Part shown: positions 1 to 37,151 of the stretch, one piece after another | How positions within the stretch are numbered: position 1 is the first letter of the stretch | How the letters are laid out: each line of letters begins with the position of its first letter | Source: a virus | Reading direction: 5' to 3' (one strand) | Length of the DNA stretch: 37,151 bases | IMG/VR virus record: IMGVR_UViG_3300021089_000012 | Location: 1 to 37,151 of that record | Notes under the pieces: model-generated | The model's database searches: none | What the model was told of the DNA's origin: nothing | Seen by the model: the letters and a program-made list of their open reading frames with translations, nothing else | Position numbers and translations under genes: made by a program

Positions 1-8
1 TGCTATAA

Positions 9-860
9 TCAATTTTTACTGACATAATTCCTCACTAATTTTATTATTTCTGATCGTCGTCCCAGTACTTGCGCATCAGGGTCGTATGAAAGATCCATTA
101 ACTCTATATTAGTTTCTAGGGCTTCAGCACCGAACTCATTTAAGTTCTGCATGAATTTATACCTACTTTCTATTGGTAATGTTGTCATGATGTCAAAGAC
201 ATCTCCATAATCTTCTATAATACCTGCGGCACGTTTTGGACCGATACCACTAACTCCTGGGACATTATCTCCTTTATCTCCTGTTAAGCACTTGAAAGTC
301 AAGTAATACTCTGGATCAAAATCATAATGCTCGTCCCAATTTCCTATTGTTGTTTCTTTTCTTGTTACGGTTGAGAACCGTGATATGTTCTCTGTGATTA
401 GAAGATCCCAATCCTTGTCTGAACTCACCATCCATATATCTTCTATTCCTATCTCTTCTCTTGCGAGGCATATAACCGCAGCTATGTCATCGGCTTCTAC
501 ACCGTTGTACTTCATTGTTAAATAGCCTTTAGCTTCTAAGGCTTCCATTGTCTTTTGAAATTCTCCTAAGAAATCTTCAAATTCTTTTCTTTCTTCTTCT
601 GTTTGGTCTTTATACCGCTCTTTACGGTTTGCTTTATATTCAGGATCAATACTTTTTCTATAATCGCTTCCTCCATCTCCTAGTATAACTATGTCTCCAC
701 AGTTGTAGGATTTTGCGAGGCTGTCTACTGTTCGTATGTACTCTTGTTTATAAAACTCTTTTTTCTGATGTTTCCAGCGAAATGCTAAGTTGAGACCATC
801 AACTATCAGCAAGTTCCCATTCGGGGCTGGCTTTCCAAGGTTCGTAAATTCTATTGCCAT
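9..860 (-). CDS. 5'-3' flap/exonuclease (T5 D15-like, FEN family)
   Basis: A 283-residue PIN/FEN-family nuclease that removes 5' flaps and RNA primers and degrades DNA 5' to 3'. Visible metal-binding acidic motifs are VDGLNLAF near residue 20, EADDIA near 122, SSDKDWDLL near 145, and TGDKGDNVPGVSGIGPKRA near 193, the last being the helix-hairpin-helix that follows the active site. Length matches T5 D15 (about 290). The ATG at 860 lies inside the upstream nuclease gene (62-nt overlap), so the two are probably translationally coupled. It is the last gene of the block driven from the promoter at 5316-5344. Identity as a FEN-family enzyme is clear; the D15 assignment rests on gene order. Confidence 0.95.
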   Translation of the reverse strand: MAIEFTNLGKPAPNGNLLIVDGLNLAFRWKHQKKEFYKQEYIRTVDSLAKSYNCGDIVILGDGGSDYRKSIDPEYKANRKERYKDQTEEERKEFEDFLGEFQKTMEALEAKGYLTMKYNGVEADDIAAVICLAREEIGIEDIWMVSSDKDWDLLITENISRFSTVTRKETTIGNWDEHYDFDPEYYLTFKCLTGDKGDNVPGVSGIGPKRAAGIIEDYGDVFDIMTTLPIESRYKFMQNLNEFGAEALETNIELMDLSYDPDAQVLGRRSEIIKLVRNYVSKN

Positions 861-1290
861 TACTAAATTCCGTTATTTCGTGTTCTAACCATTTTTCAGC
901 AAGACATATATAGGCTCCTAGCCAATTAACATACATATATCTGATACTACTTTGTGGTTTTCTTACTGTTGCTACAAAAAATTCTGCATAATTAGCTTTA
1001 TAAAATAGTAAGGGTTCTAGCTCTTTGTCTTGAGCTTGTCTTAATAGTTTTTTCCACCATTGCACAAAATTATTACTTTTATTTGTGAAAACTTTACTTG
1101 TAACTGCGTCGTCTTTGTAAAATTTTACTTCTATCAGGAATACATTATGTTCATGTTCTAGGTATAGATCACCTTTGATCTTACCGCTCCCCGAACCAGG
1201 CGTTTGAATAAAATTCAATCCTGTATGCCTGTTTAGCATATTACCAACGAGCAGTTCGGCTTTTGCGCCTTTCGCTCTACTGTTTACCAT
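799..1290 (-). CDS. PD-(D/E)XK nuclease, Holliday-junction-resolvase-like (T5 D14 position)
   Basis: A 163-residue protein with an N-terminal PD-(D/E)XK core: E12 in AKAELLVG, D41 in GKIKGDLYL, and E54-x-K56 in FLIEVKFYK. This spacing is that of archaeal Hjc-type resolvases and related phage nucleases. The C-terminal half has no recognisable motif. The ATG at 1290 overlaps the stop of the acyl carrier protein gene (TAATG). It sits between sbcC and the flap endonuclease, where T5 carries D14. Junction cleavage is an inference from fold and neighbours; another structure-specific or end-processing nuclease is possible. Confidence 0.7.
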   Translation of the reverse strand: MVNSRAKGAKAELLVGNMLNRHTGLNFIQTPGSGSGKIKGDLYLEHEHNVFLIEVKFYKDDAVTSKVFTNKSNNFVQWWKKLLRQAQDKELEPLLFYKANYAEFFVATVRKPQSSIRYMYVNWLGAYICLAEKWLEHEITEFSNGNRIYEPWKASPEWELADS

Positions 1291-1514
1291 TAGGTATTAT
1301 TTTTTAGGTAAGTTACTAACTGTTCTACGGTTTTTAGAAGTTCCGAATCTTCGTCTGGTATTTCAATGTCAAATTCTTCTTCAATTTGCATTACTAACTC
1401 CACAGTATCTAGAGAATCTGCTCCCAGATCGTCCATAAAACTACCCCTAACAGCATCATACTCGATGTCTAGGTGTTCTGAAACTATTTTCTTTATTGCT
1501 GCTTCTATATCCAT
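1290..1514 (-). CDS. acpP: Acyl carrier protein
   Basis: A 74-residue acidic helical protein of normal ACP length. The phosphopantetheine-attachment motif is D33-S34-L35 within [19 protein letters not shown], followed by the usual IPDED helix. Holo-ACP carries acyl groups on Ser34-linked phosphopantetheine in the cytoplasm; the host AcpS would have to modify it because no transferase is visible here. The gene has a GGAG site upstream and is wedged between sbcC and the resolvase-like nuclease with only 3 bases to the former. No fatty-acid or polyketide enzyme is adjacent. A possible user is the GNAT/AHL-synthase-like protein at 9553-10143, but that link is speculation. Confidence 0.93.
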
Positions 1515-1517
1515 TTT

Positions 1518-3365
1518 TTACTCCAATCGACTTATATTGTCTTCCTTAATGATTTCCACTTTCTCAAGTAATGGGTGTGTCCACCCGTGAGAAACTAAAA
1601 ATGTATTAAGCGTTTCTTCTTTGAGAAGTATCTCTACGACCTTCTCCTTTCCTGCTTCATCAAGTGCTTGATTTACTTCATCAAGAAATAGCACATTGAT
1701 TTGACTTCTACTGATAGAAGTCATTAGTTTTCTAATAGCTACTAATGTAGCAATATTAACTCTGGCTAGCTCTCCACTAGAGAGGGCTAATATATCTATA
1801 ATTTTTGCATTATCTGTAACTTCAACATTTAACTTATCATTTTCTACTACAAAGTTAATAGAGAAACGTCCATCACTAAATTCTGCTAAATATTCGTTTG
1901 TTAAATCTTCTAACTCTTTTACGAGGGATTCGATTTTATAGGCGAGAAGTCCGTTCGTACTAAATGCTTTTTTAAGTATTTCAAGAATTGAAAGCTTATC
2001 TTCGATACGTCCGAGTGAATTTGTAATTCCATCCAACTCACTTTCAAAGTCTGAAGTTTGTTCTCCAATAATACTAATTCTAGTATTGTGTCTTTCTCTT
2101 CTTGTGTTCTCATCAATTATCTCATTGAGCGATTCACGCGCTTCTTTAACCTTGTCTTCCAACTCTCGTATTTGACTTTCCACTTGTGCTTTGTCAAATA
2201 TTGTTGTTGAGATGCTGGTGTCAACACTCCTGTAGAGGGTTTCCCACTCTCTTGTTCTTCGGGCTGCCTCCCTATGTATTTGATTTTCATTTTCTATTTC
2301 CTCCAGTTCTCCTTGAACATCTTTTATTGCTATTGTGTATCCTGCCACTTGTAGCTCATGTTTATCCCATTGGTCGTTTACAAACTCCATATCTATTTCT
2401 TGTTCACAGGTAGGACAAGACATAGGCTCTACTTTCTTAGTCTTTAGATCATATGATCTTCGCTTATTTCTAAGAGTTTCATATTTCTCACTCATAGCTA
2501 ACTCTTGTTCTCTACGAGATTCCATAGCTCCAATTTTAGAAACTAATTTTGAAGTTGGTTTAACTGTTTCACACTTTTCTAAGTCCTTACGGCATTGATC
2601 TATGTCTATTGATTTTAACCTTTCCAACAGATTATTATTATCATTTATTTTTCGATTTTTCTCATGGATATTTTCAAGTCTTACTTGTAGAGAACGCAGT
2701 TCTTGTTCATCTTTTTCCGAGATTTTTGGTAAATTCACTTTCTCAAGTAGTGTCATACTCTCCAATTTGTTGTCTGTTAACCATTTAACTATTGTATCTG
2801 TTTTTGCGTTTAGCTTTATAACATCTTGAGTAGTTAGCCTTACAGCCTCTTTAAACGTCTCAAAGAACGCGACATAATCGTCTAATTTTAGTAAATCAAT
2901 TAGGAACTTCTTCCTATTAGTATCGGTAGCAGTTAAAAACTGCAAACTCGTGTTAGTATTCTGATAAACTAATTGAGTAAAAGTTTTGAAGTCAATACCT
3001 AATGTTTCTAATACTGTCTTATAAGTATTACTAGCAGTATGACTACTTATATCTTCTCCGTTTTTTGTTAACTTACATTTTAAAGTTGCTCGTCTTGATA
3101 CTGTTATATTATAACTATCTTGATCAACACTAAAATCTAAACTAATATCATAACCTTGATTCACATATCTATTAGCTATGTCTGCTTTTTTTACATTTTT
3201 ACTATTCTTGTTAAATAATACTTCTTCAAGAATAAGGGGCACAGATGATTTTCCCACTCCATTAGTTCCTACTAATTGAGTTAAATTGGCGTTAGCTAAA
3301 TCAATTTCGTTGCCTGCGCCGTAAGAAAAACAATTATCCCAACTCAGCTTTTGTAGAATAATCAC
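1518..3365 (-). CDS. SbcC/Rad50-like recombination ATPase (T4 gp46, T5 D13-like)
   Basis: A 615-residue SMC-type ATPase, the DNA-tethering and ATP-hydrolysing subunit of the SbcCD/Mre11-Rad50 complex for end resection. Walker A is GTNGVGKSS near residue 34. Long coiled-coil segments surround a zinc hook CPTCEQEID near residue 317. The ABC signature is LSSGELARVNIATL near 529 and Walker B is INVLFLDEVNQALD near 562. It is shorter than E. coli SbcC (about 1050) but close to phage gp46 and D13. It overlaps the upstream SbcD gene by 32 bases, which fits equal production of the two subunits. Confidence 0.95.
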   Translation of the reverse strand: MIILQKLSWDNCFSYGAGNEIDLANANLTQLVGTNGVGKSSVPLILEEVLFNKNSKNVKKADIANRYVNQGYDISLDFSVDQDSYNITVSRRATLKCKLTKNGEDISSHTASNTYKTVLETLGIDFKTFTQLVYQNTNTSLQFLTATDTNRKKFLIDLLKLDDYVAFFETFKEAVRLTTQDVIKLNAKTDTIVKWLTDNKLESMTLLEKVNLPKISEKDEQELRSLQVRLENIHEKNRKINDNNNLLERLKSIDIDQCRKDLEKCETVKPTSKLVSKIGAMESRREQELAMSEKYETLRNKRRSYDLKTKKVEPMSCPTCEQEIDMEFVNDQWDKHELQVAGYTIAIKDVQGELEEIENENQIHREAARRTREWETLYRSVDTSISTTIFDKAQVESQIRELEDKVKEARESLNEIIDENTRRERHNTRISIIGEQTSDFESELDGITNSLGRIEDKLSILEILKKAFSTNGLLAYKIESLVKELEDLTNEYLAEFSDGRFSINFVVENDKLNVEVTDNAKIIDILALSSGELARVNIATLVAIRKLMTSISRSQINVLFLDEVNQALDEAGKEKVVEILLKEETLNTFLVSHGWTHPLLEKVEIIKEDNISRLE

Positions 3366-4290
3366 TATACACTCCTATTATGTTTTTAATTTTATTCTCA
3401 TCTAATCCTAATATATCTTGTAGATATACTACTAGTTCATCACTAATAGACATCTCGGGAGTAAGATTTAGAGTTGCTTCAAGTTCTCGTCTTACAACTT
3501 TCTTATCTAAAAGTTCAGAGTTTCTTACTAATGCTAAATCTTGAACATCTCCTTCTAATTCATATATTGTATGATCCCACTCGGTAGCGATCATGTCATT
3601 CGGGTCATCTACTGTTTTTCTGATTAACTGGGGTAGATCAAATTCTCCCCACTCCCAAGAAAAATCATCTTCAATTAGTAGATAACCCGTTTGAACTCTA
3701 GCTCGATGGAATGATGTAGTCATTGGGCTACCAGGATATATTATATTTCCTTGCGTATTAGCATGGGCATGTAAATCTCCTGCAAAGACAGTATCAAACC
3801 TATTAAACCTATTTAAATCGACTTCAGGCATCACATGAGGTGGAATCTCACCCCTTACATGAGTAAATAAATGTGATACTCCTTTAATCGCTTCAATACT
3901 ACCTTTTTTATGCAAATCAGCATAAGGTAAGATAGCAAAACCTTTTTGATGGTAAATCTTTGTAGTATCTATAATACTAACGAGAGGATTTATATCTTTT
4001 GTTGCTTTCTTTAGATTTGAAAAGAAAGTTTTATTTTTCCTAGTAGCTTCATGATTGCCGTCATAAATAATAGTAGGTATCGTTATGCCACTAATAAAAT
4101 CAAAATATAAAGTAAGTTCGTCCATAGAGGGGACTCGATCAAACAAATCCCCGCCTATGATGTGCATGTCACAGTCTGACTCTAATGCTTTAACTTGGTC
4201 AAAAAACAACTTATAACGAGCGCAAGCCCATTCTAAAGGAACGTTCTTTTGTCCCAATTTTAAATGCCAATCAGCTGTGAATAAAATCAT
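3334..4290 (-). CDS. SbcD/Mre11-like nuclease subunit (T4 gp47, T5 D12-like)
   Basis: A 318-residue calcineurin-like metallophosphoesterase, the nuclease subunit partnering the SbcC-like ATPase. Metal-binding motifs run in the usual order: DWHL near residue 7, GGDLFDR near 46, DGNHE near 76, the FTHV histidine near 141, and GDLHAHA near 171. The C-terminal third is the expected capping and SbcC-binding region. The ATG overlaps the upstream SSB stop (ATGA). Together the pair would process double-strand ends and hairpins during replication and recombination. Confidence 0.95.
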   Translation of the reverse strand: MILFTADWHLKLGQKNVPLEWACARYKLFFDQVKALESDCDMHIIGGDLFDRVPSMDELTLYFDFISGITIPTIIYDGNHEATRKNKTFFSNLKKATKDINPLVSIIDTTKIYHQKGFAILPYADLHKKGSIEAIKGVSHLFTHVRGEIPPHVMPEVDLNRFNRFDTVFAGDLHAHANTQGNIIYPGSPMTTSFHRARVQTGYLLIEDDFSWEWGEFDLPQLIRKTVDDPNDMIATEWDHTIYELEGDVQDLALVRNSELLDKKVVRRELEATLNLTPEMSISDELVVYLQDILGLDENKIKNIIGVYSDYSTKAELG

Positions 4291-4913
4291 GCTACGTCAA
4301 ATTCCTCATCAACAGTATCGTTAGATGCTTGCTCAGTAATCCTTCTAAGAAGCTCAAGTTGAGCATCAGGTGTAGGTCTGGGCAGTACATCATCCATAGA
4401 CTTTAATTCGGCTGTAAGTTCCTTCTCAGCGTCACTAAGTTCTCTTGCTTTACACTTCAGTTGTTGAAGTTGATATTCTACATTGAATACCTGTGGTCCA
4501 GTTTTCTTTCTTTTGAAGTGGATATCCCAACCAGTTGCTGGATCTGTTGGGTTTCCAATTTCTTCCATTACTACTAAAATTTGATCAAAGAGTTTTCTTT
4601 TCAGATTTACTACTTTGATAGAATTATCAGCCAAGTCTATGCCTTGAACGGCATAAGCCCATCCGCATTTTAGGTCAGGGAAGAAGTCACGAACGTGATC
4701 ATGTTCTTTGTTGTTAAAGGTTTCGCTTTCACGATCAAACGACAAACACTCCATAGGAATATTTTTGTTGTTCTCACCTTTAACCCAATAAACATATCGA
4801 GGAAGTAGATCGCCTACTAGACGAATACTATGATCCTCTTTGTTACTGAAATTATAAGTTTCAATTTTTTCTTTTTGGGCAGAGCCCTTTGTGGTATTAA
4901 AGCTAATTGCCAT
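4287..4913 (-). CDS. Single-stranded DNA-binding protein (gp32-like)
   Basis: A 208-residue protein that I read as the replication SSB. It has a beta-rich core with aromatics (RYVYWVKG, GWAYAVQGIDL) and an IHFKRKKTGP basic strand. A charged helical region follows, and then the very acidic tail DTVDEEFDVA, the standard protein-protein interaction tail of SSBs. The start at 4913 (MAISFNTTKG) is preceded by GGAG eight bases upstream; a longer reading to 4961 adds a basic leader that only reflects overlap with the preceding gene. It stands directly before SbcD/SbcC in a recombination/replication block. The assignment is by overall pattern, not a catalytic motif. Confidence 0.75.
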   Translation of the reverse strand: MAISFNTTKGSAQKEKIETYNFSNKEDHSIRLVGDLLPRYVYWVKGENNKNIPMECLSFDRESETFNNKEHDHVRDFFPDLKCGWAYAVQGIDLADNSIKVVNLKRKLFDQILVVMEEIGNPTDPATGWDIHFKRKKTGPQVFNVEYQLQQLKCKARELSDAEKELTAELKSMDDVLPRPTPDAQLELLRRITEQASNDTVDEEFDVA

Positions 4914-5313
4914 AATTTTTCTCCATTGTTGTCTCCTCAAATTTAAAGTGAATAAACCCATCTCTAATATCGAGCAGTCTGTTTTGCTTTATAATGTCCT
5001 CATTAACTTTACAGAAAATGAGGTCTAATGTAGTATCTAAGTTTTTGACGTACTCATGATAATTGCGGAAGGATGCGATACCAACATACTCTGCAACTTC
5101 TTTATCACTGTATTGTGCACGTCCAACAGTAAGTAGTTCATCTGGGTTTATCAGAAAACTACTACCACCAAAATTCTTTTCGTAAAACTTAAAAGTTCTA
5201 TCATAGTAATTCTTAGGTGTAATTTTATATGTAATTATTCTAAGTATCGTTATAATGTCAGCAACGCTTCCGTTGCTCGCTTTTACAATCTTTTTCCAAT
5301 TATAATATATCAT
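4903..5313 (-). CDS. Unknown protein with an unresolved start
   Basis: An open frame of up to 136 codons with credible coding content from about FKFYEKNFGG to the end; I do not recognise the family. The only ATG (5313) lies two bases after the -10 hexamer of the promoter at 5316-5344, upstream of the predicted transcription start near 5309, and lacks a Shine-Dalgarno. There is no in-frame GTG or TTG downstream, only ATT, ATA or CTG. Either read-through transcripts use the ATG, or a rare start is used after the hairpin at 5260-5277. Its last codons carry the GGAG used by the downstream SSB gene. It occupies the place of T5 D11. Confidence 0.55.
   Translation of the reverse strand: MIYYNWKKIVKASNGSVADIITILRIITYKITPKNYYDRTFKFYEKNFGGSSFLINPDELLTVGRAQYSDKEVAEYVGIASFRNYHEYVKNLDTTLDLIFCKVNEDIIKQNRLLDIRDGFIHFKFEETTMEKNYGN
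5260..5277 (-). other. Hairpin in the leader/start region of the promoter-P1 transcript
   Basis: On the minus strand AGCAACG, a GAAG loop and CGTTGCT form a perfect 7-bp stem about 32 bases after the predicted start of transcription. It falls inside the first codons of the unresolved frame at 4903-5313. No U-run follows, so it is not a terminator. It could shape translation initiation or simply be coding sequence. Confidence 0.4.
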
Positions 5314-5315
5314 AT

Positions 5316-5344
5316 ATTATACCAAAATAACAAGCATTTGTCAA
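5316..5344 (-). promoter_or_regulatory. Sigma70-type promoter P1
   Basis: The -35 TTGACA is at 5339-5344 and the -10 TATAAT at 5316-5321 on the minus strand, with a 17-base spacer. The upstream flank reads AAAAAAATAGTGC, close to the flank shared by five sister promoters. It drives the SSB-SbcD-SbcC-ACP-D14-D15 block. The predicted start of transcription is about 5309. Confidence 0.85.
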
Positions 5345-5386
5345 GCACTATTTTTTTGTTGCTTAACTGCTTCCCTTTGAATCCTT

Positions 5387-6667
5387 TCATAATACATTAA
5401 CCTTATAATCTTGTTTCATATAATAACCCATTCGAGCATTAGCTTGTCTACTGGCTGTTTTACCTTTTAAATGAATATCTACTACTGTGGGCTGTCTTTT
5501 ATTGGGTAATTTTCTTATTATTCTACCAATTAACTGGGTTAATAAAGGTTCGTTATTAACTGGTGTGCCTAGTACTAAACAACTAAGAGCATCTAAAGAT
5601 ATACCTTCTGAAAATATTGCTTGTGTTCCAAATAGTATATTTTTAGATTTTCCTACTAACTTCATAGTTTTTTCTCGTTCTCCAAATTCCATATCCCCTG
5701 TAATACATACTGAATTATCTCCTACCAATCTATGACAGACTTTTAGAAATGCAACTCTATCTGATACTACTAATACTTTGTGTCCTTCAGCAGCATACTT
5801 AGCTGCAATCATACTTATAGTGTGTACATATTCTTCAGTATTCACTAAGTGATTTATTCTTTCAGCCCAAGGCGTATAAGAACCGTCAAGGAATCTTATA
5901 TCTGTTTTAACAATATCAACTTTTGGAGTCATGTAATTTTCTTTGGGCGGTTTCAAAACATTATGCCCAAAATAGTCCCTAAAGACTACATGCCTACCAT
6001 CTTTTCTTTCCAACGTGCCTGTCAAACCTATCTTATATCTCGCGGGCATTTCGTCTATAATACGAGTGAAGGTCGGTGAACTCACATGATGCATCTCGTC
6101 TAAAACGACTGTCCCGAACAAATGTTTTATGTCTTCGACGCGTCGGTATAAACTCTGAATGTTCCCCACTACTATTGGGGACGAAGTGTCCATGACTCCT
6201 GACCCGATTCTGCCAGCTTGTATTCCGAAAGCTTTCTGTACTTCCTTTTCCCATTGGTTCCTCAAATTGGTTGTATGGGTTACTATGAGTGTCTTTTGAC
6301 CAAGCTTCGCAGCTATTGCTAAAGCTGCTACTGTCTTTCCCCAACTAACCCAAGCGTTAATTATAGCACTGTCATCTACTTCATCAACCGTCGTTTTTTG
6401 ACTTGCTCGTAAAGTAAACCTAAATTCAGGAAAGATAGCAGGCACCATAACCCGCTTATCGATTATATCGTAATCAGTAGGTACTAAATCCGTTCTCCCC
6501 ATTGGTATAGAAACTAAACCTTCTCTTAAAGGTCTAATTGTTTTTAGAACCATAGGGGGATCTTGCGGCATACGAGGAGGTAAAGTATATGTAAGTTCCT
6601 TTTCCATATCCTCAAGTAAACTAGCGCTACCTTCAATCTGTATCCTATTCGCATAAACTGCCTTCAT
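5387..6667 (-). CDS. SF2 DNA helicase (T5 D10 / T4 UvsW-like)
   Basis: A 426-residue superfamily 2 helicase. Motif I is NAWVSWGKTVAALA near residue 106, with WGKT as the phosphate loop. Motif II is VVLDEMHH near 189 and motif III GLTGTLERKDGRH near 214. Motifs V and VI are FSEGISLDALSCLVLGTP and QLIGRIIRKLP near 354-390. UvsW-type enzymes remodel branched DNA and replication forks. It starts with an ATGA overlap on the small membrane-protein gene and ends the long block begun at the primase promoter (17181-17209). About 70 bases separate its stop from the next gene, and promoter P1 lies in that gap. Confidence 0.93.
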   Translation of the reverse strand: MKAVYANRIQIEGSASLLEDMEKELTYTLPPRMPQDPPMVLKTIRPLREGLVSIPMGRTDLVPTDYDIIDKRVMVPAIFPEFRFTLRASQKTTVDEVDDSAIINAWVSWGKTVAALAIAAKLGQKTLIVTHTTNLRNQWEKEVQKAFGIQAGRIGSGVMDTSSPIVVGNIQSLYRRVEDIKHLFGTVVLDEMHHVSSPTFTRIIDEMPARYKIGLTGTLERKDGRHVVFRDYFGHNVLKPPKENYMTPKVDIVKTDIRFLDGSYTPWAERINHLVNTEEYVHTISMIAAKYAAEGHKVLVVSDRVAFLKVCHRLVGDNSVCITGDMEFGEREKTMKLVGKSKNILFGTQAIFSEGISLDALSCLVLGTPVNNEPLLTQLIGRIIRKLPNKRQPTVVDIHLKGKTASRQANARMGYYMKQDYKVNVL

Positions 6668-6933
6668 AATCCCATCATTTGTATATAATTTTTTACTAAA
6701 AACAAAAGACCTACTCCATTAAGAAGAATTAAAGCTCTATCTTTCCATACTAGAGATACTATTAACCACAGAAATACTCCTGTTATAGACAGTTGTAAGT
6801 CTAGTGTCGATAACTCTGGTACTCCTCTTATAGACATAGCACAAAGTATAATTATACTAGCTATCCATTTTAGATACCAGTCATATGTAGTTGTTCTATA
6901 CCTACCCCAATATTTTGTTTTTGGTTTATTCAT
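6664..6933 (-). CDS. Small integral membrane protein
   Basis: An 89-residue protein with a basic N-terminus (MNKPKTKYWGRYRTTTYDW) and about three hydrophobic segments: KWIASIIILCAMSI, LSITGVFLWLIVSLVW and LILLNGVGLLFLV. No catalytic motif. It overlaps AsnB upstream and the helicase downstream by ATGA junctions, so it is co-translated with both. Function unknown; an inner-membrane location is the only safe inference. Confidence 0.8.
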   Translation of the reverse strand: MNKPKTKYWGRYRTTTYDWYLKWIASIIILCAMSIRGVPELSTLDLQLSITGVFLWLIVSLVWKDRALILLNGVGLLFLVKNYIQMMGL

Positions 6934-8447
6934 TTAATTTGTGTTCTAAGAAAGTCTAATGCTTGCACTTTCCATCTATGAGTTAGTTGAGGGTGATTAT
7001 TGTCCCATGGACTAGACCAACCTACTTTTTCTTTTCTAGTTTGTACATGCTCTGGTAAGTAATCTTTCATTACTTCCCGCATTAAAAATTTATTTGTTCC
7101 TTTTGCATATTTCTTTGTCTGTCGAAATTTAACACTACCCATTATACTTAATACATACTTAGCAAAACTTTGAGTTAACAAAGGAATTCTACTTTCCATT
7201 CCAAACATTCCAGCAGTTTGATCCGTTGCTAGAATATTCTGTTCTGAAGTGCATAGTAAATCTGAAAAGAGAGAGTTATTCAGATGATCGTCTCCAAATG
7301 CTTTATATGGAAACCACCTCTGATTACTGAAGTTTCTTGTTAAGCTCTCACAATAACCTTTTTCAAATCTTCTGTTATGGTGAATATACCCTGAAAATAA
7401 TTCATCTCCACTATCTCCACTTAATACTACTTTACATCCTGCTTCTGCAGCTGCTTTACATAATAAATATCTAGGAGCTTGTCTATTATGATCTGCCCAT
7501 AAATAGTGTGTATTTGCTAACCACATCTTCCCATAGTTATCAACGTCATCTTTATCTAATGTTAGGTGGTGTACTTTATATCCCCAATCTTCGGCAGTTT
7601 TAATTGCCATAGCAGCCTCTCCAGCATAATTTTTCTGATCCCAATGCTTTCCTTTTTGATTTAAATTGTACCCCATTGTAAAAACTTCTAAGTCTATTTC
7701 GCAATCACGTAAAAGCGAGGCAACCATTGTACTGTCCATTCCACCACTTAGAAATAATGCTGTTTTGTTCTTATTTTTTGAAACTTTATGAACTGCTTCT
7801 TTGATATTATATCTAAACTCTGCTGTATCTAATGGTTCAGATAGCATATCAAAATAGTTCCATAAATTTTTCCTATGCACTTTAAAATTATCATTTAAAT
7901 CAAACTCTAACCAGCCACCTGGCTCTACCTTATGGATTTGTTTATATATACACTTGTCTCCAAAAGATTGAGTATTCCTTAATAGTTGAGGTGTCATTTC
8001 ATCTTCATCAATTTCTTTACTAAGAAAACTAGTCAAAGTAGTACTAAATTCAAAATTAGTTCCATCCCAGCGCCACCATAAAGGTTTAGCCCCAAAATGA
8101 TCTCGTACTAGAACTAGTTTGCCCTGCTTAGGTAGGTACCACGCGATTGATCCTTGCCAATCTGTGTTCTCTAAAAATTTGAACCCATATTTATCTAAGG
8201 CTTTTCCTAGCCATTCTGTATCATTAGGAATTGTCGTGTCATACATTTCCCCATTAAATAATAATACATTTCCTTTTGGGGTAATATAAGGTTGTAACTG
8301 CCTTTCTTGACTAATATCTAACAATACATGAGCAAAGGTAAACTTGTTGTCAGCATAATAGTGCAGAGCATCTGGTCCGCGATGCTGCTGTTTATCTATC
8401 ATTAAGTTTATTAACTGATGATTAGTTGTTCCGACAAATCCGCACAT
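6930..8447 (-). CDS. asnB: Glutamine-hydrolysing asparagine synthetase (AsnB-type)
   Basis: A 505-residue, apparently complete class B enzyme. The N-terminal class II glutaminase has the catalytic Cys2 of MCGFVGT, RGPD at 23-26 and NGE at 65-67. The synthetase domain has the PP-loop SGGMDS at 234-239 and a later SGDSGDELFSGY motif. The family moves glutamine ammonia to an AMP-activated carboxylate, classically aspartate; relatives amidate peptides, antibiotics and surface sugars. All active residues I can check are present, so it should be functional. It lies with GNAT, 2OG oxygenase, QueC-like and sulfotransferase genes, so a substrate other than aspartate is quite possible. Confidence 0.93.
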   Translation of the reverse strand: MCGFVGTTNHQLINLMIDKQQHRGPDALHYYADNKFTFAHVLLDISQERQLQPYITPKGNVLLFNGEMYDTTIPNDTEWLGKALDKYGFKFLENTDWQGSIAWYLPKQGKLVLVRDHFGAKPLWWRWDGTNFEFSTTLTSFLSKEIDEDEMTPQLLRNTQSFGDKCIYKQIHKVEPGGWLEFDLNDNFKVHRKNLWNYFDMLSEPLDTAEFRYNIKEAVHKVSKNKNKTALFLSGGMDSTMVASLLRDCEIDLEVFTMGYNLNQKGKHWDQKNYAGEAAMAIKTAEDWGYKVHHLTLDKDDVDNYGKMWLANTHYLWADHNRQAPRYLLCKAAAEAGCKVVLSGDSGDELFSGYIHHNRRFEKGYCESLTRNFSNQRWFPYKAFGDDHLNNSLFSDLLCTSEQNILATDQTAGMFGMESRIPLLTQSFAKYVLSIMGSVKFRQTKKYAKGTNKFLMREVMKDYLPEHVQTRKEKVGWSSPWDNNHPQLTHRWKVQALDFLRTQIK

Positions 8448-8761
8448 TAAATATTACCGTCCCAATTAAGATCAGTTTGTTGTAACATTTTTACTTTCCA
8501 GTCTCCTTCAATTTCAGACCAACTGGTTATAGTATTTACATCAATATCGTCCCATTTTTGAAACTCTAGATCATAGCAAAGTATTTTAGTATCTCCAGCA
8601 TTTTGTACCCAATTTTTATTGAATACCTGTGCATTTCTTGGTAAGTACTTATGGCAAGTAGTTACTTCTCTACTCTTGTGGTCACCACTAACTAAGCTGG
8701 TGTACTCTAATAAAATAATGCCTTCATGCATTTTGTCTATAATTTTTTGGTAGTCTATCAT
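8447..8761 (-). CDS. Small SH3-like phage protein (DUF2693/WYL_2-like)
   Basis: A 104-residue protein. The segment EGIILLEYTSLVSGDHKSRE followed by VTTCHKYLP resembles small phage proteins of the DUF2693/WYL_2 type (beta-rich, with a short arginine/threonine motif before a leucine-proline). The C-terminal part has ILCYDLEFQKWDDI. The start at 8761 forms TAATG with the lipoprotein stop; a longer reading to 8818 adds an unlikely basic leader. It ends in TAATG on the AsnB start. No enzymatic role can be read from it. Confidence 0.55.
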   Translation of the reverse strand: MIDYQKIIDKMHEGIILLEYTSLVSGDHKSREVTTCHKYLPRNAQVFNKNWVQNAGDTKILCYDLEFQKWDDIDVNTITSWSEIEGDWKVKMLQQTDLNWDGNI

Positions 8762-8994
8762 TATGCTATCCTCTCTATCTCCTCGCTGCAATAAACAGCT
8801 TCTTTTGTTATAACGCACTCTTCAAAGAGATCCTTAGGGGGATCTAGGTATAAAGGTGGATCGTAAATATCTTTATCTATTGTTTGGCATGATGCTAGTA
8901 TCGGTATTAAAAGAACTCCTACTATTAAAAGTTTAACAAACCAACGAAAAGATTTATCTTCTTTCCAGCCTCTAAAATTAACTTCTTTTTTCAT
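8761..8994 (-). CDS. Putative lipoprotein
   Basis: A 77-residue protein with a long basic n-region (MKKEVNFRGWKEDKSFRW), a hydrophobic stretch and the lipobox LASC at about residues 32-35, followed by a short acidic mature part with two more cysteines (EECVITKEAVYCSEE). Lipidation at Cys35 and membrane anchoring follow from the motif. The ATG at 8994 overlaps the upstream stop (ATGA) and has GGAG six bases before it; an upstream TTG is rejected. Role unknown. Confidence 0.7.
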   Translation of the reverse strand: MKKEVNFRGWKEDKSFRWFVKLLIVGVLLIPILASCQTIDKDIYDPPLYLDPPKDLFEECVITKEAVYCSEEIERIA

Positions 8995-9563
8995 ATCTTT
9001 CTCCAAGTATCCTTTTTCTTCTCACTAGAAAAGTCATATATTTTCCAAGGAATACTGTGATCATACAACAATCCTGCCCAAGTAACTTCTATATCGGGGG
9101 GACTTTTTTCTGCAAACGGAAAAGGTACATCTTTTAACCATAGAACAGTAGCTACGCCTTTCTTTTCCCTATTGGTTATCTTGTGATACTTTAGCTTAAG
9201 GCTTCTAGTCTTTTCATAATTTATAACTTTACCTTGATTATCAATAAACGTGCTACCTCTATGCTTCATTAGTCCAATTTCATCTTCAATCATATACTTT
9301 AAGGGGTATATACTTTTCATCGGACTCTGTATTCGTCTTAAGCCTAGTGTCTCTCCTTCCATATTTGTATCATCTAGTACTTGATCATCTATCCATACGA
9401 TACCGTCGAGTTCTTCTATATTATCTGTGTGTATTACAAATAACGGAAATGTTAATTCTTTTATTGTTGTTACTCTGCTATTCATCTCTTTCAATCTCCA
9501 AACTCTTCTTTGGGATCTTTGTCTTTGTTGTATTCTTTGATGCTGGAGTCGTCTAGGTTTCAT
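8991..9563 (-). CDS. Unknown protein, 190 residues
   Basis: I do not recognise this family. The first 26 residues are strongly basic and glutamine/arginine-rich. A globular part starts at MNSRVTTIKELTFPLFVI and contains DGIVWIDDQVLDD and a W/P-rich C-terminus. The ATG at 9563 overlaps the GNAT stop by 11 bases. An internal ATG at about 9485 (MNSRVTT), preceded by GAAAGAG, is an alternative start and would remove the basic leader. The cassette position suggests a link with the GNAT/AsnB genes but nothing more specific. Confidence 0.6.
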   Translation of the reverse strand: MKPRRLQHQRIQQRQRSQRRVWRLKEMNSRVTTIKELTFPLFVIHTDNIEELDGIVWIDDQVLDDTNMEGETLGLRRIQSPMKSIYPLKYMIEDEIGLMKHRGSTFIDNQGKVINYEKTRSLKLKYHKITNREKKGVATVLWLKDVPFPFAEKSPPDIEVTWAGLLYDHSIPWKIYDFSSEKKKDTWRKI

Positions 9564-10143
9564 GATAGGCGTTCAACCACTCATGCAATTTATAATGCTC
9601 CGCCTCTCTGTCATTGGGTTCGTATATCCAGCGATATCCTTCGTATCCCCACTTGTCCTTATAATTCCCAATGTATTTTAAATTCTTTTCTTTCTTTGCA
9701 TACGCTAATAGTATTGGGTGTCCATCAGCATACATATCCATTTGTCCATTTTCAGTACCACATATTCTTAATCCCCACTCAGGAGCCCACATATGACATA
9801 CTGCGTGGGACTGATCTGTAGGAAACATTGATACTCTCATATCTACTATTGTGCATTTATCCCATGTAGGATAGTTAAAGGTAAAATCATCTGTTTCAAA
9901 ACCTTGGGAAAAAGGTAGACAAACTCTAGTACATCCTAATAGTCTATCTCTTTCCCAAACCATTATAAAATGTGAATCTTTATCATGCTTATCAATAGGA
10001 TTCATAATACGTTTATTCCATACTACGAACATATTTACTCTTTGATGAAGAATTTTTCCATATTCTTCTTTTGTTAAGTCTCTAAAATGACGGATCTCTT
10101 TTATAATCCCATCACTGTAGGCTTCCTTTACTATTGCTGCCAC
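9553..10143 (-). CDS. GNAT-fold acyltransferase, possibly AHL-synthase-like
   Basis: A 196-residue protein. The pattern HQRVNMFVVW, then DKHDKDSHFIMVW, then RLLGCTRVCLP, then IVDMRVSMF follows the order seen in GNAT enzymes. It is specifically reminiscent of LuxI-type acyl-homoserine-lactone synthases (R-x-x-x-F-x-x-W, a D/E-rich strand, GC-x-R-LLP, then V-x-E-x-SRF). LuxI enzymes take acyl groups from acyl-ACP, and this phage encodes an ACP at 1290-1514. The start is GTG at 10143 in a TAGTG junction with the 2OG oxygenase. The GNAT call is fair; the LuxI likeness is tentative and the key glutamate is not conserved in an obvious way. Confidence 0.6.
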   Translation of the reverse strand: MAAIVKEAYSDGIIKEIRHFRDLTKEEYGKILHQRVNMFVVWNKRIMNPIDKHDKDSHFIMVWERDRLLGCTRVCLPFSQGFETDDFTFNYPTWDKCTIVDMRVSMFPTDQSHAVCHMWAPEWGLRICGTENGQMDMYADGHPILLAYAKKEKNLKYIGNYKDKWGYEGYRWIYEPNDREAEHYKLHEWLNAYHET

Positions 10144-10763
10144 TATACTTTTCCTCCTCTGACTGATTTTAATTTTGGTAACTCCAGCTTTGCCAGTCCG
10201 TAATTTGGTCTGAAGTCTTTGTTATCTAATGCGCTGTCCTTTTCTACATAATGCAAAAATAAGTGCCTAGAAGTTTTATGTTCTAGAGGCGCTCTACAAT
10301 GATATATTTCGCAACCTTTATAGAAAACAGCATCTCCTCTTTGTAGAATTACTGAAGCATCTGCTCCCCATATACCACCTATGTATGTTTCTGAGAAATG
10401 TATAGGCCAAGGCTTATTACTTATTTGTACAGTACAGGAGTACTCACATTGCCACCGATCTCTGTGCCACTTAAGTTGTGCCCCCTTTTCGTACTCTCTC
10501 ATAAGTCCATATGCAAGACTTAGAGATTTACCCTTTGCCCATTGATTTGCAACTGGAGTTTTGTAGAGTCCTATAGATTCGCAAAAACTATCTCCGTATA
10601 AATTATAGGCTTTCCCATCTTCATAAACTTCATTCACATCTTCATAAGTACATCTGTTATTTTCCTTTGCCAAGTTAAAATGGTTTTCTAAAATATCACA
10701 GGTTTCTTGAGATAAAAAATTTGCTTCTATCGTCCAGTCCTGAATCTCAGTTCTGTCCATCAT
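10143..10763 (-). CDS. 2OG-Fe(II) oxygenase (1)
   Basis: A 206-residue double-stranded beta-helix enzyme. The iron ligands are H100 and D102 in LKWHRDRW and H155 in EIYHCRAPLEH; R166 in TSRHLFLHY is the expected 2-oxoglutarate anchor. The family uses O2 and 2-oxoglutarate to hydroxylate or demethylate a substrate. The start at 10763 (or the adjacent ATG at 10760) overlaps the end of the QueC-like gene; a reading to 10850 would add a spurious leader. The neighbours are all modification enzymes. Substrate unknown. Confidence 0.88.
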   Translation of the reverse strand: MMDRTEIQDWTIEANFLSQETCDILENHFNLAKENNRCTYEDVNEVYEDGKAYNLYGDSFCESIGLYKTPVANQWAKGKSLSLAYGLMREYEKGAQLKWHRDRWQCEYSCTVQISNKPWPIHFSETYIGGIWGADASVILQRGDAVFYKGCEIYHCRAPLEHKTSRHLFLHYVEKDSALDNKDFRPNYGLAKLELPKLKSVRGGKV

Positions 10764-11556
10764 CTCTTTGATCTTTCCCCATCTGTTGTTCAATATTATG
10801 AAAACGAGTAAAATACTCTTTCCCTTCCTGATATCTGAATTTAGCGTCACTTGCTAACTTATGTGCAGCTTTAAATTCTCCACACTTATAGCACTCTCCG
10901 CACGGAATATACCCAGTAATTTCATCATCCTTAGTAAGAGTTCCTTTGGGGAAGGGGCAACTCCATATCATTTCATATAGGTTAGGATCATGACGCATTA
11001 TTAAAGAAAGCATTTCTGCTTTACTCATAAAGTCCAGTGGATTTCTTACTTCTGGAACATCTCTAATTGCATTGAAGTGTGCACCAGATGAGTCTAAACA
11101 ATCACTTAGATAATTTATCATAATTTTGCGATACTCTCTAAATTGTAGACGCATACGCATATCATCTTCCGCATTACCTCCCATCATAAACCATTTAAAT
11201 TTAAACTTGCCTGGGCTACCTAATATTATTGACATAAAAGCACTTAGTCCACTTATAATAATTGGAACTTCTCTAGTATATCCTATTGTAGAAAGCATAG
11301 AAGTATCATTTCCATATGGTAAGTTAAAATACTCTGCCTGTTTCCTACTATAAAAAGCCATTGCATCCGCAAATGGTCCATAGCGTGGTTCATACCAATG
11401 TACGCACCAAGGAAATATCTCTGGATCTTTTACTGCGTACAACAATGTAGCAGTACTCTCTACTCCTGCACTAAGGGGCATATATGCATTTGTTCGGGGG
11501 TCAGCCCCAGCTACTTCTAATGCCATATCTTCTGTGCTCATTATATTTTCATTCAT
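10747..11556 (-). CDS. QueC-like ATP pyrophosphatase with an altered PP-loop
   Basis: A 269-residue PP-loop ATPase. The loop reads LSAGVEST at residues 28-35, a variant of the SGGxDS signature. A Cys4 zinc site at C200 (WSC), C219, C222 and C225 (CGECYKC) matches the C-terminal motif of QueC, which turns 7-carboxy-7-deazaguanine into preQ0 using ATP and ammonia. QueD, QueE, FolE or a transglycosylase are not in the window. It may work on another carboxylate, or take a host deazaguanine precursor. It overlaps the sulfotransferase upstream and the 2OG oxygenase downstream. Family membership is good; reaction uncertain. Confidence 0.75.
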   Translation of the reverse strand: MNENIMSTEDMALEVAGADPRTNAYMPLSAGVESTATLLYAVKDPEIFPWCVHWYEPRYGPFADAMAFYSRKQAEYFNLPYGNDTSMLSTIGYTREVPIIISGLSAFMSIILGSPGKFKFKWFMMGGNAEDDMRMRLQFREYRKIMINYLSDCLDSSGAHFNAIRDVPEVRNPLDFMSKAEMLSLIMRHDPNLYEMIWSCPFPKGTLTKDDEITGYIPCGECYKCGEFKAAHKLASDAKFRYQEGKEYFTRFHNIEQQMGKDQRDDGQN

Positions 11557-12154
11557 AGTTTAATTCTTCATAGTCTTTCTGATAGATTTTTTTCATCAGT
11601 TTTATACTATTTTTATCCCATTTTATTGGTTGTGTTCGAGGAACATTAAAATCATGTCTTGGTTGAATATTTAATGCTTCCCAAATTGTTTGTTCTTCTA
11701 GTTTATGTACTTCTGCCTTACCGATATAGTCTACTTGTAAATACGGAATATTTAGGTCTACTAAATACGGTTCTTCGTCTATCTCTGCATTAGGTATATT
11801 ATACATTAAACCATATAGTGTACGATAGATCCACTCCTCAAAAGATGTATGTACTAATTTAGTCCATACAAAGAAATGATAAACACTCTCAAGTCTTGCT
11901 CGGGGGTGTCTTACTAGAGTATAATACTTATAATCGGGATAGAACTCTATCAACTCATTATAAGTAGCGTGTTTCTTTTGAAGCTCTTTAGTACCCATAG
12001 ATACAGTAGTTTGCTTCTGTATAGCTTGTTTCATTGGCATCTCATTAACCATCGCCGTAGCACTTCTATACTTTGTTGCTAAGGCTCGTTCTACACTTGT
12101 TCCTCCAGTTCGTGGAATATGAACAAATCCTATCCTAGCTTCATTTACGATCAT
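11549..12154 (-). CDS. PAPS-dependent sulfotransferase
   Basis: A 201-residue Sulfotransfer_2-type enzyme. The 5'-phosphosulfate-binding loop HIPRTGGTS is at residues 12-20. The 3'-phosphate-binding segment VRHPRARLESVYHFF starts near residue 81. Such enzymes move sulfate from PAPS to hydroxyls of sugars, lipids or proteins. Both cofactor motifs are intact. It joins the SDR upstream by ATGA and the QueC-like gene downstream by a short overlap. It would need host PAPS. Substrate unknown. Confidence 0.88.
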   Translation of the reverse strand: MIVNEARIGFVHIPRTGGTSVERALATKYRSATAMVNEMPMKQAIQKQTTVSMGTKELQKKHATYNELIEFYPDYKYYTLVRHPRARLESVYHFFVWTKLVHTSFEEWIYRTLYGLMYNIPNAEIDEEPYLVDLNIPYLQVDYIGKAEVHKLEEQTIWEALNIQPRHDFNVPRTQPIKWDKNSIKLMKKIYQKDYEELNYE

Positions 12155-12849
12155 TTCTCACGGGAGTCGTATATCTTACTAAGTGTTGGACTATTTTTTT
12201 CTAACATCATTTTATTACTTTGGATAATAGAAGCGCCCATGTGAGCTGCTGCCCTATCTCTTATAGGAGCAACTTCCTCTGGGGGTTGCATCTTATTAGA
12301 TATTATTACTTCAGGAATCACATAATCTTGGTACTCCATCATATTTAATAATACTAAAGCTGCTTCATAGGGATCAATGAAATTCTCATACGTATCTCCC
12401 ACTAGAGCAGTATTAGTCCATCCTAGACTAACATTAGATACTCTACACGCGTTCTTATAAGGCCATTGAAGGGCAGCATTGATACTGTAATCCCTCAACT
12501 CCTTTTTATCTTGTTGATACACCTCACCTGTTAAACCTGGTTGGTAGATACTTGCAGAGCCTGTACTGATTATAAACTTGCCCTCTCTATCTTTCCATTG
12601 CTGATGCAGAACTTTTAATATTTTAATCTGCAATTTAGGAACCCAAGCGTTGTTAAAAACAACATCAATATCTTTTCTAAGAATATCGTTAATAATATTA
12701 TCAGCATCTTTCTCCAGTATATTAAAGCCCGTAGCTCTACTATATCCTGTAACGTCATGTCCTTTAAACATACAGTGCTCGTATATTTCTTTTCCGATAC
12801 CGCTTGTGTGTCCTGTAATCCCTATTTTTCGTGTGGGTGGTCTTTTCAT
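12151..12849 (-). CDS. Short-chain dehydrogenase/reductase
   Basis: A 232-residue SDR. The Rossmann cofactor motif is GHTSGIGKEI at residues 13-22. DVVFNNAW near residue 62 replaces the usual NNAG strand. A serine in ISTGSASIY and Y-x-x-x-K in VYQQDKKEL supply the catalytic residues. The family oxidises or reduces alcohols or ketones with NAD(P)(H) and includes nucleotide-sugar enzymes. It is first of the metabolic cassette after the polymerase and a 49-residue membrane protein, with the start at 12849 and an AGGAT ribosome-binding site. Confidence 0.85.
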   Translation of the reverse strand: MKRPPTRKIGITGHTSGIGKEIYEHCMFKGHDVTGYSRATGFNILEKDADNIINDILRKDIDVVFNNAWVPKLQIKILKVLHQQWKDREGKFIISTGSASIYQPGLTGEVYQQDKKELRDYSINAALQWPYKNACRVSNVSLGWTNTALVGDTYENFIDPYEAALVLLNMMEYQDYVIPEVIISNKMQPPEEVAPIRDRAAAHMGASIIQSNKMMLEKNSPTLSKIYDSREK

Positions 12850-12853
12850 AGTC

Positions 12854-13003
12854 TTATCCTAATGAGTTTAGTGAATAAATAATTGAACCAAAGGTTGCAA
12901 TCATCAATATCAACATTGTGAGATCCTCTTGATGCTTAGCATCTCGTCTGCGTCTGTAGTCATTACGGCCAACGCGCACCGCTTTCTTCTCTTGTAGATT
13001 CAT
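12854..13003 (-). CDS. Small single-span membrane protein (49 aa)
   Basis: A 49-residue frame filling the gap between polymerase and SDR. It starts MNLQEKKAVRVGRNDYRRRR, a strongly basic cytoplasmic end, then has one hydrophobic span MLILMIATFGSIIYSL and a short tail. The ATG at 13003 lies three bases after the polymerase stop, and its stop is four bases before the SDR start. The layout (basic N-terminus, one span, tight packing) supports a real gene. Function unknown. Confidence 0.6.
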   Translation of the reverse strand: MNLQEKKAVRVGRNDYRRRRDAKHQEDLTMLILMIATFGSIIYSLNSLG

Positions 13004-13005
13004 TT

Positions 13006-15264
13006 CTAATATACTTTTTCCCATTTGCCAAAACTGTAGTCATCACCTATCTCGAAGTCACAACCTACAGGGCAATTTGGAATGGAAAGTCCTCGTTCTT
13101 TTTGAACGAAGAATTTCAACTTATCACAATAGATTTCCATTTCATCTTCTGGTACTTCAGCTAAAATACTGTCATGTACTAGTCCGAATATTTTGGCATC
13201 CATCCCTGTTCTATTTATGAATTTTTGCATTTCCACAGCACCCAATAGATTTATGTCTGATGCTGCAGATTGAACTAAAAAGTTAATACCACTTCTAACC
13301 TCGTGAGAGGCTATGCCTTTATCCTTACTCTTGGCGTTACGAAGTCTGCGCTTCCTTCCGAATTGACTATATACAAACTCATTGGCTCTAATAAAAGCCT
13401 GTTGTGCATCTAGCCAACCTTTCAATTTAGGGAAAGACTCAAAGTATCCTGCAATAACTCTATTTGCTTCCTGCACGGTAAATTCTTTACCGCTATCTTT
13501 ACTAACTTGCCAACTAATCTTGGCAGGCCCAGCTCCATACATTATTCCAAATGTAACAGCTTTCGCCTGTTGTCGTCTGTCTTTGTAGAGTTCATCTACT
13601 TGTCCAACTTCACAAGGTAGTTTAAAGACTTGCTTTGCGATTGTAGAGTGGAAGTTTCCCCCTTGTCTAAATACGTCTTGCAAACCTTTATCGTCTGACA
13701 AAACTGCGGCAACATACACCTCTGCCGTTGTTAAGTCCATTGACACAATTTTGTGTCCTTTACGCGCTTTAATACATCCTTTTACTGTGGGGTTATCCCG
13801 CGGTAACTGTTGCATATTAAGCTTTCCACTAGAAGATAGACGACCCGAGGTAGTTCCATGTAAATTGAAACCTGTTCTTAGTCTACTATCCCTGTCCAAA
13901 TTTGGTATAATTTTATCCAAATATGTAGTTTTTATTTTTACTTTTTGTCTAATTTCTAAAATTAGTTCGGGAACGTGATGGTCTTGTGCTAATTGTCCCA
14001 AAACCTCGGCATCAGTGGAATCAGCCCCAGTACCCGTCTTTTTACCCGTTGGGGTTAAACCAATATAATCATATAAAAGTGATCGTAATTGAACTGTACT
14101 ATTTGGATTAAATGGGCTTCCCTTTGCTTTTTCAAATTGTCTTACCTCAGGAAACTCATATAACTTTTCTATAGCAACTTCTATATCTTTTTGCATTATG
14201 CTCTGTCCTAGTGTAAGTCTTTCGAGATCAAACGGTACACCATTTGATTCTACTTGTTTTAGGAAGTCACAACCCTCAAGTAATATATTGTCATATACCC
14301 ACTTAAGTTTATCGTTCTTAGCTAAAGCTACCGACATCTTCTCATATAATAAAAAGGTTACTACAGCGTCCATAGCTGCGTAGTTCTTCATTATATCAAA
14401 AGGTATCAAATCATAACTGAAGGCGGCTTTAAGTATGCCGTGCTGTTTTCTATAGTTATTACCCCAATCCTCTAACGGCTTTTCATAATCGCCATAAGGA
14501 GTGTGCTTCATAGCAAGTTGTTTCAATCCATGAGTGCCTGGGTTTTCATCAAACATATAATGCATAAGCATAGTATCTTCAAATTTTGGAAATTTAAAGT
14601 TGAAATGATATTCAAACCATTGAAGGTCGAACTTAGCATTATGAAATACAACTGTTTTCTTATCAAACAGTTCTTGCATCTTTGCTTCTATTTCATTATC
14701 AATGATATTAGCATCGCAATAGCAACCATGGTCAGGCTCGTAAGACATGCTAAACCCGAGCATATAACCATCTCGCGCGTATAAACTACTTGTCTCTGAG
14801 TCAAGTGCAACATACTCTCTAGGTGCATCGATTGCTGACTGTAAGAACTCAAGGCATTTTCCTTTGTCTTGGATTCCGTAACATTTTTCTTCATCTAATT
14901 TCTCTAATTTTAATTCACCACTTACGTACTGTGAAATACTCTTTATTGCTTCTTCAAAATTCTTTTTTGCTTCAGGTCTGAACTTAATAACAGCAGGATT
15001 CATAAGTGCTAAAAACTTATCATTTATGATTTTGCCATTATATTCAGTCACGGAAGACTTGTTTGTAAAATGTTTAAACGCTTCAGCTCCAACTAGAATA
15101 AGCCACTCGTAATCGTCTGTGTCTATCTCTAAGTCTACATTTCGTTTTAGAACTTTCTGCACACCACTATCTGAACATAATGCAAATCTATCAAATTCAA
15201 ACTCAAAATACTTATCGTAGTTTTGAGCGGTGGGTTTCGTTTCTATTAGTGCTATTGTAGCCAT
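13006..15264 (-). CDS. polA: Family A DNA polymerase with 3'-5' exonuclease (T5 D9-like)
   Basis: A 752-residue replicative polymerase. The exonuclease motifs are ALDSETSSLY (ExoI), VFHNAKFDLQWFEYHF (ExoII) and NYAAMDAVVTF (ExoIII). Polymerase motif A is SMDLTTAEVYVAAVL, motif B is RRQQAKAVTFGIMYGAG (Phe at the position of E. coli Phe762) and motif C is GLVHDSILAEVP. Motif C has HDS where bacterial Pol I has HDE. The first 120 or so residues precede the exonuclease and include LILVGAEAFKHFTN and an NPAVIKFRP segment that recall uracil-DNA glycosylase folds. The start overlaps the nuclease gene upstream by 13 bases. Confidence 0.96.
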   Translation of the reverse strand: MATIALIETKPTAQNYDKYFEFEFDRFALCSDSGVQKVLKRNVDLEIDTDDYEWLILVGAEAFKHFTNKSSVTEYNGKIINDKFLALMNPAVIKFRPEAKKNFEEAIKSISQYVSGELKLEKLDEEKCYGIQDKGKCLEFLQSAIDAPREYVALDSETSSLYARDGYMLGFSMSYEPDHGCYCDANIIDNEIEAKMQELFDKKTVVFHNAKFDLQWFEYHFNFKFPKFEDTMLMHYMFDENPGTHGLKQLAMKHTPYGDYEKPLEDWGNNYRKQHGILKAAFSYDLIPFDIMKNYAAMDAVVTFLLYEKMSVALAKNDKLKWVYDNILLEGCDFLKQVESNGVPFDLERLTLGQSIMQKDIEVAIEKLYEFPEVRQFEKAKGSPFNPNSTVQLRSLLYDYIGLTPTGKKTGTGADSTDAEVLGQLAQDHHVPELILEIRQKVKIKTTYLDKIIPNLDRDSRLRTGFNLHGTTSGRLSSSGKLNMQQLPRDNPTVKGCIKARKGHKIVSMDLTTAEVYVAAVLSDDKGLQDVFRQGGNFHSTIAKQVFKLPCEVGQVDELYKDRRQQAKAVTFGIMYGAGPAKISWQVSKDSGKEFTVQEANRVIAGYFESFPKLKGWLDAQQAFIRANEFVYSQFGRKRRLRNAKSKDKGIASHEVRSGINFLVQSAASDINLLGAVEMQKFINRTGMDAKIFGLVHDSILAEVPEDEMEIYCDKLKFFVQKERGLSIPNCPVGCDFEIGDDYSFGKWEKVY

Positions 15265-15836
15265 TCGTTTAACTCGTTATAACTTATATATTTGTATAAG
15301 TGATTTTTTAAATGATACTGGATATTCTTATTGTTTAAATGAAACTGTCCTTCTCCAGTATTTCCTCTGTGTTGTTTATCAGAATATTGTACATTATCCC
15401 CTATCTGATTGGGTTCTATTTTAAATATTACTATAAGATCTGCGAAGAATACTCCGTAAAATAATTGGTCAAATTCAGACTTTTTTACTTGTTGAATATT
15501 GCTATCCCAATCATAATCTTCCCGTTCTGCGAACAAGATATGCCTATCAGTTTCAAACTCTAAAGCCTTTAGAACATTCTTCTCAGTAATTTTTAAAGTA
15601 TGTGATCGTTGACATCGTGAGAATTTACACTCTACTCTCATATTATTAACTTTATCAAATAGATCGTAATTCAACTTATTACTATTTTCTATCCCTATGA
15701 TTTTCTTAACCATAATCTCGGCTACTGTGCCGAATCTACGAGTATGCAGTCCGAAGATTGCATTACGTAATTCCATTTCATGAAATGCCAGAGCATTTCT
15801 GCTTTCACGCCACCGTAATCCCATTTCAGTTGACAT
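15252..15836 (-). CDS. Putative PD-(D/E)XK nuclease
   Basis: A 194-residue protein. E40 in GTVAEIMVKK, D58/D61 in NYDLFDK and E69-x-K71 in MRVECKFSR have the order and spacing of a restriction-type PD-(D/E)XK centre. The rest is unlike any family I know. The start at 15836 (MSTEMGLRW) has GGAG five bases before it; the reading to 15872 is rejected. It lies between small membrane proteins and the polymerase. It could be a host-DNA or recombination nuclease; the call rests only on motif spacing. Confidence 0.5.
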   Translation of the reverse strand: MSTEMGLRWRESRNALAFHEMELRNAIFGLHTRRFGTVAEIMVKKIIGIENSNKLNYDLFDKVNNMRVECKFSRCQRSHTLKITEKNVLKALEFETDRHILFAEREDYDWDSNIQQVKKSEFDQLFYGVFFADLIVIFKIEPNQIGDNVQYSDKQHRGNTGEGQFHLNNKNIQYHLKNHLYKYISYNELNEWLQ

Positions 15837-15939
15837 CTTCTCTCCAAAAATCATTTTCAAAAGCCATATCAATGCCTACATATACTGCTGTGTTAATACA
15901 CACCAGTATTGCAAACATTATCCATCCAGCTATCATCAT
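15826..15939 (-). CDS. Tiny single-span membrane protein (37 aa)
   Basis: A 37-residue frame starting at 15939, with a hydrophobic span IAGWIMFAILVCINTAVYV and an acidic tail FENDFWREDVN. It begins one base after the preceding lipoprotein stop and overlaps the nuclease start by 11 bases; its last codons contain the GGAG of that gene. Position and composition support it; function unknown. Confidence 0.55.
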   Translation of the reverse strand: MMIAGWIMFAILVCINTAVYVGIDMAFENDFWREDVN

Positions 15940-15940
15940 A

Positions 15941-16132
15941 TTATTTCTCGAATAGGGATTCTGCTCTACAAACATCAGCACTTCTACATATTTGTAGATT
16001 GTGCTCGAATATCAAAGGCTCTACCCATTCAAATTGAGGCACCCCACGTTCCCATGTATATGGAACTTCGTTGAGCGTACCTGTACATCCAATTCCTACT
16101 GCAAGTATTAAAAACATAAATGTCTTTTTCAT
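15941..16132 (-). CDS. Small putative lipoprotein or secreted protein
   Basis: A 63-residue protein beginning MKKTFMFLILAVGIGC, a short signal with a cysteine in a weak lipobox (GIGC), then a mature part with two further cysteines (QICRSADVCRAE). I chose the ATG at 16132 because AAGGGG lies eight bases upstream. The ATG at 16165, overlapping the previous stop by ATGA, would add 11 basic residues and is also possible. Function unknown. Confidence 0.6.
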   Translation of the reverse strand: MKKTFMFLILAVGIGCTGTLNEVPYTWERGVPQFEWVEPLIFEHNLQICRSADVCRAESLFEK

Positions 16133-16161
16133 TGTCTTACCCCTTACTTTCTTACCTTTTA

Positions 16162-16329
16162 TCATAATTTAATTGCCAGTAATAATAAAATAGAGATCAA
16201 TAGAATGTTTGTTAAAAATATCTCAAAAGCTAATATAGTATGATACCACACCCATCTGCTTTGGTAGATTTCACTTTCGGTTTTTCCTCCCGCTTTTCTA
16301 TCCATCCATTCCAATAATCTGTTCTTCAT
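16162..16329 (-). CDS. Small single-span membrane protein (55 aa)
   Basis: A 55-residue frame that fills the gap after the primase. It begins MKNRLLEWMDRKAGGKTESE, soluble and charged, and ends in one long hydrophobic span from about residue 31 (TILAFEIFLTNILLISILLL) to a two-residue tail. The ATG overlaps the primase stop (TGATG), and its own stop overlaps the next ATG (ATGA). Tail-anchored topology is predicted. Function unknown. Confidence 0.65.
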   Translation of the reverse strand: MKNRLLEWMDRKAGGKTESEIYQSRWVWYHTILAFEIFLTNILLISILLLLAIKL

Positions 16330-17171
16330 CATTTACCGTATAATTGTTTCTTTAACCGTTTAATTTGATCTGCGTTAAAGTTACCTGGGTCTTGTCCATC
16401 AGCTAACTTCACTATCTGAACTCCCATTTCCATTTCTTCTGCAATCCCTTTTAGAGCTTCTGCAGCTTTAACACCTGCATCATCTCCGTCATACATTATA
16501 TCTATTCCCTGCACTCCTTGTAATTTTAGAAGTGAAAGTTTAACCCAATTCATTTGTTGGGTTCCGAAACAGCATACTGTATTTTTTAATCCGTGATCCC
16601 ATAAATTTAGAGCATCAAATATTCCTTCCACTAGAATAACTCTATTATTTATGGGCTTAACCTTAGCTGGGCAAAAGGGCATCTCTGCTCCTTGTGGGTA
16701 GATATAATACTTATCTGTCATACTACCTGTTATTTTTCTGCCTAGTAATGCTACTGTCTTTCCTGTGATATCTCGAATGGGAAAGATGATCCGTCCTTCA
16801 AACTTTGGAACATTCCAAGTGAAGGCTTGCCATATCTTAAGAGTTTTCTCTGATATGTTTCTAAACGGACCACCTTTCCATTCTATTCTATCCTTTGGGA
16901 GTTGGATACCTGTAGTTTGCGACTTTACTTTCGCAATCTTTGCTTTAACTCTGTGTATTCTCACTTCTAATGGACTCTCGGGAGCACCATAGTATGTGAA
17001 TAAGTTTCCTGAGAAACCACAGGAAAAACAATGCATTATACCTGTTATTTTGTCAACCCTACAACTAGGATTGCTGTCATCATGCTCGGGATTTAGACAT
17101 GATATGATAGCGTCCTGTCCTTTAACAGTAAATTCTATTCCCCTTTCGCTTAATAAGTCTATTGCTATCAT
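16329..17171 (-). CDS. DnaG-type DNA primase
   Basis: A 280-residue primase. The N-terminal zinc-binding region has CLNPEHDD (Cys and His) and CFSCGFSGN. The TOPRIM catalytic core has ILVEGIFDALNLWDHG near residue 185 and DIMYDGDDAG near 231. It is shorter than bacterial DnaG (about 580) and lacks a clear C-terminal helicase-binding domain, like many phage primases. It makes RNA primers for the polymerase encoded just downstream. The ATG at 17171 is only ten bases from the -10 hexamer of promoter P2 and has no Shine-Dalgarno, so its mRNA is predicted to be nearly leaderless. Confidence 0.93.
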   Translation of the reverse strand: MIAIDLLSERGIEFTVKGQDAIISCLNPEHDDSNPSCRVDKITGIMHCFSCGFSGNLFTYYGAPESPLEVRIHRVKAKIAKVKSQTTGIQLPKDRIEWKGGPFRNISEKTLKIWQAFTWNVPKFEGRIIFPIRDITGKTVALLGRKITGSMTDKYYIYPQGAEMPFCPAKVKPINNRVILVEGIFDALNLWDHGLKNTVCCFGTQQMNWVKLSLLKLQGVQGIDIMYDGDDAGVKAAEALKGIAEEMEMGVQIVKLADGQDPGNFNADQIKRLKKQLYGK

Positions 17172-17180
17172 TATTTATAT

Positions 17181-17209
17181 ATTATACTAAATTTTTAACC
17201 TTCTGTCAA
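17181..17209 (-). promoter_or_regulatory. Sigma70-type promoter P2
   Basis: TTGACA at 17204-17209 and TATAAT at 17181-17186 with a 17-base spacer ending in TAG. The upstream flank is AAAAAATAGTTC. The predicted transcription start is about 17174, three bases before the primase ATG. It heads the primase-polymerase-cassette-helicase block. Confidence 0.9.
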
Positions 17210-17212
17210 GAA

Positions 17213-17803
17213 CTATTTTTTAGAGGACTTTCCGTCTTTGTTTTTACGGGATTCTAATGGTGTCTTTATTAGATCCTTCAATCTTTTTGCTTTAATTCTT
17301 GCTTTCCCCAACTCTGATTTATGGTTCCATTCAAGTTCATCCCCTTCTTTTTCAAAATCTGTCATCAAGTTTCCACTAGGATCATGTGTATCTTCATAGT
17401 ATCTACTTTTCCATACCAATTCTACCATTTGAAAATATACTGCTACTGCTGTATCTCGAAAATCTTTATCTCCCCATAGATACCATACTAGCCAATACTC
17501 TTTATCTATTCGACAAACTCTTATCTCTTGTTCTCCTAAATCAGGTCGTCCTTGTACTATCTCAGCGTATGCTCTCAGTCTTTGACTACCTGCAATTGGG
17601 TACCAGTTAGGCATTACTAAAACAGGACTTTTCATTCCATGATCGTATAAACTATCACAAAGTTTTTGATTCAAAGGAACAGATTTTATATTCTCTTTTA
17701 CTTTGGGTTGTTCTAGCAACCAATTTATAGAGCGCACATACCAAGTATGAGGGGGCATAGGTACTAACTCTGCTGTTGCTCTGCTTATTCTGTCATTTGC
17801 CAT
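17213..17803 (-). CDS. ParB-like nuclease-domain protein (1)
   Basis: A 196-residue protein. An N-terminal ParB/sulfiredoxin-like fold is suggested by LYDHGMKSPVLVMPNWYPI and then AGSQRLRAYA, which stands for the G-x-R-R box of ParB. The C-terminal third is basic and lysine-rich (KRLKDLIKTPLESRKNKD). No ParA partner or helix-turn-helix is visible, so plasmid-style partition is unlikely. Phage ParB-like domains can act as nucleases or, in some cases, CTP/ATP-dependent modifiers. It is last in the DnaB block, immediately upstream of promoter P2. Confidence 0.65.
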   Translation of the reverse strand: MANDRISRATAELVPMPPHTWYVRSINWLLEQPKVKENIKSVPLNQKLCDSLYDHGMKSPVLVMPNWYPIAGSQRLRAYAEIVQGRPDLGEQEIRVCRIDKEYWLVWYLWGDKDFRDTAVAVYFQMVELVWKSRYYEDTHDPSGNLMTDFEKEGDELEWNHKSELGKARIKAKRLKDLIKTPLESRKNKDGKSSKK

Positions 17804-18023
17804 CTTCGTCCTCTGCGTCCAATAAGGACTGTATTTCTTCTTCTAGCCTCATCCAGTCACCTGGACCACGGGTTGCTTCTTGTTGTTGTCTTAATAAATC
17901 TATTAGTTCTTCTTTTCCTACTTTCCTATCATAGTCTTTTTTAGACTTATGTGTGCCTGCCCCAGACTTATTTCTGCTGTGTTTTGCTACTGGATTTACT
18001 TTTGATATTGGTTTAATTTTCAT
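17793..18023 (-). CDS. Small basic protein of unknown function
   Basis: A 76-residue protein with a lysine/arginine/histidine-rich first half (AKHSRNKSGAGTHKSKKDY) and an acidic helical second half ending in EEEIQSLLDAEDEDGK. I recognise no domain. ATGA overlap with the cupin and overlap with the ParB-like gene place it in the DnaB operon. The basic half could bind nucleic acid; this is a guess from composition. Confidence 0.65.
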   Translation of the reverse strand: MKIKPISKVNPVAKHSRNKSGAGTHKSKKDYDRKVGKEELIDLLRQQQEATRGPGDWMRLEEEIQSLLDAEDEDGK

Positions 18024-18505
18024 CTGAGTATGCTTCCTGTTCCAAGAATAGAGCCGTGCATTTCTTCAGCTTCTTTTTCTACTTCATCAAGTATTCTTTT
18101 CATAGGATCGGTTTCATAATCTCGGTCTATGTCAGAAGGATTATCTTCGTACTCATCCATAGAAACAGTTCTTCCTACAGATCTTCGTTTAATATCCAAA
18201 TGATTAAATTCAGCCCAGTATAATTCGAATGCAACACCATCTTCTACACCTTCAAATTGGTGTACGCAACCAGGCTTAACTTGTGTAAAGTCGCCTGGAA
18301 GTAGTAATGTTTCATCTACTAAGTCATAATCATTTTGCCAAACTCGAACTATCATTTTACCACTCTCTACAAAGAAGCCGTTCCATTTAAATTGATGTTC
18401 ATGTTCTGAGCATTTGTATCCCGCTTTATACTCTATGCGGTGGAACTCTAAAACTCCATTTGCATGGATTAGTTCTGTTTGTCCCCATATTTTACCTGCT
18501 TTCAT
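18020..18505 (-). CDS. Cupin-fold protein
   Basis: A 161-residue single-domain cupin. The first motif is CSEHEHQFKWNGFFVESG (two His and a following Glu) and the second is PGDFTQVKPGCVHQFEGVED with the final His. This is the arrangement of mannose-6-phosphate-isomerase-like and sugar-epimerase-like cupins. An acidic C-terminal tail follows. The start at 18505 has AGGAG eight bases upstream. Metal binding is likely; the reaction is unknown. It sits between two ParB-like genes. Confidence 0.75.
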   Translation of the reverse strand: MKAGKIWGQTELIHANGVLEFHRIEYKAGYKCSEHEHQFKWNGFFVESGKMIVRVWQNDYDLVDETLLLPGDFTQVKPGCVHQFEGVEDGVAFELYWAEFNHLDIKRRSVGRTVSMDEYEDNPSDIDRDYETDPMKRILDEVEKEAEEMHGSILGTGSILR

Positions 18506-19220
18506 AATGTTTCTCCTGCCAGATATCAGGGTTCCAATCAAAGAAGTGTTCTAAAAACAACTGATAGACCCCCGCAATTTTTTTAATTTCATACTGGATA
18601 GGATCATTCCCTCCAATATCGTAGAACTTCTTCCCCTCGTACCAGCACCCAAAACCTTTATGAGCTTCTTGCTTATAATTCCATCTATCTTCAGTCCCTT
18701 TATAGTATATGTTACCCATATGCTTACGTCCTGAAGGAGAGAATTCATACTGATCTTCTCCGTCTGGTGTTGTTCTATGATCTACTTTCCAAATCATATT
18801 ATTGTTTCCATCTTCATTTCTTTCTAAGGGTTTAATATCTTTAAATATTCCTTGATACTCGTCCCTATGATTACAATTAAAGTCTACTACCCAACCATTT
18901 AAATCATACTTCTTTTTACGAGGACTGATTATTTGGTCTTTAATTAAAGAATATAGAATAAACTGATTTACACCAGGGTGTATTCTCATTGTTCCTTCTT
19001 TTATGTTACCCCATATTATTACTGGGTCTAGAAACCCTTGATTTAATACAGACTCTACAAACGTGAATAAGCGCAGATGGATCCTATCCTTCTGTCTCTC
19101 TAGCCATATAGGTACATATTGTCCTGAGTTAAGTTCTTTAAAGTTGGTGGTAGGAAAGTTCCTCATACTAACTTCAAATATGACTGCTCGAAATGGAATA
19201 CCTTTTACATCATAAATCAT
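18492..19220 (-). CDS. ParB-like protein (2), degenerate signature
   Basis: A 242-residue protein. Residues 56-95 resemble a ParB-like fold: VLNQGFLDPVIIW followed by MRIHPGVNQFILYSLI, where HPGVNQ replaces a G-x-R-R type box and its arginine is lost. The C-terminal half is tryptophan and charge rich and unfamiliar. The ATG overlaps the end of the DnaB gene and has GGAG nine bases upstream. Phage proteins with an HPG-x-NR box exist in this superfamily as I know it; function there is also unclear. Confidence 0.5.
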   Translation of the reverse strand: MIYDVKGIPFRAVIFEVSMRNFPTTNFKELNSGQYVPIWLERQKDRIHLRLFTFVESVLNQGFLDPVIIWGNIKEGTMRIHPGVNQFILYSLIKDQIISPRKKKYDLNGWVVDFNCNHRDEYQGIFKDIKPLERNEDGNNNMIWKVDHRTTPDGEDQYEFSPSGRKHMGNIYYKGTEDRWNYKQEAHKGFGCWYEGKKFYDIGGNDPIQYEIKKIAGVYQLFLEHFFDWNPDIWQEKHYESR

Positions 19221-20571
19221 CAGCAGATTCTCCAGATGACATAGCTTCCTTCATCTCCTGTTTTTCATCAGGATCTAAAGCAGTATGTGGTCCAATCTTT
19301 AGTGTCTCCCAATCGAGCTCACTAACGAAGGACTTCATTTCTCCATTTCTCATTTTATCACATTTGAACTTAATACAATTCTCTTCTTTTCCCCAATGTT
19401 CGAGCGTAAAAGCAGCGTCAACTGCATCAAGAATACCTCTTGAGAATCGGGCTTCACCTTTAGGGTTGGTTTGATAAGCAGAAAGAACTAGACAATTTTG
19501 ATCTTGAGCAAGCTGTTTCATAGCTTTACTGATCTCAATTTGTTCTGTCCACTCGTATTGCCCAGAGCGACTTGGGGCGTTGTGGCGTTTCACTTGGTTT
19601 AAGTAATCAATGACTATTAAACCGAGGTCAGGATACTCTACTTTCTTCTGTCTAACCGTGCTAATAACTTTAGCCATAGTTAAGCCAGGATCGTAGAACA
19701 CATCTAACTGTGCTTCCTTCTTAAATTCACAATTTTTAGTTAGATCAAAATGGAACTTATCAAAATCATCATAGACTGCGTACTTAGATAGTATTTCATC
19801 TCCTCCGATAAATCGATCAGCCCACCACTCTCCAATTCTGTTCCACTCTTTCTCATAAAGATTTCTCTTTATAAGTCTACCAAGTGGTACACCAGTGGCC
19901 ATAGCAGCCATTCTCTGTAGAATTGGTCTGGAATCCATTTCTATTGTAAAATAAAGAACACTTCTACCTGCTTTCTGCGCTTCAACAGCAACATTACAAC
20001 AAGTGAAAGATTTTCCGTGTCCTCTTTGTGCTCCCACAACGACCAAGTCTTTGGGAGAGAATTGATAGGAAATATCGTAGTCTTGATTTAAACCAAGAGG
20101 TAAATATTTTCCTAAATCTTCTTCAGAGTCAAACAATTCAATAGTATCCATATCGTCACTATCAATCGCTGTATCAACTCTGTCTTGAACTTGCACTACA
20201 ATTTCTTGTAGGTAGTCAATATTTTCTTTAGCATCTGCTATACTTATCGTATCATCTAAATAGGTTTCCATTCGCCTTAGTATCTCACTCTGGGTGAATT
20301 GATCCTTCAGATACTCTAGTAGTTCATAAGCAGGTACTTCTGTTTCGACAGCTTCTATCGCATATATTTTTTCTTGTAATTCTCTAGACCGAATCTCGAA
20401 TTTTAATACTTCAAAAGTTGGGAGAGCATGGAATTTATGGACGTGTTTGTCCACTATCTTCCATAGCTTTTGATATTCGCCTTCGGGTAGATAATGTTGT
20501 TTCAGTCGATTCCAAGTGTCGAAATCTTCGGTAACTAAAACTTGTTTTAATAATGCGCTTTCTACTGCCAT
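19210..20571 (-). CDS. Replicative DNA helicase (DnaB-type)
   Basis: A 453-residue hexameric 5'-3' helicase. The RecA-like domain has Walker A VVGAQRGHGKSFTC near residue 186, followed by VLYFTIEMDSRPILQRMAAM (the motif 1a region). Walker B LIVIDYLNQV is near residue 318 and the arginine-finger region MRNGEMKSF is near the end. The N-terminal half carries the helical primase-interaction part. The start at 20571 is preceded by GGGAGAG; a TTG at 20583 is the alternative I reject. The gene follows a UUCG-loop hairpin after the D5-like gene. Confidence 0.93.
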   Translation of the reverse strand: MAVESALLKQVLVTEDFDTWNRLKQHYLPEGEYQKLWKIVDKHVHKFHALPTFEVLKFEIRSRELQEKIYAIEAVETEVPAYELLEYLKDQFTQSEILRRMETYLDDTISIADAKENIDYLQEIVVQVQDRVDTAIDSDDMDTIELFDSEEDLGKYLPLGLNQDYDISYQFSPKDLVVVGAQRGHGKSFTCCNVAVEAQKAGRSVLYFTIEMDSRPILQRMAAMATGVPLGRLIKRNLYEKEWNRIGEWWADRFIGGDEILSKYAVYDDFDKFHFDLTKNCEFKKEAQLDVFYDPGLTMAKVISTVRQKKVEYPDLGLIVIDYLNQVKRHNAPSRSGQYEWTEQIEISKAMKQLAQDQNCLVLSAYQTNPKGEARFSRGILDAVDAAFTLEHWGKEENCIKFKCDKMRNGEMKSFVSELDWETLKIGPHTALDPDEKQEMKEAMSSGESADDL

Positions 20572-20588
20572 ATTCTCTCCCAAGAGTA

Positions 20589-20614
20589 ACTAGGAGAGGC
20601 GAACCCCTCCTAGT
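20589..20614 (-). terminator. UUCG-loop hairpin between D5-like and DnaB genes
   Basis: On the minus strand ACTAGGAGGGG, loop TTCG, and CCTCTCCTAGT form an 11-bp stem with one G-U pair. It has the shape of T4-style terminators, but the sequence after it (TACTCTTGGGAG) has no U-run. It could be a partial terminator, a 3'-end processing or stability element for the abundant D5-like message, or a processing site before dnaB. Confidence 0.6.
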
Positions 20615-20632
20615 ATTCCTGACAATAAAAAG

Positions 20633-21355
20633 TTAAGATTGAACTCGTTCTTTTCTTGCGCTTCCGTCGTAATCAGCACATACAAGACCACGCCTCGTGA
20701 GCATAGTTTTGACACCTCTTACAGTTTTGCCGATTTGATCAGCAATTTCTTCGACAGTCATGCCGTCGATTTCTACGTCAGCCAATGGGTCTGCTTTACC
20801 AGATCCTTTGGTAACTTCCTGCTTAGGGATAGCGTTAATTTCGCCAGCTCTAAGTAAAGAAAGTGCTTTTCCTCTGACAGAGTTTACACTCTTGCCAAGA
20901 GTATCAGCTATAGCTTCGATGAACGCGCCATCGTTAACCATACCAACAAAAGTTCCTTCTTCTGCTTCAGTATAAGTTTTAACTGATTCAACTTTAGGAG
21001 CAGGTTTAACGTGCTCAGTAAGTTGCATAGAAAGGATTTTTCCTTGTATTGATTTTGCACTAAAGTGCCCGCCTTCAAAGTTGGAGGCGATTTCAGCGTA
21101 TGTGTACTGACTAGAATTGTCAGTTACGAAAGCTGAAAGTGTTGCTTCTTGTTCGTCTGTGAAAGACTTTGTATTAGAGCTAGAAGCTAACTCTACATCA
21201 TATCCCATTTTCCTAAGTTTAGAACTTACGCTTCTTACAGAAGTTTCAAGTTCGCCTGCGGCTTCTGCCACAGTAGCTTGGGAAACAGGGGTTTCAGCAC
21301 CAACAAAAGATTCCAATGATGCGGTTCTTTCGTCTGTCCATTTAGGTAATGCCAT
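20633..21355 (-). CDS. D5-like repeat DNA-binding protein
   Basis: A 240-residue protein built from about four diverged helix-turn-helix repeats: residues about 5-55 (KWTDERTASLESFV), 63-115 (SFTDEQEATLSAFV), 125-175 (TYTEAEEGTFVGMV) and 200-232 (MTVEEIADQIGKTVRGVKTM). Each repeat ends in a recognition-like helix such as SVRSVSSKLRKMGYD. The layout recalls Myb/SANT-type DNA binding and T5 D5, the abundant protein needed for DNA synthesis and late transcription. The start at 21355 has GGAG seven bases upstream inside the ligase-subunit stop region. Repeats are directly visible; the D5 equivalence comes from position. Confidence 0.75.
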   Translation of the reverse strand: MALPKWTDERTASLESFVGAETPVSQATVAEAAGELETSVRSVSSKLRKMGYDVELASSSNTKSFTDEQEATLSAFVTDNSSQYTYAEIASNFEGGHFSAKSIQGKILSMQLTEHVKPAPKVESVKTYTEAEEGTFVGMVNDGAFIEAIADTLGKSVNSVRGKALSLLRAGEINAIPKQEVTKGSGKADPLADVEIDGMTVEEIADQIGKTVRGVKTMLTRRGLVCADYDGSARKERVQS

Positions 21356-21356
21356 T

Positions 21357-22136
21357 TTATTCTCCAAATAAATCGTTTAGATTTGTTATAATTATGACTC
21401 CTCGATCCCGAGCAGTCTGCGTTTTGGCTGACTCTATTCCACTTTCATTTATTAAATGAGTGCAGTCTTTAGTCAGACTGGTTTTTACGGCGTAGCCGTG
21501 GTTCTCCAGAACCTTTGTAGCATGAGCTTTGCTAGGGAAACTTTTGAGTCTGCCACTAATACAAACAACTCCGATTATATCTCGTTTTACAACTCTTTTA
21601 GATTTGAAACTAAAAGGGAGTAAGTCATTGTACCTGTTTGGGTAAAACTCTGTTTCTAACCAAGCCATTAGGTTAGCTGTTGCTTTCGGACCGATACCTG
21701 CTTCAGTACAGCTTGCTTCGGTTACTTCTTCGATAGAGGTAATTCTTTCGCATAATTTCTGAGAAGCTGATCGACCAAAAAGCGGAATAGAAAAAGCGGG
21801 TAATAACGTTTGCAAATCGACTTTACATGAATTAACAATCTCGAGTGCCAACTTCTTCGCCATTTTCTCTGAGCCCAGTCTGACGGTAATTTCCCCGACA
21901 GTGAGCTCATACAGTTCTGGATAGTCTAGGATTTCCAACTTTTTAATAGTTGCAGGGCCTAACCCCTTTATTTTCAAAGAACTTGAAAAATGTTCCATTT
22001 TCTTGTCCCATTGAGCTGGACACATCTTGTCAAAGCAATAGAGTAGTTCGTTAATAAACTTCAATTCGCCTTCACAGGAAGGACAGTTCGTTGGGGCTAA
22101 AATTTGTTCCATTCGTGATTTCTCATTCTTTTTCAT
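21357..22136 (-). CDS. ligB: NAD-dependent DNA ligase, C-terminal subunit (zinc finger, HhH, BRCT)
   Basis: A 259-residue protein with the C-terminal half of bacterial LigA. A Cys4 zinc finger (NCPSCEGE and CFDKMCPAQW) comes first, then helix-hairpin-helix repeats (KIKGLGPATIKKLEIL and EAGIGPKATANLMAWL). A BRCT domain from about residue 185 (IIGVVCISGRLKSFPSKAHA, later CTHLINES) completes it. No adenylation domain is present; that is encoded at 25743-26693, as in T5, which also has a two-subunit ligase. The ATG at 22136 is 12 bases from the -10 of P3; an internal ATG (MEQILAPTNC) is an alternative. Confidence 0.92.
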   Translation of the reverse strand: MKKNEKSRMEQILAPTNCPSCEGELKFINELLYCFDKMCPAQWDKKMEHFSSSLKIKGLGPATIKKLEILDYPELYELTVGEITVRLGSEKMAKKLALEIVNSCKVDLQTLLPAFSIPLFGRSASQKLCERITSIEEVTEASCTEAGIGPKATANLMAWLETEFYPNRYNDLLPFSFKSKRVVKRDIIGVVCISGRLKSFPSKAHATKVLENHGYAVKTSLTKDCTHLINESGIESAKTQTARDRGVIIITNLNDLFGE

Positions 22137-22147
22137 TTATATTGTAT

Positions 22148-22176
22148 ATTATACTAAAAATTTCACCGCGTGTCAA
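22148..22176 (-). promoter_or_regulatory. Sigma70-type promoter P3
   Basis: TTGACA at 22171-22176 and TATAAT at 22148-22153, 17-base spacer ending in TAG, upstream flank AAAAAGTTC. The predicted start of transcription is about 22141, five bases before the ligase-subunit ATG. It heads the ligB-D5-DnaB block. Confidence 0.9.
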
Positions 22177-22198
22177 GAACTTTTTGATGTAAATGTAC

Positions 22199-22324
22199 CT
22201 ATTTTTCAGGCTCAAATTTTTCTTCGTCTTCATAGACATAGGTGTCTTCTTTATATGTTCTTCGAAGTTTCCACTCGAAGTACCATATTCTAATTTTTTT
22301 AATTATTTTTCTTAATGTTTTCAT
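22199..22324 (-). CDS. Tiny basic/acidic protein (41 aa)
   Basis: A 41-residue frame starting at 22324 inside the end of the SGNH gene, with AGAG upstream. The first half is basic and amphipathic (MKTLRKIIKKIRIWYFEWKL), the second acidic and tyrosine-rich (TYVYEDEEKFEPEK). The stop falls about 25 bases upstream of promoter P3. Peripheral membrane binding by the helix is plausible; function unknown. Confidence 0.5.
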   Translation of the reverse strand: MKTLRKIIKKIRIWYFEWKLRRTYKEDTYVYEDEEKFEPEK

Positions 22325-23081
22325 ATTTTCTCTCTAGGTCTTTAATCATTACGTCCGCCATTAAGCGGTGTGCTCCTGCTAAGGGGTGATCTTTTTTCCC
22401 GATAGGGAGACCTGCCTTTTTTGTTCTATCATAAAAACCATCTTCTAGTAAACATGGTAATTCTTTTAGTATTTGTTTTTTACTTAATTCTTCCGACTTC
22501 CAATAATTGTTTGCCGCTTCTAAGTAGTCCTCATCTAGCAAATACAAGAAGGGTCTATATTGCCCACTCGAATATGTATAAAATAGATAAGGAATACCTA
22601 ATGATTCTAGAAAGTATTTTGTTGAGAGCATATAAGATATACTATATTTTATATTATACTCTCTGTTTCTTACTTGTTTCATAAATCCATTAGTAATTAA
22701 CCAATGTTGATGTAATTGATCTGGGTGTTTATAGAGATTAGATTTTTCTATATTTGTTGAATCTCTTTCCCAGTTAGTTGCTCTCCATCTTGGACCACTA
22801 ATAGCTTTTTGTGGCAGGTTGGTATTACCTGAGATGTTAGTTCCTGTTTGTAAGTACTCCATTCTATTAGCACCCGTCCACATTATAATTACAGCTTCAT
22901 ACTTATGATTCAAACAATGATTCATAGTAGTTCTCCATATTCTATCATTGGATCCGCCTACCTTAGCGTCATTAAATTCTTCTGTATTAAAGTGTTTCAC
23001 AACTAGATTTGAGAATCTCTTGTTAAATTTATCCTCTAATTCATATCCGTTAGTGAAGCTACATCCATTAAAATAAATCAA
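22299..23081 (-). CDS. SGNH-hydrolase-like protein
   Basis: A 260-residue protein. Block I is FNGCSFTNGYE with the serine in G-C-S instead of G-D-S. A block II glycine and block III asparagine may be KVGGSNDRIW and WTGANRMEY, and a terminal D/H pair is suggested by KKDHPLAGAHRLMADVM. The family hydrolyses or transfers acyl esters on lipids and glycans. The start is TTG at 23081, overlapping the carbamoyltransferase stop, with GGAG 11 bases upstream; no ATG is available at that end. Coupling to the carbamoyltransferase suggests a shared pathway. Confidence 0.75.
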   Translation of the reverse strand: MIYFNGCSFTNGYELEDKFNKRFSNLVVKHFNTEEFNDAKVGGSNDRIWRTTMNHCLNHKYEAVIIMWTGANRMEYLQTGTNISGNTNLPQKAISGPRWRATNWERDSTNIEKSNLYKHPDQLHQHWLITNGFMKQVRNREYNIKYSISYMLSTKYFLESLGIPYLFYTYSSGQYRPFLYLLDEDYLEAANNYWKSEELSKKQILKELPCLLEDGFYDRTKKAGLPIGKKDHPLAGAHRLMADVMIKDLERKYENIKKNN

Positions 23082-24451
23082 AATACTTTTACTCCATATA
23101 ACTTTTCAAATGCTTTACCATCCTTTCTAGTATTAACCATAGGTTTCCCCTTTATATTTAAACTTGTATTTAGTAACATAGGGCAACCTGTTCTATTATA
23201 AAACTCTTCTAGAATTTTTCTCAAAATAGAACTACTATCTTCCTTTACAACTTGAACTCTAGCGGTTCCATCAACGTGTGTTACTGATTTGTGGTCGTGT
23301 CTTGCTCGAGAAACGAACTGCATATACTCGTTCTTTTCTCCATCAAAATACATATTTGCGTACTCCTCAAGAATTGCAGGGGCAAAGGGTCTAAACTTTT
23401 GTCTTCGCTTAATCTTATTAACTTTGCCTTTAATATTATATCGGGGGTCTCCAAGTAAACTACGATTCCCTAAGGCTCTCGGTCCGAACTCTGCCCTACC
23501 ATTAGCAACTCCTACTACTTTATTTGCTATTAGAGTATCAACTACGGTTTTAGGATTTAATACTCCTTCTATATTGTGTCCTAGAAAGCAATCTTTAAAT
23601 TCTACTTGGCGACATATATAACCTAACGCAGCCCCTAAACTACTCCCTCCATCACCAGGATTTGGAAATATCCAAATCTTATTAAAGAGTCTAGGTAATA
23701 CTTTACTATTAGCTACGCAGTTGAGTGCAACTCCACCTCCATAACAAATGTTTGATCCATACTCTCTAGCTTTTAACATTATAGCATGGATTCGATTTTC
23801 AACTTCAAACTGAGCACTAGCCGCTATATCTTCTGGAGCACAGCCTTGGAAGTCAAAAACTCCAAAACCTTTATGCCAATTTCTATCAGGTAGATCAAAG
23901 CACCATCGCATTGAAACTATAGGTTCACCAAACGCAGCCATCCCCATAGTAATGTATTCATCTTCATTAGGCTTTAAACCAAGACGCTTCGTTATAGCAC
24001 TGTAAAATAGTCCGATGCTGTGAGGGTATTTTTCTTCCCACACACATTCTAGCCCAAACTCTTTTGGAACCCATATACTCGAACATGCCCACTCTCCAAT
24101 AGCATCAATTACTACTATAACAGTATCGTCATTGAAAGGTGCAGTATAATACGCTGCAGCTGCATGGCTTTGATGATGATTTAAATGGTGCTGACATATA
24201 TTCGAATATGTTACGGGAGACATGGAATGATACGTTCTACGTTCATTCTTTAGTTTAGTATCTTCGTAAAAGACCGAGACATCTGCGTTCACATTCAGTA
24301 ATTCGGGCGGTAAGAATGGATCGTTTTTTCTGCCTGAATATCTTTCTGCCTGTGCAGCCCAATGAATACTTACTTTATCTGTATAGGGAGAAACTTCCAC
24401 TAAAGAAGCGGAAGCGTCGTGAAATCCTTCGCTAACACCCAATACTTTCAT
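23078..24451 (-). CDS. NodU/CmcH-family O-carbamoyltransferase
   Basis: A 457-residue enzyme that makes carbamoyl-adenylate from carbamoyl phosphate and ATP and moves the carbamoyl group to a hydroxyl. The Kae1-like domain has the metal-binding HHQSHAAAAYYTAPF at residues 92-106, GMAAFGEP near 170 and YGGGVALNCVANSKVL near 237. The C-terminal domain has GRAEFGPRALGNRSLLGDPR near 318 and KFRPFAPAIL near 352. It is shorter than NodU/TobZ (about 560), but every core motif is present. Acceptors known for the family include Nod factor sugars, antibiotics and, in phages, 5-hydroxymethylcytosine in DNA. It lies beside a 2OG oxygenase and the SGNH gene. Confidence 0.93.
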   Translation of the reverse strand: MKVLGVSEGFHDASASLVEVSPYTDKVSIHWAAQAERYSGRKNDPFLPPELLNVNADVSVFYEDTKLKNERRTYHSMSPVTYSNICQHHLNHHQSHAAAAYYTAPFNDDTVIVVIDAIGEWACSSIWVPKEFGLECVWEEKYPHSIGLFYSAITKRLGLKPNEDEYITMGMAAFGEPIVSMRWCFDLPDRNWHKGFGVFDFQGCAPEDIAASAQFEVENRIHAIMLKAREYGSNICYGGGVALNCVANSKVLPRLFNKIWIFPNPGDGGSSLGAALGYICRQVEFKDCFLGHNIEGVLNPKTVVDTLIANKVVGVANGRAEFGPRALGNRSLLGDPRYNIKGKVNKIKRRQKFRPFAPAILEEYANMYFDGEKNEYMQFVSRARHDHKSVTHVDGTARVQVVKEDSSSILRKILEEFYNRTGCPMLLNTSLNIKGKPMVNTRKDGKAFEKLYGVKVF

Positions 24452-24627
24452 TGGTCTAATTCCTGTTTAATCTGTTCCTTTTCTATCCTTCTGAAACGTT
24501 TATTATATTGACGTTTAATCTTCTTTACTACCTTAGATTTATCAAGGTAGCACATAACCTGACGCCAGTTGGTAAAGGTGTCCCATTCTGCTCCACCTTT
24601 TAATTTGATCTTGGGTCTCTTTTTCAT
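24448..24627 (-). CDS. Small basic protein of unknown function (59 aa)
   Basis: A 59-residue protein rich in lysine and arginine (MKKRPKIKLKGGAEWDTF and KKIKRQYNKRFRRIEK) with a short aromatic centre. The start at 24627 overlaps the 2OG oxygenase stop (ATGA). No domain recognised. Nucleic-acid binding is possible from composition only. It is coupled to the carbamoyltransferase by another ATGA. Confidence 0.65.
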   Translation of the reverse strand: MKKRPKIKLKGGAEWDTFTNWRQVMCYLDKSKVVKKIKRQYNKRFRRIEKEQIKQELDQ

Positions 24628-25196
24628 TGAATTGGTACTCCGCGTGTCCACATATTAAATGAGTACTTTGTTCCTGCTGTTACTTGAGTACTCCTATGCC
24701 ACATATCACAGCAGAATAATAAAGCATCTCCTGTATTTAGATTAAAAGGATCGTGCTTATATATTTCTGTTGCTCCCCCAGTAAATTTATTATTTAGTTT
24801 GATTACTACACTAATACGATAAGGTGCTCTTTTAGTGTATAAAGTTTCTATTTCTTCAAGATTATCTTTATGCCACCCTAAGTCTTCAGCAGGAGTAAGT
24901 TTATTTATATACTGTACTGTTTCATCTTGTAGTACAAAGTTATAACTATTTCTATTATACTCTTTAACTAATTCATGTATATCGCTGGGAACCTGTTTAC
25001 TATGTACTACTGCTCTGTTAGAAGTAGCGGGGTAGTTACGCGGCTGTTCTGCCGCTCCATGCGTACCTAGCTTATCGAAACTATAAGGTATAAATTTATC
25101 TTGATAAGCATTTATCAAGGAGTTACATTGGCTTACTGACCAAAAGTTTTTCTCCACGCCTATAACGTGAAATTTTTTTCCATGTTGTATTATCAT
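24624..25196 (-). CDS. 2OG-Fe(II) oxygenase (2)
   Basis: A 190-residue prolyl-4-hydroxylase-like oxygenase. The iron ligands are H109 and D111 in LGWHKDNLEE and H167 in CCDMWHRSTQ; a basic residue follows in TAGTKYSFNMW. The strand ISVVIKLNNKFTGGATEIY is the usual segment between them. It is directly upstream of the small basic gene and carbamoyltransferase, so it is a candidate to make the hydroxyl that the transferase uses. That functional link is inferred from neighbourhood. Confidence 0.88.
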   Translation of the reverse strand: MIIQHGKKFHVIGVEKNFWSVSQCNSLINAYQDKFIPYSFDKLGTHGAAEQPRNYPATSNRAVVHSKQVPSDIHELVKEYNRNSYNFVLQDETVQYINKLTPAEDLGWHKDNLEEIETLYTKRAPYRISVVIKLNNKFTGGATEIYKHDPFNLNTGDALLFCCDMWHRSTQVTAGTKYSFNMWTRGVPIQ

Positions 25197-25567
25197 CTAT
25201 CACTTACTCGTCTAGGAAAATCATCTAATATTTTACTATCTATATTAAAGCATTCCGTATGCCCACCAAATTTATGGGTTGGTTTAAACCTATCATTTAT
25301 ATACTTCTCATGTAGCTGTTGCTCCATGCAAAACACTTCATAAAGGGTGCTCTTCCATGTCCTTTGAATCCGTACATCATACCCTTTAAAGCCTCTAGCA
25401 CGTTTAATAACATGACGCCAGTCTTTACCTGCTGCCATGCCAACCTTAATACACTCTCGTTCAAATGTCTTTTTATTAACTAAAACGACGGCGTACAGAA
25501 CCCCGTCTCGTCCCCTTTCATTCGGGCGATTTTTAAAATAAGTTTCGTTATAGACACCTTTACTCAT
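25193..25567 (-). CDS. GIY-YIG-family protein (T5orf172/MUG113-like)
   Basis: A 124-residue protein. GVLYAVVLV supplies the first motif and IKVGMAAGKDWRHVIKRARG the second, with an arginine as in GIY-YIG nucleases. MEQQLHEKY carries the metal-binding glutamate and GGHTECFNI ends the domain. This matches the T5orf172/MUG113 version of the fold found in phages. The start at 25567 forms TAATG with the preceding small gene; a reading to 25621 is rejected. Probable DNA nuclease or nickase, perhaps a homing-type gene, lying between the two ligase subunits. Confidence 0.65.
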   Translation of the reverse strand: MSKGVYNETYFKNRPNERGRDGVLYAVVLVNKKTFERECIKVGMAAGKDWRHVIKRARGFKGYDVRIQRTWKSTLYEVFCMEQQLHEKYINDRFKPTHKFGGHTECFNIDSKILDDFPRRVSDR

Positions 25568-25743
25568 TAGTGTAAAGTAAGATTTAGTTCCTTGTATTCT
25601 TCTAATAAATCCTCGAACCATTCTTCGTCATTCTCAACCATTCCTCTAAATTCTTCAATTCCAACATAGCCATTCCCTTGTGGGATTTTAGATATATAAA
25701 CCTGATAAGCTTCGGCTAGTTGACTCTCTAAATATAATAACAT
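25567..25743 (-). CDS. Small acidic protein (58 aa)
   Basis: A 58-residue frame bridging ligase subunit A and the GIY-YIG gene, with TAATG junctions at both ends, which is strong positional evidence. It is helical and very acidic at the C-terminus (MVENDEEWFEDLLEEYKEL). No domain recognised. A small regulator, DNA mimic or inhibitor partner is possible from charge alone. Confidence 0.65.
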   Translation of the reverse strand: MLLYLESQLAEAYQVYISKIPQGNGYVGIEEFRGMVENDEEWFEDLLEEYKELNLTLH

Positions 25744-26693
25744 TATACTCGTCTCACAATGCGGGGTATAATTTCTCCGCTTCTAATAACCTCTACACTA
25801 CAACCGATCTCTAAATCTAACTGATTTATAAAACCTATGTTATGTAATGTAGCCCTAGAGATAGTAGCTCCCCCTATGTTAATAGGCTCGAGAATTGCAA
25901 CGGGAGCTACCACTCCACTTTTTCCTGTATTCCATACTACATCTAATAGTTTTGTAACTATCCCCTTTTCTCGAGTTTTAAGAGCGTAAGCTCCTCTAGG
26001 GTGATGCGCGGTGTAACCCATTTCTTGGAAATAGGAATATTTATCCACACGGAATACTGTGCCGTCTTGGGGAAAATGGTTGTAACTTCCGATAGAAATT
26101 ACGTTGAACCAGTTATCTAATAACTTCATATCTTCCAGCCAATACGCGCCTATGTATGGTTGAATCCCATACACTATGAACGTTAGGTCTCTCTTCTTAA
26201 ATTCTTCGGCATCTTTGAGGTTTAATGCTCCCGCCGCATAATTTCTCGCATTTTTTATTGATTTGGGGGCTACTATTTCTCCTGTGATTTGTCTCAATCC
26301 AGAGAATAATGACTTTCCAAATTCTAATGAGCGAGGTACGATATGCTTAATTTTATCACTTATTTCTAAACCTGCTTTTCCGTCCCCTCTCGTTAAGGCG
26401 TCATGAAAGATTCCATCTACATAACAAATAGACACAGCTGCGCCGTCCATCTTAGGTGTGGCTACTACTGCGTTGTTTCCATAATCGGGGGGTGTGCCTT
26501 CGTTGGCGAAGACTTTTTGAAGTGAGTACATTGGAAAAGGGTGGGCAAAACGGGAATCCGTTTCGTGCCCAATAGTAAGTTCTGCAAAAGTGTTTTCGCA
26601 TATCCTATCGTACACCTCATCTGGGATGATGGGAGTACCACGATAGTATTGATCGCGACATTTGCTTAAATACGTTTCCAAATCTCTATTCAT
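25743..26693 (-). CDS. ligA: NAD-dependent DNA ligase, adenylation subunit
   Basis: A 316-residue protein with the N-terminal half of LigA. A short Ia-like region (YYRGTPIIPDEVYDRI) is followed by the nucleotidyltransferase domain with the adenylated lysine in ATPKMDGAAVSI. ITGEIVAPK and RNYAAGALNL come next, and later VWNTGKSGVVAPVAILEPI. The OB fold then begins at ATISRATLHN and ends in GEIIPRIVRR. Zinc finger, HhH and BRCT are absent and encoded by 21357-22136. The A of the ATG is the predicted first transcribed base of promoter P4, so the mRNA would be leaderless. Confidence 0.93.
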   Translation of the reverse strand: MNRDLETYLSKCRDQYYRGTPIIPDEVYDRICENTFAELTIGHETDSRFAHPFPMYSLQKVFANEGTPPDYGNNAVVATPKMDGAAVSICYVDGIFHDALTRGDGKAGLEISDKIKHIVPRSLEFGKSLFSGLRQITGEIVAPKSIKNARNYAAGALNLKDAEEFKKRDLTFIVYGIQPYIGAYWLEDMKLLDNWFNVISIGSYNHFPQDGTVFRVDKYSYFQEMGYTAHHPRGAYALKTREKGIVTKLLDVVWNTGKSGVVAPVAILEPINIGGATISRATLHNIGFINQLDLEIGCSVEVIRSGEIIPRIVRRV

Positions 26694-26699
26694 GTATAT

Positions 26700-26728
26700 A
26701 TTATACTAGAAAATAGAGGTAATGTCAA
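26700..26728 (-). promoter_or_regulatory. Sigma70-type promoter P4
   Basis: TTGACA at 26723-26728, TATAAT at 26700-26705, spacer 17 ending in TAG, upstream flank AAAAATAATTC. The expected start of transcription, seven bases past the -10, is 26693, the first base of the ligase-subunit ATG. Confidence 0.9.
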
Positions 26729-26740
26729 GAATTATTTTTG

Positions 26741-27046
26741 CTAATCTAAATATATTTGGTCAAGTTTGTCTTTGAAATGGATTTCTAGAATGTCCTTGAC
26801 TTCAGTAAGAGAGAGGATTTCAACTAACCCATCGAAAAGGTTTCTGCTATTATCAAAGTCTAGAGGCAGCGAGACGCCTTCCCTGCTGGGCTTCCATTCT
26901 TCGTCAAAATCTAGGAAATACTTTCTGATGGAGAGATACTCTACATTTCTAAAGGTATTGATGGTTAGATAAACACGTTCGTGCTTCTCTTCGTTATAGT
27001 GTATTAGTTTTTCAAATACTGGGGGTGCTTCATGTATTTCTATCAT
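26741..27046 (-). CDS. PC4/p15-like single-stranded DNA-binding protein
   Basis: A 101-residue protein. Residues 24-78 follow the PC4 pattern: RVYLTINTFRNVEYLSIRKY, then a WKPSREGVSLPLDF segment corresponding to the P-T-x-K-G-I-S-L signature, then a helix LFDGLVEIL. PC4-fold proteins bind melted or single-stranded DNA as dimers and can affect transcription or replication. The second half is acidic and unfamiliar. It ends just upstream of promoter P4 and overlaps the preceding gene by 17 bases. Moderate confidence based on the signature alone. Confidence 0.65.
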   Translation of the reverse strand: MIEIHEAPPVFEKLIHYNEEKHERVYLTINTFRNVEYLSIRKYFLDFDEEWKPSREGVSLPLDFDNSRNLFDGLVEILSLTEVKDILEIHFKDKLDQIYLD

Positions 27047-27302
27047 TCTTCAAGATCGCTTGTAAAGGAATAATAGAAGTAACGTGTTCAGGCTGAAGTA
27101 GTCTATACGAATCTGTGTCCCAGCAAAATAGTAAAACCTGCTTGTCAGTAGGTCTTGCTCTATTTCTCTTTGACTGAATATACTTATTATCGAAATCTAG
27201 TGTACAGACGTTATACTTTAATCTACGACTGTTCTGACTCCTATAAGTAATTATTGCATCACCGCATTTTTCCACCTGAGTGATAAATTCGTCCTTTCTC
27301 AT
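27030..27302 (-). CDS. Unknown small protein (90 aa)
   Basis: A 90-residue protein with a basic centre (KYIQSKRNRARPTDKQVLLF) and a C-terminal beta-like part (SYRLLQPEHVTSIIPLQAIL). I do not recognise it. The start at 27302 is preceded by AAGGAACCT and comes after the terminator at 27384-27413, so it needs read-through or an unseen promoter. It overlaps the PC4-like gene. Confidence 0.6.
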   Translation of the reverse strand: MRKDEFITQVEKCGDAIITYRSQNSRRLKYNVCTLDFDNKYIQSKRNRARPTDKQVLLFCWDTDSYRLLQPEHVTSIIPLQAILKNDRNT

Positions 27303-27383
27303 TAGGTTCCTTGTGGGTTAGTACTTAGTTGTTACCGTCCCAAACAATGGTATCCTTAAAAAAGAGGTGGTTTCAATAGATGC

Positions 27384-27413
27384 AAAAATACGCAGAGGAT
27401 ATTGCTATCCTCT
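27384..27413 (-). terminator. Rho-independent terminator after the D5-repeat paralogue
   Basis: On the minus strand AGAGGATA, loop GCAA and TATCCTCT make an 8-bp stem with a GNRA tetraloop, followed after GCG by TATTTTT at 27384-27390. It lies 16 bases after the stop of the 27429-27830 gene. It is the only hairpin in the window with a clear U-run. Confidence 0.8.
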
Positions 27414-27428
27414 ACGATTTAGGGGTAG

Positions 27429-27830
27429 TTAATTGTTCATCGAGTTAAGTATCTCTGCAAAATAGTTAGCTGCTTTCCCCGTCAGCTTACTGATTATTGC
27501 TGCATCTGGCTCTTTGCCTATGTCTTGGATTGCATTGGTTAAAGTTGCCTGTGCATCCGCTACAGATACACGACCACCACCAGTTGATCCATTACTAGAT
27601 GCGCGCGTTGCAGGAGTCTTCTTAACATATACACCAGCTCTGGTTAAGATCATTCTTACACCATTTGGGCTCTCGCCTAATTCGGAAGCAATGTCTTTAA
27701 CGATTTCCATACTGTTTTCAGGAGTAGGATCTTCAGAGGTATATTTATTGATGGCTTGTTGTTTTTTATCTTCTTCCCAAGGCATTCGTTTTCTCCGTTG
27801 TTGTTGTTGAAAGTAAAATCTGTCGCTCAT
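27429..27830 (-). CDS. Single-repeat HTH paralogue of the D5-like protein
   Basis: A 133-residue protein. Residues 42-72 (MEIVKDIASELGESPNGVRM then ILTRAGVYVKK) match the fourth repeat of the D5-like protein at 20633-21355 in order and spacing (EEIADQIGKTVRGVK, then MLTRRGLV). A serine/glycine linker and a helical C-terminus (ATLTNAIQDIGKEPDAAI) follow. It has its own promoter (P5) and its own terminator, so it can be made as a monocistronic message, as expected of a highly expressed DNA-binding protein. Paralogy is seen; function is inferred. Confidence 0.7.
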   Translation of the reverse strand: MSDRFYFQQQQRRKRMPWEEDKKQQAINKYTSEDPTPENSMEIVKDIASELGESPNGVRMILTRAGVYVKKTPATRASSNGSTGGGRVSVADAQATLTNAIQDIGKEPDAAIISKLTGKAANYFAEILNSMNN

Positions 27831-27851
27831 GATTTTTCCATTTATAAGTAT

Positions 27852-27880
27852 ATTATACTAGGAATCGAGGGCGATGTCAA
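27852..27880 (-). promoter_or_regulatory. Sigma70-type promoter P5
   Basis: TTGACA at 27875-27880, TATAAT at 27852-27857, spacer 17 ending in TAG, upstream flank AAAAAATAGTTC. The predicted start is 27845, giving a 15-base leader with GGAAAA before the ATG at 27830. With the terminator at 27384 it forms a one-gene unit. Confidence 0.92.
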
Positions 27881-27890
27881 GAACTATTTT

Positions 27891-28250
27891 TTAATATGTG
27901 TACCCGTAGGTGTTAAGGTCTGGTCTTATTAACCTGGCAGTTAGCATTAAACTCTTATTTGTAAACCACCTTCTGTAGTCGTCTGAGATAGTTTGTTCTA
28001 TCAAAATCGAACTATTTTTAGGTTCATCAATAGAGAGAGCTATGAGGTCTTGTTCCCAGTTTTCTAATGAGATAACTACTTCACACTTTTCATAAAGAAC
28101 TGCTTGACTCTGAATCTTGTTCTTGGCTACCCAATTATCAAAGCCTACGTAATCCCAATCATCTCTATACAAAGAGATGAGTCTTTCGTATGGATTACGA
28201 ACTACAGCTATAGTGCCTTTATCGTATTCCAGAAACAAACTCTGATTCAT
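27891..28250 (-). CDS. Truncated sulfotransferase-like protein
   Basis: A 119-residue protein. VVRNPYERLISLYRDDWDYV has the R-x-P-x-x-R-L-x-S-x-Y segment that binds the 3'-phosphate of PAPS in Sulfotransfer_2 enzymes, but the 5'-phosphosulfate loop, intact in the enzyme at 11549-12154, is missing. The N-terminus starts just 20 residues before the motif, so the missing part is not merely mis-annotated: the preceding frame is a different small gene (28219-28389), whose end carries the GGAG. It may be a degenerate or repurposed relative. Confidence 0.6.
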   Translation of the reverse strand: MNQSLFLEYDKGTIAVVRNPYERLISLYRDDWDYVGFDNWVAKNKIQSQAVLYEKCEVVISLENWEQDLIALSIDEPKNSSILIEQTISDDYRRWFTNKSLMLTARLIRPDLNTYGYTY

Positions 28251-28389
28251 TCTCTAACTCCTTTCCTAGTGCTTTAACGTCCTCTACCTTATGCTTTAGT
28301 TGGGAATCTTCAGTATTTAATGAATCAAGTTTTTCTAGCAATACAACAAGTTTTGCACTACACTGGGCTATTGTGTGTATGTCTGGCAT
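28219..28389 (-). CDS. Small helical protein (56 aa)
   Basis: A 56-residue frame starting at 28389 with AAGGAAG upstream and ending 31 bases inside the sulfotransferase-like gene. It is likely coiled coil (AKLVVLLEKLDSLNTEDSQL then KHKVEDVKALGKELE). No domain recognised. The frame explains the otherwise empty stretch between 28250 and 28410. Confidence 0.55.
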   Translation of the reverse strand: MPDIHTIAQCSAKLVVLLEKLDSLNTEDSQLKHKVEDVKALGKELENESEFVSGIR

Positions 28390-28409
28390 ATCTTCCTTAC
28401 TTAACTGGA

Positions 28410-28622
28410 CTATAAGTCCACATATTTATCTAATACGAGTAGCTTGTCTTCTGCTTCTGCAATTTTTTCTATCTGAGTATCAATCGCAGCAATAACTTCG
28501 GGGTGTTCCCCTATACCTGCTGGATTATCTAAATAAACATGCAGATTGGCGTCAGCTTCTGCTATCTCGCCTTTGTACTTCATTTCTAAAGCAGTTTTAA
28601 TCTTTTGTCTCATCATCGTCAC
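28410..28622 (-). CDS. Small helical protein (70 aa)
   Basis: A 70-residue mainly helical protein, start at 28622 or the third or fourth codon (MTMMRQKIKTALEMKYKGE). It contains LDNPAGIGEHPEVIAAIDTQ and a helical tail. It overlaps the membrane-protein gene upstream by 26 bases. Small phage proteins with a PAGIGEHP-like segment are frequent in T4-like marine phages to my knowledge; function unknown. Confidence 0.65.
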   Translation of the reverse strand: MTMMRQKIKTALEMKYKGEIAEADANLHVYLDNPAGIGEHPEVIAAIDTQIEKIAEAEDKLLVLDKYVDL

Positions 28623-28875
28623 CTATTAAATTTCGGACATAATTATATATAAAAGCTATCCTATACTTTTCTATTAAGGCTGCCCACAATAATAGAGGTA
28701 CAGTAACAAAAGCCATTATACTGAATAAAAAGAAAGTTGCTACTTTCCAACGGTAAATTACATGGTCAGGGTTGGCTTCGCCTATTATGCGAATACTTGG
28801 CACATAAATTTGCCAAATAATAAAAATCCAACTACTTAACCACAGGGGTAGAACCCAATCAAATAGATACTCCAT
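28597..28875 (-). CDS. Two-span membrane protein (92 aa)
   Basis: A 92-residue protein with two hydrophobic segments (FDWVLPLWLSSWIFIIWQIY, and ATFFLFSIMAFVTVPLLLWA), a charged loop between them (GEANPDHVIYRWK) and an acidic end (GDDDETKD). It overlaps the HTH gene by 17 bases. Function unknown; a holin-like role cannot be excluded, but its position within a regulatory block argues against it. Confidence 0.75.
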   Translation of the reverse strand: MEYLFDWVLPLWLSSWIFIIWQIYVPSIRIIGEANPDHVIYRWKVATFFLFSIMAFVTVPLLLWAALIEKYRIAFIYNYVRNLIGDDDETKD

Positions 28876-29584
28876 ATTGCTCCAAATGCTTTAGACTTCC
28901 TAAATCGTAAGCCAAAGCAAAGGAGTGATATCCTACCTTGCTACCATCGAGCCAAGGGAAGTAGCTTTTGTCCATGACGTCTTGAGATACTGGGTCATAC
29001 ACATAAAGTGCATATCCCTTTGCCCCATACTTTTCCTCAAAATTTATAACAGGTTTCATATAGCCTGGCATTGAGTTCATGTATTCTACTGTATTTTCCC
29101 TTATGATTTTGGCAATCTTGTTATCCTTTACAGACCATACAAGTTCACCATTATCAAACTCGTCCCTAACACATTGTTCTGGAAGCAATTGATATCTATG
29201 TCTATAACACTTAGAGTGTTCTTCTTTTGATAGTTTCTCAGGAATACCTACTCTCTGAATTATTGCCTTGACAAATGCGTTAGAACGATAAGTTCTGGTG
29301 GCTATTTCGGAGATATTTTCTCCATCTAAATAGTACTCTATCACGGTTTTTATTTCGTCTCGAGTTGCACCTTTACCTCTATTTTGGTTCTTACGTTTTT
29401 CTTTATAAGCCCAAACTTCATTCTGCTCATCTATGATTTTCTGAAGTCTGGTCGTGTTATACCTTATATTCAGAATTTCGCAGGCTTCTTTCTTTGTGAT
29501 TGGCTTATCCGCATCAAGCAGACTAATAACCTTGAGGATATTTACATCCGTAAGCTTTTCATGATCTTTGCTTCTTAGTGCCAA
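28859..29584 (-). CDS. HTH DNA-binding protein
   Basis: A 241-residue protein. The N-terminal half has two helix-turn-helix-like stretches: KPITKKEACEILNIRYNTTR near residues 28-48, and an ENISEIATRTYRSNAFVKAI segment near 90-110, the second resembling resolvase-type HTH units. The C-terminal half is beta-rich with aromatics (YALYVYDPVSQDVMDKSYF). The start is TTG at 29584 with GGAG eight bases upstream, overlapping the DUF3310-like gene. Probable transcriptional regulator; target unknown. Confidence 0.65.
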   Translation of the reverse strand: MALRSKDHEKLTDVNILKVISLLDADKPITKKEACEILNIRYNTTRLQKIIDEQNEVWAYKEKRKNQNRGKGATRDEIKTVIEYYLDGENISEIATRTYRSNAFVKAIIQRVGIPEKLSKEEHSKCYRHRYQLLPEQCVRDEFDNGELVWSVKDNKIAKIIRENTVEYMNSMPGYMKPVINFEEKYGAKGYALYVYDPVSQDVMDKSYFPWLDGSKVGYHSFALAYDLGSLKHLEQYGVSI

Positions 29585-29892
29585 TCGAAGTCTCCATCAT
29601 CAGGGAGTTTTGTTCCTAGTAACATGATAGCATAGTGGATAATTTTTAGTAAATCAGTTTCATCATGCCCATTCTTTTTTCCGTAACGCTGGGCATACTT
29701 AAGTATGTTTCCCATACAAAAGCCTTCTCCATGTCCTGTATCGAATATAAACTCTGTTGCTTGAATCTTCCCTTGTGCATAGTGTTTTCCATAAGTTTCT
29801 TCTATGTACTTCCATGCTGTATTAAGAGCTTCTTCTTCATTAAACTTATAGTCTATATCTCTGTACTCGTGGTTTTTTACGTCATTGTCCAT
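29575..29892 (-). CDS. DUF3310-like small phage protein
   Basis: A 105-residue protein. The C-terminal part, EGFCMGNILKYAQRYGKKNG followed by a helix LLKIIHYAIMLL, matches the DUF3310 pattern (GN-x-x-KY-x-x-RY-x-x-K-x-G), common in phages and sometimes called nucleotide-kinase-like though without a P-loop. The start at 29892 forms TAATG with the oxygenase stop; the ATG at 29907 is rejected. Function unknown. Confidence 0.75.
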   Translation of the reverse strand: MDNDVKNHEYRDIDYKFNEEEALNTAWKYIEETYGKHYAQGKIQATEFIFDTGHGEGFCMGNILKYAQRYGKKNGHDETDLLKIIHYAIMLLGTKLPDDGDFDWH

Positions 29893-30518
29893 TATTCTGT
29901 TTCCCAAAATGCTATTTGTGTTAATCTTCCTGTTGTTTTATTGTTTCCGAAACTAGCGTTAGTGGGAGCGTGAAAATTATAAGCATCATAGATTATACAT
30001 CTATTATATTTATTTTCAACTGTTATGTGAGGTCTCCATGTATCTGTTACACGCTTCGACTCTAGGACATTTCCGTAAAACGATGGACCTTTGATCAATC
30101 TATCATTTTCATACTGTCTTTTTGTGCCTGTTCGTATATGTTCCATTAGAACTGTTCCACTATTCTCAGGAGGATTAGGAGTAAGATAAATAACTGCTGC
30201 CCAAAGGGCGGTTGCGCCAGGCTCACCTAAGTTTAATGTGTGATCTCCGTGTACCCAGTTAAATGAATGTTTATGTTCATACCCTAAATTAAAAGCACCA
30301 TTACTGGTGTTGTTTTTAAAGGCGACTATCTTTCTGCCTAGTATGCTTTTAAACCTATTACGAAGGTATATCATATTAAGCCAGCTTGGATTATTACAGC
30401 GAATACCTGTGTGGTGACGTATGCCTTTCTCGTCTACCCCATCTATAAAGTCAAGTTCCAGTGCTTTTTCTCGAATTGCGTCTGGATTAGGGTAGAAGTC
30501 ATCTACTATGTAGATCAC
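29892..30518 (-). CDS. DUF6445-like 2OG-Fe(II) oxygenase (3)
   Basis: A 208-residue oxygenase-fold protein. H90 and D92 in FNWVHGDHTLN, then LWAAVIYLTPNPPENSGTVL, H183 in DAYNFHAPTNASFG and R198 in TTGRLTQIAFW match the phage DUF6445 pattern of 2OG-Fe(II) enzymes. The start is GTG at 30518 in a TAGTG junction with the coiled-coil gene. Substrate unknown. Confidence 0.8.
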   Translation of the reverse strand: MIYIVDDFYPNPDAIREKALELDFIDGVDEKGIRHHTGIRCNNPSWLNMIYLRNRFKSILGRKIVAFKNNTSNGAFNLGYEHKHSFNWVHGDHTLNLGEPGATALWAAVIYLTPNPPENSGTVLMEHIRTGTKRQYENDRLIKGPSFYGNVLESKRVTDTWRPHITVENKYNRCIIYDAYNFHAPTNASFGNNKTTGRLTQIAFWETE

Positions 30519-30724
30519 TAGTCTAACTCATCGAGTACGTCCAGCCCACCTTCTATCTTTGCAAGATATTCCTTGGTCCGCGCTAGTTTTCCTTCAAGTA
30601 CAGTTATCTGCTCTTCAGCTTCTTTCTGTTGCTTTTGAAGGTTTATTCGTAGCATTGTTCGTTGTGTCATAGTTTGTATGTTCATATCATCTAGTATGCC
30701 AATTAGTTCAGCTTTCTTCGCCAT
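30518..30724 (-). CDS. Small coiled-coil protein (68 aa)
   Basis: A 68-residue protein whose centre is a heptad-rich helix (TMLRINLQKQQKEAEEQITV to EGKLARTKEYLAKIE). The start at 30724 has GGGAG upstream in the preceding gene. It overlaps genes on both sides. Function unknown. Confidence 0.7.
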   Translation of the reverse strand: MAKKAELIGILDDMNIQTMTQRTMLRINLQKQQKEAEEQITVLEGKLARTKEYLAKIEGGLDVLDELD

Positions 30725-30944
30725 GTCTGCTCCCGTGCTCCCGCCATGCCCTAAGTACAGTTGAAATTCCGTTTTTCTTAATCATTCTCAACTGTCTACG
30801 CTGACCAAAGTCTAGCCTAGCTTTCTCAAACCAAGCGTTTTTGCGTTCATCATCCCAATCAGGTGGAAAACATACTCTCATACCATCGAGTTCATATGCT
30901 CTAATACCCGTTTGGGGATCTTCAATTAAATTATTTTTATCCAT
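30708..30944 (-). CDS. Unknown small protein (78 aa)
   Basis: A 78-residue protein. It starts with an acidic/hydrophobic part (GIRAYELDGMRVCFPPDWDD) and ends basic (GQRRQLRMIKKNGISTVLRA). I do not recognise it. AAAGG precedes the ATG closely. It is the first gene of ordinary size after the promoter P6 leader region. Confidence 0.65.
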   Translation of the reverse strand: MDKNNLIEDPQTGIRAYELDGMRVCFPPDWDDERKNAWFEKARLDFGQRRQLRMIKKNGISTVLRAWREHGSRHGEES

Positions 30945-31124
30945 ATCCTTTTTCTAAAAAAGGGTTAGTCCCCTTCCTGTATACAGGCAGTTACTGTGTC
31001 TAAAGTAGCTCCCCATTTATTTTTTGCGTTCCGCCTTAATTACTAGCTATGCGTTCAGGACGCTTTGCTTTTCATATTTTGGGTTGCGTATCTAAAGAGT
31101 TAGTTCACTTCTATAGGGGACTCC
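30945..31124 (-). other. 180-nt apparently non-coding, structured stretch
   Basis: No convincing gene here in a genome where genes otherwise overlap. On the minus strand 8-base arms at 31115-31122 and 30967-30974 are perfectly complementary (AGTCCCCT with AGGGGACT). Inside are a GCGT/ACGC mini-hairpin and the palindrome CCTGTATACAGG (30976-30987). At the end, AAGGG, a GACTAA loop and CCCTT precede TTTT, a weak terminator-like element. It follows the small gene at 31125-31271 in the P6 transcript. It may be a structured leader, a small RNA or a regulatory site. Confidence 0.4.
30976..30987. repeat. 12-bp perfect palindrome
   Basis: CCTGTATACAGG reads the same on both strands. It lies 32 bases upstream of the start of the 30708-30944 gene. 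It may be an operator for a dimeric regulator or part of the local RNA structure. Confidence 0.4.
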
Positions 31125-31271
31125 CTAATAACCTTGAGTAGTATGACTATATGCGTCTTCACACTCTCTTAATAACTCTCCGCAAACACATCTTTTTCTG
31201 CTTTTCAAACTATGTTGAAGTGCGATATCCCAAGATGTATTAGCGGAATTTAGTTTCTTCTTCAATTTCAT
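31125..31271 (-). CDS. Small leaderless gene (48 aa) with paired cysteines
   Basis: A 48-residue frame missed by length filters. It starts MKLKKKLNSANTSWDI, is basic overall, and has RCVCGELLREC near the end, three cysteines that could form a partial metal site. Its ATG is exactly the predicted first transcribed base of promoter P6, and no Shine-Dalgarno exists upstream because the promoter occupies that space. This match to the geometry of P4 and ligase subunit A is the main support. Function unknown. Confidence 0.55.
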   Translation of the reverse strand: MKLKKKLNSANTSWDIALQHSLKSRKRCVCGELLRECEDAYSHTTQGY

Positions 31272-31277
31272 ATACAT

Positions 31278-31306
31278 ATTATACTAAATTTTCGAAGTCG
31301 TGTCAA
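31278..31306 (-). promoter_or_regulatory. Sigma70-type promoter P6
   Basis: TTGACA at 31301-31306, TATAAT at 31278-31283, spacer 17 ending in TAG, upstream flank AAAAATAGTTC. The predicted transcription start is 31271, the A of the ATG of the 48-residue gene. Confidence 0.9.
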
Positions 31307-31333
31307 GAACTATTTTTCAAATCCATATAATAA

Positions 31334-31711
31334 TTACTTACTGTTGATCTTATCTTTCGCTGTACCAGCGTATAAACCAAACCATGCAGCTCCTGCTCCT
31401 ACTACTATCGAAATCAGTCCTGATTGCTCTAGCGTGGGGACTTCAAGATCCATGAACCACATTGTACAGTAGTACAATAGGAAAATGTAAACAGAAAGGA
31501 ATAGACGTGGAAAAATCCTCCAAGAGTCTATCATTTGAGATAACCATATCCAGCGTTGCCACGGATTATCTGGTTCTTTCTCATTCTCCATTTCCATTAT
31601 TTTTGATTTTAGCTCTCCAATTTCTTGAACCATAGCCATAAATTTATTAAGGTCTATTTCAACTTCGTTCCTAGACATATCGCCTTGGAACTGTTCACTC
31701 GGTTGTGCCAT
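31334..31711 (-). CDS. Two-span membrane protein, holin candidate
   Basis: A 125-residue protein. The N-terminal half is soluble and partly coiled (MVQEIGELKSKIMEMENEKE). It is followed by two spans, SVYIFLLYYCTMWFM and LISIVVGAGAAWFGLYAG, and a short basic end. The second span's GAGAAWFGLY occurs in small marine-phage membrane proteins that are often called holins. It is five genes away from the lysis block but in the same transcription direction. ATG at 31711, GGGAG upstream. The holin call is tentative. Confidence 0.6.
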   Translation of the reverse strand: MAQPSEQFQGDMSRNEVEIDLNKFMAMVQEIGELKSKIMEMENEKEPDNPWQRWIWLSQMIDSWRIFPRLFLSVYIFLLYYCTMWFMDLEVPTLEQSGLISIVVGAGAAWFGLYAGTAKDKINSK

Positions 31712-32396
31712 TTATTTCTCCCAACCAGTCTAGCCATTCCATTCTTTTATAAGGTTTTTTTCGCTCCGTAAAGTGAAAAGAAATGGATATTCTGGGGCTT
31801 AGGGTATCTACCCTGTGATATAATTTTTTTGGTATATATAATAAATCTCCTTCTGATAAATCAATAACTGTTTCAACAGTTGCTTCGTCTCGTTTAGGAC
31901 AATCATATTCAAACTCATTATATATGTACCAACGTACGCTTCCTCTTACATGAAAGAGAAAGTTATCCGTACTATCTGCATGGATAGGGAAACATCTCGC
32001 TCCCTTCATATTAGAACAATAAAGGTTAGCTTGTCCCAATCCATAGTGCTTTTCAAACTCTTGACATTGTTGCCACATTGTTTTATTTAAGAACTCACTA
32101 AGAGTCAAAATGAAACTGCAACCTTGTTGCCAATATTCGAAAATTTCTTCTCTAGTTAATTTAACCTTTGCTTTTTTATGACAGTACTTACCCGTTGGGG
32201 TTACTATCTGTAGCTGGGGCATACGATCCCACCCTCCCAGTTTATTACTGTTTAGGTACTGATCAACTTCTTTCCAACTAAAATGATCTTTAAAAATATT
32301 TTCTTTGCTTTTAGCTACAAAATACTTTTTTTCTCTAAATTCATCATTAAATCGTTCGAGAGACATTGGTAGTAGTTGTTCAAATGGTATGCTCAT
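31695..32396 (-). CDS. JmjC/cupin-type 2OG-Fe(II) oxygenase (4)
   Basis: A 233-residue enzyme. H139-x-D141 in FPIHADSTDNFLFHVRGSVR and H194 in GDLLYIPKKLYHRVDTLSPR match the cupin_4/JmjC bacterial oxygenases that hydroxylate proteins (ROXA-type). The tail ISISFHF is also typical. The start at 32396 overlaps the preceding oxygenase gene by ATGA; a TTG at 32411 is rejected. Its pairing with a second oxygenase and a glycosyltransferase suggests a polymer substrate. Confidence 0.85.
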   Translation of the reverse strand: MSIPFEQLLPMSLERFNDEFREKKYFVAKSKENIFKDHFSWKEVDQYLNSNKLGGWDRMPQLQIVTPTGKYCHKKAKVKLTREEIFEYWQQGCSFILTLSEFLNKTMWQQCQEFEKHYGLGQANLYCSNMKGARCFPIHADSTDNFLFHVRGSVRWYIYNEFEYDCPKRDEATVETVIDLSEGDLLYIPKKLYHRVDTLSPRISISFHFTERKKPYKRMEWLDWLGEINGTTE

Positions 32397-32884
32397 CTTT
32401 CCATAAACCAAGTTACTAAGGAATGTCTTACTCCTTTTGTTACGGGCTTGACTCTGTGCCTTAGTGATGGATTAAAAACAATTATTGATAGAGGATCAAA
32501 TGCATGGTCTGGTAGTTCAATTCCATCAATTTCTAACTCACCACCTTCATACTGATCTTTTGGAGACAATACCGAAATAAAACTATATTTTCTATACCCT
32601 TCTCCGCTTCCATCTTTATGCCAGTTATAGTAGTTCCCTGCTTTATAAGTTAAGACATTTGCTGTCTCTGGTTTTAGATCCCCGTAGGGTTTCATAAACT
32701 CAGATAGCCAAGGATCTATTTTATCCCTTAAGAATCTAACATCTACTTTTCTAGTATCATCAAGCCTAGCCTTTATTGTTGAACTGCCTACTACGCCTGG
32801 CGTTGGTACATGGGTTTTTAAACACTCTATACAAGCACTATATACTTCTACACTTAGCGCGTCTTTAAAGACTGCTACCTTCAT
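32393..32884 (-). CDS. 2OG-Fe(II) oxygenase (5), prolyl-hydroxylase-like
   Basis: A 163-residue, complete small dioxygenase. H89-x-D91 (YNWHKDGSGEG), the strand FISVLSPKDQYEGGELEI, H143 (NPSLRHRVKPV) and R153 (GVRHSLVTWF) fulfil every expected iron and 2-oxoglutarate position of the P4H-like/PiuC-like family. It joins the glycosyltransferase by TAATG and the JmjC enzyme by ATGA, so all three should be produced together. Confidence 0.92.
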   Translation of the reverse strand: MKVAVFKDALSVEVYSACIECLKTHVPTPGVVGSSTIKARLDDTRKVDVRFLRDKIDPWLSEFMKPYGDLKPETANVLTYKAGNYYNWHKDGSGEGYRKYSFISVLSPKDQYEGGELEIDGIELPDHAFDPLSIIVFNPSLRHRVKPVTKGVRHSLVTWFMER

Positions 32885-33675
32885 TAGAATTCCTCTGGGT
32901 TAGAGATCGTCTTTACTTTTCGTGCATAGTCCCAGAGTATTGCTGCAATATCATCTCTCATATAAGTGCCTTTACCCCAAGGCGAATAGATAGGATGCCA
33001 AGGTTGAGTACTCATACTTGTAAAATGTATATGATAAATCTCCTCTAAATCAAAATTAGGTATTACATCATTTGCTTCAGGCGTTCCAGCTACCGGCAAG
33101 ATTTCATCTCCGTACCATGAGGTATCTCTACCATCAAAGCTATTCCATCTAGGATTTAATTCTTTGATTATACCTGATACATTTTCTCTGTGAGGGTTGC
33201 CTATGTCTCTTATAAACTGGTGTTTATAATTTTTCTCACAATTTTTTATTTCACTAATCGGAGCTATAAATTCTTGTGCTTTTTCACAATCAATTACCAT
33301 AACACTATCGCAGAACCAACCCTTTGCTTTAGGTGTTTGAGCCCACTCCATACCATTATCGTGTAGTCCGTCCCACGCCATTGCAAAAGCATGATCCTCT
33401 AAGTCCATGTTATATAAAACCGATATATCTCTAAGGTTTAACTGATCTACATCTGTATAAATTGCTCTACCTTCAAAATTACATAGTTCAGGTACTGCAT
33501 ACCTGAAACAAGTAAAAGGTGTTCCCCATCCATTCTTATTCCAATCTTTAAACATCTTTGGTCTTAAGAAACGTATGTCCAATTCTGCATCTGTATTCAT
33601 ATATAAACTGTATAGATATATTTGCTCTATCCATTTATCTTCTGTGTCGCTTGTGCCTATAAATATTTTAATCAT
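32884..33675 (-). CDS. GT-A-fold glycosyltransferase
   Basis: A 263-residue protein. It begins IKIFIGTSDTEDKWIEQIYL, then GTPFTCFRYAVPELC and the metal-binding D-x-D motif AIYTDVDQL at residues 72-80. A downstream HIHFTSMSTQPWHP contributes another likely His. This order is that of GT8-like and related enzymes using nucleotide sugars with a divalent metal. Acceptor unknown: DNA base, LPS or virion protein. Followed directly by the oxygenase pair. Confidence 0.8.
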   Translation of the reverse strand: MIKIFIGTSDTEDKWIEQIYLYSLYMNTDAELDIRFLRPKMFKDWNKNGWGTPFTCFRYAVPELCNFEGRAIYTDVDQLNLRDISVLYNMDLEDHAFAMAWDGLHDNGMEWAQTPKAKGWFCDSVMVIDCEKAQEFIAPISEIKNCEKNYKHQFIRDIGNPHRENVSGIIKELNPRWNSFDGRDTSWYGDEILPVAGTPEANDVIPNFDLEEIYHIHFTSMSTQPWHPIYSPWGKGTYMRDDIAAILWDYARKVKTISNPEEF

Positions 33676-34207
33676 CTCTGAATCCTATATGAAAGTACAT
33701 TGTGTCAGGCTTTGGGAGAATTACTACTAATTCTTCTTTACTCCTCATAATATATTCGTATTTTTTTAAGTACTTCCATTTCTTTCCACCTCTATCTGCC
33801 CAGTTTGGAACTAATTGTGGAGAGTGCATGCTTACATCTTTACAAGCAGAGACATAAGAACTATCTTCTGTATTTGGTGTCACAATTATACTTCCTGAAT
33901 CTGTCATCGGAAGGTATAAGTGATCTCCAAGACCTTTATCTCCTGTTGGTAAATGCAAACTGCTTTCATTGTGCTTTACTAAAACAAAATAAGCTATAGT
34001 AGGATGTCCTCCTATGCATCTTAAGTCGTGGAAAATTTTGTCCCTTGCATTTCTCCAGAAAGGAGCGGAACAATTATAGAGGGGGCGTTGGTGTAAGGAG
34101 TAGAACATGTACACATCTGCTCTGGGATATGTCCATAGCCTTTGGGGCGACATATATTTAAGGGCGTCTTCTGCTAAGTGTTTAAATGTTATATTTTCTT
34201 GGGTCAC
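33668..34207 (-). CDS. Unknown protein (179 aa)
   Basis: A 179-residue protein I do not recognise. It is rich in aromatic and histidine residues; HLPTGDKGLGDHLYLPM and DTMYFHIGFRDD could belong to a beta-barrel fold. The start is GTG at 34207 with AAAGG upstream, overlapping the ParB-like gene by 26 bases. The stop overlaps the glycosyltransferase start by eight bases. Likely part of the glycosyltransferase/oxygenase unit. Confidence 0.65.
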   Translation of the reverse strand: MTQENITFKHLAEDALKYMSPQRLWTYPRADVYMFYSLHQRPLYNCSAPFWRNARDKIFHDLRCIGGHPTIAYFVLVKHNESSLHLPTGDKGLGDHLYLPMTDSGSIIVTPNTEDSSYVSACKDVSMHSPQLVPNWADRGGKKWKYLKKYEYIMRSKEELVVILPKPDTMYFHIGFRDD

Positions 34208-34616
34208 GATTATCTACCTTTCCATTTTGTATTAGTAATTGAGCTGCATGAGCCCAATGCACGTCTGGCATTATTAAAGCACTTATGTACTTATACCTCC
34301 ACTTCTTCGCTATTGTTAGTCTTTGGTTTCCTGTGTAAGCTAATAAAGGTTTTTTACTATCAAAAGGTATTATCAAATCTTCGGTTATCTGTCTTATTGC
34401 CATCTTATAGTTAGATTCTGTGTTCTCTATTACTATAATGGGGTGTGTTAACCCCTTTTTTATGATGTCATATTTTAACTTCGCATCGCCTTTAGAGGGC
34501 AACACTACTTGAGCAATGTCGTCTATCTTAGTTTTTACAATAAACTCTCGCTGAGTCCTTAAATGCTTGTCGTGAAACAGTATGTCATACCATTCATTAG
34601 GACTTTCTAAATACAT
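34182..34616 (-). CDS. ParB-like nuclease-domain protein (3)
   Basis: A 144-residue protein. DIIKKGLTHPIIVIE and LLAYTGNQRLTIAKKWRYKY at residues 50-63 and 91-110 correspond to the L-x-x-x-G-x-x-x-P and G-x-R-R region of the ParB/sulfiredoxin superfamily. No HTH and no ParA. TAATG junction with the upstream gene. It is the third member of the family in this window; see 17213-17803 and 18492-19220. Confidence 0.7.
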   Translation of the reverse strand: MYLESPNEWYDILFHDKHLRTQREFIVKTKIDDIAQVVLPSKGDAKLKYDIIKKGLTHPIIVIENTESNYKMAIRQITEDLIIPFDSKKPLLAYTGNQRLTIAKKWRYKYISALIMPDVHWAHAAQLLIQNGKVDNRDPRKYNI

Positions 34617-35257
34617 TAAGCAAATTCTTTAATAAAAGATTCTACTGCGTCCATTTTATTCCCTAAATGTCTAGGGATTGCTATATCTACTACAAATCTA
34701 GGTTTACTACCCTGATTTTTATCTGCAAACCATGTGTCTCCATCAAAGTCGTTTCGTATGCAAGTCCAGTTACCACCACCAATATTTCCTTTCCTAAATT
34801 GATCAGGTACTTTAGTTACCCGTTTATTTTTTACTGCAACTGAGTAGCCACGACCTGAGTTGTGGATAAATCTAAGGGAGTGGTGTGGTTTATTTTTATT
34901 GTTATGCCAACCAGTAAACCCCTTATCAGGCGGCATCACTGTTAGGGTATCAAAATACCACTTATCTGATTTAGCTCCTTCTATGCCTGCACTAATAGCA
35001 GTAAGAAACCAGTGTTTCATTTCTCTAAATTCTTGCTTAGTTGTGTGTCCATGACGACAGGGACTAGCATAGTCTCTATAGTTATGTTCTTTAGGGTATC
35101 CTACAAAGTCGTCGTCTGCTTGATAAGCTCTCAATGTACTATACTTTAGATCAGGCTTTGGTAAACCTGTCCAAGAGTGTGGGTACTTATATAAGCTCTC
35201 AGCTAATTTATCTAGTCTTTCTAGAAATCTAATATTTTTTATTGGAATATTTTTCAT
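34616..35257 (-). CDS. Cupin-like protein, possibly a degenerate oxygenase
   Basis: A 213-residue protein. FTGWHNNKNKPHHSLRFIHN around residues 114-133, together with FVVDIAIPRH near 188, resembles the beta-helix core of small marine-phage oxygenases with a GWH-x-N motif. The usual aspartate of H-x-D is Asn120 and a distal histidine is not evident (TWFADKNQGS in its place). It may bind but not oxidise a substrate, or be unrelated. ATGA junction with the lipoprotein upstream. Confidence 0.45.
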   Translation of the reverse strand: MKNIPIKNIRFLERLDKLAESLYKYPHSWTGLPKPDLKYSTLRAYQADDDFVGYPKEHNYRDYASPCRHGHTTKQEFREMKHWFLTAISAGIEGAKSDKWYFDTLTVMPPDKGFTGWHNNKNKPHHSLRFIHNSGRGYSVAVKNKRVTKVPDQFRKGNIGGGNWTCIRNDFDGDTWFADKNQGSKPRFVVDIAIPRHLGNKMDAVESFIKEFA

Positions 35258-35784
35258 TGTTTTTCAACTTTTAGACCAATAGCGTCTTGGTCTCCTTGAG
35301 GCGTTTTAATAGTAACATTTCTATAGTATACTATTACCTCTTGTACTTCCCTGATGTATCTGCGAAGTTCCTGCATATTGTAGGACATTAGTTCGTAGTC
35401 TTCAGTAGATATAGCAAAAAATACTATATCTCCATTGTTCTTTTTGGCTACATCTTCTAGAAATTTATCTAAATATGTGTAGTCAGCAGGCCAATCTGGG
35501 TTTTCTTTTCCTAAGTCACATACCCATACATCATCAATTTTTTGTCTTGGTCTTTTACCTTCTTCATCTTTTACACAGGGGTTTGCTATTTTTGCTGAAG
35601 ATACTACATGCCAAACAGGATCTTTAAGATCAATATTTCTCGGCATTGTAGGTTGAATAATATCTATCTCAATAGGTTTAGAAGATACTTCTATCTTCTT
35701 AGTTCCAAACATGGAACAACCACTAATTGTTAGGGTTAATATCAGTGCTGGGATCATCCAGCGAATCGAGTTCTTTACTATCAT
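35254..35784 (-). CDS. Lipoprotein, candidate outer-membrane spanin
   Basis: A 176-residue lipoprotein: hydrophobic signal MIPALILTLTISGC with lipobox ISGC, then a periplasmic domain with DPVWHVVSSAKIANPCV and a helical end (LMSYNMQELRRYIREVQEVI). It overlaps the Rz-like gene by 62 bases, an arrangement like Rz/Rz1. Length exceeds classic Rz1 proteins (about 60), so the spanin role is inferred from lysis-block position. An ATG nine codons in (MIPALIL) is another possible start. Confidence 0.65.
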   Translation of the reverse strand: MIVKNSIRWMIPALILTLTISGCSMFGTKKIEVSSKPIEIDIIQPTMPRNIDLKDPVWHVVSSAKIANPCVKDEEGKRPRQKIDDVWVCDLGKENPDWPADYTYLDKFLEDVAKKNNGDIVFFAISTEDYELMSYNMQELRRYIREVQEVIVYYRNVTIKTPQGDQDAIGLKVEKQ

Positions 35785-36118
35785 TTTCTATGCTCTCAAA
35801 TACAGCCTGTGTTTGTTCATTGGCTCTTGTTTCTATCATACCTGGCTTTGCAATCGCAAGTTTATTTAAGTTGTGTCTCCTAAATATATCCAAGTATCCA
35901 TTCATTTCTTGCTCAATCTGAGCATTTCTAGAAGCCATTGTATTCAAGGCTGCGCCTTGTTTCTCATAGCTTTCCTTAATCACAGCAATGGCTTCTTCTT
36001 GTTGAGCTATTGCTATCTCTAGTTTGGCATTATTCTCTTTTAGAGTTATATTTTCATTGTATAGCCAGAACCCACCTAGTCCTAATACTATAACAATCCC
36101 TATCAATAATTGATTCAT
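35723..36118 (-). CDS. Rz-like inner-membrane spanin candidate
   Basis: A 131-residue type II membrane protein. One N-terminal span (LLIGIVIVLGLGGFWLY) is followed by a periplasmic coiled coil (ENNAKLEIAIAQQEEAIAVI) and a less ordered C-terminus. This is the standard i-spanin layout; Rz proteins pair with an outer-membrane lipoprotein to disrupt the outer membrane at lysis. Two lipoprotein genes flank it, at 36121-36246 and, overlapping, at 35254-35784. Confidence 0.7.
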   Translation of the reverse strand: MNQLLIGIVIVLGLGGFWLYNENITLKENNAKLEIAIAQQEEAIAVIKESYEKQGAALNTMASRNAQIEQEMNGYLDIFRRHNLNKLAIAKPGMIETRANEQTQAVFESIENDSKELDSLDDPSTDINPNN

Positions 36119-36120
36119 GC

Positions 36121-36246
36121 CTAACCTCTGATTTCTTCAACACTTTCTGGTGTTTCAATTTCAATACTTTCGTCTGCTTCCTTTATCATCGCACAACCAC
36201 TTATTGTAAAAGTGAGTGCAATTAGAAGTGCTACTAATGTTTTCAT
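36121..36246 (-). CDS. Tiny lipoprotein (41 aa), alternative Rz1-like candidate
   Basis: A 41-residue frame starting at 36246: signal MKTLVALLIALTFTISGC with lipobox ISGC, and a 23-residue acidic mature part (ESIEIETPESVEEIRG). The stop is two bases before the Rz-like ATG. Size and position match Rz1-like outer-membrane spanins, although the proline content of Rz1 is lacking. Confidence 0.7.
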   Translation of the reverse strand: MKTLVALLIALTFTISGCAMIKEADESIEIETPESVEEIRG

Positions 36247-36512
36247 AATTGTTCTATCCTATAATTTAGCCCGTCCGAACCTGATATTTCTATTACATCA
36301 CCATCATCATTTACGAACTTTAATTGTTTTTCTTTTTTGACTAAAAACTTTTTTACTATATATTCACGGTCGTCAGCGTCCCCCCATATTTGGTTATAAC
36401 TAACTACTACTGAATATCGTGGGAATAGCTTGTAGTATATCCATTCATATATCTTTACTAAGATTCTCCAGACCGCCTTAAAGAAGCCTTTTATTCTTAC
36501 TAATTTAGCCAT
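36243..36512 (-). CDS. Conserved-looking small protein in the lysis block (89 aa)
   Basis: An 89-residue protein. The N-terminal half is a basic, aromatic amphipathic helix (GFFKAVWRILVKIYEWIYYK) and the C-terminal half a compact domain (IWGDADDREYIVKKFLVKKE and GSDGLNYRIEQL). I recall similar proteins near lysis genes in marine myoviruses, without a known function. Membrane association by the helix is likely. It overlaps the endolysin by 13 bases and the tiny lipoprotein by four. Confidence 0.7.
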   Translation of the reverse strand: MAKLVRIKGFFKAVWRILVKIYEWIYYKLFPRYSVVVSYNQIWGDADDREYIVKKFLVKKEKQLKFVNDDGDVIEISGSDGLNYRIEQL

Positions 36513-37006
36513 TCCTTACCTTCAAAATGTGCGGCTTCTGCAGCTCGTCTTTTAGTTAGTCCTGCTAACTGTTTACCACCTGCTTTGTCCCATCTTTTGA
36601 TTTGGTTTGGTACGTCTTCGAAGTTGCCTGTGTTTAGTCTTTTCAAAAGAGTACTTGTTCTCAAGTTTGTTGGTCCGAGGTTATATACCCACACTACAAG
36701 TGCATCAAATTGCTCTTGGTTTAGTGGTGCTTCCACTAAGTCGTCTATATATCCTTGATACTCTACTAATTCCTCAAGAAGCATCTGTTCTGCCTCCTCT
36801 TGAGTAATTTGCATTCCGCTATGAACCCCTTTTGTATGTCCATAACCTATCGTCCACACGCCTACTGAGTCTTGGTAAGCTGTTAGCCTACACCCTTCAA
36901 AGTATTTCAGTATGTCGTGTCCTTTATTACTTAATTGCATATAAATGCTCCATATTAGTCCTGTTGTCAGAAGGATAATAGCTAACCATTGTAATCGGTT
37001 ATTCAT
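36500..37006 (-). CDS. GH24 endolysin (T4-lysozyme-like) with signal anchor
   Basis: A 168-residue lysozyme. The catalytic triad has the family spacing E37-x8-D46-x5-T52 in FEGCRLTAYQDSVGVWTIGY, followed by GHTKG, the VVWVYNLG segment and a C-terminal KRRAAEAAHFEG, as in T4- and P21-type enzymes. Residues 5-22 (LQWLAIILLTTGLIWSIY) form a weakly hydrophobic N-terminal anchor, suggesting Sec export and a signal-anchor-release endolysin. The start at 37006 has GGGAG five bases upstream. It cleaves peptidoglycan N-acetylmuramyl links at lysis. Confidence 0.93.
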   Translation of the reverse strand: MNNRLQWLAIILLTTGLIWSIYMQLSNKGHDILKYFEGCRLTAYQDSVGVWTIGYGHTKGVHSGMQITQEEAEQMLLEELVEYQGYIDDLVEAPLNQEQFDALVVWVYNLGPTNLRTSTLLKRLNTGNFEDVPNQIKRWDKAGGKQLAGLTKRRAAEAAHFEGKEWLN

Positions 37007-37030
37007 ATCGTCTCCCATTTTCCAGAAGGT

Positions 37031-37058
37031 ATGAGGACGCCCCTAAAGACGTCCTCAT
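37031..37058 (-). terminator. Hairpin between Hsp20 and endolysin
   Basis: ATGAGGACG and CGTCCTCAT form a perfect 9-bp stem with a 10-base loop. No U-run follows on either strand (ACCTTCTGG on minus), so termination is not assured; it could be an attenuator or an RNA-stability element between the Hsp20 and lysis genes. Confidence 0.55.
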
Positions 37059-37073
37059 TGTGTCGTTTAATTA

Positions 37074-37151
37074 CTACTTAATGTCGAACAGTTTGTCTGA
37101 ACTTGCATCTTGCGTAATAGTAATCGTGAGTAGTCCGTCTTTTAGTTTGAC
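37074..37151 (-). CDS. Hsp20/alpha-crystallin small heat shock protein, C-terminal end only
   Basis: The last 25 codons of a gene running off the right edge. VKLKDGLLTITITQ is the signature of the final alpha-crystallin strands (usually K-x-GLL-x-I-x-I), followed by a short tail SSDKLFDIK. Small heat shock proteins hold unfolded proteins; they occur in many marine T4-like phages. Only the end is seen. Confidence 0.7.
   Translation of the reverse strand, partial: VKLKDGLLTITITQDASSDKLFDIK

Follow-up and report, generated by a model that had tools for sequence, protein, structure and literature searches.

A 37-kb viral fragment (positions 1 to 37,151 of IMG/VR record IMGVR_UViG_3300021089_000012, hereafter the window) was found to carry an island of biosynthetic-looking genes that flanks a resident core gene on either side in a T5-type early replication operon. 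The island recurs with nested content and under purifying selection at the same site in related phages, which are uncultured, apparently marine relatives of T5. We tentatively favour, as plausible though short of probable, the reading that this accretion island specifies a tailoring pathway with a sugar or acyl-sugar target on the host surface or virion rather than DNA. Across relatives the contents of the site lead stepwise from the plain T5 arrangement to a complete enzyme island, which makes it possible to trace how a phage biosynthetic island builds up. Position, chemistry and target, three questions merged by first-look annotation, are kept apart below.

On the minus strand, nine ORFs fill the interval at 6930-12849 between the family-A polymerase and the D10-type helicase, so that the gene set reported there by the preliminary description was recovered, with overlapping ends. 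The replication module has the T5-type order ligase-D5-helicase-primase-pol-T5.123-D10-D12-D13-D14-D15, in which PHROG 4386 and 244 are common to the window and T5 and the remaining names were assigned by position or reading. The overlapping of neighbouring genes was confirmed for all ten neighbour pairs from the SDR gene to D10 (1-17 nt, with the starts chosen in this analysis), but 31 of the 46 other neighbour pairs in the window also overlap (Fisher p 0.048 versus the island), and tight packing is therefore weak evidence by itself. The 'unknown' previously counted as a cassette member proved to be the homologue of T5.123, a core gene, and the island thus flanks a resident gene on both sides. 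Polymerase and D10, described as close neighbours in T5, are indeed nearby there, separated by exactly one gene, T5.123. T5 (AY543070) shares the flanking and resident genes with the window but lacks the island, and its D13 and D14 are adjacent with no acyl carrier protein (ACP) gene between them. The window's ACP gene and the DUF6552 gene between AsnB and D10 were not in the original gene list, and the listed lipoprotein occupies a variable slot. In a sister clade, this slot holds a glutaredoxin-like gene (identity by reading).

Table 1. Coordinates of the island, its flanks and associated genes in the window.
Feature	Coordinates	Strand	Basis or remark
Acyl carrier protein, between D13 and D14 homologues	1290..1514	-	PF00550 4.3e-12
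D10-type helicase (flank)	5387..6667	-	Order as in T5 and Vibrio phage Pontus
DUF6552 membrane protein; variable	6664..6933	-	PF20189 4.6e-16; between AsnB and D10
AsnB-type glutamine amidotransferase/synthetase, 505 aa	6930..8447	-	Asn_synthase 1.4e-38
SH3-like small protein, 104 aa, usually near AsnB	8447..8761	-	Alignment; 18/20 full-type, 7/7 intermediate intervals
Small lipoprotein-like gene; variable slot	8761..8994	-	Presence differs among relatives
T5.123 homologue (PHROG 4386); resident core gene, outside the insert	8991..9563	-	20/21 island-free Pol-D10 intervals
GNAT-fold acyltransferase (predicted), 196 aa	9553..10143	-	AF2 model, fold match
Putative 2OG-Fe(II) oxygenase-like protein, 206 aa	10143..10763	-	PHROG 2954 'ferrochelatase' 3.4e-26
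QueC-fold PP-loop ATPase (predicted), 269 aa, without deazaguanine-binding motifs	10747..11556	-	AF2 model, fold match
Sulfotransferase, 201 aa	11549..12154	-	Sulfotransfer_2 25.5 bits, cut-off 22; 5/20 full-type intervals
SDR-type reductase (FabG-like), 232 aa	12151..12849	-	adh_short E 1.7e-5, just below cut-off
DNA polymerase, family A (flank)	13006..15264	-	45.7% identity, Aeromonas phage AhSzq-1
NodU/TobZ-family carbamoyltransferase	23078..24451	-	PF16861 8.3e-50; co-occurs with island
GT8-like glycosyltransferase	32884..33675	-	PF01501 7.3e-5, just below cut-off

The island gene order recurs, within the coverage of each contig, in 13 viral contigs recruited by the QueC-like protein, including two near copies of the window (L002 and L003) and one contig without the sulfotransferase (L014). 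A polymerase scan took the best 80 of 110 relatives, from which 48 complete Pol-to-D10 intervals were counted, near copies included (e.g., L100/L112 and L124-L127), and 32 incomplete ones were dropped. No island gene was detected in 21 of the 48 (gap of 346-1036 nt, T5.123 homologue in 20). Seven were intermediate (AsnB 7, SH3-like 7, GNAT 3, QueC-like 2, sulfotransferase 2), and 20 were of full type (AsnB, QueC-like and GNAT 20 each, SDR 18, SH3-like 18, 2OG-like 17, sulfotransferase 5). The contents are nested, from no island gene, through SH3-like plus AsnB, to the addition of sulfotransferase, QueC-like or GNAT genes and then the full set. Among 75 further loci from the best-80 AsnB list, a helicase gene follows AsnB in 73, and the other two stop at a contig edge. 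The island enzymes, the SH3-like protein and the ACP display dN/dS values of 0.11-0.29 (two comparisons), indicating purifying selection. Genes carried singly and scattered, the pattern named beforehand as telling against a cassette, are not what the relatives display; subsets exist, but at the same site, which argues for an accretion site and against a fixed all-or-none pathway. The impression of a conserved, biosynthetic-looking island was thus borne out by recurring order, nested content and selection.

The gene labels proposed earlier held to differing degrees: AsnB and the sulfotransferase pass Pfam cut-offs, the QueC-like and GNAT labels are supported by predicted fold, and the 2OG-oxygenase label is reached only indirectly. 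AsnB retains Cys2, N65, G66 and E67 (NGE), D76, SGGxDS and K474, as in Ntn/PP-loop AsnB-like amidotransferases, and the segment that holds R49 in E. coli AsnB is deleted. Its score against the asn_synth_AEB equivalog (191.3 bits) falls below the 267.1 cut-off for asparagine synthetase B. In domain architecture and in glutaminase and PP-loop residues it resembles amidotransferases encoded near bacterial surface-polysaccharide genes; by contrast, it lacks the R49 segment and is only 22-29% identical to its best 80 bacterial relatives. Many polysaccharide families were found among the neighbours of 12 such relatives, in a survey without background control of 84 of the 116 proteins from 12 loci (16 of the 80 loci were hand-picked, mostly marine).

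The GNAT protein had nothing above cut-off in Pfam. Its AF2 model (pLDDT 92, pTM 0.88) matched PA0115 with Z 16.1 (rmsd 2.1, 139 aligned), as expected of a GNAT fold, followed by ElaA (Z 14.5), LasI (13.9) and FeeM (11.9), and Foldseek again placed 1xeb first. The SDR label stood in that the glycine motif and YxxxK are kept, with S98, Y111 and K115 invariant in 8 sequences and a match to the FabG-like PHROG 3142 (1.5e-9), but the protein lies just under the adh_short cut-off. The oxygenase-like protein gave no meaningful Pfam match; homologues occur in cyanophages and pelagiphages, some annotated as 2OG-Fe(II) oxygenases. An HxD...H iron motif is present in the window protein and in 9 of 28 distinct homologues, with H/N/H in 14, and by alignment Asn replaces the Asp in 16 of the 26 homologues that cover the site, leaving the catalytic status of this putative oxygenase uncertain. 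The ACP gene was detected in 18 of 30 distinct loci, equivalent to 15 contigs (three counted twice), and 14 of these contigs extend to the island and carry its SDR- or 2OG-type genes. It thus largely tracks the full island set, the one known exception being G001, a 102.9-kb relative that bears the island yet lacks an ACP gene at the D13-D14 place.

A sequence search of solved structures with the QueC-like profile returned no match, and a fold search was therefore used. The AF2 model (pLDDT 82, pTM 0.80) aligned by VIA-align best to B. subtilis QueC (3bl5; Z 14.8, rmsd 3.7, 181 aligned), pointing to a QueC fold, with Cap9 (Z 14.3) and 2pg3 (14.1) nearly tied and QatC at 11.6. With Foldseek alone, the thiolase NcsA (6scy) came first (E 2.2e-5) and QueC third (4.7e-5). 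The protein shares with QueC the predicted fold, the position of the PP-loop, four cysteines and a lysine matching K165. The presumed zinc cysteines C200, C219, C222 and C225 are invariant in 18 sequences, as are G31, E33 and S34 of the loop, which reads SAGVES (an SAGxES-type loop) versus the canonical SGGxDS. The protein differs from QueC further in its cysteine spacing, C(x)18CxxCxxC versus C(x)8CxxCxxC, and in missing the substrate motifs YxQxHxxE, VPxRN and YPDC (motif assignments from the available text of PMC13329287 and PMC13279940). Tyr131 and Asp133 of E. coli QueC correspond to M135 and L137 in a forced global alignment of low probability (5.4). Judged from its sequence, this enzyme has lost the Tyr/Asp pair that binds 7-deazaguanine. 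According to the portions available of the same two sources, QatC likewise retains the PP-loop and zinc cysteines with altered deazaguanine-recognition residues, and PMC13329287, as far as available, gives its cysteine spacing as C(x)19C. The window protein shares the QueC-family fold with the anti-phage defence proteins Cap9 and QatC but is shorter than the ~400-aa QatC, and no CD-NTase or QatB-like partner was noticed in incidental reading. No bacterial relative was found by a scan with short exact peptide patterns, a design that distant relatives would escape, and the QueC-like, GNAT and SDR proteins had no match in 50,697 phage records.

Outside the island, the carbamoyltransferase was detected in 14 of 16 island-bearing versus 0 of 3 island-free records. 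GT8 was found in 4 of 4 island-bearing records above 90 kb and 0 of 3 island-free ones (8 of 15 overall), and was not found in four island-bearing records that are shorter fragments. A GT29 gene was present in 4 of 13 records, all four island-bearing, and was not found in six other island-bearing, shorter fragments. These counts include near copies and only three island-free records (G003-G005), so called from the Pol-D10 site only.

From these patterns we infer an order of acquisition, a shared pathway and its target. Genes would have been gained stepwise on both flanks of the resident T5.123: first the SH3-like and AsnB genes on the helicase side, then, on the polymerase side, the genes for the sulfotransferase, the QueC-like protein and the GNAT, and finally the SDR and oxygenase-like genes, with an ACP gene inserted between D13 and D14. 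Jointly with a carbamoyltransferase and glycosyltransferases encoded outside it, the island would most likely form one tailoring pathway, in which AsnB and the QueC-fold enzyme may activate carboxylates with ATP and form amides, the GNAT may pass on an acyl group (with the carrier protein as a possible donor), the SDR and oxygenase may set the oxidation state, and hydroxyls may be capped by the sulfotransferase and the carbamoyltransferase. The target, made early in infection, would most likely be a sugar or acyl-sugar carried by the virion or the host surface, and not DNA. This reading draws on the nested contents, the selection, the co-occurring carbamoyltransferase and glycosyltransferase genes and the polysaccharide families near bacterial AsnB relatives. 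Against it, those AsnB relatives are distant, the window's island itself contains no sugar-specific enzyme, the QueC-like, ACP and oxygenase-like proteins have no assigned place in a glycan pathway, and one fixed pathway is doubtful because island members come and go.

That same turnover favours a loose hot spot in which genes were gained and kept singly, each for its own benefit and with no common pathway. The nested, mosaic content and the assorted other genes at the site fit this explanation, as do three intervals (L114, L116 and L128) that keep SH3-like plus AsnB without SDR, QueC-like, GNAT or sulfotransferase. However, each of the 20 full-type intervals contains AsnB, QueC-like and GNAT genes together, and the ACP gene, although remote, tracks the SDR/2OG-bearing type with one known exception, and we consider a hot spot without a pathway somewhat unlikely. 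An ACP-based acyl amide, possibly a signal or lipid, appears distinctly less probable: SDR and ACP would shape a chain, the ElaA/LuxI-like GNAT transfer it, and AsnB or the QueC-like enzyme amidate it. The modelled likeness of the GNAT to LasI and FeeM, the FabG-like match of the SDR and the linkage of ACP to the island agree with such a route, but the top GNAT matches are PA0115 and ElaA, G001 has no ACP at D13-D14, and no ketosynthase was noticed in incidental reading. A more novel proposal, which we regard as doubtful, is a new phage pathway in which a QueC-fold ligase without deazaguanine recognition, AsnB, an ElaA/LuxI-like acyltransferase and the ACP would yield, early in infection, an acyl-amide or amidated-sugar conjugate destined for a protein, the virion or the surface of the host. 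This candidate ligase has so far been seen only in these phages, within the pattern-based bacterial scan and the phage records searched, and would add a phage branch to a fold lately found repurposed in anti-phage defence.

DNA or nucleotide modification had been suggested from the island's place amid replication genes; an early operon with a site that tolerates insertion would explain that position equally well. An early takeover of host metabolism, suggested alongside it, or of the host surface is possible. A QueC-like enzyme and a carbamoyltransferase are present, the latter of the PF02543/PF16861 type that, in the available text of PMC8670742 (which names positions W408, G421 and R423 of TobZ), produces 5-carbamoyloxymethylcytosine in a phage metagenome. 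In those contigs, however, as far as that text goes, carbamoyltransferase and thymidylate synthase occur together only where DNA is modified, and the carbamoyltransferases of unmodified contigs are flanked by, for example, group 1 glycosyltransferases. Here, Thymidylat_synt (PF00303) was found in 0 of 19 related records (16 with the island, several near copies of one another, some possibly incomplete). In 13 related records, possibly fragments, neither TGT (PF01702) nor PTPS/QueD-type (PF01242) was found, a further difference from QueC, and 5mC methyltransferase (PF00145) had no match above cut-off, with two weak sub-cut-off matches in the island-free G003 and G004. These family searches excluded the window, for which a Pfam scan covered 30 of 57 listed genes, and a novel base-making enzyme would escape them. 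With these enzymes not found and the QueC motifs lost, DNA modification is not supported, and we rate hypermodification as improbable. 7-Deazaguanine DNA modification was accordingly rejected as the leading reading, given the TGT, PTPS and motif results, as was 5-carbamoyloxymethylcytosine, given that a hydroxymethylase-type gene was not found in the 19 records and that no 5mC methyltransferase match in the 13 passed the cut-off. Less probable still is protein conjugation, by which the QueC-fold enzyme would couple the N-terminus of a protein to a small carboxylate, as Cap9 does according to the portions available of PMC13329287 and PMC13279940, but here serving counter-defence or control of the host. 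The modelled Cap9 and QatC matches and the QatC-like residue pattern lend themselves to this idea, but by reading no island protein of the window begins MGG or MGT, though a partner could be encoded elsewhere, and the presence of AsnB in the operon points to amidation of a small molecule.

No title or abstract among the literature matches listed describes this island. Auxiliary metabolic gene sets occur in marine phages. The island resembles these in content (2OG-like, sulfotransferase and glycosyltransferase genes) and differs in its fixed site around one core replication gene and its nested contents. At the island site, other 2OG-like genes and genes resembling methyltransferase, NfuA, glutaredoxin and cytidylyltransferase vary in presence, and relatives additionally carry cytidylyltransferase, APS-kinase-like and GDP-mannose-dehydratase-like genes.

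The polymerase and the D10-type helicase flank the island in this linear virus record of 37,151 bases. In transcription order from polymerase to helicase, the minus strand encodes SDR, sulfotransferase, QueC-like, 2OG-like and GNAT proteins, followed by a 190-aa protein and then by a small lipoprotein, an SH3-like protein, AsnB and a DUF6552 membrane protein. With the starts chosen, all ten neighbour pairs from SDR to helicase were found to overlap, in agreement with the preliminary description. However, 31 of the 46 neighbour pairs outside the island overlap likewise (p 0.048 for the difference); thus, the tight packing is largely a general habit of the genome. A short ORF in the polymerase/SDR gap encodes a small protein with a single hydrophobic stretch; similar ORFs occupy this position in relatives (loci L004, L006-L008, L010 and L012), and different ones are found in the sister clade.

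Coordinates of the island flanks and of additional genes in the window and in loci of the related records G001 and G002
Feature	Sequence	Coordinates	Strand	Remark
Polymerase	window	15264-13006	minus	island flank
D10-type helicase	window	6667-5387	minus	island flank
Short ORF	window	12862-12996	minus	polymerase/SDR gap
Second, short sulfotransferase-like gene	window	27891-28250		just under Pfam cut-off
2OG/JmjC/DUF6445-type genes	window	29892-30518, 31695-32411, 32393-32884, 24624-25196
ParB-like by eye	window	17213-17803, 18492-19220		no Pfam match
ParB-like by eye	window	34182-34616		only weak sub-cut-off match, DUF6558_C
Cluster with GT29 gene	L152 (G001)	9445-13003
Cluster with GT29 gene	L157 (G002)	4021-8462
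Candidate curli-, FecR-, CHASE2- and PPK2-like genes	L150 (G001)	8069-13611, 1230-1850

The 190-aa protein matches PHROG 4386 (1.2e-9), a profile that also matches the protein intervening between polymerase and helicase in Vibrio phage Pontus and T5.123, which is sited between polymerase and D10 in T5. Polymerase and D10 are thus close neighbours in T5, as had been stated, with this single gene between them; the "unknown" that had been counted as a cassette member is instead a core gene, flanked by the island on both sides.

A polymerase-based scan of viral loci (best 80 of 110 taken) yielded 48 intervals with both polymerase and helicase, counted as found with near copies included. In the 21 intervals with distant polymerases, the gap was 346-1036 nt, a T5.123 homologue was detected in 20, and no island genes were detected. 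Seven intermediate intervals all carried SH3-like and AsnB genes, with GNAT in three, QueC-like in two and sulfotransferase in two as detected with the initial profiles; improved profiles subsequently revealed GNAT in more relatives of intermediate type. AsnB, QueC-like and GNAT genes were each present in all 20 intervals with close polymerases, together with SDR (18), SH3 (18), 2OG-like (17) and sulfotransferase (5). This is a real and conserved island with a nested series of contents, and accretion around the core gene best explains where it lies. From the nested contents, we infer that SH3 and AsnB were acquired earliest. An AsnB-based scan (best 80 of 449 viral loci) added 75 new loci, of which 73 had the helicase after AsnB and two stopped at a contig edge; because this list is ranked by similarity, it is no proof that related AsnB genes are confined to this site. 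In locus L260, AsnB appears split over two neighbouring ORFs (711 and 137 bits) by a frameshift or an assembly error.

An acyl carrier protein (ACP) gene is associated with the island at a distance. D13 and D14 are adjacent in T5; in the window, an ACP gene (PF00550, 4.3e-12) lies between their homologues, as in 18 of 30 distinct D13-D14 loci. These 18 loci represent 15 contigs, of which 14 extend to the SDR- or 2OG-type island genes and contain them; the remaining one begins at AsnB. The 12 loci without ACP comprise six from island-free phages, five from phages of AsnB or intermediate type (two being fragments that begin at SH3) and G001 (102.9 kb), which carries a full island. Compared to L004 and L012 (ACP to L004 only), dN/dS was 0.11-0.29 for the island enzymes, SH3-like protein and ACP, against a range of 0.06-0.12 for the core genes (polymerase, helicase, T5.123 homologue), with dS versus L012 saturated (>2) for SDR and T5.123. 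Island genes are thus maintained, and they evolve under weaker constraint than the core.

The QueC-like protein matched neither a Pfam family nor, by sequence, any solved structure. Its AlphaFold2 model, built from 18 homologues (pLDDT 82, pTM 0.80), aligned to Bacillus subtilis QueC (Z 14.8, rmsd 3.7, 181 residues), tied with Cap9 (Z 14.3) and Erwinia QueC (Z 14.1), and to QatC at Z 11.6; Foldseek alone ranked a thiolase first and QueC third. Invariant in 18 aligned sequences were C200, C219, C222, C225, G31, E33, S34, N128, D131 and K179. The canonical QueC signature includes YxQxHxxE, VPxRN and YPDC, according to PMC13329287; PMC13279940 describes a Tyr and an Asp that recognise the nucleobase in QueC and are replaced in QatC. 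By a forced global alignment of low probability (5.4), E. coli QueC Tyr131/Asp133 correspond to M135/L137, the VPxRN loop is aligned to a gap, and a lysine equivalent to K165 is kept; in the register of this alignment, none of the 18 sequences has the recognition Tyr or Asp. Thus, the protein is predicted to have the QueC fold, but its identity as a 7-deazaguanine synthase is not supported.

Among the other enzymes, the GNAT model (pLDDT 92) was closest to PA0115 (Z 16.1), then ElaA (14.5) and LasI (13.9), and Foldseek likewise placed PA0115 (1xeb) closest. Judged against the catalytic residues of E. coli AsnB, the phage AsnB retains Cys2, N65, G66, E67, D76, SGGxDS and K474 and is missing the segment that bears R49 in the E. 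coli enzyme; its score (191.3 bits) is below the asparagine-synthase equivalog cut-off (267.1). The 2OG-like protein had no informative Pfam match. Its putative iron site reads H/D/H, a triad shared by 9 of 28 distinct homologues, but 14 have H/N/H; since Asn replaces Asp in 16 of the 26 homologues covering the site, the hydroxylation step is unproven. The window also carries further 2OG/JmjC/DUF6445-type genes and a second sulfotransferase-like gene with homologues in G001 and G002.

DNA or nucleotide modification, one of two readings favoured in the preliminary description, is unlikely. Across related records of 35 to 105 kb, which may be incomplete, there was no match to Thymidylat_synt in 19 (13 + 6; 16 island-bearing), to TGT or PTPS in 13, or to DNA_methylase above cut-off in 13, its two weak matches lying in island-free records. 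Of 14 named control genomes, 9, 14, 9 and 10, respectively, matched these families. The main rival to the tailoring pathway discussed below, a loose collection of genes, draws on the modularity of the island. A methyltransferase-like gene (L006-L008), an NfuA-like gene (L008) and, in place of the lipoprotein in some relatives, a glutaredoxin-like gene (all named by sequence reading) occur at the island site, as do extra 2OG-like genes and a cytidylyltransferase-like gene and an APS-kinase-like fusion in some relatives. Members come and go at one site, and thus the island is modular. We consider a loose collection rather unlikely.

Of the readings considered, the evidence best supports a tailoring pathway that would act on a sugar or acyl compound, a tentative guess at somewhat under even chances. 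A NodU-type carbamoyltransferase, encoded 7.8 kb upstream of the polymerase in the window, was found in 14 of 16 island-bearing and none of three island-free records; the two island-bearing exceptions (G007 and G018) both appear to stop shortly upstream of the polymerase. Glycosyltransferase (GT) family GT8 was present in all four island-bearing records >90 kb, in none of three island-free records and in 8 of 15 overall, and GT29 in 4 of 13, all island-bearing, and in none of 14 control genomes; the carbamoyltransferase and GT counts include several near-copy records. The 84 proteins beside 12 bacterial AsnB relatives (loci hand-picked and counted without a background set) included Glycos_transf_1 (7), Glycos_transf_2 (4), GDP_Man_Dehyd (4), FkbM methyltransferase (4), Polysacc_synt_2 (3), WecG (2) and NeuB (1), as well as unrelated families, transporter parts (4) among them. 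Together, these data suggest a sugar-type target but do not establish it.

Loci L152 and L157 share a cluster in which a GT29 sialyltransferase-like gene lies near repetitive genes that may encode tail fibres. Three window genes are ParB-like by eye, and L150, from the 103-kb record G001, carries candidate curli-, FecR- and CHASE2-like genes and a putative PPK2-like kinase gene.
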